The position numbers and the translations under genes were made by a program. Positions 1 through 64,000 of a stretch of DNA of 64,000 bases are shown here, one piece after another (positions within the stretch are counted from its first letter, which is position 1; each line of letters opens with the position of its first letter). The notes below the pieces were generated by a model. It saw only the letters and a program-made list of their open reading frames with translations. It was not told where the DNA came from and ran no database searches. The DNA is from Henckelia pumila (Eukaryota; Streptophyta; Magnoliopsida; Lamiales; Gesneriaceae), in assembly GCF_033568475.1 (NCBI RefSeq), contig NC_133123.1, positions 128,498,930-128,562,929 on the forward strand, given 5' to 3'.

Positions 1-545
1 CAATCGATCATCCTTATCCAATAACATTTAATTCAAAATTAATTTATTGGATAACATGCAATGGCAATTTAAATTTAAAAAGATAAAATCATATCTCATA
101 CATAAAATCTTATTTTACATATAAAATCATATTTTATCTTTTTATCAAATAAAATCATATTTTATCTATAAAATCCAATTTTATACATAAAATCATATTT
201 TACTCAATATATCCATAAGATCATATCTTATCATCAATTGTACCAAAAATAATTAATTTCAAAATTCAATTAAAGGATAAAATATTAAAATTTTCCAAAA
301 ATTCAAATTTATCCAAAAATCAATTTTAAAATTTTCGGACTCGAACAATTCGATCCGACGCCTCGTGGACCAATCAAAACAATTTTCGATCGGACCAAAA
401 ATAGAATTTTAACATATTAAAATTTAATTTAAAAAATTAAAAATAATTTTTCCCGCGGGCCGCCCGGGACGTTCCCGGGCCGGGCAGCCCGGCTGCCCCT
501 AGGGCAGCGCCGAGCGCTGCGCAGGGCAGCGCCGTGCACTGCCCG

Positions 546-566
546 GGGCAGCGACCATCGCTGCCC
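546..566. other. Perfect 9-bp GC-rich hairpin in the LTR-element leader, copy 1
   Basis: The stem is GGGCAGCGA paired with TCGCTGCCC around the three-base loop CCA. The same stem with loop CAA is found at 3504-3524 in the other copy. The loop differs while the stem is identical, which fits selection on a folded RNA leader, although shared recent descent would also explain it. Confidence 0.6.
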
Positions 567-682
567 GGGTTTTTGCCCGAAAAAAAAAATTTTATTTTAA
601 ATATTTATTTTGTTTCAAAAACCGAGGCCTAAAAAAAAAATTTTGTACAATCGATTAATTTAATCGCTTGATCTGAGCAATC

Positions 683-696
683 TGGCTCTGATACCA
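683..696 (-). other. Primer-binding site for initiator tRNA-Met, copy 1
   Basis: Read on the minus strand this is TGGTATCAGAGCCA, the complement of the plant initiator tRNA-Met 3' end. It lies one base inside the LTR end (...CCAACA). It fixes the element as minus-strand and the LTR at 698-2536 as a 5' LTR. Confidence 0.85.
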
Positions 697-697
697 C

Positions 698-2536
698 TGT
701 TGGAGAACGCGGCGATCAGATCAATTATGATTGATACCCGGTGCAGCGGAAGTTTAAAATTTTGTATGGAACGATTCCATAATGGGTATCAACCTTACGA
801 TTAAATTGTGTGTGTAAAAATTAAATAACAATTATAAAATTTTTACCTTTAATCTCGAATCGAGATTTTGGACACCAACAGATTTCTCTGCTCTTGTTGT
901 ATATCCCTGGAACTGATGGACGAACTGTTCTTCAATCAGGTCCACGAACAGAGATTTAATCCCTCTGATAGATTGCACTAGAAAATCTATCAGAAGTTTT
1001 CTACGAAGAGATTAACGAATTTGATCCGTTAAACCAGACTGTAATTCAAAATCACAGGCTGGATTTTTCTGACAGAGAGAGGGAGGGGGCGGCCACTTTT
1101 TAGAAAAATACTTAGGGTTTTCGAAAATTATGACCTGTTGTGTGTAATTTCTGTACTGCAATAACTTATGTATAATGTAGGCCACTAACAGCTTAGGGCC
1201 CATTAGTCATAAGTTCAGGCCCGACAAGCAAAGCCCGCATGTTCAGAAATTAATATAAAATTCATTGTGACTCCGATTGATAAACCGATTTCACCAATGT
1301 GCACAGAAACCATTTCTGCACCTTTTAAAGTCAAGATAAATTTTTCTGAATCCGAATTCAGTGATTTCCAAAAATGGTCATCCCTATGTCATTTTAGGAA
1401 ATCTTACTCCTCTTCTTAAATAAGAAGTCCAACTTCTTCGTTCATTAAATTTAACTCTTTAAATTTAACTATCTCAACGGGGATTAAAAATCCATTACAC
1501 TGTGTGACCCTCAATGGTTCAGGGATACAGCTAGCCGTGGGCTCACAACTCCTTGTGACTCGGAACAACAATTTCCGACTTGCCCATCGAATCATGGTAT
1601 GAGCGCCTAGCAACATCGCCCCATGATTCCCTAGGTATCACTGATAGTGCCTACAAGAACCAGTAGATTTTGGTTAGCGTACAGTACGGTCCCTTCATCC
1701 AAATATCCCGATCGAATCAACAACCATTGGTATATCGAGAGTCGCTCGAGATTCGATAACTATGCAATGCATCTTGAAGATCAAATAGTGACATCGCATG
1801 TGCTACTAAGAAACCATTTCTTAAATCACATCATGTACTCTGGCCAGAGATTCGTCACACTAATATCTCCTCAGATCACATAGGATATCCACACTCGCAA
1901 GTATGTGGTGAATCCTTGACAACAAAGCATCGACTCCTATATGTGTTGTATCTGTACCCAATCCCGACACCTGATGACCCCAATAGAGTCGGTAAACGAG
2001 TCAAAGCACAGTACTAGCATATAGAGTCTCAATGATGTTTCAAGTAGTAAGGACTAATGGTGTACAACCAAAACCGCGGACTATATCCACTCGATAAGTG
2101 ATAACCACTTGGAAAGTCCGGATAGGGTAGTTCGATCATTCATCATATGAATATCCATTTGCATGCTTTGAACATCTCTATGTTCCTTACCAATGAAACG
2201 TGGTACTCTGCATCGCAAATGCTAGTCTCAAACTCGAGCGATCCTTATCCTTATTTTCGGACGGCTCAATCGACTAGGAACAGTTTAGAATATACAGTGA
2301 CTATAAGATGTGTTTCATGATAGACATCCCCATGTTCTACCACATCTTACATACACTATAGTATATTCAAGGTCTTTATCAAAACAACAATAGTATATCA
2401 CAATATAACAATATGAAGAAAGATAAAGTCATTGCCATTAATAAAAGTGTAAATTATATTAAACAAAAGATTGTTTATACAAAGAGTCGTCAAAGCCCTT
2501 AGCCACAAGTTGGCTCACCGGGCACCCACTCTTTCA
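698..2536 (-). repeat. Long terminal repeat, non-coding LTR family, copy 1
   Basis: The boundaries are TGTTGG on the left and TTTCA on the right. On the minus strand the LTR runs TGAAAGAG...CCAACA. It aligns by eye along its whole length with 3658-5542 and diverges from it by many substitutions and small indels. Homology between the copies stops exactly at the terminal CA on the right, which supports the end. No open reading frame is longer than a short random one. Confidence 0.8.
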
Positions 2537-3077
2537 TAAACAATATTTAAAATTCCTTTTGTTTATCTTGATATCAATTTTAAATCATATTTAAAATAAG
2601 GGATTTTATTTTGAAAATTTGTCTCATCATGCAATTTATGTATGCTTGCGGGATTCATACAATTTTGTCTAAACATGCATACATCAGTAATATCATATAT
2701 TATTTAAGGATGATCGATCACATTAACTAATCGACCCGTGGTTGCCAATCACGAGTCTAAGTACAATCCTAGGTGATATGTAAGTATGCAATGAAATCCT
2801 ATTACATTGTGCTTTCAATTTACATTTCTTCGGTCTTCATTGTCTGCTGGGCCCACCATTTCTTCAAATCTTTGTCTCCCACTAAGTCTAATAAATTTAC
2901 AATAAATTTCGATGACAAATATGGGATACATTTTAGGGGTGGGAACGGGCCATAAACCAGGCCCACTTTTATTACATATGACAATCATATTGGGCTATAA
3001 ACCAAGCCCATTAATAAACACCAACAACAATAAGACAAATGTAAATCACCTAACATACACCTAAAACATTGGTCATG
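2537..3077. repeat. DNA between the two LTR copies
   Basis: No gene is seen here. This AT-rich segment has no counterpart after the second LTR. It holds a minus-strand purine-rich stretch at about 2875-2886 (AGTGGGAGACAAAG) that resembles a copia polypurine tract, but this does not touch an LTR end. The segment is either more internal DNA of the right-hand element, with copy 1 inserted into it, or the internal part of one small element with an LTR on each side. Confidence 0.4.
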
Positions 3078-3503
3078 GCAATCGATCATCCTTTTATCCA
3101 ATAATTAATTCAATAATTAAAATAATTGGATAAACATGCAATGACATCATAATTAAAAGATAAAATCTTATTTTATCTTATCCATCTATAAGATCATATT
3201 TTATCATCAATTGTACCAAAATAATTAATTTTATAAAATCTAATTTAACGGATAAAATTTATAAATTTTCCAAAAATTCAAATTTATCCAAAAATCAATT
3301 TTAAAAATTTCGGACTCGAACAATTCGATCCGATGTCTCATGATCTAATCAAAAACAATTTTCGATCGGATCAAACACTAGAATTTCAAAAATTTAAAAT
3401 TTTTTCAAAAATTAAAATTTTAATTTTCCGGGCTGCCCGGGACAATCTCGGGCAGCCCGTGCCCCGACCAGGGCTCGGGCTGGGCAGCCCGTCGCTGCCC
3501 ATT

Positions 3504-3524
3504 GGGCAGCGACAATCGCTGCCC
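3504..3524. other. Perfect 9-bp GC-rich hairpin in the LTR-element leader, copy 2
   Basis: The stem is GGGCAGCGA/TCGCTGCCC with loop CAA, the counterpart of 546-566. On the minus strand it lies about 120 bases downstream of the primer site. Retroelement leaders often carry packaging or dimerisation structures in this region, but that role is only an inference here. Confidence 0.6.
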
Positions 3525-3642
3525 TTGGCTGCCCGTGTTTTGCCCGTCAAAAATTTAATTTTAAAAAATTTGTTTTGTTTCAAAAACCGAGGCTTAAAAA
3601 TTTTGTACAATCGATTAATTTAATCGTTTGATCTGAGCAACC

Positions 3643-3656
3643 TGGCTCTGATACCA
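3643..3656 (-). other. Primer-binding site for initiator tRNA-Met, copy 2
   Basis: This is the same TGGTATCAGAGC-type site as in copy 1, on the minus strand, one base from the LTR end at 3658. Confidence 0.85.
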
Positions 3657-3657
3657 C

Positions 3658-5542
3658 TGTTGGAAAATGATGTTCAGATCAATTAGAATTGATACCCGGT
3701 GCAGCGAAAGTTTAAAAAATTTATTTTATTAATATGGAACGATTCCATATCTGGGTATCAAAACTTTACGATTAAATTTGTGTAAGTAAAACAAATAATC
3801 ACTATTAAATATTTTACCTTTGTCAAGCAAAAGCTTGATTGTGGACTCCAACAGAATTTAATCTGCTCTTCTTGTAAATCCCGGGAACTGATGGCGTCAC
3901 GATCTTTCTCCGGAATTAGGTCCACGAATGGAAAACAGAAACCCTCTGATTGACTGCACTAGAAATCAATCAGAAGTTTGCGTAGAGAATAAACAGATAT
4001 GATCTGTTAATTCAGAATTGTAATTTTTCACAAAAGTCACAAGACTGAATTTTCTCCGAAAAGGGACAAGGATTTTCGAAAAACCCTTAGAAAATAATAT
4101 GTGTGTTTTCGAAAATTTGATGAATGAATTGCACGTAATTTTCGAACCCTGCACATATATTTATAGATAATTTCTAGTTATAATTGTATCAGGACTCTAA
4201 CTCCTTAAAGCCCACAATCCATAACTTAAGCCCAACAAGCCAATCCTGTTGTTATAGAAATTAATATAAAATTCATCGTGACTCTGATTGATAAACTGAT
4301 TTCACCAATGTGCACAGAAACCATTTGTGCATCTTTTAGAGTCAAGATAATTTTTCTGAATCCGAATTCAGTGATTTCCAAAAATGCCCATCCCTATGTC
4401 ATTTTAGGAAATCTCACTCCCTTTAGTTAAGAAGTCCAACTTCTCTTTCATTAAATTTAACTCTTTAAATTTAACTATCTCTACGGGGTTTTAGTAATCC
4501 ATTACTTGTGTAACCCTCAATGGTTCAGGAATACAATTAGCCGTGGGCTCACAACTCCTTGTGACTCGGAACAACAATTTCCTACTTACCCATCGAATCA
4601 TGGTAAGAGCGCCTAGCAACATCGCCCCATGATTCCCTAGGTATTACTGATAGTGCCTGCAAAAACCAGTAGATTTTGGTTAGCGTACAGTACGGTCCCT
4701 TCATCCATATATCCCGATCGAATCAACAACCATTGGTGCATCGAGAGTCGTTCGAGATTCGATAACTATGCATAACATCTTGGAGATCAAATAGTGACAT
4801 CGCATGTGTTACTAGGATAACCCATTAACCTAAAACACATCATGTACTCTGGCCAGAGATTCGTCACACTAATATCTCCTCATATCGCATAGGATATCCA
4901 CACTCGCAAGTATGTGGTGAATCCTTGACAACAAAGCATCGACTCCTATATGTGTCGTAACTGTACCCAATCCCGACACCTGATGACCCCAATAGAGTCG
5001 GTAAACGAGTCAAAGTACAGTACTAGCATATAGAGTCTCAATGATGTTTCAAGTAATAAGGACTAATGGTGTACAACCAAAACCGCGGACTTTATCCACT
5101 CGATAAGTGATAACCACTTGAAAAGTCCGAATAGGGTAGTTCGATCATTCATCATATGAATATCCATTTGCATGCTTTGAACATCTCTATGTTCCATACC
5201 AATGAAACGTGGTACTCGGCATCGCAAATGCTAGTCTCAATCTCGAGCGATCCTTATCCTATTTGCGGACGGCTCAATTGACTAGGAACCGTTTAGAATA
5301 TACAGTGACTATAAGATGTGTTTCATGATAGCCATCCCCATGTGCTACCACATCTTACATACACTATAGTATATTCAAGGTCTTTATCAAAACAACAATA
5401 GCATATCATAATATAACAATATGAAGAAAGATAAAGTCAATGCCATTATAAAAGTGTAAATTATATTAAACAAAAGATTATTTTACATAGAGTCATAAAA
5501 GCCCTTAGCCACAAGTTGGCTAACCAGGCACCCACTCTTTCA
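3658..5542 (-). repeat. Long terminal repeat, non-coding LTR family, copy 2
   Basis: This is the homologue of 698-2536, 1885 bp against 1839 bp. It ends in TTTCA at 5542, and the next base begins LINE coding sequence (endonuclease domain). The element therefore inserted into the LINE, or the LINE 5' part was lost. The matching target-site copy would lie left of the window, so the insertion cannot be proved from this sequence. Confidence 0.8.
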
Positions 5543-7202
5543 CTACATGGGTCTGGGGATCTTTTTACCTGGGTTAATAGACGTTCTCAATCAGAAATTA
5601 TCTTTGAGCGTCTTGACCGGTATGTTGCATCATTTGCTTGGAGAATGTTATACCCGACAGCTCGAGCTATGTCCTTGGAGTTTTATCATTCAGATCATCG
5701 TCCGATTGATCTATCTTTGGGGAATTTACAGAGCACTCACGTTCGTCGGGGTCATGTATTTCGGTTTGAACATCACTGGGCTACAGAAGAAGATTTTTTA
5801 GAGGTGGTGGAGAGAAGCTGGAATCCTGATCTTGGTAATTGCTCTGTGTCTGACCGAATTAAGAGTTGTAAGGATGGTCTTAGTAGTTGGGCTGGGGTCA
5901 GATTCCGTAATTTGGCAGGCAGAATTAAAGACTTGAGAAAGCAGTTAAATCATATTAAATCAAGCGCATTTTGGCAGGAGTCGGATCAGAAAATCAGGGA
6001 TTTAGAGAAAGAAATTGAAAATCTCTCAGTCAAGGATTAGTTGTATTGGTATCAACGCAGTAGAGTCAATTGGTTAGTTCATGGAGATCGTAATTCGAAA
6101 GCATTTCATCGTCATGCATCGGCCAGGAGGGCAAAAAATCATATTAGTGGGCTCGTTTCTACTCATGGTGACTGGTGTTCAAACCATATAGGTATGACTG
6201 AGATTATTATTGATTATTTTGATGAGCTTTTTAAATCTCAAGAACCTTCTGAGGAGAACATGCTACCGGTGTTGGAGTGTGTAGAACCAATTATAGACCA
6301 GTCCTTAAATTCCCATCTCTGTGCTCCTTTCACTGCTGATGAAGTTAAGAAGGCATTGTTTGATATGCATCCGGACAAAGCTCCTGGCCCAGATGGTATG
6401 TCTGCTTTATTTTTTCAAAAATACTGGAATGTGGTTGGTCGTGATATTTTCTGGAGCTGTGCTAAAAATTTTAAATAAAGGAGCTTCTTCTGAAGATTGG
6501 AATGAGACTATTGTTACTTTGATTCCAAAGATCAAAGTACCTCAAACCATTAAAGATTACAGGCCTATTAGTTTATGCAATGTCTGTCATAAGATTGTCT
6601 CAAGAACTCTGACTAATCGATTAAGGCATGTCCTCAAGAAAACCATGAATGAATTCCAGAGTGCTTTTATCCCAGGAAGATTGATATCTGATAATATTAT
6701 CTTGGGCTTTGAAACTCTTCATTGGATTCGAAGTAGAAAAACGGGGAGAAAAAGCTTTGCAGCTTTGAAACTAGATATGAGTAAGGCATATGACAGAGTG
6801 GAATGGAATTTCCTTGAGAAAATAATGTTTAAAATGGGTTTCTCTAATATCTGGGTTGAAAAAATTATGCAATGCGTGAGATCAGTAAAGTATGTGTTTT
6901 CTCTAAATGGATATTTAGTTGTTAATTTGATTCCAAGTGGAGGTTTGAGACAGGGAGATCCATTATCCCCGTACTTGTTTGTTCTCTGCGCTCATGGGCT
7001 TTCTAATTTTTTTATCAAACACGAAGCTAGAAATCTATTCTCTGGTGTGCGCATTGCTCGAACCTGCCCGTCAATTTCTCACCTATTTTTTGCAGATGAT
7101 AGCCTTGTTTTCTTTAATGCCACGGTTGAAGGATGTTTAGGCATTCAAAATTGTCTTTCATTGTATGAACGAGCTTCTGGTCAGTTGATTTATTTCGCTA
7201 AA
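5543..7202 (+). pseudogene. LINE (plant L1 type) ORF2 remnant: endonuclease end and reverse transcriptase
   Basis: Non-LTR retrotransposon ORF2, broken in several places. The C-terminal part of the endonuclease comes first (FTW..., then SDHRPI, the catalytic SDH motif). A spacer follows, then the reverse transcriptase: KAPGPDG, DYRPISL, LDMSKAYDRVEW (motif A aspartate), GLRQGDPLSP and FADD (motif C). There is an in-frame TAG at 6038-6040. A frame change near 6430-6460 splits the RT: upstream residues read in one frame and 'LKILNKG' onward in another. The frame is then cut at 7202 by an LTR element and resumes at 14074. The N-terminal endonuclease is missing to the left. The copy is dead. Confidence 0.9.
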
Positions 7203-8621
7203 TATAGCGACCCAACCCGGATCTACTATCTAATCAGAGTTAGGAGCATAAATGAACATGCATTAAAGAAATTACTGCGGAAGACTTAAATAAAAGCAGA
7301 CCGGCAGAATACAACCGGTTAAATAAATTCGATTATACAACCCAATCGAATAACTAAGTCTAAAGGCAAAACCTACAGCTAAATCCTGCTGTCTTCACTG
7401 GTCACTGGCTACTCCAAGCTCCTGGTGCCCAACCATGCACCTACAACTGCCCCGTCGAATGGGGTGTCCAGACATACAGAAACACTGGACGTGAGCTCTA
7501 AGCTCAATACGAAAGCAATGATATATATATATTATATGCAACACATAAGTGACTTTAAAAATCAGGGTTAAATCACTTTCTCTGGGCGCCTGGAATACAC
7601 AGTACCGGGCTAGAGAGCGACTCCGCGTGGTACTCGTATATTCCCAAGACACGAATCCTCAGGAAGAATCGCCTCGACTGATGGAAACTGTCATGACTCA
7701 CATCATCCCGATGCAGTCTCCGTAAAAACATATGCATGTGCTAAAGCCGTAAAACATGGTAAAACATATAGCACATACTCATGCAACACATATAATATAT
7801 ATCATGCTGGCCATCTCAGTCAGTACTAACGTACCTCACTACAGGCAAATCCTAGCAGTCCCACTCTAGGTTCCAAGCCTATCATCAACTCTACAATGCA
7901 AATATCCATGCATCATTCAATAAGCTCTAAAAGCCTTAACTAAGCTATTGCATACTTCTAAATAATTTAAGGAGACCATAGCTATACCTGCGTCCGTCGT
8001 CAATCCACTGATGGCAACTATCCCGCAACTAGGGGCACACCCCTGCTGCAGCTCCACAGCTTCGAGCACTGCTCCGCTACACGAGCACTGCCCCGCTACT
8101 ATGTCAGACACTGTCTGACTATACTAAAATATATTTCCTACTCCAACTCTAAAATAAGAGTACCCAAAGCCCTAAATAGAGCTACTGGGGCGAAGGGGAG
8201 GAATTCGGAATTGCAAGAAATGAGGAGCTCGGACCCTATATTTATAGACGTCGATCGGAAGTTCCATTCCTCGATCGGACGTTCCGTTCCGGCAGATCGA
8301 AAGCTCCGTTCCTCGATCGGACGCTCCGTTCGCCACATGTCAATTCGGTCCACATGCAACCACACACCTGTCACCGACAGCCATCGGAAGCTCCGTTCTT
8401 GATCGGACGTTCCGATCGTCGATCGGACGCTCCGATCCTAGATCGTTGCTTCCGATCCCACTCGAGTCTTGGAACCCTCTAAACCAATTTCGAGTGTCCT
8501 GGATCCATTTTTGGGCTCCGTTAATCCTCCTAGAATTTCTTTAATCATGTTTTACTTAATCCAAACATGATTACATGATTAATTACTCATTAATCGTTAA
8601 TCACGGATACGGGTCACTACA
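7203..8621 (-). repeat. 3' LTR of the non-autonomous gypsy-type element
   Basis: It runs from TATAGCGACCC to GGGTCACTACA. The first base pair of the canonical TG end has mutated to TA, while the other LTR keeps TG. It contains a GATCGGA-type tandem array at about 8248-8456, and beside it on the minus strand a TATA-like CTATAAATATAGG at about 8230-8243. The array therefore lies in U3 just upstream of the probable promoter. Confidence 0.9.
8248..8456. repeat. Tandem GATCGGA-type repeat array in LTR U3 (3' LTR)
   Basis: About eight degenerate units of roughly 20-22 bp of the form GATCGGACGYTCCGTTCC. Several units are themselves near-palindromic (GATCGG/CCGATC). The same array is in the other LTR at about 13697-13904. 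It sits directly upstream of the TATA-like box on the minus strand, which is where retroelement enhancer repeats usually lie. Confidence 0.7.
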
Positions 8622-8634
8622 TTCTCCCCCCCTT
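8622..8634 (-). other. Polypurine tract
   Basis: On the minus strand this reads AAGGGGGGGAGAA and abuts the LTR start (TGTAGTGACCC). It is the plus-strand priming site in reverse transcription and fixes the element's orientation. Confidence 0.9.
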
Positions 8635-8659
8635 AAAAGATTTCGTCCTCGAAATCTAA
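8633..8659 (-). pseudogene. Fossil C-terminus of a gypsy polyprotein
   Basis: The minus strand reads L-D-F-E-D-E-I-F-stop, with the TAA overlapping the polypurine tract. Tekay-type chromovirus polyproteins commonly end with an acidic FEDE-like tail just before this tract. Upstream on the minus strand the resemblance is lost. This suggests descent from an autonomous gypsy element whose coding region was replaced. The assignment rests on nine codons. Confidence 0.4.
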
Positions 8660-11600
8660 GGTAAAACCTCGAGAACATATAAAAGACCCTTGCTTGAGTG
8701 CCTGGTCGAAATAGCTTCCGACATACTCAGACTCTTGTCGAATTATATGCAAACTGCATAAATGCTAAATCACAATAGCATTCTCCGAGTTGGAAACCAC
8801 TGCATTACTTGATGACAATTAACCTCGCTTGACACTAACGTGCCACAGCACTGATACGTCCTTCGTCACAATCATGATCTTACTGATCACGAAGGATACA
8901 ACACTCCACTTGATCAAGATTATCATCCCAAGTAAAATCTAAAATTGACTAAGACCAAGTCATAACCTGACTGGCTTACGATATTCGTCGAATCACTAAA
9001 CAATTCTAACCATCCACTGGTCCCCAAAAGTTCTCAATTCCCAACACCTCTAGTTAGGAAACACTAATCCCAACACTGTGCTGACACAACAAATCTCTAA
9101 TTCTCTTCAAGAGAATCTAATTGACACAGGGTCATACTGCAATATAACTACTTAACATGATTTCATAGACTGATTATCCTCCCCATGCCTCACCGAAGCA
9201 AAACAGCTTCCCAAGGGCAACACTGGGAACTATCCAGTCTAATACCAATCACCGTTCATGTTTCTTAGTATACCTCAGCACCCTGCTATGATGAAAACAT
9301 CATCACTCACCAATAATGACGCTACGTCATTTCTAGCCTCTGATGATCAACATCATCTCAATCATAGGTTATTCACCCATGAATTCCATCGATGGACCTC
9401 CCCCGATAGTTATATATACTCGCAATCACTGTATACAAATCAAAACTAAGGCAAGCTCCCACCAATATGCTCGAGTGGGACATTCCACAGTACACAGACA
9501 TATGGAAACGCTTCCTATACCGTCTCAAAACTCGACAGTTGTAAGTGCCTGGTATAACTCAACTTGGAGTCTTTGATGATACCATCATCGCATACCAACC
9601 TCCCAAGGTTAATCACACTGATCCTGGGACTAAATCCCAATGGATTCTCAATAGTCAAACAGCTTCCCTTGCTGAACTCATCAGCCTCAGCAATGAAAAA
9701 ACTAATTTGTCGATTCCCTAGCCGATCCTGGGAAACACTTGTGCTTAGAGTAGTGTGTCACATATAACACCTCCAACTATTGTCTACTGCTGCAACGTAA
9801 TATCTTCGACAAGCAGTCTGCACGGATGTGACTTACTAACTTGAAAGAACAAAGTCGCTGCATCGCTGTCTTGCAAAGTCTTCAATTCCCACAAAAATCT
9901 TGTTGACCACTAAGTCGATCAACGACTGCTTCGATCGTCTCAATGATCTTACGCACCATATGCTAAAAATTAGTGACACCCCCTGCTGGATCTCAAGAAC
10001 TAAGTCCCAGCTAATGTCACACCTCACGATCATACAACTGATGTCCATATAAGTGTCCAATCCTAGTTGGATCCCAAACTCCAATGGTACACTTAAGACC
10101 TCATCATAAAAGCACTTAAGCGACAAAGTACTATCCCAAGCATTTCTCGATTGCTACATCCAATTCATCGCTGATTGGACTTACTCATCAACCTCGTCGA
10201 TTTGCTGATTGATACTCACACTTATCAAATCAGATAACCACTGATCGTCAACACCTAAGTGGCTCGATCAATTACTCTTGACTCAACTGATCCAAGTCTA
10301 CTATTCCAAACATTGGATTACACAAAAACTCTCTGGTTACAACAAACCCGCGCTTGGTAACCGAAACATAGCTATTAGTAATCCAATGACACAATCTCGT
10401 GTCTTATTACTGACAGCTATCTTGTACACTGACTTAATCAATCTAACTCTGACAAAGTTAATCATTAACCACTAGTAGTCATTAGCACAAATCTTGTGCC
10501 GTCTCAGCACTACTACTCGTTTGTCTTGTTCACTCGAGATGATCATCAAGACAAACCAAGTTCAAGATCTTCTCGCGATCTTATCAACTTAGACCATTTC
10601 CATCTCAGGAAAAATCCTACGCTCAACCTCCGAAATATCATACAGTTCTTGGCGCAATCACTGGACTCATTATTCTTGCCTCGTTCTTTCAAGATGGACA
10701 TCACGATTCGTCAAGTCCAAGAAGCATAACTAATGAATACCAAATATCTTCACAATCTTCGAACATGCTCCGGATTCAGATCCCTTGCTAAGACTGTACG
10801 ACAATTCAAGACTTAGGGTAGCTTACCTCGATAACCCACCTGGACAACCACCAAGGCTTCACGGGTATAGGCCATGCTTCCCTCAGATCTCAATAATCTT
10901 TGTACAATACTTATCATATGATCCAACACTTGATGAAATCAATCATCATGAAGTAATTCTTGTATTCGAGTCGAAGTCTCGAAACTGCATCCCATCCTGG
11001 ATCTCGGATAATTCTTATCTCAAGGAAACTTTATCCACAACTCTGATGACAACCACAAGTCATTGTTGGTAGAATTCCATCCACCTACTAGATCCCCACG
11101 TCTAGCAGTAATCATCGGTCAAAAATTAAATCTATCTGCTCAGAGCACACACTTGTCAAGGAAATCCCTCCAAGACTAGTTCCTATAGCAGAACACTATC
11201 ACTGATATCTCTGACACATCAGACGATATCGAACCATCAATATCAAACCTGTGATATCTAATCCAAGGTCATACCCTGTTGTGACTACTGCCAAATCCCT
11301 AGACTGAGTAGCCTTCCCACCGCCATCTCCTGAAGCACAAAAGGCTCCCAGGTAATCCTCTGAAGTGCAAAGACTCCCAGAGTAACACTGGCATAGGGTC
11401 GCGCCCCATCACGTCTAGTCATGATCATAGTCCACAACTCTTGGTATATACTCGACCTGGCATCCTGATGAAATCCCATCATCGCAAGTCTCAACCTAAC
11501 AAAGGTCAGACAGTCTACTGTCCTAAGAAAACAAACTAGAACAAAATCCAATGTCCGAAAACGAACAATATTCCCATGCCTCTAGATGAGTCCACCCATC

Positions 11601-12629
11601 GCTGGCACTATCTTAGTCCACTGACTAACTAGGTCAATCCTAGGAAAACACCTAGACTAACCGCAAGTCAACAATCACCGTTGGCCCTACTCAAATCCCA
11701 TGAGTCACCACAGTTGAACACTAATCAACTAGGATCAATGCTAAACTTAGCAAAACATGCAATCATCCACGAATTGCTAGATTAATAAAAACATGTATCA
11801 TTACTTCAAGTTATGTACAATTTCTTGATTACAATCCCTATGTAATACAATTACAGTATTCCGAAAATACAAAATGTACAATCAATAACTTGAATGATAC
11901 AACCGAATCTGATGATTTATTACAACTGAAACACTGTTTACAACTACAACAATACAGTATTTAAATCATCGTACTAGTCTTCGTTCCTTGAGCATGAAGC
12001 TTCTAATCAACATACGCATCGATACAAGCATACTCCCGTCCAAGTCTCTCTACATGTCCTCCCGCAAAAAACTCCGGAGAAATGGCACGTGTTAGCTAAC
12101 CAGCTATGCTCTGCGTCAGTGCATGTCAATTGACCTCTTATGCTCACGATCTACCGTCAGCTTTCTTCTTGTAACTAAATCATGCTTTTGAACATGAAGT
12201 TTCCCGTACGCGTACCAAAAGCATCGATATACGCACACCGGCAAAACCATGTTCTGCATGAGTTTAAATGACAATCTCTCCAACTACGAGTGGAGAATCT
12301 CTTCGGACTGGAACCACATGGGTTATTACACACCATTCGTTCCAAAAAGCCCTCAGAGATATCTGACGTGATATTCTCTTTCTTCACTCCCAGTCTTTTC
12401 CTGCTGGAATCCATATGTTCTTTGATCAGCATCCCAATGCATCAAATGATGAACTGTAGTCAGCATATTCATGCTACTACCGGTGTTCTCATCACTGTTG
12501 CCTTCCTTATAGCGAAGACTTATGCCGCAAACCTTGGCAATGAAGAACCAAATAATCCTTAGGTCTCACCAATCCTACAAGGATAATCCAAAGTCTCAGT
12601 ACTATATCCCAAGTCTCTTGCATGTATAT
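8660..12629. other. Internal domain without recognisable genes (non-autonomous element)
   Basis: About 4 kb in which both strands hold only short scattered open frames (at most about 96 codons). None shows retroelement motifs such as a zinc knuckle, DTG protease, YxDD or a DDE integrase. The plus strand is visibly C-rich and G-poor. This matches the pattern of large non-autonomous derivatives, where the body is kept for RNA packaging length and not for protein. Confidence 0.6.
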
Positions 12630-12641
12630 GCTCTGATACCA
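12630..12641 (-). other. Primer-binding site for initiator tRNA-Met
   Basis: The minus strand reads TGGTATCAGAGC, five bases inside the 5' LTR end. That spacing is common in plant gypsy elements. Confidence 0.9.
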
Positions 12642-12646
12642 ATGAA

Positions 12647-14068
12647 TGTAGCGACCCAACCCGGATCCACTACCTAATCAGAGTTAGGAGCATAAATGAA
12701 CATGCATTAAAGAAATTACTGTGGAAGACTTAAATAAAAGCAGACCGACAGAATACAACCGGTTAAATAAATTCGATTATACAACCCAATCGAATAACTA
12801 AGTCTAAAGGCAAAACCTACAGCTAAATCCTGTTGTCTTCACTGGTCACTGGCTACTCCAAGCTCCTGGTGCCCAACCATGCACCTACAACTGCCCCGTC
12901 GAATGGGGTGTCCAGACATACAGAAACACTGGACGTGAGCTCTAAGCTCAATACGAAAGCAATGATATATATATATATTATATGCAACACATAAGTGACT
13001 TTAAAAATCAGGGTTAAATCACTTTCTCTGGGCGCCTGGAATACACAGTACCGGGCTAGAGAGCGACTCCGCATGGTACTCGTATATTCCCAAGACACGA
13101 ATCCTCAGGAAGAATCGCCTCGACTGATGGAAACTATCATGACTCACATCATCCCGATGCAGTCTCCGTAAAAACATATGCATGTGCTAAAGCCGTAAAA
13201 CATGGTAAAACATATAGCACATACTCATGCAACAAATATAATATATATCATGCTGGTCATCTCAGTCAGTACTAACGTACCTCACTACAGGCAAATCCTA
13301 GCAGTCCCACTCTAGGTTTCAAGCCTATCATCAACTCTACAATGCAAATATCCATGCATCATTCAATAAGCTCTAAAAGCCTTAATTAAGCTATTGCATA
13401 CTCCTAAATAATTTAAGGAGACCATAGCTATACCTGAGTCCGTCGTCAGCCCACTGATGGCGACTATCCCGCAACTAGGGGCACACCCCTGCTGCAGCTC
13501 CACAGCTTCGAGCACTGCTCCGCTACACGAGCATTGTCCCGCTACTATGTCAGACATTTTCTGACTATACTAAAATATATTTCCTACTCCAACTCTAAAA
13601 TAAGAGTACCCAAAGCCCTAAATAGAGCTACTGGGGCGAAGGAGAGGAATTCGGAATTGGCAAGAAATGAGGAGCTCGGACCCTATATTTATAGACGTCG
13701 ATCGGAAGTTCCGTTCCTCGATCGGACGTTCCGTTCCGGCAGATCGGAAGCTTTGTTCCTCGATCGGACGCTCCGTTCGCCACGTGTCAATTCGGTCCAC
13801 ATGCAACCACACACCTGTCACCGACAGCCATCGGAAGCTCCGTTCTTGATCGGACGTTCCGATCGTCGATCGGACGCTCCGATCCTAGATCGTTGCTTCC
13901 GATCCCACTCGAGTCTTGGAACCCTCTAAACCAATTTCGAGTGTCCTGGATCCATTTTTGGGCTCCGTTAATCCTCCTAAAATTTCCTTAATCATGTTTT
14001 ACTTAACCCAAACATGATTACATGATTAATTACTCATTAATCGTTAATCACAGATACGGGTCACTACA
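12647..14068 (-). repeat. 5' LTR of the non-autonomous gypsy-type element
   Basis: It runs from TGTAGCGACCC to GGGTCACTACA, 1422 bp, and is near-identical to 7203-8621. It repeats the GATCGGA array (about 13697-13904) and the TATA-like box next to it. Scattered substitutions and a short TA-repeat length change separate the two LTRs. Confidence 0.9.
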
Positions 14069-14073
14069 CTAAA

Positions 14074-16000
14074 TCCTCTCTATCTTTCAGTCCTAAAGTG
14101 AATGCAGATCTTGCGAATCAGATCAAATCAATTCTTTCAATCCAGATTGTGCAAGGTCATGATGTATATTTGGGTCTACCAACATTCTCGGTTAGAGGTA
14201 AGAAACTTCAATTTCGATATCTTGTGGAGAGGGTTATCAAAAAGTTGCAAGGGTGGGGTACAAAAGCTTATTCTTTGGGTGGAAAGGAAATTCTTATCAA
14301 GTCTGTGTTGCAATCAATCCCAAACTATGCTATGTCGTGTTTCCGTATTCCGAATTCGGTCTGCAAGGAGATTGAACGTGAGTGTGCTAATTTTTGGTGG
14401 GGCACTAACGATGGAAAAAAGAAAATTCACTGGCAGTCTTGGAAAAAATTAAGCACACCAAAATGTTTGGGTGGAATGGGGTTTCGTAGAATGGTGCCTT
14501 TTAATAAAGCTCTTTTAGCCAAGCAGATATGGAGGATTATTGAAGAGCCACAATCGCTGGTAAGTCGAGTCTTGAAAGAAAGATATTTTAGACACCAAGA
14601 TATAATGGATGCACAACTCGGTAGTAATCCTTCCTTTATTTGGCGCTCAATGATGTGGAGTCGATCCCTACTTGAGAAAGGAATTAGATGGCGTGTTGGA
14701 AAAAGGCGAGAGTATTAAAATCTACCAGGATCGTTGGGTTCCTAGATTGAGAGATCGAATTCCAGAACCAAGTGGTCAAGATCGTCTTGCCACTGTTAAT
14801 CAACTCATGTTAGATGGAAATTGGAATAGATCGCTGATAACATCTTTATTTGATACTAATACTGCTCAAGAAATTATCAATATCCCACTGATTTATTCTT
14901 CACAGGTGGATTTGCGGTATTGGAACTCGGATATCAAAGGTAAATTCTCGGTTCGTGAAGGTTACAAAGTTGAGATTGAAGCTTATGAACCCCCACGAAA
15001 TTGCTCTGATTATTTCTTGAGAAAGTGGTGGAATTTCATTTGGAGTTTGTCTATACCTCCTAAAGCTAGAATTTTCTGGTGGAGAACAATGCAAAATATT
15101 ATTCCAACTTCTAAGAATTTAATATCACATCATGTGCCTATGGTTGAATTTTGTCCTCTTTGTAAATCTGGGAATGATTCTACTGAACACGCGTTGCTAT
15201 GGTGTTCAAAAATTAAGAGTTGTTGGAAAGAGACTCCATTCTGGCCCGTTTTGAAGATGATAAGGCATTTAGGGATTATAGACATTTTTATGTGCTTGAA
15301 AGAATCAGTGGACAGAGCAGATTTGGAGGTATTTATTATGAGAGCTTGGGCTATTTGGCTTGATAGAAACAGGATCGCTCATGACAAGGAGAGATTGAAT
15401 GATATTGTTTCGGCTTATAAGGGAGGGATCTTACTTGAAGAACATCGTAAAGCATCTACGGCAATGCTCAATTTCCGCAATGATAGTGTACTGGGTAATA
15501 ATTCTCGCTGGACTGCGCCACCTCCCCTATGGCTAAGACTCGATGTGGATGCGGTTTATAATATTGATTCAAATAACTTTGCAATTGGTGGGCTGTTTCG
15601 TGATACTGAGGGTAAGATTGTTGTTGCTTTTGGAAAGAAAATTAAAAAACCCCAATCAGTGGTGTATGCTGAATTGATTGCAATAAGGGAGGGGTTGCTT
15701 CTGGCTAAGGATCGAAGATATGGGCTTCTTCAAGTTTATTCTGATTTTCTTCTAGCGGTGCGAGCAGTCACTTGTCCGAAGGATGATCGTAGCTATATTG
15801 GAGCTATCGCTACAGATATTTCTTCTTTGCTCGGGTGTTTTCAAGATGCGAAAGTTTTTCATGTTCGTCCATCATTGAACATGGTTGCTCATTCTATTGC
15901 GCATTTTTCTTTTCCTTCCCAAAATCTTACGATTTGGGAGTATGGAACTTTTCCGGTTTGGTTGGTAGATCTTGTAATTAAACAACTTCATCGTGATTAA
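14074..16000 (+). pseudogene. LINE ORF2 remnant: RT end, zinc-binding domain and RNase H
   Basis: Continuation of the LINE after the LTR insertion. It begins with the RT thumb region (GLPTF...KLQF, LGGKEILIKSVLQ), then a zf-RVT-type region (PPKARIFWW..., CPLC, EHALLWC), then an RNase H-like domain (LDVDA, AELIAIREGL, YSD) running to the stop at 15998-16000. One extra A in the A-run near 14700-14705 shifts the frame: the first frame ends at 14718 and the second covers 14672-16000. A C-terminal RNase H is typical of one group of plant L1 elements. Confidence 0.9.
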
Positions 16001-16037
16001 TAATATTACAAGTTTTTACCCGTCAAAAAAAAAAAAA
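16001..16037 (+). other. LINE 3' end with poly(A)
   Basis: A short 3' UTR followed by 13 A residues at 16025-16037. It marks the right end of the LINE. The other copy of its target site would be left of the window. Confidence 0.75.
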
Positions 16038-16382
16038 CATTTGTTTAGTTGAATGCAACTTTAAATTTTAAAGCACAATTAAAATAAAAAATTTTACTAA
16101 TATTGATGAAAAAATAATTAAATATATATATATAATCAATTTAAATAGGAGTAATGATGTTTAATTTTAAAATAAGAATTAGTCAAGTAATAATTATTGT
16201 TTTTATAATTATATCGATAATAACTTATATAAAATAATCATATAATATATTAGACAATATATTTAAAATTTTAAATATATTACATATGTTTATAAATAAT
16301 AAAATTATATATTTAACAAAGTTTAAAATCTAAACAACAACATATATACATATAATCAAAATATCAAATATAACTATATTTT

Positions 16383-16385
<3 letters not shown>

Positions 16386-16418
<33 letters not shown>
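16386..16418. repeat. (TA)n microsatellite
   Basis: About 33 bases of uninterrupted TA. Confidence 0.95.
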
Positions 16419-16421
<3 letters not shown>

Positions 16422-16443
16422 CAAAATAAGCTCAAATTATTTA

Positions 16444-16585
16444 AATCGTTATGTTTATTTAAAAAAATTATATTTGTTTAATTTTTTATAAAATCTATAA
16501 TAATAATTTTAAACAATCGTTATGTTTATTTAAAAAAATTATATTTGTTTAATTTTTTATAAAATCTATAATAATAATTTTAAAA
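16444..16585. repeat. 71-bp tandem duplication
   Basis: Two head-to-tail copies, 16444-16514 and 16515-16585, almost identical. The near-identity in AT-rich neutral DNA suggests a recent event. Confidence 0.9.
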
Positions 16586-18971
16586 CCCCCGGCCAATCTT
16601 ATTCCTCAAACATAAATTTCATTTCTTGTTTAAATAATTTTCTCTATCGATCCCAAGTACACTACAAAGGGTCCATTTTATCCTTTTTTGGTCATGAATT
16701 TTTTTTTGGGTACAGTAAATAAGTTAATAAGATTAAGATAATTTGTTTATTAATTCGATTCGGAAACTAGAATTCAAATTACAACTAAAAAAATAAAAAT
16801 TGTAATTTTATTTATATATTTTATAACTTCCACCCACAATATGTTTACTGATATTTGGTTTCTAGCTATTTTTTGTGTCGCTTCTCCATTTTTTGTCGTG
16901 TCAACGTCATATCTATATTTATGATAGTAGTTCATATGATTTATATATATGTAGTGAAAAATAATACTTTTATATAAAAATTAATATTTTTCACTTAGAT
17001 CGACGTATATTACAATATATATTTTTGACATAAATGTATAATACTCTTCACTCGAATCAACATATATTACAAAATAGTTTTTCATAGCATAACTGATAAA
17101 AATAATATTTTTGTAATGGAAAAATAACATTTTGGACATAAAAGTATTAGTTGGAAGTGGTTTAATTCATTTTATTTGTTTCTGCTTTAAATCAATATTG
17201 TTGCGGTCCTTGCGGATATGAAAAAAGTGCTAATAAATTAATTAATAACGCCAGATGTTTTATTTATTATTTAGAAACTAATGTCCGTATGTACGAGTTG
17301 TGTGTTTGAACAATTATTTAAACATGATTTTTTTTCTTTTCAAATTAATGAATGTTAATACTTTTTTTTCACGTTAGATCTAAACACAAAAAATAATTAC
17401 TCTAAAGCTCTCATGTTATGTAATACAATGTAAATAGTATATATATTTAAAATTAAAGGGGAACAATTTTATGAAAAATCTGATATAGACGCAACAATCC
17501 CTGTTTTTATCCGCGATCCGATTTGAAACGTGATCCACTCACATACAACTTACAAGTAGGAGGGGAGATGTGATAAATATTCCGCATAATTTGATGGAGA
17601 TCAGAATATATGTCATGTTTATTGGTGTTTCTTGTGTCTTCATCAATTCACACCAGAATTTTTTTTAATATATTCTTTCCCGAGATGATTGGTTCATTAA
17701 TTCATTGGTGATAGATCCATTCAAGAGGGGACCTAACCAACTTCTTCGTGAATGGATCACAAAAAATGTCTCGTGTATTTGACGACTAAACTTAATATTA
17801 CAATATATATATTTGACGCATCGTGTACCAACTCGAACATCAATTGCAATAACAAAGTAATAGTTCGCATGCCCCATATACTTTTCTTTGTAGGTATGGA
17901 AACGAATCACAACTTAGATATTTTAAGTTATACAAGATAATACTTCAAATTTATCGATCCTTGAGTTAGTACCAAAAGTTAGTAATGAACTAGATGAAAA
18001 TTCATCTTTCATTATCTCTCTCTCTCTATTTATTTATTTTTTTAATTCCATTCATTTTGATATTTATTGGTAAAAATGCATGTTCTGTTGAAGCTGTGGA
18101 CACTAGAAGAGCTAACATGCATCATGAGTCTAGTTAAATAAGCATCACGCTAATTTTGATCACACAACAAAATCGGAAAAACCCAATTTATAAAAAAAAC
18201 ATTCCTACAAGCATGCTGGAAATCGAAGTCCAACAATCTATTATAGAATTTTGAAATCAAAGTTTAATAATCGACACAGGTGATATATATATATATTACT
18301 GAAAGAGCGCTTAAATTACGTGAGTAAAACAATCGAAATATCGTAATTTGATATTAGAAGACAAAAGAAGTGGAAATTGTGGTCAAATAATATAATTGGG
18401 GTGGGTGGGAAGGTGGATTATTATTTTTTGTTATATTTAATTTATATATATAAACTTTATGTACAAAAAATTAAAAAGGAGAGAGAATTAAATCACGAAT
18501 TTGAATTTTTCTACCAATACTTTTTCGATTGAACATCTCGTAAATGATTTGATAATAAATTTTTTTAGCTGACATGTATGCAGTGTGTTTATCCAATATG
18601 CATTCAAAAGATAGATACGTTCTTGTAATAGATATAGATATATATATAAATATAAATATAGATATAGATACGCTAAAATGAGTTGTACTCATCCCACAAA
18701 TAAAATAAATAGTTAGTTGACAATTTCCAACCCATCCGGCCAAATTATAGCCACAATTCTCAATAAATTATAATATCTAAACGAATAATAAATGTTGCTT
18801 TAACCAATAAATATATTTGAAAACCTATGACCAATTTCACTTGTATTAATTTGGAAAAGTTGAATGTTTGGTAACGTGAATGACATGTATTCATTTCCAA
18901 TCTTGTTGTAAATTAATCCGCTAATTTGTGTTTTTTAAATTTTATAGTTGTTTTTTTAAATGGAGTGCTAA

Positions 18972-19175
18972 TAGAGCTGTCTAAACAAGATGGCAGGCAA
19001 GCCGACCCACAAATTTTTAGTTGTATTTAGTAGGTTGGGGCGGGTTGGGACAACCCATCACTTGACGGGCTAGCACACCATCTGAGTGGGTTAAAAAATT
19101 GTCAAATCATCAACCTACCTATTTAGTTAGGCAAGGAAACCAATCAAGTGAACCCAACCCATTGTGACAACTCTA
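18972..19175. mobile_element. Small inverted-repeat element (hAT-like MITE)
   Basis: The ends are TAGAGCTGTC and TGACAACTCTA, which are inverted copies of each other with one mismatch. The body is rich in GGGTTGG/CCAACCC words. No clear 8-bp target duplication remains, so the superfamily call is tentative. Confidence 0.5.
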
Positions 19176-19555
19176 AAAATGATGGTACGTAAACGAAAAT
19201 TATTATCGGTGAGAAATGATTAAGAATAGAAACTAGTGAACTCATACCATGAATTAACAAAAAAATACAAAAACATGAAATCATATAAGGTTAAAATATA
19301 AAAAAAAATATAAGAGTAATGCTCTTGTGAGACTATCGTACGAATCTTTAATCGTAAGACATGTCAACCTACCTATATTTATATTTTATAATAAAAAAAT
19401 AAAAAATAATATGTTTTCTTTATAACTAAAATAGAAAATATTTCTCATAAAACTGACCCATGAAACGGCAGCGCATGATTTTTTGTGAAAATTGTATTTC
19501 ATCCCTTTCACATCAAATATCTAAGGGATAATTGCATATATTACCTCTGTGATAT
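19176..19555. other. Intergenic DNA, no gene seen
   Basis: AT-rich. It includes a 'gtgagac...cgtaagac' segment resembling common plant dispersed repeats. Confidence 0.5.
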
Positions 19556-19563
19556 CATGAGAT

Positions 19564-20125
19564 CAAGGTTCTAAAAAACGTGAAGCGGTTCGAAGCGTGA
19601 ATGGCAAGTTCCAAGCTTTTCAGGCTTAAGCTGGATTAATACGGGTTTAAGCGTGAAAAAGCGTTTTTGATTTTTAGTGTAATTTTAATTATCTCAAACT
19701 AATAAATAGATAAAATAATTCATAAATATGATAAATTTAAGTCTAATGCATTTATTCTCATATTTATAAAATAATAAAAAATATCAAAATTACAATCTTT
19801 AGTTGTTTTTGCAATTAGACCGTATAAAAATGTTAAATATTGACCAAATCATTGTCAGATACGCTTAATCATAATTAAAATTTAAAAAATAAACATCTAA
19901 ATTCTAAAACTAATTTATTATTTAAAAAACCATACATACCTTCAAAATTAATAAAAAATAAAAAAAATACGCTTAATCATGCTTAAGCTCGCTTAATTAC
20001 GCTTAATCCAGTCAAACTATGATTTCACTGCTTTTTCCTCGCTTTGCTTCAAAGCGGAGCTTTTTCTTCACGCTCCACGCTTAATCGCGCTTAATTGGCG
20101 CTTAAGCGCGCTTTTTAGAACACTG
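19564..20125. mobile_element. MITE with 8-bp target duplication (family also in MIP2 intron 5)
   Basis: The 5' end CAAGGTTCTAAAAA and the 3' end TTTTTAGAACACTG form terminal inverted repeats, continued by AAGCG/CGCTT-rich DNA. The 8-bp duplication CATGAGAT is perfect at 19556-19563 and 20126-20133. TSD length and CA..TG ends fit the hAT superfamily. There is no transposase. A second copy lies at 24673-25213. Confidence 0.8.
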
Positions 20126-20133
20126 CATGAGAT

Positions 20134-20750
20134 TGCTGAAAAACTCATATTACTATTAACCCCTTGTGTTTGAAATTTCGAGCACAAATACCTCTGAAAA
20201 TATGTATGAACAAGGAGTTGTGTGCTCAAAATTTGAAAACATAGGGGGTATGTGCTCAAGATTAAAAAAACACAAGGAACTAATAGATAATTTTTTTTTC
20301 ATAGAGAATTTTAGCAATCTCGATATTTAACAGAAATAGTGTATGCAATTATCCCAATATTTAATATTATATATATTAATATAGCAATCCTGCTATCATC
20401 ATATGGTAACAAAATTGGATTCAAATTCCAGATGGCAATCAACCAGGCTTGGGCTTGCTCTTGCTTGTAAAGGCCCATAATACGAAACTTCTGGGCCAAT
20501 GGCATAGAACTTGTACGGAATCTCGATCGAGCATAGGATTTCCGTGATGTTGAAGTCGTGTAGGTCCATGCGCTTCTAAGTTCTAATCTTCACACGACTA
20601 TCGATCTTCCCTACAGTGTTCTGCAGTTCCGTGCGATTTTCCGGCATGAGAATTTAGATCGAGGCGAGACGACTGAAATTTAGCCGTAGCTTTGATGCAC
20701 ATATATATACGAGTAGGTTGAAATTTTTTGCGTCGCATTCGTGTAAGAAC
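20134..20750 (+). promoter_or_regulatory. Promoter and 5' leader region of the MIP2 gene
   Basis: Intergenic DNA with no separate gene, between the MITE and the MIP2 start codon. GC content rises toward the gene. The start codon context AAC-ATG-G is favourable. Candidate promoter motifs are listed separately. Confidence 0.45.
20472..20501 (+). promoter_or_regulatory. Paired Site II (TGGGCC) motifs with CCAAT
   Basis: GGCCCA at 20472-20477 (inverted) and TGGGCC at 20492-20497, the latter running into CCAAT. TGGGCY Site II boxes are bound by TCP factors in promoters of plant housekeeping genes. They lie about 255-280 bp before the start codon, which is consistent with a broadly expressed gene. 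Confidence 0.45.
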
Positions 20751-23700
20751 ATGGAGGATACGGTGCAGGAAGCGCTCTTCGAGACGCGCCGCCACGCTTC
20801 GAGACCGTTCTGTTCCAATTATCCACCGCAGCAACAGGTACTATCTTTAGTTGCTTTGAGTACTTGATTATCTTATTCGGATATATTATATGCCAATGTA
20901 ATCGGTTGAAATTTGATTGCTCAAGCTAAATGAAGATGGTGGCGGAGGAAGTATACTTTCGTTTCTCCCATTTCGAGGTGAATTTCATTTTCTCTGGATT
21001 TAAGAATTTATTGATTTGATCTATTATGATTTTGTTATTTGATCGGTTTAAGAAAAGATTCTGTGCCTGAATTGAATTTTGGAAGATTGGCATGTGCATA
21101 GCGTTTTGACATATCATAGAACAATCATTTAAATACAGCCAGTTTGCGATCAGCAGAAAAGGGTCATTAAAATGTCAATTTAAACATCCCAGCAGCAAGA
21201 ATCAAATCCAACACCTCGCCAGTGCTCATCATGTTGAAAATTTTCAGGCTTAGTGAAAATGCATGTCCGTGGAGTTTAATAACTGGCGTATGATTTTATT
21301 TCTTTTACCATTTTGATCCTCTATTAAAGAATGTTATTGAGGGGATGTGTTAAGTCATAAGAAGTTGCTTCCCGTAATGAAGTTGTTTGAACTCCGCTTC
21401 TGAATGTTAATCGGATGGAAGATTTGTGCTTCAGCGTGAAAAGAAGTTGGAAAATACTCGAGTGAGTTGCTATTGACGACACAAGGATGAATTATAAGTG
21501 AGTTATTCTTTGAATAACTGCTTACGGGGGAGAGATGAATATAATATAAATTATGTCTGCCTTGTACAGATCTCGGTATCAAAATGTGCAGTTGTTCTAT
21601 CGGACTTCATTGTCATAGTCCTCGTTACCAGAACAAAGAGTTCTTAATGGCGTCTTTTCTTTCAAATGAATAAACTATTTGAGTATGGCCAGGTCCTGAA
21701 GAAGAGTGAAAATCTGAAACAAAATCATGTAAACGAATGTTGCCTTCTAGAGAAGTCATAAATTGTAGCTCAAGATTAGTTTTGTCCACTACCCTTAACC
21801 AGTACACAATACAAAGTGATGAGATCCTTTAGATATTGATTAGTTTCATTGTGTTTATCTGATCAGCTGTTGGATCATGTCTATTCTTCATTGTGCGATA
21901 GAAGTTGCGTTATTTGTGTCTTTGTGGTGCTTTTGTTGTTCCTTATTCTGATGCATTTATTTCCTATACTCTACTAAGGCATTACACAGCTTAAAGAGAG
22001 ATGGAGCGACTATAAGAAACCGAGAAGACTGAGAAGATTAGCATCCTTGTTTGTATCTGAAGAAGGTGTTTATGTTGCTGTAGCTTCCAGAAATCAAATA
22101 ACAATTTTGCAGAAGGGTGATGATTACCAGGAGCCAGTGGGAACTTTTCATTGTAAGATATACTGGTCTCTTAATTAAATGTGGAATGGTTGTAATCTCA
22201 CAATAGAACTATAGAAGTTCTGGATGTGTGCCAGTTTTACTTCAGTTTCCCTTTGAAAATATAAAACAAGTGTTTTTTTTAGCTATTATACCAAAACAGT
22301 ATAGTACTTTTGTTCCATCTGAAAAGAACTTTAAAAAGGGAATTCTATTTAATTTAGTATTTTTTCAAACTAAATACCTTTACATCCAAACTCACCCATA
22401 ATATATAGTAGCGAGAGTGAGTGAAATCATGGAATTTTATGATGTGTACTTGCAAAAGCTTCAAATTGATAATAAGCTGTAGCGTGACTTTTGTATCCTG
22501 TGCTATGTTACACCTGTTGGAATGATTTTGCCTCTTTTTTCTTATGCATTAAGGTACTATGGTGTTGGAAAGTAATGTCCATAGACTTTTAATCGTAAGT
22601 TTATTTTCCCGACCAGACTCATAATCATTTCAGGTGGACAATGGGAGGAATCTTTTAGGGTCATCAATACTTCTGTATAATCTTAATACCTTAAATTCAA
22701 TCACGATGAAACTTAAGATGAATATATATTTTTTCCATAATGAAAGTTGGTGATCTATTTGTGCTTCACGAACCTTCGTCTCAATCTGATTATAATCAAC
22801 ACTTTTGTGACCGAGGGCTATGAAGGGTCAAAATTTTCCTCGAATTCTAAGTCCTCATCAAACTCATTGGTCATGTAATCTGCATCAGCCTCCCAACGCA
22901 GTGGAAGAGCCAGACTTTAAAATAAAAATAAAATGGCGTATTGTGAAATTTATAAAAGTTTTTGACGGATACTCATGTAACTAAAAACTGTTACTTTGCC
23001 CCTTTTTTATTCATAAAAATTACACAATGGAACAAATCACAACATAACTCCTCATATACTGTTATACTTTAACAAATCTTATTGTTTAATAAAATTTTAT
23101 TTATGTAACCATAGTATTTGTTTTTATAAGAAAAGTAAAATATTATATAATTAAAATAGGGTTGATTACAAAGGTGAACCAGTGGTCCACAACTAGCACT
23201 AATCTACTACGAGAAAAACAAACTACTTCAATACTAGGCTCCAATCTCTATACAAATCTGAAAGCGCAAACGATCGGAATTCTGTTAAATTATGTATCCA
23301 AGCTGCAACTGTTAACTTAATCTTATCCCAAATTTCTCCAAACGAAACTTCTTTGTCTTCGAAGATCCTGCTATTTCTTTCCATCCAAGCTGACCAACAA
23401 ACGCAGTGGGTAATAGCTGCCCACAGAATTCTCCCCTTTCTTCCCAGTAACCATAGTATTCATACACAAAATAAAAGTATATTTTATAAATAAACATAAA
23501 ACACATTATTGTGTGGAGGATATCTGTTTAGTCATAATGAAGTTGTTTGTAATTATGCATATGATTTGATAAAAGATGTATGCTTGTTAATCATTTAAAA
23601 ATCTTCCATTGTTGCACATTAAGTTTTATTTACATTCTGAGATAATTTATGTAATAATTTAGATAGATTTGTAGTATTTTTTTATATATCAAAGTAATAT

Positions 23701-26700
23701 AACATTGTGTTATTATTTCAATCACATTTTACATCCGTACAACTTTCTAGGGTGTGTAAATAATACATTATAGGTAATGAAACAAAAAATCAAAATTCGA
23801 GGTGGGCATTTGTACACCACGCGATAGACTGGCTCCATCATTGTAGGATGATCTTTGCAGATCTCCAATGCCATTTGATTTGTAGAACATTTATTTGTCT
23901 GGAAAATATTTCTCATTTGTTCTGGTTTACCTTATGCAGGTGGGAATGCTGACACATTTACATGCGGAACTTGGTCCGAATCTCATGAATTACTAGGTGT
24001 TGTGGATGATATGAATACAATCTACATTATCAAACCAAATGGAGAGGAAATAACTAGAATTGCCAAGAAGCATTTAAATATCACCTTGCCTATCGTTGGT
24101 TTGATAGCGAAGGATAATACTTATGAGAAATCGTCTCCTTTGTAAGCTTATTTCATTTGATTTCTTCTCATATCATTCATTACATTCAAAGTTGCTACTT
24201 GCAATTGATAGCTTTTCCACGAGTTCTAGCATTTGAGCCAAAATATGATTTTTTCAGGTGTTCCTTCACTATTTTTCTTTTGGATGGTTCATTTCATGAT
24301 ATTGAGATCTCGAAGGATCCAAGTGCATCCATTTTCTCAGCACAGGCCTTGAACAACACATCGATGCTAAGACAGCGTCTTCAGGATGTGTACTGCTGCG
24401 ATTATTGCCCAAAACTGTCTTTGCTTGTAGTAGTCAGCAACACTGGAGATATGCAATCTACATCTTACAAGAGCTCTGGTATTATTTTCACTCCTTTTCT
24501 CCACTCCATAGTCCATATGACATCTAAAAACTTTTATTTTCATTTGTTTATCATGGCATCATTTTTTCTGATTGTTTCTAATAATAGACACGTAGCTGTG
24601 GAGGAACTTTGAACCAACAGAAAGATTTTCTCATAGTTTATGTACCATTAATGGCTTTGACATGGTAAAAAACAAGATTATAAAAAGCGTGAAGCGCAAC
24701 GAAGCATTACGATCAACATTCAAGCTTGAAAAGTTTAAGCGGGTTTAGTGAGAGATCAAGTCAATAAATAGATTAAATAACATATAAACTTCAAGAATAA
24801 ATTTTCAAGTTAATCAAAAGTTCAAAACCATAAGTTTTAAAAATCACAAATTGTGTGGAGTTAAACTTTTTCTGATCGCTGTTACGTTAAGTATTGTCTC
24901 TTAGTCACAAAGTAAGGAGGGGTTCAAGACACTTATTTCGATGCTTTTAAGGGTTTTTTGTTTAAAAATTCAATGTTATTAAATATTTATTATTTAAAAG
25001 AAAGTTTAAAAGTTAAAAGCGATAAAATAAATAAATATCCTAATTTTTTTTGTAAAAAATTGGTTTTTAACTCTTTTTCGCATTTTGTGTGCTTTTTCAC
25101 CATTTTTATATGCTTAACTTAATTAATATGGTCAAACAAAGGGTTGACTACTTTTGCCCTAAGTGAAGCTTTTTCCTCACTCTTCACGCTTAATCGCACT
25201 TTTTAGAAGACTGGTAAAAAGTGACAGTCACTAGTTATGTTTGTCTGGAACTAGGTTTAACATTTTTTTAACCCTCGGAAATTCTTAGTTAAAGTCCTTG
25301 TGGAACTTAGGTACCATTCCCCTCCCATATAATATACTCTTTCTCCGGAGAAAAAAAACAATGACATAAAAAATATATATATTTTAACTTTATGTCAAAT
25401 CTTCTTTTAGGATCTTGCATTGTTTCTCTTTGGCGAAGGGAAAAAAATTCACAAATGGAGCCATTAGTGTTTTCGAATTTTGAAGGATCATATGCCATAC
25501 CTGAAGGATGCCACGGTCAACTAACTTATCCAAAGATATTATTTTCACCGCACAGAAAATTTGTTGCTACCCTGGACACAGAAGGATGCTTGTTTGCTTT
25601 TAAATTTGACGAAAAAAGCTGTTCTCTGTCAAAACTTTTTGTTGGTGAGAGTCACAACTTAAATGTGATGAATGAAACATCAAGCAGCGGGGCAGAATTT
25701 TTTCCCGATGTTGCGGATTTTACCTGGTGGTCTGATGATATAGTTATGGTTGCAAAAAGAAATGGCACCATTGCCATGGTTGGCATTCTCAGTTGTGTAA
25801 CTGCATCAAAAGAGGATGTTGTATATTCAATGCCCATTTTAGAAAGAACAAAGCAATACCCTGGGCTTGTTTTTCTTTTAGATATTACCTCGCGAGAAGA
25901 GAGCTATAGATCATCTGATGCAAAAGGTGCTAGCCTTATTGAGAATGTCACGCTTGTGGGGCCTAATCGATTTGATGTTTCCAAGCTGGAATGGAGCTTA
26001 GTGTCATTGGTAAAAAGATCTGTTTCCGAAATCTATGATAAAATGATTAATGACCATAAGTATCAGTCTGCTGTTGATTTTGCTGATAGTCATGGACTGG
26101 ACAAAGATAAAGTGCTAAAGTCACAATGGTTATCTTCTATCCAAGGAGTGCATGAGATAAATACTATATTGTCCACGATCAAGGACCAAGTTTTCATACT
26201 TTCTCAATGTGTAGACAAAGCAGGACCAACAGAAGATGCAGTGAGGACTTTACTTTCCTTTGGACTCCGCATAACAGACTTCTACAGATTTTCTGAGTCA
26301 GAAGATAATGAGTGTAAGCAAACTTGGGAGTTTCGTCTTGTAAGACTCAAGTTATTACGGTTGAGAGACAGGCTAGAGACATTTCTTGGGATAAACATGG
26401 GCAGGTGATAACAAGTGGTCACAGATTACCTTTATCTGTTGTTTTATAATTCATTTGTATAATTTTCCATCTGTGGTGCGAGAAACTTCATTACCTGTGT
26501 TAAGGTTTAGTTTTCTCAAGCAGGAATTTGTTTTGCTTGAAACAGGGCTTACAGAATCTGTTTTCATGTATGCAAATGTATTCAAAATCATGTTGTTAGG
26601 ATTTCATCATATCATTAGTGAATGGGATCTAATTCTTCAGACGCCGTCAACTGAAACATATGGATAAATCTTGAGAATTTTGGGAGTCTGGCACAGTCCT

Positions 26701-29700
26701 CCATAAGACCCTCTGATAATTTTCCCTTAATGTGTGTTTCTTTGTCATGGAGTAGCATTTAATTCTTGGGCTACTTGTCCTTTTCATCCTTTTTACTTGT
26801 CAATCGGCTTGGTTATGAAATGAAAGAACTAGGTTTCGCATCTTTGAAGTTTTCATTTCGACGATTACAACAAGAATAAAGATAAACAATTGCTGTTTTT
26901 CATCCACCGTTTATGGTTTACAGTAGTATTGTGGTTTTCACTGACTTGCAGCTTAATGACTTAGCTTTGCAGGTTCTCTATGCAGGAGTATGGCAGATTC
27001 CGTGATTTGCCTATTAGTAAGGTTGCTTTAGTACTTGCAGAAAGTGGGAAGATTGGTGCCTTGAATCTTTTATTTAAACGACATCCATATTCTTTGATTC
27101 CCTCCACATTGGAAGTTTTAGCTGCTATACCTGAAACAATTCCAATTCAATCATACGCACAACTGCTTCCAGGAATTTCTGCTCCTTCAACTATTGTCCT
27201 CCGTGATGAGGATTGGGTTGAATGTGAGAAGATGGTATCGTTTATCAACAGTTCCCATAGTAAGCATGAGACTATCCAGATCATGACTGAACCCATCCTT
27301 ATGAAATACACAGCATTTCAGTGGCCTTCCATTGCTGAGCTTTCTTCTTGGTACAAGAAAAGAGCTAGAGAAATTGACGAGCTCAGTGGTCAGATAGACA
27401 GTTGTATGCACTTGGTTGATTCAGCGATTGATAAGGGGATCCCTGAATTGCAGCAGTTTCGTGGGGATATCTTTTACTTGCAGCAACTTATATACGCTGA
27501 TGAAATTGAAGACGAAAGACACTTTTCTATGAGCCTTGCCGCTTGGGAACAATTACCAGATTATGAAAAATTCAAGTTGATGCTAATGGGTGTCAGAGAA
27601 GATAATGTAATTTCTAGATTAAACAAAATGGCCCTTCCCTTTGTGCACAAGGTTCTCTCATTGAACACATTTTCTGAAAATGAAGGTTATCTGGTGCTAG
27701 ATAGGGATGTAGATTCATTTTTGGACAGATGGCTGAAGGAAATTGCAGCACAAAATAAATTAGAATTGTGCTTAACAATAGTTGAAGAAGCATGGAGGGG
27801 CTTTGTAAACAATCAATTTTTCAAAAATGAGACGCAATTGGTGGATTGCTCTCTTGAATGTATATATTTATGCACTGATGTAAATCAATGGAGCACCATG
27901 TCTGCCATTCTGTCTAAACTTCCACAGATGCGAGGTAAATTTCTGAGGACGACACTCTTTAATGGTTAATCGAGTATAACATTTTACTTATAGTCTTGAC
28001 CGGCTGTATGCATGTCAATCTCAAATGTATGTGCCTTCAGTGTATGCATTTGAAAACTTCAGTGGGAATTACCAAGTACTTAAAAATGACCCTAGGCAGG
28101 TATTGTGGTCAATTACTCGACCCTCTTCTAGAATAAGTTATTCTGGACTATAGCTTGAGACTTGATTTAACTTAAAAATAGTGAAACAATTTCTGACAGG
28201 ATGAGCTGTGACTTTCCTGGTTTTTTGTTTTTGTTTTATTTCTTTAACTGAATTAATCCGGATGATTTTATGGAGAAAATCGAGTAAAACTAAAAATAGT
28301 TAAAATCAGATTATTAAGAGATTGGACTTTTGTTTACTGTTGATATGATTAGGGATTCGGTTTTTCTTTTGTCATCATTCGTGGATTTCTTGTTCGCCTT
28401 TTGTAATTATATCTTTCTCGTATATAATATAATATATTATCGTTTCTTATATAAAAAAAAAAGATAGTTAAAATTGAAGTTTACCAAAAGATGAAAGTAA
28501 AAGGCTTAGTTTAATCCTCTAGTTGATTACAATGATAATGAGAAATTAAGGTGTGATGAAAGTAAAAAATTTTAGTTTGAACTGTGAAAATATATGTGAA
28601 ATATAGCTATTCAATTGTTTGCAAAAAATTCTGAATCCGTAGTTTTGGGCTGTCTTAATATAGTGCGATAATATCTATGTTTTTTTTTAAAAGTGACTAT
28701 AATATCTATGTTTTGATTAAAAGTTGGAAGTGCTGAATATCACTGAATATGTTTTGGATTGACAGATCTTTCAGGTGAAGAAATCAAGCAAAGGTTCAAA
28801 CTTGCGGAAGGCCATGTTGAAGCCGGAAGACTTTTGGCATACTATCAAGTTGTTTCTGTTGCTTGATGTTGATTACTTTTCCTGGGTGTTTTTTGTCTTT
28901 CGGTGTTGATTATGTTTCCTCTCTCTTTTTGATATTCTTTTATTTGTGTGGATACTGAAAAAGACCAATCTCATCTACGTGTCTTATATTGTCTGCACTC
29001 TGATTTGGTGATGCCTTAAATGGATTCTCTTCTTTCCAACATGAAATAAATTGTTCTGCTTCATAAGAATATCACCAAAGAAAAATATTGACATGTAATG
29101 GTATTGAAGGGATGTAATGTCTTAGATGGCCTTTTCTTCAACATCGAGGAAAGTTTGAAGTGAAAAGCAGAATATGCAAGTCTTGTCTTGATTGTGGTGC
29201 ATGTTTATCACTTATCTTAATACAAGAAAATTAGGTAGTGTTTGGGAGAGCTTCTAGGAAGCACTTCTCAGCTTCTCCTTCACAAAATTTTGACATTTTG
29301 TGTAGGAAAAGCTAAAAAGTACTTCCTAAAACTCTTCCAAACACTACCTTAGACTATGAAGTCAGTTTTATGCCTCACTTGGTTTTTGAGACCTGCTCTT
29401 TCAGAAAAATTCTGCAATGGTGACCTTTATAGAGAGAATACCTTTGTCGATGTGCATGCCTGGGAACAATCAGTTTTGTCATGTTTACTTGTCAATATAC
29501 CAAGTGCATGTTTTTAAAGAATTTTTTTTAAATTTTTGATCAGGTTCCAAAGCCCATAAGTTTTTTCCTGGATGCATGCGCAGATGAAAAGAGTTCAAAA
29601 CAAATTATTCGCCTTGCACTTTCCAAATTTACTCGTTCACAGCCAGGCCGAATGGACCATGATTGGGCAAGCATGTGGCGTGATTTACAATCCCTTCAAG

Positions 29701-32700
29701 AAAAGGCATTTCCTTTTCTAGACTTGGAATACATGTTGATCGAGTTCTGCAGGGCTTTGCTTAAAGCTGGAAAATTTTCACTAGCAAGGAATTATTTGAA
29801 AGGCACCAGTTCTGTTGCCTTGGGAACAGAGAAGGGAGAAAATCTAGTTATCCAAGCAGCGAGAGAGTATTTTTATTCAGCGCCAAGCCTTACTTGTCCC
29901 GAGGTAAGTCTTAACATTGCTTCCTATTAACTGGAAAGTACCATGAGATGGATATACTTGCAGGTTATTTGCTAAACAATTTAACATTGTTGTGTAAATT
30001 AGTTTAATTAGTCTTATGTGGAATGAAATGCTTGCATGAGGCGTAAAAGCAGCACATTTTATAGTGTTTCGCGGTGGCATCTTTTTTAGCACCTTCAACT
30101 GTTTATTGTAAAACTTCATGAAAATTTTTGCAATAGTCTTGCCGTTCTGGCTTTCCTATAGAGCTAATTAGCACGAAAATCCAACTTAAACCAATGTGTT
30201 CTTGCTAGTGCTGCTATTTGCTACTCTTCTGGCTGCTGTCATGCATTACTTAGTAGCTTTGAATTTTAATTTTTACCATTTATTCCATTTTACAACACTT
30301 CCTTTAAGCCTCTGCCGTTGCAAGCTTTGAGAGTTAAAATTACCTCTATTGTCTATTCCGACACCTGCTGCTTAAATAATTGACTGAATCTTATGGAAGT
30401 TATATCCAGATCTGGAAGGCCAAGGAGTGCCTTAATATTTTTCCTGGCAGCAGAATTGTCAGGGTAGAGGCTGATGTCATTGATGCTGTTACTGTTAGAC
30501 TTCCGAATCTCGGAGTCAACCTTCTCCCAATGGCATTTAGGCAAATCAAAGACCCTATGGAAATCATTAAGTTGGCACTCCCAGGTAAAAGTGGAGCTTA
30601 TCTAAATGTTGATGACCTTATTGAAATTGCGAAACTTCTTGGACTGAGCGCACAGGAAGATATTTCAAATGTTCAAGAATTGATTGCAAGAGAAGCAGCA
30701 TTTGCTGGAGATGTACAGCTGGCTTTTGATCTATGCCTTGTGCTGGCCAAAAAGGGTCATGGCTCCGTTTGGGACTTGTGTGCTGCAATTGCCAGAAGTC
30801 AAGTCCTTGAGAGTATGGATTCAAAATCCCAAAAATTGCTATTAGGTTTTGCTTTGAGCCATTGTGATGAAGAATCGATTGGGGAGCTACTCCATGAGTG
30901 GAAAGATCTCGACATGCGGGATTGCTGCGAAACTCTGGTTACGTTAACTGGAAGAGAACCTTCGGAATTTTTGGAACAGTTTTCATCCTATAGAGGTAGT
31001 TCGGAGATGGTTGATGTCAGTTTTGAGGATCAGGAATCACAGTTTGCTAAGGTGAAGAATTTTATCTCAATGGTGGCTGAAAATATGTTCTCAGAAAATG
31101 GATTTGATTGGGAGTCTTTTTTTAGAGAGAAAGGGAAACTTGTATCTTTTGCTGCATCATGGCTCCCATTTTTGCATGAGCTGAGTGAGGAGGCAGAATT
31201 TGGGAAAAAAATTGCTTCAGATTCAGCTTCGTCATACCAAAATGTTAGCACAAGGACAAGAGCAGTGGCGACTATTTTATCGTGGTTGACAAGGAATGGT
31301 TTTATCCCCAGAGATGATTTGATTGCCTCACTGGCTAAATCAATCATGGAACCACCTGTTTCTGATGTGGATGATGTTGTAGGGTGTTCTATTCTCTTAA
31401 ATCTTATAGATGCTGTCCGTGGAGTTGAAATAATTGAGGAACAACTGAGTTTTAGGGGAAGCTATTATGAGTTTTCCAGCCTAATGAACATGGGGATGAT
31501 ATATAGCTTGTTGCACAATTACGGCATAGAATGTGAGAATCCTTCTCAGAGGAGAGAGCTGCTGCTGAGTAAGTTCAAAGAGAAACACAAATCACTCAAT
31601 TCAGGTGATTGTAGAAGAATTTTGTTGGTCCAAATGTTGTTGGTGATTAGTTTTTCAATTATCTTCTACATGCTTTTTGTTTGAAATTTATTATGATTAA
31701 CCTCTCTTTTAATAAAATACAGATGAATGGAATAATGTGCATGAAGCACAATCAACATTTTGGAATGAGTGGAGAGTCAAATTAGAACAGCAGAAGCATC
31801 TAGCAGATCAATCGAGAGTCCTGGAGAAAATAATTCCTGGTGTGGAAACTTCCAGATTTTTTTCTGGAGACATGGATTATATACAGCGTTCTGTGTTCTC
31901 ACTTATTGACTCGGTTAAACTGGAGAAGAAGCATATATTGAAAGAGGCCTTAATTCTAGCTAATACCTATGGCTTGGATCACAACAAGGTATGCTTATTT
32001 GCTGTGTAGTCATTATAAGCAGTTGAAAACTTTAATATTTTGACATGTTGTAATATGTTCTATATGTCATTGTTGATTCAGATGCTTCTGTATTACCTGG
32101 GGACTATACTTGTTTCTGAGGTTTGGAGTGTTGATAACATCATGGAGGAAGTTTCACATTTTAGGGAAGAAATACTTGCTTCTGCTGGAGAGGCCATTAA
32201 AGTTATTACGTTATCTATCTACCCTGCATTGGATGGGCGCGACAAGCAGAGGCTTGCATTTATTTACAGTCTCCTCGCTGACTGCTATTTGCGGCTTCAA
32301 GAGTCGAAAGAATTACCTCCTGCAATTGAGCGAAATCAACCAAGTGCCCTTTGGCTTGCGCAGTTTTGTAGAAGTGTTGAGCAGGAATGCACTAAGGTCT
32401 CTTTTATCAAGGACCTAAATTTTAAAAACATTGCTGGATTGCAAGATCTGAACTTGGGTTGCTTAAATAGTGAAGTTTGTGCTCAAATTGATGAAAATAA
32501 CGTGGATGTATTAGCTACAATGGTTCAGAACCTTGCTCATATATATGGTGACACTGCACCTGAGGGTCTTTTATCATGGAAATATGTCTACGTGCATTAT
32601 ATATCGAGCTCTTTGTCAACTCTAGAAGCTATAGCAGAGAGGGAAACTCATTTTCAGACGTCTGAAGATTTGCTCATCTTCATAAATGAAATTGAGCTGA

Positions 32701-34682
32701 CATATGATGCTTGTGGAAAGCATATTAGATTTGTTGATCATCCAGGTGTCTTGGACATAGTGAAGCGCTTTTTCACTGTCATCTTCCCGGCCCATAAAAA
32801 ATCATGGAACTTTCCTTTTGACTCAACTGGGAAAGAGTGTCTTATTAAACTTGTAAATTTCTGGCTCAGATTGATGAATGATGTGGAGAAGTTGGCACCA
32901 TCGGATATTTCATGCCAAAGGTTTTGCTCTAAATGTTCAGCAATGTGTCTTGAAGTTTTCTTGAGTTTGCTGGTCGAGGAGATGGTATCCCCTAATATTG
33001 GTTGGGCCAGTGTGCTTAACTATGTGGGTTATGGTGTTATATGTAATGTTGCTGTTGAAATCTTTAACTTCTGCCGAGCAATGATTTTTGGAGGCTGCGA
33101 ATTTGAATCTATCGCTCGATTGTTCACCGAAGTTGTATCACAACTCCCACCTGGATCAGAGTTGACAGAAACAGCTCCCAAAAGTTTTATTAATGTTCAA
33201 GATCTTCCAAACCTGTATCTGAGTATATTGGAAACCATTTTGCAAGAATTAACCGTTGGGTCCAGCGAAAATCGAAGTCTACATTACTTGCTATCGTCTC
33301 TGAGTAAATTCAAAGGAGACTTGGGTAACCTTAGGAACGTTAGGCTTGCTGTTTGGGATAGATTGTCGATTTTCTCCGACAACTTGCAGCTGCCAAGTCA
33401 TCTTCGAGTGCATGCCTTGGTACTCATGCAATTTATCTCTGGTAGAAAGAAAAATCTGGAATTGCGGTCTTTCGAATGGCCAGCGTATCTTTTGCCATGG
33501 GAAGGATGGGATGATATGCAGGATCGAACTGCATATCCTGAGAATTCTGCTGACGAACCAAACGCGAAAGACGTTTCAATTACCCTGGTGGCCCTTAAAT
33601 CTTCACAGTTGGTTGCAACGATCTCGCCTAACCTGGAAATTGTTCCAGAAGATATCCTTTCTGTGGACTCTGCTGTTTCCTGCTTCGTAAGAGTGTCAGA
33701 ATCAGCCACTACTGCATTGCATGTAAACGCATTGCTGGATGTGTTGGCTGAGTTGGATGGGCACTTTACGACTCGAATTGACGAGGGTGCTTCTGCTGAG
33801 ATGTCTGATGCTGCAAATAACTGGAGCAATGATGACTGGGACGAAGGCTGGGAAAGCTTTCGAGATGAGTCGACAGAGAAAGAGAGAGAGAGAAGCGACA
33901 CTTTTTCGATCCATTTCCTGCATACTTGTTGGTTGACGATTACCAGGAAAATGATAACATTGTCCAGCCATAAGGACTTATTGAGATTGCTCGATCAAAA
34001 GTCAACAAGAAATGTCATATTACTGGATGAAGACGATGCTCGTAAGCTGACCGAATCTGCAAGAGAGGTGGATTGCTTTCTGGCTCTTAAATTGGCGTTA
34101 ATGCTTCCATACAAAGCAATACAGCTGCAGTGCTTGGATGTCGTCGAAGACAAGCTAAAAGGAGGCATACCAGATAACCTCACTCGGGATCATTTCTTCT
34201 TTGTTCTCGTATTATCTTCAGGAATTTTATCCACTATAATCACCAAAACCTCGTACGGTACCACCTTCTCTTTCCTATGCTACATGGTTGGCAACTTTTG
34301 TCATCAGTATCAGGAGGCTCGATCATCAAGTACAAGACACGATGGCATCATCGGAGGTGAGAAAGATGAAGAAAATCTCGATTCTCTCTTCGTGAAAATT
34401 CTCTTCCCATGGTTTTTATCCGAGCTTGTGAAGGCGGATCAGTCGTTTCTAGCTGGAGTGATCATCACACGATTCATGAACATGAATGCTTCCCTCAGTT
34501 TAATCAACGTTTCGGATGCCTGTCTTATAACATATTTGGGAAGAAAACTCCAAGAACTGCAAGAAAGGGAATCGACGGGGGAGCAAACGAGCTTAGGTGA
34601 GCAGTTATCGAATACTATTGCCAGTTTGAGAAGCAACTTAGGGAATTTGGTCCAATCTGCACTTTCTTTACTTCCAACTTAG
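20751..34682 (+). CDS. MIP2: MIP2/NBAS-like Sec39-domain protein (ER tethering complex subunit)
   Basis: Twelve exons: 20751-20837, 20926-20977, 21979-22152, 23940-24141, 24258-24478, 25411-26404, 26973-27934, 28766-28848, 29544-29903, 30410-31604, 31723-31988, 32082-34682. All junctions are GT-AG and phases agree, giving 2398 residues, the size expected for plant MIP2. The N-terminal third (about 60-560) is the WD40-like propeller region (ITILQKGDDY, HRKFVATLDTEG). A Sec39 helical region follows from about 600, then a long helical C-terminal part with an acidic WSNDDWDEGWESF stretch. In Arabidopsis MIP2 works with MAG2 and MIP1 (the NRZ/Dsl1-type tether) in Golgi-to-ER retrograde transport and storage-protein sorting. 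No inactivating change was seen. Exon borders were set by frame and family fit, without cDNA. Confidence 0.9.
23119..23446 (-). mobile_element. 5'-truncated LINE in MIP2 intron 3
   Basis: The 14-bp target duplication GTAACCATAGTATT flanks it at 23105-23118 and 23447-23460. On the minus strand it encodes the C-terminal tail of a plant L1 ORF2 (LWAAITHCVCWSAWMERN, RIFEDK...) with a stop at 23223-23225. A short 3' UTR ends in an A-rich tail. It is oriented against the host gene. The TSD length and 5' truncation are classic target-primed reverse transcription. Confidence 0.85.
24673..25213. mobile_element. MITE in MIP2 intron 5 (same family as 19564-20125)
   Basis: The ends CAAGATTATAAAAAGCG and CGCACTTTTTAGAAGACTG match the other family member, including the internal AAGCG-rich arms. 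It is flanked by GTAAAAAA (24665-24672) and GTAAAAAG (25214-25221), an 8-bp duplication with one mismatch. It is non-coding. Confidence 0.8.
28307..28463 (+). mobile_element. Short retroposed fragment with A-tail in MIP2 intron 7
   Basis: 157 bp bounded by the 11-bp direct repeat ATAGTTAAAAT (28296-28306 and 28464-28474). It ends in TTTCTTATATAAAAAAAAAAG, resembling plant LINE 3' ends. It is probably a severely 5'-truncated LINE. A SINE is possible, but no pol III A/B boxes were recognised. Confidence 0.6.
29234..29348. mobile_element. Tourist-like MITE (PIF/Harbinger type) in MIP2 intron 8
   Basis: The inverted ends GGTAGTGTTTGG and CCAAACACTACC are perfect, and the arms stay complementary inward (GCTTCTAGGAAG against CTTCCTAAAA). 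Both sides carry TTA (29231-29233 and 29349-29351), the PIF/Harbinger target. The whole 115 bp could fold as one hairpin. A relative is at 51681-51797. Confidence 0.75.
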
Positions 34683-36004
34683 ACTAGATCTAGATAGTCT
34701 TTGTGCATGTCACATTTTTTGACAAAGTTGCGTCAGGGGAAACGTCGCTATTTATTTACTTCTGGTGTATAGACCATGGGTCTTGTACAAAGATGAGTTT
34801 GTATATTTTCATCGAACTGGAGGGGTAAAAATTTGGTGGTTAATTCGGAAATTTAAGATAGTATTTATATTTATATTTATATTTATATTTATATTTATAT
34901 TTATTTTATTTAGTGTAGTTATTTAAGATACATTCAGTAACAGAGCTGTAATTTTTTTGTGCGTTGAAAATAATATTTTGGAAAAAAAAAAAGCGAGTGT
35001 GATTCAAAGTGACTGTTAAGAATTTACATGATTAATACCTTTTTACCTTTTTTCGTAGATTATTTTATTAATTTCGTGTTTTACCCAATATTAATTATTG
35101 CTTTAGGTCTTTTGTAAGTAGGTTTTGTAGATTGTGATACTTTAGATATGTCGATATGATCTACACATGTAATGAAAAATAATATTTTTGTAAAAGTATT
35201 TTTCTTAAAGAACATATTTTTTGTGAGATGATTTATATTTGTAAAGATGACCAGAAATTAGGTGAAATATGCAATTTTCGGTCATCTTATTTTCGAACAT
35301 TGGGGTTGAACTTTTTGTCATATGATATATCGTTGGATTCACATTTTCGAGACGATTTTACCGTGAAAATTTCAAGACAATCGGAGTTAATATTTTTTCA
35401 TGAGCCAGGTAGATAAAAAATTTGTCTCGTAAAATTAACTTGATAAATCGTTTTATAAAATGGTGTTTTTAAAAACCGGCGAATAGCTTGAAAAATTAAT
35501 AATTTATTGATTTTCAAACATCATCTAGCTAAAGAGAATATGTTAATTTCACTAAATAACTTTTATTTGACCATGATTTGGAAATATAACCTTCTCATTT
35601 GTTTTCTTTTGTTTGATCTTTATATTTATTTTGTGATTGAAGGTCATTTTGCAAAAAATTTTTGAAAAAATATCATCAAAATATTTGTTTGACCAAAGTT
35701 ATTTTTCAAACTATTATGAGGTTGATTTTGTCTAGTTTTATTTGAAAAGAAGGGGATAAAAAAAAAGAGTTTATTTATTTTCGATATATTTTTTTTGTTA
35801 AAAAAAACATTTTATCCAACGATGCATACATTGGTAATAAAGGGCTAAGATGGCGAGTATGCTCATAGTTTATATTTTCATTTACAAAAATTATAACACA
35901 GCACCTGATCCAAGAGCCAGAAACTAACCACCGCAAATAGATTGCTTCATCCCTCTACAACTGCCTGCTAATTCTTTCAGAAATCAACGTAACATGATCA
36001 AGAA
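34683..36004. other. MIP2 3' region and intergenic DNA before the F-box gene
   Basis: No gene seen. The first 300 bases probably hold the MIP2 3' UTR. A hexamer repeat follows. Bases 35130-35480 resemble a degenerate dispersed repeat. The last 100 bases should be the F-box promoter and leader, with no clear TATA box. Confidence 0.5.
34862..34905. repeat. (ATTTAT)n hexamer repeat
   Basis: About seven perfect copies of a 6-bp unit in the MIP2 3' region. Confidence 0.9.
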
Positions 36005-37295
36005 ATGGAGAGGCTGCCCGCAGATATTTGTATCAAGATTTTAAGTTTGTTGGATCATCAAAATCTCGCAACTGCTCAATTGGGTTAGTGTTACAATTCT
36101 CTCTTCTTTCTTCAACTGTCAACTTTTCCTTGTTCTTCTGGATTTGGGGAAACTTTTTTTGCTCGAATTCTTGTTAAGATCTGATCTGTGTTTCTTGTTT
36201 CATGCTTATTTTGTTACAGTTGATCATTTTGATGGTTGCGTTTGTTTTCATGAATTGGAGTAACCGAATCATTTGATCCAGTTCACAGAGCTTAGATTTT
36301 TTAATAAAACTCAAAAATGGATAAAACTCTATTGATTTATGTGGAAAAACAGATCCAATGAACTGGTGGTTTCTGTACTTTTGAGCTCGCAATTCATGGC
36401 TTTTAAGGATAAATTAAGATCAGTTTCCCAATTTTGTGGATTTGCTCCACGCATCAACCTGACTCGTGTATATCAATTCGAAAATTAACTCCTCGGAGAG
36501 ATGGTGAAATCCAACTAATTGAGTAATAAAAGTTTTACACATGCATCAGTGCGTGCATCAGTGCGAAGATTAACACCAATTTATGTGATGAATTTGATGA
36601 TTTCTTCCTGTTTGTAATGTACGTATTTAGCCGTGGACGGTTGCTTACATGTTCTAACCTTATTTCACTCTTTATCATTTATGATCAAACTCATGAAACT
36701 TGAAATATCATCTCCTAAGTTTGTCAGAATCATTTGATTCTTGATACCTATAGTTTAATTTTCTATCAGTATTACTGATTCAAGGTAGAAGTTTGGTTTG
36801 TGGTCTAAGTGTGTAGGAAATGGAGAGACTTGTCAATTGACGACACACTATGGTATAACCTCTTTAAGGAAAGATGGGGGATTGATCGTGCCACATTTTA
36901 TGAGCCCATAGATTTCGAAGTCGTGGAAAGATGTCTTCATTGTCCAAGATCGTTGCGACCGAATAGGATTGTAAGCAAAGAGTATAAGTTTGATTGGCTC
37001 ATTTAGTTTGCATTGAATCGTATTTGCATCACGGGAATAAAAATATCTTCTTTTTTTCAGGGGATTGAAAATTATAAGGGAAGGAAACGATTATCTTTTA
37101 GTTCATCGAGGTGAAATTCAACGACATTTGGGTTCTAGACGAAAAGAGTCACGAGAACTTGAATCGTTCGGTCTGGATGATGGCTATGGAGGACAAGAGG
37201 AGGAACCATGTTCAAGTATCTTGGACAGGATCCTTTTTTTCATCGGGGACTTGGAATCTGCTTCAGTTGGTTTAAAAAGAAGCCGGTTGATATAG
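36005..37295 (+). CDS. F-box protein, SKIP24-like, with a one-base frameshift in exon 2
   Basis: Exons 36005-36083, 36810-36970 and 37061-37295, all GT-AG. Exon 1 starts the F-box (MERLPADICIKILSLLDHQN) and exon 2 continues it (VCRKWRDLS...LWYNLFKERWGIDRATFY). F-box proteins bind SKP1 and bring substrates to SCF ubiquitin ligases. In exon 2 the frame breaks at the T-run 36913-36915, which has one T too many. After it the family-like residues (SWKDV, QDRCDRIG) and the exon 3 tail (LKIIREGNDY, RGEIQRHLGSRR, ILFFIGDLE) lie in the shifted frame, which then stays open to the stop. The three exons total 475 bases, one more than a multiple of 3. It is either a young pseudogene or an assembly error in a homopolymer. 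The SKIP24 name is from memory of the Arabidopsis family. Confidence 0.75.
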
Positions 37296-38438
37296 AAATT
37301 GCTGAATTTGGTATGATTCTTTTGTTCAAATTTGTATTGGTTATCTGTATAATACATAAACTTTTGTAAAATTCATCCCTAAATCACAACTTAAGTACTC
37401 TTTTTACTACTGTAATGATCAATTCTTGTATTTGTTGAATTTGTGGAATTTTTTACAAATTGTTGATACCCCAATCTGTATTTTAAGCTAGCGTGATTGT
37501 TTTGGTATAATATTATGGTGCATTTGGATAGAGGGATTTGACAAAGTACTTGGATTTTTGCTTTAGTTGTGGGACTTCAACGGGATTTTTGCGTTAGTTG
37601 TGGGACTTCAATGCCCCAGACCCAGTGACCATATCACTTGGATTATTATGGGGGTTTTTCTTTTTCTTTTTTAAATTTTTATCACAAGGGTACTTTTGAG
37701 GAATTTGAAGAGATTCATGGGAAATTCTATGCTAATAAGGTGAAAAGCGTGAGCCACACAATAAATGAAGGACGATGATACACCGTGTGTGTTGATTAAA
37801 CCTGATAGATCATAGAATCTCCCGAGATTTAGTACTCCAACATGTGTATAAATCTGAAACACTACATTCAAAGTGGTATGAATGATTTTTTTAAAATATA
37901 TATATATATATATTGATGAAAAATTTCATAGAATTACCAAGACAAGACCATCCACCAACTTACAGCAAAACCCACAAGACAAACACAATAAGTATTTTGT
38001 CAAATCAGAGCTGCCATGCATAAGAAGATAAGATTGAACTTTTGAGAGCAACAATGACACTCACTTTTAATCATTTCATTCGTCAATTTTGTGAAATAAT
38101 TTATAAAAAAAATTATTTTTTATGTCAAAAACATTATGATAGCGTTTTTGTTAACACTATGATCACATATTTGTTAACATTACAGCCAAAGCAACACTAT
38201 GATCACATATTTTATAACATCACAACCATTACTTGTATGGTCTCACATACATAATCTACAATGATGAGACATCAATTAGTTTTAAATGGAACCAACGAAT
38301 GCACCTAAAATTACATCTAATAAAACTCGTAATACAAGTTTTGTTCTTGTACATGCCAATCAATGAATAAATCCCATCCCAAGATTAACAAAAAAAAAAA
38401 AAAAATCCAATTATGAACCCGAAAACCCGACTACATAT
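37296..38438. other. Intergenic DNA between convergent genes, no gene seen
   Basis: It holds a 31-bp tandem duplication (about 37552-37613, 'ggatttttg...gggacttcaa'), a TA run near 37898-37912 and a partial 40-bp repeat 'aacactatgatcacatat' at 38153 and 38193. It should carry the 3' ends of both flanking genes. Confidence 0.5.
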
Positions 38439-39902
38439 CTATGTTGTATTCAAATCCGAGTTCTCCCTCTCATTCATATACATATCCAATTTCTCCATAG
38501 AAGCCTTCCTACTACTCCTTGCCCTCAATAGTCCATACAAGTTCTTGATCTCCTTCATCGGATGTATTCCATTTTGACCGTCTTTCGGGACCAAGCCGGA
38601 ATCCAACGACTCCTCCGAGTCCCTACCCGAGGCCGACCCGCTCAATCGCCTCCCGACCCGGCTCGCCAAGTTACCCTGCAAAGCCGTGATAACGGTTTTC
38701 AAAGCACGGGTGGGTGAGCCTCGGTTCGAGACCATGATCTCTCCTATCTCGGCCGGGCTCAATGTCGCCCCGATTTGGAAATTTTCCTCCACTTGTGAGA
38801 ACAATTTGTGATCTTTGAGGCCTAAATGGCTGCTAGCCAAGGATTTGAAAGCAGTGAAATCGCAGAGTGGGAAGTGAATGTGAACGTCGATTCTGCCGGG
38901 CCGGAGGAAGCTGGCTTCGATGTTTTCTTTGCTGTTCATCGTGAAAATCATGACCCTTTCTTCCCCACAGGAAGAAATTATTCCATCCATGAAGTTGAGG
39001 ATCCCAGAAAGGCTCACGGCCGTCGATTTCTCGGCCAAATAACGGTCCAGATCCTCTACCACGAGCAGGGACTTGTTCGTCGTTTGCAGCAAGAGGTATT
39101 TTAGATCCGAATCGCTGGTGATTCTGTGCAGATTGATTTCGTAGATATCGTAGCCCAAGAATTTGGCCATGGCGGCGACGAAGGTGGATTTACCCGTGCC
39201 CGCTGGCCCGTAGAGGAGGTAGCTTCGCTTCCATACTTTGCCCAATCGATGGTAATGCTGCTTGGATTTCAGGAAATTATCCAAATCGGATTTGATTCTG
39301 GTTTTCAGATCCGAATCCATCACGATCGTCTCCATGGTGGCGGGATGCGTGAACGAGGTTGATCTCCACCGTCCGTTCCGGTGAAATTGGGTATCCACGT
39401 TCACGAACAGCCTCACCTCTTTCCTCTTCTGCTCGATCTCATCGAACACTTGATGAATATGCTGGAAGTAAGGGACCAAAATCCGGCGCTTATCGTTCCT
39501 CCGCATCTTCAAATCGAGCGATTTCGACCCACCTTTATCGGAATTCTCCACTTTCCAGTACACTCTGGCGCCGAGGAAGTTGTCGGTGATTGTTTGATTA
39601 TCGTCGAGAATCACACTGATTTCGGTGGATTTGGAACTGGAAAAAAGGTTGGCGAAATCGGAATCTTCAACGGCGGGGAGAGAATTCAGGTACGTGTAAA
39701 CCTTCCTGTACAGCTGATTTTCCTGCATGTTTTCGTTGAATTTGGGCACCCTGTAGAACTGGTAAGCATAGCAATTATCTTCCAAAATTCTCCATACTTT
39801 CTTCAGGCCATAGATTAAGCTTGTTTTGGACAAGAATCTGAGTCCCACACCCAGTAAAACCATCGAAATCAACAAAATTCCAAGATTTGCAAGTAACATC
39901 AT
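38439..39902 (-). CDS. AAA-ATPase, BCS1-like (Arabidopsis At2g46620 type)
   Basis: Intronless, 487 residues. An N-terminal hydrophobic segment (about 3-23, LLANLGILLISMVLLGVG) is the likely membrane anchor. An AAA-associated region follows, then one AAA+ domain: Walker A GPAGTGKS (232-239), Walker B LLVVEDLD (about 279-286), sensor 1 asparagine (N323) and RPGRID with the arginine finger (334-339). Relatives are membrane-anchored ATPases of mitochondria or ER, several being stress-induced. The substrate of this subgroup is not known to me. The start is the first of two adjacent ATGs. No damage is visible. The gene is convergent with the F-box gene. Confidence 0.92.
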   Translation of the reverse strand: MMLLANLGILLISMVLLGVGLRFLSKTSLIYGLKKVWRILEDNCYAYQFYRVPKFNENMQENQLYRKVYTYLNSLPAVEDSDFANLFSSSKSTEISVILDDNQTITDNFLGARVYWKVENSDKGGSKSLDLKMRRNDKRRILVPYFQHIHQVFDEIEQKRKEVRLFVNVDTQFHRNGRWRSTSFTHPATMETIVMDSDLKTRIKSDLDNFLKSKQHYHRLGKVWKRSYLLYGPAGTGKSTFVAAMAKFLGYDIYEINLHRITSDSDLKYLLLQTTNKSLLVVEDLDRYLAEKSTAVSLSGILNFMDGIISSCGEERVMIFTMNSKENIEASFLRPGRIDVHIHFPLCDFTAFKSLASSHLGLKDHKLFSQVEENFQIGATLSPAEIGEIMVSNRGSPTRALKTVITALQGNLASRVGRRLSGSASGRDSEESLDSGLVPKDGQNGIHPMKEIKNLYGLLRARSSRKASMEKLDMYMNERENSDLNTT

Positions 39903-40191
39903 GATTGCAGAATTTGAATGAACAAAAATGGAAGAAAAAAAAAGCCCAGATTTTGGGTTAAACCAAGAAACTGGGGAGAATCATCCGAATCCAAAATTTG
40001 ATTATGACGAGAATTGTTTCAAGATTATAAATATATAATGGAAAGAAATTAGGTTTGAAAATTCTGGAGAAATCAATATAGCCGGCAGGCAGTTGCTGTG
40101 GTATAACTGGATTGGTCAATATATGTGAAAATGCGACTGGGGCTTTGCAGCTGTTTTTATATGACTAGGTTGAGGAATTTTGTAGGATAAT
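39903..40191 (-). promoter_or_regulatory. Promoter region of the AAA-ATPase gene
   Basis: The minus strand holds an AT-rich TATATATTTATA at about 40025-40037, some 125 bases before the start codon, a reasonable TATA box. The region is capped upstream by an inverted-repeat element starting at 40192. Confidence 0.35.
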
Positions 40192-40650
40192 TAGGGGTGC
40201 AAACGAATCGAATATGTTTGTGAGTTTTACGAGTTCGTTCAATAAATATTTGATTCGTATTCGAGCTTATCGAATTCGAGCCGAATTCGAACATGTTCGA
40301 ACTTTTTTTCGAGCCGAGCTCGAGCCGAAATTACTCTGTTCGATCGTTCGCGAATAGTTCGCGAACCTTAATATTTAGTTAATATAATATAATTATATAA
40401 TAAATATATATACATTTCGAACTTTTTCGAACTTTTCGAGCTTTTCGAACCATAATATCCGAATAGTTCACGAATAGGTTCAAATATTTCGAACCGAACT
40501 CGAACTTAATTTCGAGCCGAGCTCGAGCCAAAATATTTGAAATTATCGAACTTCGAATCGAGCTCGAACTCGAATATACTCTTATCGAGCCGAATTCGAG
40601 CCTTAAAATTTTATCATTATTCGGTTCGATTCGGTTCGTTTGTACCCCTA
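40192..40650. mobile_element. hAT-like non-autonomous element
   Basis: The inverted ends are TAGGGGTGCAAACGAATCGAA and its near-complement ending GTTTGTACCCCTA. The body is made of TCGAGC/GCTCGA and TTCGAAC/GTTCGAA words. No clear 8-bp duplication was seen (flanks AGGATAAT and GATACAAC). It has the same general design as the element at 49232-49752. Confidence 0.65.
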
Positions 40651-42125
40651 GATACAACCAGTCCATTTCTACCAAAAAAAAAATAAAATTAAACGATTTT
40701 ACGAATCAATTTTGTGATATCAATATCTTATTTTTATATTTTTAAAATTTTAAATATAAACATAATTGATTCATTAAAAAACAAAAATTCGTGTGATCGT
40801 TTCAAAAAAAAAACTACCCTTATATCTTTTGTCCATTTATACCACCTCACTCCCCAAACAAATCATCCAATGATGGTAAAAAAAAAAAAATCACTAATAT
40901 CTTTTCACGTTTTTTAATGCATTGCATCACGTGAACAAATTAACAAAACTTCTCTTTTAGTCATTAGATTAAATGTTAGGTCACTGCTCATATGTCAGAA
41001 TTGAACTATAACATTCTTTTCGGTTCAATTTTGGGTATCGTTTGGCTTGTGAAGGTATCGCTTGACTCTTTAGATGAGATAATGAAATGAAAGATAAGGA
41101 TAACTTTTTAAAAAAAAAAATCATTTACAATAAAACTTGAGTGTAATACGAGATAATGAGATTAAGATATTGACAAGTAAATGAATATGGGATTTGGTCG
41201 ATTAGTAGATAAGTGTGAATAATTTATGGTGATAGATATTTATCTTAATTTTTTTAAAAAAATAATAAGAATATTTTTGTTCATCCATTTAAAATCTTGT
41301 AATGGGTCGATAATACGAAGTACTATCGAACATTTGTCAACTTAATTTAACTCCCTTAAATGGAAGTTTTGGCTCGATCCAAGGGCACGAACATTAAACG
41401 ATAAAAACTATGGGGACAACATAAGCCATTTTTGGCTGGGTTAGATGAAAAGCTTAATCAAGTGTCACCATGTTGTGTTAAGTGGAAACAAAATGAGTAC
41501 TCATGACATCCCACGGTACTTTTACACAAAAAGTTAATTCATGGCTTCAATTTTTCTGCCTCGTGAAGAAAATTAAGATGATATGATATATATGGGCAAT
41601 TAATGAGCAATTGTATCATGATGATTCTTGTCTACAAATGGCACCCACATGGGTCTCACAAATATTATTCTAAGATTATGGTTTCTGTATATTCCAAGTT
41701 ATTGATTGATAAATAGTTTATATATTTGGAGGAATTGGAAAATTTTATAAAATAAGATATCCAATATCACTTTATACTTTATAGTGTATCATTAGTATTT
41801 AATTGTTCACTTTCCTTGACGTTTTGCTATCAAGGGTCGGGACCGTTGCTTAAATTTTGTTCTTACTTTTTATCAATGATGATGCATGAAATGACGCAAT
41901 CTTACGTGATCAAATACCGGGAAAATCCATATCGGTCGTAAATAAAATGTCTTTATGCTAAATCCAACGGTCGAGTGCATTTGGATTCATGAATCCACAC
42001 GAATTCATTTATGCCAGGAAATAATCATCATTTAATTATCAAATATAGAAAAGACTTTTGTGAATAATTTATAATTGTTTTACATGAATTTCTCATAATC
42101 ATTTCATAAATAATTTAGTGATAGA
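40651..42125. other. Intergenic DNA, no gene seen
   Basis: AT-rich with short poly(A) runs. No domain-bearing frame on either strand. Confidence 0.55.
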
Positions 42126-42130
42126 AGACC

Positions 42131-43134
42131 TGTTAGTAGGTTGTATTCTGAATTCTGAAAACTTCAATGTCGGAAGCAATCAACAGCAATGAAAATGATC
42201 AACACAGTCGAGGCGAAAGAAACTCTCTATTCGCAAGACGAAATTGCCTGTTCCAAGTGCTAAACGTTAGCGGCAATCGTCTCTAAGATACAACGACTTT
42301 CGATCGTGATATAGCAGCACTGCAAATATCACGAACTTCAACGAACGAAAATATGCTTTAATTTTTCTTTTGAGAAAGTGAGGGAGAGATTTTGAGAAAT
42401 CTGAAATCTGAAATCTACGTTATCAGATGTTTCTGTGTTTGTTTTCTGTGTTATAACCACCATATATATAGTCTTATACACGAAACAACACGTCTGAAGG
42501 CGTAAGGATGCAACCCATGACAGAAAAATGCCAGAAACAGTTGTGACTGTTCATTCTGCAGAAGGTGCGCTCGGGCGGTAATTTTCTACCGCGCGAGCGC
42601 CCAACTTTAAGCCAACACATTGCCTCGCCATTTTGGTACCGCGCCCGCGCGGCAATTTTTTACCGCTCGGGCGCAAGCCGTTTTGAACTCACTGTCTCGC
42701 ATGTGCGGTGCTGCGCCCGCGCGGTAATATTTTACCGCTCGGGCCTACTCCATAAAATAATAAAATATTATTTTAAATAAATTTTATTCAAAAAGAATAA
42801 TCAGATCAGAAGACCAGACCTCACCACGCCGAGCCGAGCCGGCCGCGCGCGTGTGTGTTTGTTGCATCGACTAGCGTCTTGCCCCTTTACAAAACATCCG
42901 GTGCCCTAAGGGCCCAATCCCATAGTCCAATGTTGGACTAATTAAGGTGAACAACAAATTGGAGTTGTTCCAATGTGGGACTACCATTTCCCCATTTCCT
43001 TCCAATTTATTTCACCAAAATTTTGAATTTTGTAATACTTTGGACAAGGCTTTTACAAACAATTTGGGTTAATCAATTCAAACCCTTTCAAGCCCATTTC
43101 AATTGTAATTCATTCAATAATACAATTTCCAACA
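42131..43134 (-). repeat. 3' LTR of the copia element
   Basis: 1004 bp, minus strand TGTTGG...CTAACA. It contains three GC-rich imperfect hairpins (about 42565-42745), a TATA-like CTATATATATGG on the minus strand (about 42463-42475), a stem-loop at 42305-42333 and the segment 42231-42245 that is complementary to the leader. Confidence 0.93.
42565..42745. repeat. GC-rich hairpin triplet in copia LTR
   Basis: Three spaced units of the form GCGCtCGGGCGGTAA-TTTT-TTACCGC-cgagCGC at about 42565-42600, 42635-42674 and 42710-42745. Each is an inverted repeat around an AT core. All lie upstream (minus strand) of the TATA-like box. The other LTR repeats them at about 48045-48225. Confidence 0.75.
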
Positions 43135-43143
43135 ATCCCCCAC
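43135..43143 (-). other. Polypurine tract of the copia element
   Basis: The minus strand reads GTGGGGGAT and abuts the LTR start TGTTGG. Confidence 0.85.
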
Positions 43144-43671
43144 ATGAATGAATTTCACGTATAATAACATTCTCACTAGAAAATCATTTTGAGTTATTGT
43201 TACATCAGGATAGGTAGCTTGTGGCTTTGAACCTACCGTAGTAAAATACTATCGGATTTACTAGTTACATAGTAACGCGATGTTTTGAACTAGTCAACCG
43301 TTTATATAAACCAAGACAATAGTACTTACATAACAATACTCTTACATATTTTGTTCTCACGTTGTGTCCATTTTGGCCCTGGACCATATCTTAGATTCAT
43401 AAGTGTTGCAATCAAAGCAGCCAATACTTTGCACTTATATAGGTGATCTCCTATCAAGAGTATCCTGCATTACTCCACCTTATAGGTATAGGAATCATTA
43501 AAAGAAAAACTTAACCTCATCACATTTTGCAGGTTATGTCAACTTGGATGTTCCAGGAATGAGTAAGTAATTTTTCCAAGTACTCAAACTAATATTTATA
43601 ACTTAGTTGTCCCATTGAACCAAGGTTTTGGGATCTCCAATTCTCAAGGTTGGGTTACCGCTATAAATATT

Positions 43672-46600
43672 TTATTTTGTGGATTTTAAACCCATTCCTC
43701 CAAGTAGTTTGTACATTTGATCTCTATTTATACTTTTTGTAAGCGGATCCGCAAGGTTTTCCTTTGACTTCACATAGTCAACCGAAATAACCCCATTCGA
43801 GATCAATTGTCTTATGGTATTATGTCTCCGACGAATATGTCGAGATTTACCATTGTACATACTACTTTGTGCTCTTCCCATTGCTGATTGACTGTCACAA
43901 TGAATCGTAATGGAAGACACCGGTTTATTCCAACATGGAATATCTTCGAGAAAGTTTCGAAGCCACTCGGCTTCTTCTCCAGCTTTATCTAGAGCAATAA
44001 ACTCGGACTCTATAGTCGACCGAGCTATACAAGTTTGTTTAGAGGATCTCCATGACACCGCTCCTCCACCGATAGTGAACACATATCCACTCGTAGACTT
44101 GGAGTCTTTTGTGTCAGAAATCCAATTTGCATCACAATATCCTTCTAGGACCGCAGGATATTTTGTATACACGAGTCCATAACTCAAAGTGTATTTCAAA
44201 TATCCAAGCACTCTCATTAGTGCTTTCCAATGATCCTTACTTGGATTACTTGTGAATCGACTTAGCTTATTTACGGTATATGCAAGATCAGGACGGGTAC
44301 AGTTAGTTAAATACATCAAACTTCCTATCACCCTTGCATATTCCACTTGTGAAACAGGTTCTCCTCTATTTTTGGCTAAATGTGTATCCAATTCCATAGG
44401 TGTTCTAGCCGTAGGATGATTTGTGGCATTAAATCGTTCAAGAACCTTTTCTACATAATGAGTTTGGGATAACATAATTCCAGCAGGAAGTCTAGAAACT
44501 TTAATCCCTAGAATTATATCACACAATCCCAAATCCTTCATATCAAAATGTTGTCTCAACATTTTCTTGGTTTTCACAATCAATTCATGGTTGCTACCCA
44601 TGATTAACATGTCATCTACATAAAGACAAACAATTACATATGCATTTGTAGTACCTTTAATGTAGACACATTTATCACATTCATTTATTATGAAACCATT
44701 TGACAACATTGCAGTGTCAAACTTTTGATGCCACTGTTTAGGTGCTTGTTTAAGTCCATACAATGACTTGACAAGTTTACACACCTTTTGTTCTTTCCCG
44801 GGTACAACAAACCTTTCTGGTTGTTTTATATATATTTCTTCATCCAATTCTCCGTTCAAAAACGCAGTTTTAACATCCATTTGATGAATCTCAAGATCAT
44901 GCAATGCTGCAATAGCTATGAGAACACGAATGGATGTTATTCTAGAAACCGGAGAGTAGGTATCGAAGAAATCATATCCCTCTTTTTGTCTAAAACCTTG
45001 AACCACGAGTCGAGCTTTATATTTATCTATAGATCCATCTTTTTTGTATTTCCTTTTAAGAATCCACTTGGATCCTAAAGGTTTACATCCCGGAGGGAGA
45101 TCAACCAACTCCCATGTATGATTATGCATTATGGAATCTATTTCATTTTGTATGGCTTCCTTTCAAAAAGGAGCCTCAGGATTTGATAAAGCCTCTTGAA
45201 GAGTTCTTGGTTCATTATCTAACATGTATGTTAGAAAATCAGGACCAAACGATTTTTCAACTCTTGCACGCTTGCTGCGTCGTGGTTCCACGTTGTTTTG
45301 TGAAGTTTCAATTGTGTTTTCATGAGTTCGCTTGTTCGAACTTATTTCTTTCTTGTCTTTACATGGAAAGATATTTTCAAAGAATACAACATTCCTTGAC
45401 TCCATAATTGTGCCTTCATGTATATCAGGATTCGTTGACTTATGCACTAAGAATCGGTATGCACTACTATTGTATGCATAACCAATAAATATGCAGTCAA
45501 CCATTTTAGACCCAATTTTTATTTTTTTTGGCTTAGGTACTTCTACTTTCGCCAAACACCCCCACACTTTGAGGTATTGGTAAGAAGGTTTACGACCTTT
45601 CCACTGTTCATATGGTGTTTCGTCTTTTCCTTTGATTGGAATCCGGTTTAGAATGTGTGTTGCTGAGAGAATCGCTTCACCCCACATATTTTGAGGTAAG
45701 CCAGAATTTATTAGCAACGCGTTCATCATTTCCTTTAATGTTCGATTTTTGCGTTCTGCAACGCCATTGGATTGAGGTGAGTAAGGGGCCGTCGTTTGAT
45801 GAATGATGCCCGAAGTTGAGCAAAATTCTTCAAAAGGAGCCACATACTCTCCACCTCGATCACTTCGAATCATTTTAATTTTTGAACTTCGTTGATTTTC
45901 AATCTCAGTTTTATATTTCTTGAAAGCGTCGATCGCTTCATCTTTGCTTTTCAATAAATATACATAACAAAATCTGGTGCAATCATCAATGAATGTTATA
46001 AAGTACTTATTTCCACCTCGTGTTTGTACCATTTTTAAATCACATACATCAGTATGTATTAATTCAAGTGGCGTAGTACTTCTCGTGACATTATGAAATG
46101 GAGCTTTAACCATTTTCGCTTCAACACATATCTCACACTTGTTTTGTGGATTTCTTTTAAACATAGGTATTACATTTAAATTTGCAAGTCTTTGCAACGT
46201 GTTGAAGTTAACATGTCCTAATCGTTCATGCCATATATCATAACTTTCAGTCAATTAAGCAGAACCAATAACTTTATTCTTCGCCTCAAGGCGGGAAACA
46301 TTCATTACATTTAACTTAAAGAGACCACTATCTTGGTACCCTTTCCCAACAAATACACCAGATTTAGTTAACACAAATTTATCAGATTCAAATACCATTC
46401 TAAATCCAGTCTTGCTCAAGAGTGAACCAGAAACTAAGTTCTTCCGAATGTCTGGCACATGCAGCACATTTTTGAGCGTCACCTCTTTGCCAGAGGTCAT
46501 CTTCAACACCACATTTCCCACTCCCACAACTTCAGACGTTGCGGAGTTTCCCATGAACAACTTTTGATCCCCAACGATGGCATAGGTGGAATACATGTCT

Positions 46601-47577
46601 TTCTCGGCACACACGTGACTCGTAGAGCCGGTATCGATCCACCATCCTCTTGGATCATCCACCATGTTGGTCTCACATATAACAGCACTAAGATCAATAT
46701 CAGAAAGTGCTAAAGGTACATACCTTTCTTGAACCATGTTCACTTGCCTTGGTTTTTTATTTTTGTTATTTTTCTTTGGAAGTTGGCAGTCCCTTGCCAT
46801 ATGATTCGGTTTGCCACAGTTGTAGCAACTTCCTTGGAATTTCTTCGCTTTTCCCTTTTGCTTTTCATCATGGGGGCGCTTCCTCTTTTGACTGGTACTA
46901 GACTCCGCCAGATTTGCTTTGGCCTCGGTTTCCATCAGCTTTTTATGTGACTTGGCCTCGGTATTTCTGTTGTCCTCCTCGATGCGAAGCCTCACAATGA
47001 GATCTTCAAGTTTCAACTCCTTACGTTTGTGCTTAAGGTAGTTTTTGAAGTCTTTCCACAGTGGAGACAATTTCTCAATGATAGACGCGACTTGGAATGG
47101 TTCATTGATTTCCATTCCTTCGGCCAATAAGTCATGCAAGATGATTTGTATCTCTTGCATTTGACTCATTACAGTTTTTGAGTCTACCATCTTGAAGTCC
47201 AGAAATTTGCCAACTACAAACTTCTTTATGTCGGCATCTTCAGTTTTGTACTTCTTTTCCAAAGAATCTCATAATTTCTTGGCCGTCTTCACAGAGGAGT
47301 AGACACTATAGAGAGTGTCGTCGAGGCCATTCAGAATATAATTCATGCAGAGAAAATCGCTGTGGTTCCATGCATCTATTGTTGTCCTTATTTGTGTGTC
47401 AGAATCGCCTTCAACGACGACGGGGGGATCCTCCTTGAGAAATCTAGACAGATTAAGGGTGGTCAGATAGAACAGCATCTTCTGCTGCCAACGTTTGAAG
47501 TTGGCACCAGAAAACTTTGGCGGCTTTTCTCCATGAGCGGGGACGGAAGCGAGCGGAGTGAATGAAACGGTAGACAT
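43672..47577 (-). pseudogene. Copia gag-pol polyprotein with three in-frame stops
   Basis: A single frame of 1302 codons read from MSTVSFTPLAS. Gag comes first with the zinc knuckle [14 protein letters not shown]. Protease follows ([12 protein letters not shown]), then integrase (HERLGHVN...CEIC zinc part; [14 protein letters not shown] and the [13 protein letters not shown] region), RT (YVDDMLIMG) and RNase H ([21 protein letters not shown]). Stops: TGA at 47269-47271, TAA at 46255-46257, TGA at 45163-45165. Both TGA codons stand where the family has tryptophan, fitting G-to-A change of TGG. No frameshift was seen. The element is defective but nearly intact and could be mobilised by a relative. 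Confidence 0.93.
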
Positions 47578-47601
47578 CTTCAGAATCCGGGAAATACAAA
47601 G

Positions 47602-47617
47602 AATTTCGTCTTGCGAT
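47602..47617 (-). other. Unusual primer-binding position, self-complementary to the LTR
   Basis: Directly after the 5' LTR the minus strand reads A-TCGCAAGACGAAATT, with no tRNA-Met site. These 15 bases are the exact reverse complement of 15 bases inside the 3' LTR (42231-42245) and of 14 in the 5' LTR (47719-47732). Such a match at this position recalls Tf1-type self-priming. The mechanism is inferred only. Confidence 0.6.
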
Positions 47618-48614
47618 TGTTAGTAGGTTGTATTCTGAATTCTGAAAACTTCAATGTCGGAAGCAATCAACAGCAACGAAAATGATCAACACAGTCGAGG
47701 CGAGAGAAACTCTCTATCCGCAAGACGAAATTGCCCGTTTCAAGTGCTAAACGTTAGCGGCAATCGTCTCTAAGATACAACGACTTTCGATCGTGATATA
47801 GCAGCACTGCAAATATCACGAACTTCAACGAACGAAAATATGCTTTAACTTTTCTTTTGAGAAAGTAAGGGAGAGATTTTGAGAAATCTGAAATCTACGT
47901 TATCAGATGTTTCTGTGTTTGTTTTCTGTGTTATAACCACCATACATATAGTCTTATACACGAAACAACACGTCTGAAGGCGTAAGGATGCAACCCATGA
48001 CAGAAAAATGCCAGAAACAGTCGTGACTGTTCATTCTGCAGAAGGTGCGCTCGGGCGGTAATTTTCTACCGCGCGAGCGCCCAACTTTAAGCCAACACAT
48101 TGCCTCGCCATTTTGGTACCGCGCCCGCGCGGCAATTTTTTACCGCTCGGGCGCAAGCCGTTTTGAACTCACTATCTCGCATGTGCGATGCTGCGCCCGC
48201 GCGGTAATATTTTACCGCTCGGGCCTACTCCATAAAATAATAAAATATTATTTTAAATAAATTTTATTCAAAAAGAATAATCAGATCAGAAGACCAGACC
48301 TCACCACGCCGAGCCGAGCCGGCCGCGCGCGTGTGTGTTTGTTGCATCGACTAGCGTCTTGCCCCTTTACAAAACATCCGGTGCCCTAAGGGCCCAATCC
48401 CATAGTCCAATGTTGGACTAATTAAGGTGAACAACAAATTAGAGTTGTTCCAATGTGGGACTACCATTTCCCCATTTCCCTCCAATTTATTTCACCAAAA
48501 TTTTGAATTTTGTAATACTTTGGACAAGGCTTTTACAAACAATTTGGGTTAATCAATTCAAACCCTTTCAAGCCCATTTTAATTGTAATTCATTTAATAA
48601 TACAATTTCCAACA
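47618..48614 (-). repeat. 5' LTR of the copia element
   Basis: 997 bp, near-identical to 42131-43134. Its TATA-like box differs by one base (CTATATGTATGG on the minus strand). The stem-loop CGTGATAT...ATATCACG is at 47792-47820, and the segment complementary to the leader is at 47719-47732. Confidence 0.93.
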
Positions 48615-48619
48615 AGACC

Positions 48620-49223
48620 AGACACGGATTTGATAATGCATAATTATAATAATGGGATGATGGTCAAATAACCCCTTACATGTAAGCAACGGTGAAGAAA
48701 AACTTGCACTCGGAGAACGGTTTTTGCAACTATTGATGTCTCCAAAGGGTTAATTGGATTATGGATAAAACTGATATTTAATATTACATGTTTTTATTTC
48801 CTAAATCTAGAGTATATCTTTTCATTTGGTGTAATTTCAGTCATTTAATATTACATGATATCAATTTTCATTAGGCTAATATCCTCATGCATGCTATAAG
48901 TGTTTGAAATACTTATTATTTTCAAATTAATGATTTTTTTTTTCTTTCATTTTTTGTACTAGCAGAACTATCTAAATATTTTAAAATATAAATAAACATA
49001 TGATTGGATTTAACATATACATAAAAATAAGATGTACTTCTCTAAAATTAATTAAGATTTCACCAAATTGATTACAAACTAGTTAATAAATGAAATATTT
49101 TTAATTAAATAATAAGATGTAAATGGTACATATAATTTAATGATGTTGAGAAATGTGGAGAATTACTTCTCTTGGATGAGTTTGATGATAGACTAACTCT
49201 AATAATAATTTGTTTTGTTCTAC
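48620..49223. other. Intergenic DNA, no gene seen
   Basis: AT-rich, without recognisable domains. Confidence 0.5.
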
Positions 49224-49231
49224 ATCGGTGG

Positions 49232-49752
49232 TAGGGATGTAAATGAGACGAATAGTTCGCGAACAGTTTGGGTCTCGGCTCGTTAAAAGCTCGTTCGGGC
49301 TCGTTTAATGAGGCTCGTTAAGGCAAACGAACCAAGCTCGAGCTTTACAATATTCGGCTCGTTAGCTCGTGAACATGCTCGTTAATAGGCTCGTTAACAA
49401 GCTCGTAAGTCATCTCTTAGACGAAAAAATAATAGTATTGATATTTAATTTATAAATTTATACTTACTTATGAAAATTATTGAAAAATCTATAAAAATTA
49501 ATTTATTAGAATAAAATTTCAAATTTTAATAATAATATTATACTTTTTTCAAATATATAATTTAGTTTTTAATTAATTTAATGAATATTTAAATTTATAG
49601 TTTAAATATATTAAGCTCGTTTAGGCTCGATAAAAGCTCGAATAAGCTCGTGAGCCATGAATATATTCGTTAAATAAGCTCGGGCTCGGCTCGTTTATAA
49701 ATGAACCGAGCTTGAACATTCAAAAGCTCGGCTCGGCTCGTTTACGTCCCTA
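49232..49752. mobile_element. hAT-type non-autonomous element with perfect 8-bp duplication
   Basis: The ends TAGGGATGTAAATGAG and CTCGTTTACGTCCCTA are inverted repeats. ATCGGTGG flanks both sides (49224-49231 and 49753-49760). The body is built of GCTCGTT/AACGAGC words. There is no transposase. The 8-bp duplication and TAGGG ends place it in hAT. Confidence 0.85.
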
Positions 49753-49760
49753 ATCGGTGG

Positions 49761-50638
49761 TATCAACGATCTTGCGGAACTACTTTTTTTTTTCTTTCTT
49801 CTTTTTTTAATCATTTTTTTTTATGTACATGGGAGAGATCATCTATCCAAAGCAAGAGATTTTTTGCTTATTTCAATTTCGTGGATTTTTCATATACTGA
49901 TAAATCAATTAGAGTAAATCTCTTATAAGATGATATATATTATATCGGATCGATTTGATTCATATATAAACTGAAAAGTAACAACGTTGATATAAAAATA
50001 AATTTTTTTATGGATTTGGTAGGATTGAAGATTTGTCTCATAAAAAAATAACGGTCTCATAAAAATTTTGTGAATTAATTAATATCTATATGATTAATTA
50101 TGAATGCATTTAAGAAAATATTTATCAATGTACTAAAATATTCATCAACTTCTAGATTATTATTTATTGCATAATATATGCTCGTAGAGTCAAAATAGAC
50201 AAGAAGAATTGACCTTTGAGGTTTCAAGTGGTCGTAATTTAATGGTATGTTGGTTGAATTTCCTGTGGTCACTGGCCTAATATATAGCTAATAGCTTGTG
50301 CCATTATGGACCAAGTTGTTCTCTCTATATGTATTTTTTTCGAAGACAATTGGTCTATATTTTATTGCATTTGTATATTTATTATTTATTATGTAGCGTA
50401 TTTGAATTTGTACAAAATATGACCATAACTTACATATGACTGTAAGTCACCAGTTAGATATTTTCTGCGTATAATTTGTATGATACCATAATAAGGTTTT
50501 AATTTTTATATTTATATTTATTTAAGGTAAGTAGACAAAATTTGCCCAATTATGCGCGTACGGTGAATCATTCAACTTGACCTTTAATACTATCGGATTT
50601 AAGCTATTATTTATGATAGTCCGAAAGTTCACAAGGTC

Positions 50639-50679
<41 letters not shown>

Positions 50680-50761
50680 CTTAACAGTAAAAATTATTTA
50701 AATTGTTTTTATTATCTTTGTCAGTCAAAATTAATATACAATAGCCGTATACAAATTTAAT
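49761..50761. other. Intergenic DNA, no gene seen
   Basis: AT-rich with a long TA microsatellite near its end. No supported gene. Confidence 0.5.
50642..50677. repeat. (TA)n microsatellite
   Basis: About 36 bases of pure TA. Confidence 0.95.
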
Positions 50762-50770
50762 CAACTATAT

Positions 50771-51081
50771 GGAAAACTGTAATTTTGGTCTTGTATGTTT
50801 GTCATTTTGCGATTTTGGTCCTCCATGTTTTCATATTTCAGTTTTAGTCTTACATGTTTTGATTTTTGGCGATTTTCGTCTTTTTTTCGAAAATGCTTAT
50901 GTGTAATTGTACACGTCAGCTCCACATCAACACTGCATCGATGCCACATCAGCGCCACATCAGAAAAAAAATACTAAAATTACCAAAAAAATAAAAATAG
51001 CGAACTAAACTGAAATATGAAAATATAAATGATCGAAATCGCAAATTGGCAAACATATCGGATCAAAAAATCAATTTTCCC
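50771..51081. mobile_element. Mutator-like MITE with long inverted repeats
   Basis: About 80 bases at each end are inverted copies of each other (GGAAAACTGTAATTTTGG against GGGAAAATTGATTTTTTG inverted; both arms later share CATATTTCAGTTT). The 9-bp flanks CAACTATAT (50762-50770) and CAACTATAA (51082-51090) differ at one base, as expected of Mutator-type elements. The core holds repeated CCACATCAGC words. It is non-coding. Confidence 0.75.
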
Positions 51082-51291
51082 CAACTATAATTTAAGCTTG
51101 AAAACTTTTAAGTTGCATTTTAATTGAAGAATTTGGCTGGATTTGATTTCAAATTTACGGCTTAAATCCATTTAATTTTGTTCAAAAATTAGAATATAAA
51201 ATTAGAGGTTGCTCGAGTAAAAATTTGCCTCAATTTCAAATATATTATCAATTTAGTCGTTTGAAATTCATACACTTGATATGATATTATG

Positions 51292-51439
51292 GGAAAGCCT
51301 ATGCTACCCCAAGGGCATTGCCCTTGGGATGACGTGGCAGAGTATGATTGGTTAAAATACGTGGGGCCCACTAAATTTAACCAATCACGGATTGTCACGT
51401 CACCCCTAGGACAATGCCCTTGGGATAGCATAGACTTTT
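51292..51439. mobile_element. Short MITE folding as a near-complete hairpin
   Basis: The arms of about 45 bases are inverted repeats (GCCTATGCTACCCCAAGGGC with its complement ending GGGATAGCATAGAC), and each arm start itself holds CCAAGGGCATTGCCCTTGG. The 8-bp duplication ATATTATG flanks both sides (51284-51291 and 51440-51447). Confidence 0.75.
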
Positions 51440-51680
51440 ATATTATGTCATAAATCCAAAATTTTTCGTCTAAACACAACCAAAAAGGGCTAACTGAGGT
51501 TTGACTTATTTAAGTATTACAAAAAACTCATGTGAGAATATAACACCAAAGCTCCAGTGAGACGGTCTTACATTCTAAAAATATTATTTTTTATCGTAAA
51601 ATGGATAGAGTTCACACATCTCACGGATAAAAATTTATGAAATCAACCTTCTCACAAGAGACCTATTCCTCACGTATTTA

Positions 51681-51797
51681 GGTATTGTTTGAAAGAGCTT
51701 CTAGGAAGTACTTCTCAGTTTTTTTTTTAACAAAATTTCAATATTTTGTTAAGAAAAAATTGAAAAGTAATTTCTAAAAAATTTTTCAAATACTATC
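51681..51797. mobile_element. Tourist-like MITE, relative of the one in MIP2 intron 8
   Basis: The ends GGTATTGTTTGAAAGAGCTT and CAAATACTATC, flanked by TTA on both sides (51678-51680 and 51798-51800). The inner GCTTCTAGGAAGTACTTCTC is shared with 29234-29348. It is more diverged than that copy. Confidence 0.7.
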
Positions 51798-52143
51798 TTA
51801 GGCCAGTAGCCAATGGCCTTTTTCAGAGAGTGTTTTCATATATTAAAATTTTATGTGTCTAATAAATAAATAAAACACCTTTTAACAATAAAAAAAAATT
51901 ATGCAGATGGACATTCACTCAAACCAAACAAAAGTCCGAGAGCTCACATTATTGGACTGCCAAACCTAGGCTTCAAGTCAATGTTTCAAGTCCATAAAAG
52001 CAATTAAATTTTTTTTTTTTGAAGCAAAAGCAATTAAAACTTAAAAATCATTTCTGTCTTTTCGTTTTTCAGCTATTCCAAAGGCCAATAGTAGATAGGG
52101 AGATTCATTTAGAAAGTGTTTGCAATAGATTGTGATTCATTTA

Positions 52144-52477
52144 AGAAGTGTTTGCAATAGATTATGATTTTGTAGAAGTGATTAATTTATAGATTATAAA
52201 AAAATTAAGAAAAATCAAAAGTTGGTAGTATTTGGAAACAAATGTGAAAATCTAAAAATCAAAGTTGGATAGTGTTTGATAAATAAGTGATTAGAATGAT
52301 TTTAGCAATGACCTTCTTAATCACTTTTGGAGAATCATAATCATCACATGACTAGCTTTTGAATTTCAATTAAGTTAAGCATAAACTAATACATAATCTA
52401 AGTTTAAGAAACATACAAAAATGATTTTTTAAGCCAAAAGCTAATAATCACTTTTTTTAGTGATTGTAAACACTCCC
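52144..52477. mobile_element. Possible Harbinger-like MITE with duplicated 5' end
   Basis: The ends AGAAGTGTTTGC and GTAAACACTCCC are imperfect inverted repeats, with TTA on both sides (52141-52143 and 52478-52480). A 32-bp direct duplication (52104-52135 and 52136-52167) repeats the left end. The call is tentative. Confidence 0.45.
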
Positions 52478-52480
52478 TTA

Positions 52481-54938
52481 ATCCAAACCGAAACTGCGGT
52501 TAACTAAGCCGTAATTCACCCGAAATATAAAATCGAACCGAATTTCACAGTTCAATTCAAATTCGGTTTAATTTTTAGTTTGACCGAATTTTCGTTTTTT
52601 AAATTTCTATTTATTTAATATTAATAAAAATAAATGAAAAAATGATTATTTTAAAAAAAACGGTTTTTGGTTTTATTTGGTTAATCGAGCCAAAACAACC
52701 GAAAATCACACCGAATTTATGATTCAATTTTCGATTCAAATAAATTTTTAATTTCGACTCGATTCGAACGGTAAACCCAAACAATCCGATAATAGGCCCA
52801 ATAGGACAAATAATTCATGTACTTTTTACGGAAAAAGTATATTTCATTGTACGCATTTATATCCTTTCTATGAGACTATCCTCTTCTAACTTTAATATAT
52901 GTAACATATTTTTTAAAATGCCATTTTAATTTTTAAATTTTAGAAACGAGATTTAAATAAAACCTAGTGTGATTTACCCGACTAGATTAATTTGCATGCT
53001 ATTACGTTAGTTTTGGGGTTTACCCAGTACACACCATAAAATACCGACCAAACGTCAAAAAAATAAAATCTTATGTGAGAATAATGAACAATGGCCGGAG
53101 TAGATGAAATTTGAACGCCCGCAAAATTGAGCGTTAGGCCGTAAGCTTTGATCGAAGTCGTACATAATCAAGGTGTCTCGTCAAACATTTGAATGTCGCC
53201 AAATTAAACGTTAAACACGAATGTCAACAAATTATCGTACTTTTCTCGACCAAAATGCACCGCACCCATGTAAAAAGTCGTAAACATATAAAATTTCGTA
53301 AAAAATTATTAATAATAGACCTAAGATATCTTCCACTTAAAAAAAAAAAAAAAAAAGCATATCTAACTCATGTGATATAAAAAAAAAAGATCGAACACAT
53401 TTACTATATTTTTAAAGGGTTTTATTTGACTGATTCTCGAATATATGAAGTTTTAATGCAATTTATCTTACAGGAGTTTTTCACTTTTTGGAAATTGTTC
53501 TAATTATAAAATTTTTTATGTCAACATCCCATTCTTTAAAGTCATATACACTTGAAAAAGTTGTTTGCATTAGCCCATTAATTAGATGACACAAGAGACC
53601 AAGGAAATGTCAAAATATGTGACGTTGAAATGGATCAAAAAGTCAAGAAATATTAATAATGGACATGGCTTTATGTTTTGGTTGCCTATCACATCCCACT
53701 ATCAACGATTCTCAACGGTATATTTGTACACACGATAAGATAGAAAGGAACCATGAGTTAGAGGTGGGAATTTTAAACCACTATTTTACAATGGTACAAA
53801 AACTAATTTCTTCTTGACAATAATTTTGAAAAAAAACTATCTAGCTTTCGTAACACAATAGATGATGCATTATTTGTTTTCAAGCTCAAAGTAGATCAAC
53901 GGTGGCCTAGCTCAAATGAGCGACTCAACTAGTTTAGCACGAGTGATGCCAATCCGACGCGCAGCCAACATGCAAGTCTAAAGAATGAAGATATATGGGT
54001 GAAGTAAGAAGAATCAAACTGTGTACAAGAACGGGATGCAAGAAGTTACAGTCATCTCACGCAAATACAAATATTTTTCAAATAAACAAATTTCGCATCC
54101 AAAATAGTAAATACACCGAGATCCTAGTTAACTTCATGATTATGATGCACGCTTTCAAGAAACAAAATTACATATGATTACCAGTGTAATTCATCTGCAG
54201 ATAAGGTGAACAAAAACGGTGGAATAAAAAATGCGAATGAAGCTATAAAAATCCCACAAGAGACAAGACTGAAAAAGGAGACAATATAAACTTGCCTTGA
54301 AATGAACTTTTGTTGTTCGTAAATCAATGGTATATCAGTATAGTAAGGATGAATGAGGGTGTCCCTAGAGCAGTGGGAAAGCAACTGAATAACAAGTAAC
54401 ATGTAGGCGCCTTCACAAGAAACTAAGATCACCGTCATCATAGCACCACAAGCCATGGCTATACAGGTACATCATTTGAAAAACAAAACTAAAATTTTAC
54501 ATATCTGGACTGGATATGGATCGAGCTTACAATTACCTCGTGATTTTAACATAACTAGCCTCGGCTACCAGCACTCAGAAGCAACCCAAGGATAAGAACT
54601 CGAACTGTAAGTTTAAAAATCCTCCCTGCAGTCCAGTTAATCCTGGCAGTGAAAAAAAAGAAAAGAAGAAGAATCGGGGGGAAACCCAAAAAAGAAAAAA
54701 AAAAATTTTAAAAAAAGAAAAAAGGTATTTCAGTAGAATTAACACGAGAATAAGGAGTAACCGAAAAAAGATCAAGATTGTTGAGAAGTGAAGCCCATGT
54801 GTGTCAAAAATCTCAGAAACTGAATGACAATATTCACATGTGAACATATTTAAAAACGATATCCAAAAGTTAATTGTGTAGGCAGGATTGTACAAGTTAT
54901 TAACCTACTGTAAAGTTATGGGGGGTAGGAAATGGAAA
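52481..54938. other. Intergenic DNA and 3' flank of the Msp1 gene
   Basis: No supported gene. 52486-52790 is rich in AACCGAA/TTCGGTT words typical of degenerate hAT-type debris. A poly(A) run lies at 53339-53356. 54650-54730 is a purine-rich run that is pyrimidine-rich on the gene strand. A 92-codon hydrophobic frame at 54178-54456 (minus) has no family I recognise. Confidence 0.5.
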
Positions 54939-57900
54939 TTAAGGATCTTGAGCATCTGTCTCTAGGTTCAAAATTTGAGAAACCACAAGCTTAGAAAGCT
55001 CATTAATGGCGGCTTGGACCTGATAATCGTCTGATTCTCTTAGTGGTGACCATCCTGATGATTGTGAGTTAAATCGGCTATATTCACTTGCAGCAATTTT
55101 TGTTTTTGTGGTTGTAGCAATGACCCTCTCCAAGTCTACTGTTGATAATGGCCTTGGCTCCTGAAAAGAATAACAGCGCCAAGATGAGAGAAAAATGTTT
55201 GACATGAAGCTCAAAATAACATGGATCTCAGGCAACAGGCTAATTTACAAGAACTCAAATGTTACGTAGCATTTTAATTTATCAAGTCGAACATGCCACA
55301 CTATGGGCTAGCTATGCATAAAGAAGAAATTGACAAAGCAGTTATTAAGTTACTAGTTCTATCTGCATCAAAATTATAAGGGAAACCTTGGAAAAAACCC
55401 TAAACTTGCATCTTCCAGTGGAACTTGAAAAGAAGAGCTCAGAGTGATGCTGAAGGGAAATAAGTAAGCAAGAAAGAAAGCAATAGAATAAATAACTGAC
55501 CGAAGATGGTTTTCCACTCTTCTCATCATCAAGTAGTTCTCGGATAGGCAAATAGGCGGCTTTTTTACAGAGCTCAAGAAGATCTGAACCCGTGTATCCA
55601 TCACAGAGAGAGGCTATGCGATCATAATCAATGCCATCTTCTATTTTCTCATTCTTCAATATAACCTTCAATATTGCAGCTCTTTCCCGACGATCAGGAA
55701 TCCCAATTTCAAATGCTTGAGGAAGTCTTCTAAGAATTGCTTCATCGAGTTCCGATGGACGATTGGTAGCAGCTAGTACCATCACCTGTGCATTCCCTGA
55801 ATTAACAAAAACATGTCATGTCAACTGAGAACCATTCAACTCCTTAAACAACTAATATTAACACATTGGTATCACCTTATCTAGCTCGTAACATCGTTCT
55901 GACTAGAAAAAACTCAAAGAATAAAGTGGGAGACTCCATATTTTTATGAAATTATGGAAGAACTTACGATCAGTGGTGAAACCATCCCACAAAGCCATAA
56001 ACTCGGTCTTCATGTTTGTTAGCGCTTCATGATCAGTAGTTTTGCGCTGGCCCAAGAAACTATCCACTTCATCAATGAAAATAATAGCTGGCTGGAGCTT
56101 GTATGCCAAGGTGAATACTGCAGACACTGCAGATAAAAACCAGTTCAAATCCAAATTCCAATTATCATGAAACATAATTTGTAATTTCAGTGTCGAAAAT
56201 TTTGCAAGACTTGAAATAAAATAAATAAAAAAACTTCTGTTATGATAAATAAAGAAACACGACTCAATTTTATAAAGTAAAAAAATCCTCGAAATGGATA
56301 ACAAAAACATCCTCTGACCCACAAACCCCATGCCATGCCACCAATTATTTCTTTCATCCGTTCAAATAAATGGGGTAAAAATTTCAAAATGATTCAAATG
56401 GTCCTGAGTCCTACAGAAGATACACTATCCATCATTCATTACCATGACAAATATATAGCTGAACTGGAACATGAAAACTCATCTTTCACAATTGCCTCGA
56501 AGTCGCAAAGAGCAACCAAGCATTAAATTGCATTATATTATGTTTGATACGTTAGCTGCTTATAGGCACGACTTCAAGGTATTACACGCTAATCAGAATA
56601 TGTCACACAATAAAACATACTGATGCAGGGAATATAAGCAGATGAGAAAAAGAACCTTAATAGATGTTATTTCCTATGTACACACCTAGTTTCTGTGCAT
56701 CACCAAACCATTTGCTCATTAGATTTGATATTCTCACATTGATAAAAGCAGCTCCAGACTCTTTTGCAATCGCTTTGGCAAGCATTGTCTTCCCAGTGCC
56801 TGGCGGTCCATACAGCAAAACACCTTTCTGTGGGCAAAGAAGTTTCCCACGAGAAAACAGCTCAGGTCTTCGCAGAGGAAGAATAACTAGTTCATATAAT
56901 GACTGCTTAATGGCATCCAATCCCCCAATCGAGCCAAATTTCACATCAATATGGTCAGGGTTGACCACATCACAGGCCACAACATCCTGTATTTCATTGA
57001 AACAAGAAAACAATAATCAATAAGCAAAAAGCATGTATACTTAAGACATACATAGCCTGTAACTAATCTCAACAGATGGAAATCAAGGTAGTCTGAATCA
57101 TCTGACCATAAATCTATTATAAGGTTCAGGCAATATTAATCAAATTTGCACAATAGGCAAAATAATAACTAGGATGAAAATTATAGTTCTGCCTAGCAAA
57201 GAAAGTCTACACAAAATGATAGTTGTAATTAGAAAATCAGTTCATAATGGCTATTTCAAATAAAAATAAATCATGGAATATTTTCTCCAAGACTACAACA
57301 ATGCATCATCAACAGTAGGAAGGTAAGTTGAAGCCAAGACCAGATGGGGGAATTCTCATAACATTTATAAAGTCAGCACTTCAAATCCGCATGGAAATCC
57401 ACACTTAAATCATCACCTACTCAACTTATCCATGTTAAAAGTCGTATCAAGAAAGTAAACCCACATCAAAGGATTCTCAATCACAATATTTTCTCCTTGT
57501 GACATCTGTAACACTAGATGCGTTAAATATCTTCAACAATTGTTAATGTCTGCTGCTTGCATAGAATTTATCGAGGCAATAGATTTATCTGAATCACATC
57601 CATATAAAGTGATTTTGAAACTTGTAATTTCGCAAGATGATATTTTTGTCATGGGAAAGTTCTCTAGTCTATATATTTAATAAAGAATTTCAGTATCTCT
57701 GCTCCAAATGATTAAAAAAAATGTCATCAAACTCACATTTATATGGAGATTTTGAAACACAATTTGGAAAGATAGGATCTCGTAATGTAAAAGTTCTACA
57801 AAAATGAACTTTGGAATCCCAACTTCAAACAAACATATTCCACCAAAAATTTCTATAATTTGAGAAGGTAGGACCTTGTCATCTGTAAGTTTTCTAATTA

Positions 57901-58685
57901 TGACCTTCAGAATCCAACTTCAAACAAACACATGCCACCTAAACTGTAGAAACCTTGCGGTTGAATTCAAAACTAAACTTAAAAATGAGAAAATAAATGG
58001 TGCCAAAGGTATCAGGATGCTAAATGAAGAACCATCGAATAACATGAAATATCGTAACGGTACAAGGACATGCCAGTACAGAATATTGAATCACAAGCCC
58101 AAATGCAATGCAAATTCCAAACAACATAACTTTACCATTTATTTACATAACCTACTTGCTATCCTCTTTATCTAGCTCTTGGAAAAAATCTGCTCAGGCA
58201 CCAAGCAAGATAACAACAACACTTTTCACAAACTCAAAAGCTCCAACCGAGACAATAACTACACTTTCAGATACATAATCAAGTTTCCACATCAATTACG
58301 CTTCAGACAAACCGAAATTATTACCACCAAATTATATGGTCGTCGTTGTACTATATTCTTCCTAAATCTAATACATGGTACGCAAAGAAAAACAGCAGAA
58401 AATCTTCAACAGAGAGTACACAATTCTAAAGCAATTTAAAAAAAAAACTTTCCCCAAATCTCGAAAGAAAAAAAAACCCATTGTAACCTCATATGGATTT
58501 GTAGGCAGAAGAGGTCGGCCCAAACGCTTCGCGAGTTCCTTCTTCTGCTCCAGAGCTTTCTTGGAGGCTTCGTAATTGGGGTCGAGATGTTTGAGTCCCA
58601 CGACCAACACCAAACAGCTAAGCGCGGCGCTCGCGGCGTATAGAATCAATTGTTGCACCAATTTCGTCTCCGAACCGCTTCCCAT
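54939..58685 (-). CDS. Msp1/ATAD1-type AAA-ATPase
   Basis: Five exons on the minus strand: 58685-58488, 56986-56686, 56126-55968, 55796-55501, 55160-54939. All junctions are GT-AG and in phase, giving 391 residues. An N-terminal transmembrane segment (about 11-31, LILYAASAALSCLVLVVGL) is followed by a basic linker and one AAA+ domain: Walker A GPPGTGKT (126-133), pore loop SKWFG (157-161), Walker B IIFIDEVD (181-188) and sensor 1 asparagine (N231). Msp1/ATAD1 pulls mislocalised tail-anchored proteins out of the mitochondrial outer membrane and peroxisomes. The close Arabidopsis relatives are At4g27680 and At5g53540. No damage is visible. Intron 1 is 1.5 kb with no recognised insertion. Confidence 0.92.
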
Positions 58686-59588
58686 TTCTCCTTTATTTAT
58701 CGAATCCCAATTCTTGGATGATTTTGGAAAAGAGACTCTGCGGAGAAATCTGAGGCCGAGGCGGATTAGAGAAGACGGGTAGGTACCTTTCGCTCACGGT
58801 ATCATATCATTCAACGTAATTGCCATTTTAATATTCCATCTATTTTATACAAATTAAACTAATTTTAACAAATTTCTAATTCTAATAAAATAACTAGAAA
58901 ACAAGAAATTTGATTGTAAATTTCCTTCCCCAACAATTTTTTTGATATATGTGAAAAAGACAAACTAGTCTTGTATTTGTGAATTGTGATGAAGTTGGAT
59001 TTTGTTACAACTGTGATGATGTCGAAATTTTCCTCCGGGTTCGGTCTTTTACCATGTCTAGATAGGGTTCGGCCCAGTGAGTTCAGCAGCTAGGGCTTGA
59101 GTCAAGGGCTCTTCCCTTTGTCTTGAATAGGTCTATCTAACTTGAATTGGTACATAGCGCATTATCGAATGAGCTTTGTATTGTCTTAAATCCTGTCTCA
59201 TAACAATAGTTGATGATTTTTTACCCATGTTCCCTGATTATGGGTTGTCGGATTCGGGTCGGACCATACCCAATTATTTATGGAGGTATCAATAGTACCT
59301 CCCTTTATGGTCTAAAAGAAGTATCAAGTTTATACCAAGTGATCTGGTTGGATCCCGAACCGAGTAGGAAAAATTTTCTCCGCACAGATCATATCTCGAA
59401 TAGGAGTATAACTGTGAGTTTTCTATAAATCGTGTTCCCAAGCTGGAATTAACAAGTATGGGTCATATTTCCGAGGCTGAAATATGACAAAATTTTTCAA
59501 AGTACTAAACATATTCCCGAGATGGAATATAACAAAATTTTGCTTAAGCATTAAACATATTCCCTAACTGGAAACATGATTTAAAGAT
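58686..59588. other. Upstream region of the Msp1 gene and intergenic DNA
   Basis: 58686-58800 should be the 5' leader of the Msp1 gene. No clear TATA box was found. 59460-59575 holds three degenerate units of about 45 bp ('catattcccgagatggaatataac...'). No other gene was seen. Confidence 0.5.
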
Positions 59589-59936
59589 TGTAGTGACCCG
59601 CGTCGTGATCACCTACTAATCAGAAGTTTAAGCATGTATTTAACTTAAATAAACATAATAAGAGAAATGACAGCGGAAAATCTTAAAGATATATAGCCCC
59701 AAGATAATTAAATCTTAAATACAACCAAATCGAATAAATACCAATTAAAATCTTAATCTAAAACTCTTCTGAAGACTCCTGTTATCAAGCCCTGGTCACC
59801 GACCAACTACAATTCTTGCTCCTGATCCACCTGCAAACCTGCCTCGTCGAATGGGGTGTCCGAGATAAAAGCAAGGACGTGAGCGCTAACGCTCAGTACG
59901 TAAAGTATTGAATATACAGGTCTATATGATGCATGC
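59589..59936 (-). repeat. Truncated LTR related to the 7203-14068 element
   Basis: It begins TGTAGTGACCC and shares ordered blocks with the LTR at 12647: CTAATCAGA, GTCGAATGGGGTGTCC and the 'gacgtgagcgctaacgctca' region. It is cut at 59936 by the start of another LTR. Confidence 0.7.
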
Positions 59937-62028
59937 TGTAACGCCCCGTTTTTATCTTAAATGAGTTTATTTGAGTTAATCAGAGATTACAGAGTTCTCG
60001 AGCCGGTTTGATTTTGATCAGGGTTCTTTTTGCAAATTTTGGAAATTTCAGGAACTAAAATGCAAATAGGGGATTTAATATATTATCTACACTTGATTTT
60101 TTATTTCACAAGTCACCTCCTTCCTCCTCCCAACCGTGAGCCTCCATTGAAGACGCCTCTTGGAGCTTTTGAGCTTTCAAAATCCAGTCCGAGCTCGATC
60201 CGTCCGTTAGAAATTAATTCTGAAGGCAGATTAGCGATCACTGCTGCGAGAGCTTCGTTCTATCGTAAGTTCTTCTCCGATCCGATACATTCTAGTTTTT
60301 GGATGTTGTTAGAATCGTTCTAGATTCGAGTATGTTGTTCTCTACAGAGTTCTGATAGTTTATTATCTGTCGGTTTTGAATTAGAGCGACGTTCGGAATT
60401 GTTATGATTTTTGGAAGTATTATTCGAAAATGTGGGTTTTGAGATTTGTTGGGTTTGTCTTGTTGTTGTGGTTTTAGCATTGAATTGAGTAGATATCAGT
60501 ATTGAACTGCTGTCTGCGTTGCTGGTTTGTTCAGTTTATAGCCGTTATGCCGTTGGTTTGAGTTTTGAGGGTTTCGAACCGTTTTTGAGTTGTTAAACGT
60601 GGCTTGTAAGTTGGTCTTTGTTGTTGATCAATCTCTTGTATCTGAACAGATTCGTTGGAGTGTTTCGAGCCCTGTGTTAGCAGCATTGTTCGTCGAGAGT
60701 TGGACGAAGAACGGTAAAGAGATTTCCTTGAACCGTTGTTTGTTGTTGAGGTTGTCTAGTTGTTGATACAATCTCTTTTGTAGCTTATCCAGAGTTGGAG
60801 CTACTGCATTGAGAGGTAAAAGCAGTCATCGTAGCGGGATAGCATACTCGGGACTGTTGGTTCTCGAGTTTCCCTTTTTAAATCACATATTGCATTGATA
60901 CTTGTTCTAGCACGTGGAACTCGTAATTGTTGATTGATTGGGTTTTGTTTTGTGGCTTATGTTTATGTTTCTGTTATGCATTCATCTTGAGCCTACTTTG
61001 ATTTCAGCGGGCAGAACCGCCCTTTTTGTTAGACGTTTGGGAACTATGATTGAGTGGCCTATGTCGTAGTATTTCGCCTAGTGCTAGCATACTCGTTATG
61101 GTTGCTCAAAGTCTAGAGGAGTGGGATACGTGGCACCACCTCGATTGGGAGAGTCGGTGAGTCGTTACGTGATCTCATCCTCGGGATCCCAAAAGCAGAG
61201 CAATACTCCCGTGTTTATCAGAATCGATATCCTGGTTTTAAAGACATGCATATCATTAACTTCGACTTGAATATGTGGTTTGATAGCATGTTGTATATCC
61301 ATTACTTGATATGTTGCTTTTACTGAGATTATCATTCTCACCGGTTATCCGGTTGTTGCTTTGTTTTGTATGTGTACTTGGCAACAGGTGGGGCAGGAAC
61401 AAGTCAGAAGAGGCATGGTTAGCTTCGAGGGCAAGTAGTAGAAGTGAGACTCGGTTTAGAAGTCGAATTAGCATGTTTATCTAGTTTAAGAATGAAGCAT
61501 GTTAGAACTCGAACTTGATATATGTTTTGTTATTCGAATTAGTTTGTATTCGGATTGTAATCTAAAATCGAAGTATGTTGTTGTTGTATCGATTTAGACT
61601 TCTGGTTGTTTTTAGGCCTTCTGAAAGCATGACTTGTTATGGCATGTTTCCCTACACCCTGTTATTGTAATTATATTTGAAGGCATGTCGGACCAAGCGC
61701 GGAATTCCCTTTTCTTTTTCTGAAGCCTGAGCATTTCTGCCCAGGCCTTCCGCGCGCGGGCGAGGCGTTCCTCGCGCGCGCGCGAGGCCTCCGTTGGGCC
61801 TCTGAAGGGTTTGCCCGCGCGCGCGCGAGCTTGGTGCCTCGCGCGGGCACGAGCCTTTGGTTGGTCTCGGAATCGTTTGACCGCGCGCGCGCGAGCTTGG
61901 TACCTCGCGCGGGCGCGGGTCTTTTAAAAAAAAAAAAAAAAAAACTTTTGAATTGTTTTATTCTTGGATTCTTGTTCGCTTACTTGTTGTTTAATCCGAG
62001 ATTAGTGGTTTAGAATCGAGGTCTCACA
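59937..62028 (+). repeat. 5' LTR of a Ty3/gypsy element
   Basis: It runs from TGTAACGCCCCG to GGTCTCACA, 2092 bp, and is followed by a primer site. The last 280 bases include a CpG-rich tract of GCGCGC-type inverted repeats (about 61749-61920) and a poly(A) run. The 3' LTR lies beyond the window, so the LTR is identified by ends and primer site alone. Confidence 0.8.
61749..61920. repeat. CpG-rich alternating GC repeat in gypsy LTR
   Basis: Repeated units such as GCCCGCGCGCGCGCGAGCTTGGTNCCTCGCGCGGGC, each an inverted repeat around a short spacer, at least three times. Alternating CG runs can form Z-DNA and are heavy methylation targets. Confidence 0.7.
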
Positions 62029-62033
62029 TTAAG

Positions 62034-62045
62034 TGGTATCAAAGC
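62034..62045 (+). other. Primer-binding site with one mismatch
   Basis: TGGTATCAAAGC, five bases after the LTR end. It matches the initiator tRNA-Met site except for G-to-A at the ninth base. Confidence 0.75.
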
Positions 62046-62331
62046 ATTAAGATTCTTGGTCGAACTAGAGTGAGCGGGGTAGATCGAGTCTGTGTGTAAT
62101 GACTCCTCGCATGTGTTTGAATTATTTAATGGTGTACTTAATTCCATGCGAGCATGCTTTATTGTTGGAGCATTATTTGAATTACATGGTTGTGTGATTT
62201 AAATTAATAAAGCATGATCTACTTGAGATATAACTGTTTCTGTTCTCGACTGGTATTCGGTATTCCAAGCGGTTGTAAGGGCACTGATGGTAGCGATTGA
62301 GATATCTCGTGTGCTAACCTTTGATTATCAG

Positions 62332-64000
62332 ATGGGTCCTCGTCGAGTGATAAACAGAAACACACCACCAGTTATCCCTGCGACTGAACAAGCTAGCACT
62401 GAGGTTGATCAGTTGGATGCTTCAGCAACTCCTATGGAAACCTTGCTGAAGAGGTTTCAGTCGTTCAATCCGCCATTGTTGATGGGTTCAGAAAATCCAG
62501 TTGACTGTGAGAGTTGGTTGGATGATATGGATCAGTTGTTTGATTCCATTGACTACACAGATGACCGCCGAATCAGGTTAGTAATTCATCAGCTGCGTGG
62601 TGGTGCTAAGAGCTGGTGGATCATGACAAAGAAAGCATTTGAGAGTAGAGGTACAGAGGTTACTTGGACTCTTTTTAAATCTGAGTTTTATAAGCGGTTT
62701 TTCCCTATCTCGTATCGTAAGGATAAGGGAGCAGAGTTTGCAAATCTGAAGCAAGGAAATCTGAACATTGAAGAGTACGTGGCTAAGTTCGATAGTCTGT
62801 TGCGTTTTGCACCGCTAATTGCTGGAGATGAAGAAGCTAAGGCAGATCAGTTCATCAACGGGTTGAACCCCGATGTCTTCACGTTGGTTAACACCAACAG
62901 GCCTAGCAACTTTGCGGATGCCATGAATTACGCAAAGGGAGCAGAAGCAGGCTTGTGGAGGCAAAGAGGTAATCAGGGGGCACCTCAGCAACAGAGGCAG
63001 TATCAGAACCAACCATCTCAGTACCAGAATCAGCCACCTCAACATCAGAACCAGCAGCAGAGGTATGAAGGTGGAAACAGTGGGGGAAACAGAAAGGATC
63101 AGTACAAGGCAAGAGGTAAACAGTTCAAGAGACAGGGGAACAGTTCGTCCAGTTCCAGTGGTTCGAAGCAATTCGGTTCAGGACCGAGTTCTGGGTCATC
63201 ATCCTTGTACTGCAGCAAGTGTGGAGGAAGACACTCACCGGATCAGTGTGTGGGAGTCTTCGGCAATTGTAACACATGTCAGCAACCGGGACACTTCTCT
63301 AAAGTGTGCCCTCAACGTAATAGAGATAGAGCTCAGAGTGGGAGTTCGTCTAGACCTGCAGCTCAGCCGGAGAGGCAGTCGTCTGCAGTGCACTCTTTCC
63401 AACCCCAGCAACAGCAGAACAGACAGGGAGGTAGCTCTAGTGCAAATCAGCCTCCGAGACAGCAAGCACAAGTCTTTGCATTGACAGAGGATCAGGCTCA
63501 GGCAGCACCTGACGATGTCATAGCAGGTAACTGTTCGATTTTCGGTCATTCTGCTCATGTCTTGATAGATACAGGTGCTTCCCATTCCTTTATCTCTGAG
63601 AAATATGTGTTATTGCATGCTTTGCCAACTGAATTGTTGCCTACAGTAGTAGCTGTTACTTCACCTTTGGGTGGAGGAATTGTTTCTGTCCGACTAGTCA
63701 GGAACTGTGAACTTTGTTTTGAGGGGAATTTGTTAGAACTCGACTGTATTGTACTTGGGCTGTCAGATTTTGATTGTATTGTCGGGATAGATGCTTTAAC
63801 CAAGTACAGGGCGACAGTTGATTGTTTTCTGAAGGTTGTCAGGTTCAGACCTGAAATGGCAGACGAGTGGAAATTCTTTGGTAAGGGTTCTCGATCTAGA
63901 ATTCCTTTGATTTCAGTGTTATCTATGACTCATTTGTTACAGAGAGGTGCAGAAGGATTTTTGGTTTATGCGGTTGATGTACTGAAATCTAGCCCAGCTT
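62332..64000 (+). CDS. Ty3/gypsy gag-protease, open at the window edge
   Basis: From ATG at 62332 the frame stays open for 556 codons to the last base of the window, so the stop lies outside. The retrotransposon gag domain is at about 55-205 (WWIMTKKAFE, FYKRFFP, NIEEYVAKFDSLLRFAP). A glutamine-rich stretch (215-245) is followed by two zinc-knuckle-like motifs (CSKCGGRHSPDQC at 294-306, CNTCQQPGHFSKVC at 313-326) and the aspartic protease VLIDTGASHSFIS (410-422) with a later GIDALTKYRATVDC. The order matches Tekay-like chromoviruses. RT and integrase should follow to the right. No stop or frameshift was found in the visible part, so the copy may be intact. Confidence 0.92.
   Translation, partial: MGPRRVINRNTPPVIPATEQASTEVDQLDASATPMETLLKRFQSFNPPLLMGSENPVDCESWLDDMDQLFDSIDYTDDRRIRLVIHQLRGGAKSWWIMTKKAFESRGTEVTWTLFKSEFYKRFFPISYRKDKGAEFANLKQGNLNIEEYVAKFDSLLRFAPLIAGDEEAKADQFINGLNPDVFTLVNTNRPSNFADAMNYAKGAEAGLWRQRGNQGAPQQQRQYQNQPSQYQNQPPQHQNQQQRYEGGNSGGNRKDQYKARGKQFKRQGNSSSSSSGSKQFGSGPSSGSSSLYCSKCGGRHSPDQCVGVFGNCNTCQQPGHFSKVCPQRNRDRAQSGSSSRPAAQPERQSSAVHSFQPQQQQNRQGGSSSANQPPRQQAQVFALTEDQAQAAPDDVIAGNCSIFGHSAHVLIDTGASHSFISEKYVLLHALPTELLPTVVAVTSPLGGGIVSVRLVRNCELCFEGNLLELDCIVLGLSDFDCIVGIDALTKYRATVDCFLKVVRFRPEMADEWKFFGKGSRSRIPLISVLSMTHLLQRGAEGFLVYAVDVLKSSPA

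Follow-up and report, generated by a model that had tools for sequence, protein, structure and literature searches.

A Ty1/copia element of 6484 bp, located on the minus strand of the 64,000-nucleotide stretch of Henckelia pumila DNA analyzed here (the window), carries at the position of its primer-binding site a sequence complementary to a segment of its own long terminal repeat (LTR). The pairing recurs in three families of related copies, in which the leader site and the LTR segment change together, and the duplex ends at 14 pairs, most sharply in two of the three families. We consider that the element, which is probably a member of the TAR lineage of plant copia elements, uses its own RNA as the primer of minus-strand DNA synthesis, and from the comparison of sequences we assign this reading a probability of about 0.8. 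Judging from the copies compared, the leader-LTR pairing is real and functional-looking; it represents a known, predicted mechanism that here receives new comparative support.

Results

Structure of the copia element

On the minus strand, the 5' LTR (TG...CA, 997 bp) occupies positions 47618..48614 and the 3' LTR (1004 bp) positions 42131..43134, and the two are 97.8% identical over 1005 aligned positions in a BLAST alignment that overruns each TG end by one T. A 5-bp target-site duplication, GGTCT, was read directly on the upstream (48615..48619) and downstream (42126..42130) sides. A purine-rich tract, GTGGGGGAT, adjoins the 3' LTR at 43135..43143 (minus strand) and is the probable plus-strand primer. 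The gag-pol coding region (43672..47577, minus strand) is interrupted, and because it is broken into four reading frames, the window copy is probably non-autonomous. When the four pieces were scanned separately against Pfam, three gave matches (Retrotran_gag_2, 7.3e-12; gag_pre-integrs; rve, 4.2e-16; RVT_2, 1.3e-78), and the first piece, of 102 aa, gave none. The minus-strand domain order is gag, rve (45163-46254) and RVT_2 (43672-45129), with integrase preceding reverse transcriptase; by both the copia-type Pfam domains and this order, the element is a member of the Ty1/copia superfamily. A reverse transcriptase scan of viral_contigs returned zero relatives.

The window also holds other repeats. 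The U3 part of the copia LTRs contains two GC-rich 59-bp repeats 72 bp apart (48094-48224; 42614-42744), and a further GC-rich repeat, of 66 bp, is found at 61787-61918. A second LTR element, at 7202-14068, has an LTR pair that is 97.6% identical and an ordinary TGGTATCAGAGC site; it is flanked on both sides by CTAAA, a likely target duplication, and by eye it sits between LINE-type reverse transcriptase-like frames (6321-7289 and 14098-14718). Within window positions 1-5542, repeats lie approximately 3 kb apart, each with GGCTCTGATACCA (near 680 and near 3640), which is the complement of a tRNA-Met site.

Complementarity between the leader and the LTR

The leader between the LTR end and the ATG is 40 nt long. 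Read directly and by eye, these 40 nt contain no tRNA-Met site of the TGGTATCAGAGC kind, as the initial annotation had remarked, and no alternative primer site is visible in them. What they do contain is a 14-nt candidate primer-binding site, CGCAAGACGAAATT (47602..47615, minus strand), two bases inside the 5' LTR end; both LTRs contain its exact reverse complement, the 5' LTR at 47719-47732 and the 3' LTR at 42232-42245. The former stretch is the putative self-primer segment (47719..47732, minus strand; predicted 3' end at 47719), and the latter is its 3' LTR copy (42232..42245, minus strand). The longer 15-mer TCGCAAGACGAAATT, which begins one base past the 5' LTR end on the minus strand, pairs in full with the 3' LTR only, through an additional pair at 42231, because the 3' LTR has A there and the 5' LTR has G; the coordinates first reported, 42231-42245 for the 15-mer and 47719-47732 for 14 matching bases, were verified.

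The initial annotation judged such a match very unlikely to arise by chance, and the controls bear this out. Sites with at most two mismatches number four in the window against 0.22 expected. When 200 nt of the LTR of the window copy (L001) were shuffled 1000 times with dinucleotides preserved, no shuffle paired with 0-1 mismatches and six paired with two, and among 480 other internal 14-mers compared with the same LTR, none had fewer than two mismatches and four had two. A single control came from another LTR element of the window, whose tRNA-type site matches its own LTR with no fewer than five mismatches. When the shuffle test was applied to eight copies, an equally good match was reached by one shuffle in 1000 for L083 and for L087, and by one to four for the four copies with two mismatches.

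Recurrence and covariation in related copies

The comparison was confined to one genome, that of H. pumila, and the copies of the window element's own family are mutually non-independent. A search of the host genome with the leader and LTR end gave 816 candidate places, of which 40 were scored, and yielded copies of the same family; a second search, whose gag codon pattern excluded the codons of the window copy itself, returned 73 places, of which some belong to this family and others to more distant ones. Thirty-three of these 73 places were read as L061-L093, and the remaining 40 include at least two copies of family A (L027 and L052). Among the 93 loci in total (L001-L093), L031-L060 largely duplicate positions of L001-L030, and 55 copies were kept as distinct by the sequence around the gag anchor, those not kept including L018, L021, L029 and L062. 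Six copies were dropped from the 55: L019, L065 and L085, in which the site finder landed on the wrong spot (by eye, they differ from the family site at two, two and one bases, respectively); L070, which has no recognizable leader; L016, which has a deletion; and L071, in which the upstream part is replaced. The remaining 49 copies comprise 39 of family A, the family of the window element, six of family B and four of family C, these names being labels coined in this analysis. Counts on 48 copies (A, 39; B, 5; C, 4) omit L080, which has a deletion in the segment.

The three families have the same arrangement with different site letters, namely CGCAAGACGAAATT in A, CTTAAAACAGATTC in B and a CTTAAGAAGATTTT-like sequence in C. 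Across the 49 copies, 96.9% of the cells are paired, G-U included, between the leader site and the LTR segment of the same family, versus 67.7% between the leader site and the segment of another family, a figure that excludes comparisons within B. In single examples, the family A site forms 14/14 Watson-Crick pairs with its own segment versus 6-9 of 14 with B and C segments. Pairing partners were located by a best-match search, which is biased to good matches, and shuffle and cross-family controls were run. Double-sided changes are found at 9 of the 14 duplex positions (48 copies), and two lineages, represented by L030 of family A and L087 of family C, carry a compensated change at one shared duplex position. 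The neighbor of L030, L018, likewise has an altered LTR segment with a matching leader change, and L018 and L087 each also carry one uncompensated change. Single-sided changes are present as well, most of them at positions 5 and 6 (zero-based numbering), each of which is unpaired in 6/48 copies. Co-variation of the leader and LTR segments in related copies, which had been proposed as a check on the initial annotation, is thus observed.

L030 and L018, both with the altered LTR segment and the matching altered leader base, are 5508 bp apart (G000 C3, near 65.76 Mb) and resemble a tandem LTR-internal-LTR-internal array.

Boundaries and spacing of the duplex

In family A, the terminal pair at either end of the duplex is present in all 39 copies, and a pair one base further out in 2/39; in family C, three and four of the four copies pair at the two ends and none beyond. 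In family B, the side facing the LTR end is sharp (from 5/5 to 0/5) and the opposite side is not (from 3/5 to 2/5). The next, 15th position pairs in 2/39 A, 0/5 B and 0/4 C copies. The 15-base match first described is present in the 3' LTR of the window, but a conserved unit of 15 bases was rejected, the length kept across the 48 copies compared being 14 pairs. Among the 11 copies listed for spacing, segment and site are separated by a loop of 71 to 180 nt, and the duplex length is unchanged. At the level of sequence, a constant length combined with a variable distance is the trace to be expected if a primer is copied into the site of the next generation.

A predicted folded RNA domain around the segment

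The segment is located inside a stretch of approximately 100 nt bounded by a conserved UUGUAUC and a conserved GCCUC, and the copies compared suggest that the RNA around it is folded. The predicted domain occupies 47689..47788 in the 5' LTR and 42202..42301 in the 3' LTR (both minus strand) and comprises helices P0, P1 and P2. P0 is a 5-bp closing stem with its 5' arm at 47781..47785 and its 3' arm at 47693..47697 (minus strand). In P1, an upstream arm at 47759..47769 (minus strand) would pair with the primer segment while the site is unbound, giving 6-7 bp, a 2-nt bulge and 4-5 bp, and P2 is a 5-bp hairpin at 47702..47714 (minus strand), four bases beyond the primer segment.

The letters of P2 differ by family (GAGAG/CTCTC in A, CTGTG/CACAG in B1, TTGTA/TACAA in B2 and TCGTG/CACGA in C), and its arms pair in 95.9% of cells within families versus 40.7% across families. 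The corresponding values are 95.9% versus 76.6% for P1, a high cross-family value in a helix whose upstream arm was placed by best match, and 94.3% versus 68.2%, also high, for P0, which is weak in B1 (13/20 cells) and B2 (3/5). Single-sequence folds of 13 copies, inspected by eye, contain both P1 and P2 in eight (one of them with a partial P1), P1 only in L064, P2 only in L067, and neither in L083, L084 and L063.

When the nine B and C domain sequences were aligned on sequence alone, 88.3% of cells were paired versus 74.5% in shuffles (0/500 as high), 13/20 pairs showed a double-sided change (8/500 shuffles as high), slid controls paired at 38-48%, and RNAalifold recovered the same helices unaided. 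One of the five measures was contrary, with 23 pair types versus 25.5 in shuffles (488/500 as high). A model, R1, built from these nine sequences and containing none of family A, found both LTRs of the window, at 2.9e-11 for the 5' LTR and 7.4e-10 for the 3' LTR, with the next match at 0.08; these E values are rough, and sequence similarity contributes to them. R1 was also run on 53 sources, namely the window plus 52 of the 93 loci, nine of these sources being training sequences. It matched 51/53, or 42/44 outside training, those missing being L070 and L071. An alignment of all 54 matches (A3) was 95.2% paired versus 85.6%, with double-sided change in 16/20 pairs (0/500 shuffles); this alignment was fitted to R1, and its result leans towards the model. 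The structure is possibly a new RNA domain. Nothing in the window reaches the gathering score in Rfam, and seven weak matches around the LTR miss both the site and the domain.

Folding of the 356-nt leader region gives a stability within the ordinary range (z -0.98) and favors P1 over the leader duplex; in isolation, the energies are -14.3 kcal/mol for P1 and -19.5 kcal/mol for the leader duplex. The same fold contains a helix between the LTR end and the leader beyond the site, which we rejected as a general feature, since many shuffles equal it outside family A and L078/L087. Within 9-base runs, this helix has 8-9 pairs in 37/39 family A copies, nine in L078 and L087 (family C), eight in L063 and L083, and seven in the remaining B copies and L092.

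Individual loci show rearranged forms of the region. The LTR of L071 retains the primer segment and P2, but in place of the upstream part of the domain it has sequence similar to a portion of the repeat at 2475-2536 of the window. In L078 (1634-1737) and L028 (385-484), a second domain copy lies near the first in the opposite orientation.

Position of the promoter

In the window, approximately 220 nt separate the primer segment from a TATA-like box upstream of it, at 47951..47959 (minus strand), and a box 200-245 nt upstream is present in 39/48 copies (A, 35/39; B, 2/5; C, 2/4). The distance from a TATA box to the transcript start is usually approximately 30 nt, so that the window RNA would begin approximately 190 nt before the segment. 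Because the box is so far upstream in these 39 copies, the primer is probably not the 5' end of the RNA and would instead be excised from the interior of its 5' part. The objection to plain Tf1-style priming raised in the initial annotation, that such boxes place the transcript start well upstream of the complementary segment, is supported by this comparison.

Discussion

As a kind, self-priming is not new. In a survey of primer sites in 5410 Ty1/copia and 8453 Ty3/gypsy elements from plants, Neumann et al. 2019 (PMC6317226) predicted it for the TAR lineage of copia elements. That survey predicts self-priming for 12% of elements, naming TAR in Ty1/copia and Tcn1 in Ty3/gypsy, cites an earlier self-priming proposal for Houba and Osr-1 (Capy 2005), and gives tRNA-Met as the primer for most elements of the other copia groups and half-tRNAs for few. 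Because self-priming is predicted there for TAR and tRNA-Met for most elements elsewhere in copia, we consider that the window element probably belongs to the TAR lineage (REXdb; including rice Houba and Osr-1), with which it shares the trait of having no tRNA-Met site and a site complementary to its own LTR. Its size is similar to those of Houba (6437 bp with 968-bp LTRs) and Osr1 (6400 bp with 965-bp LTRs; PMC1940013), the window element measuring 6484 bp with LTRs of 997 and 1004 bp; a length of approximately 6.4 kb with LTRs near 1 kb is a trait taken from these two elements and is no formal TAR criterion. The likeness to known TAR elements is one of description and size. The portions retrieved with self-priming terms from the literature on self-priming retrotransposons, TAR, Houba, Osr1, Tf1 and U5-IR describe no folded domain or internal priming for TAR.

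Primer pairing in Tf1 extends over 11 nt, versus 14 nt here. A U5-IR-like structure is reportedly needed in a self-primed element of the Tf1/sushi type, according to the title of a 1998 report by Lin and Levin. In the Tf1/sushi elements Tf1 and Tj1, the element's RNA itself supplies the primer, as a 5' segment complementary to the primer site (Tj1: PMC4600332), and the window element is similar in that its site is complementary to its own RNA. The Tj1 site is the complement of the mRNA 5' end (PMC4600332), whereas the segment described here lies 200-245 nt downstream of a TATA-like box in 39/48 copies. Furthermore, the Tf1/sushi group belongs to the Ty3/gypsy superfamily, whereas the window element is copia-type by Pfam and domain order and its proteins are not of the gypsy type. 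The fungal GalEa copia elements, whose site forms a conserved hairpin, are likewise without a tRNA site at the primer position; unlike that of the window element, their site is a palindrome, and the authors report no U5 sequence complementary to it (PMC5445492).

The pairing might instead be a structural signal, acting in packaging, dimer formation, RNA circularization or translation control, with another RNA as the true primer. Long-range 5' pairings exist in retroviruses and Ty1, a leader-LTR pairing is also a plain RNA hairpin, and P1 prevails over the leader duplex when the leader region is folded, all of which would suit such a signal. We nevertheless consider it unlikely, because the duplex occupies the primer-site position in all three families, approximately 14 pairs are kept despite the varying loop in the 11 copies listed, and the 40-nt leader of the window offers by eye no other candidate site at which a different primer could anneal. 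Chance complementarity in one copy is a negligible alternative: short inverted matches are frequent in AT-rich DNA, and 4/480 other internal 14-mers reach two mismatches, but no shuffle in 1000 was as good for the window copy, and the arrangement recurs across families with double-sided changes.

It is also highly improbable that an unusual host RNA, such as a tRNA fragment or another small RNA, acts as the primer and that the LTR merely carries a copy of it, an alternative raised in the initial annotation. Half-tRNA primers are known in copia elements (PMC6317226), but the site varies among families A, B and C, each version matching its own LTR, and host RNAs would need to vary equally; an outside primer RNA is disfavored because site and LTR segment change together between families. 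The weak Rfam matches also miss the site, and ARAGORN, run with the bacterial code on the window, found no tRNA; within this window-wide scope, a host tRNA or known RNA was rejected as the primer. Priming by the element's own RNA, the Tf1/sushi-like reading that the initial annotation favored for a plant copia element, gains support from the between-family covariation, the 14-nt boundaries and the position of the duplex at the primer site.

If the element primes itself in this manner, transcription would begin downstream of the TATA box, approximately 190 nt ahead of the primer segment in the window, and hairpin P1 of the folded LTR domain (P0-P1-P2) would first hold the segment in the transcript. 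The segment would then form a 14-bp duplex with the leader site, two bases in from the end of the LTR, either on the same RNA or on the partner RNA of the particle. Since the naked 356-nt RNA prefers P1 at an unremarkable stability, this switch would need a chaperone or a second RNA. Cleavage of the RNA would follow where the segment ends on its 3' side, between P1 and P2, and the element's RNase H would probably carry it out, as happens in Tf1. The freed 3' end would copy U5 and part of R, after which the short cDNA would move to the 3' LTR. Plus-strand DNA would copy 14 nt of the primer, and the leader site would therefore be rewritten from the LTR segment in every cycle. An internal cut of this type would reconcile the far-upstream transcript start with self-priming.

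We give even odds to a broader proposal, namely that in self-primed plant copia elements a dedicated P0-P1-P2 domain locks an internal primer segment and presents its 3' end for cutting. The primer would then be inner LTR RNA approximately 200 nt from the 5' end, the site would be rewritten in each cycle, and the mechanism would constitute a variant distinct from that of Tf1.

The covariation found within one genome makes self-priming of plant copia elements testable, as it specifies a predicted primer end at 47719, a predicted duplex of 14 bp and a proposed fold. If the proposal holds, self-priming from an internal segment occurs in a lineage distant from Tf1, and the fold would serve as a signature by which such elements can be recognized.
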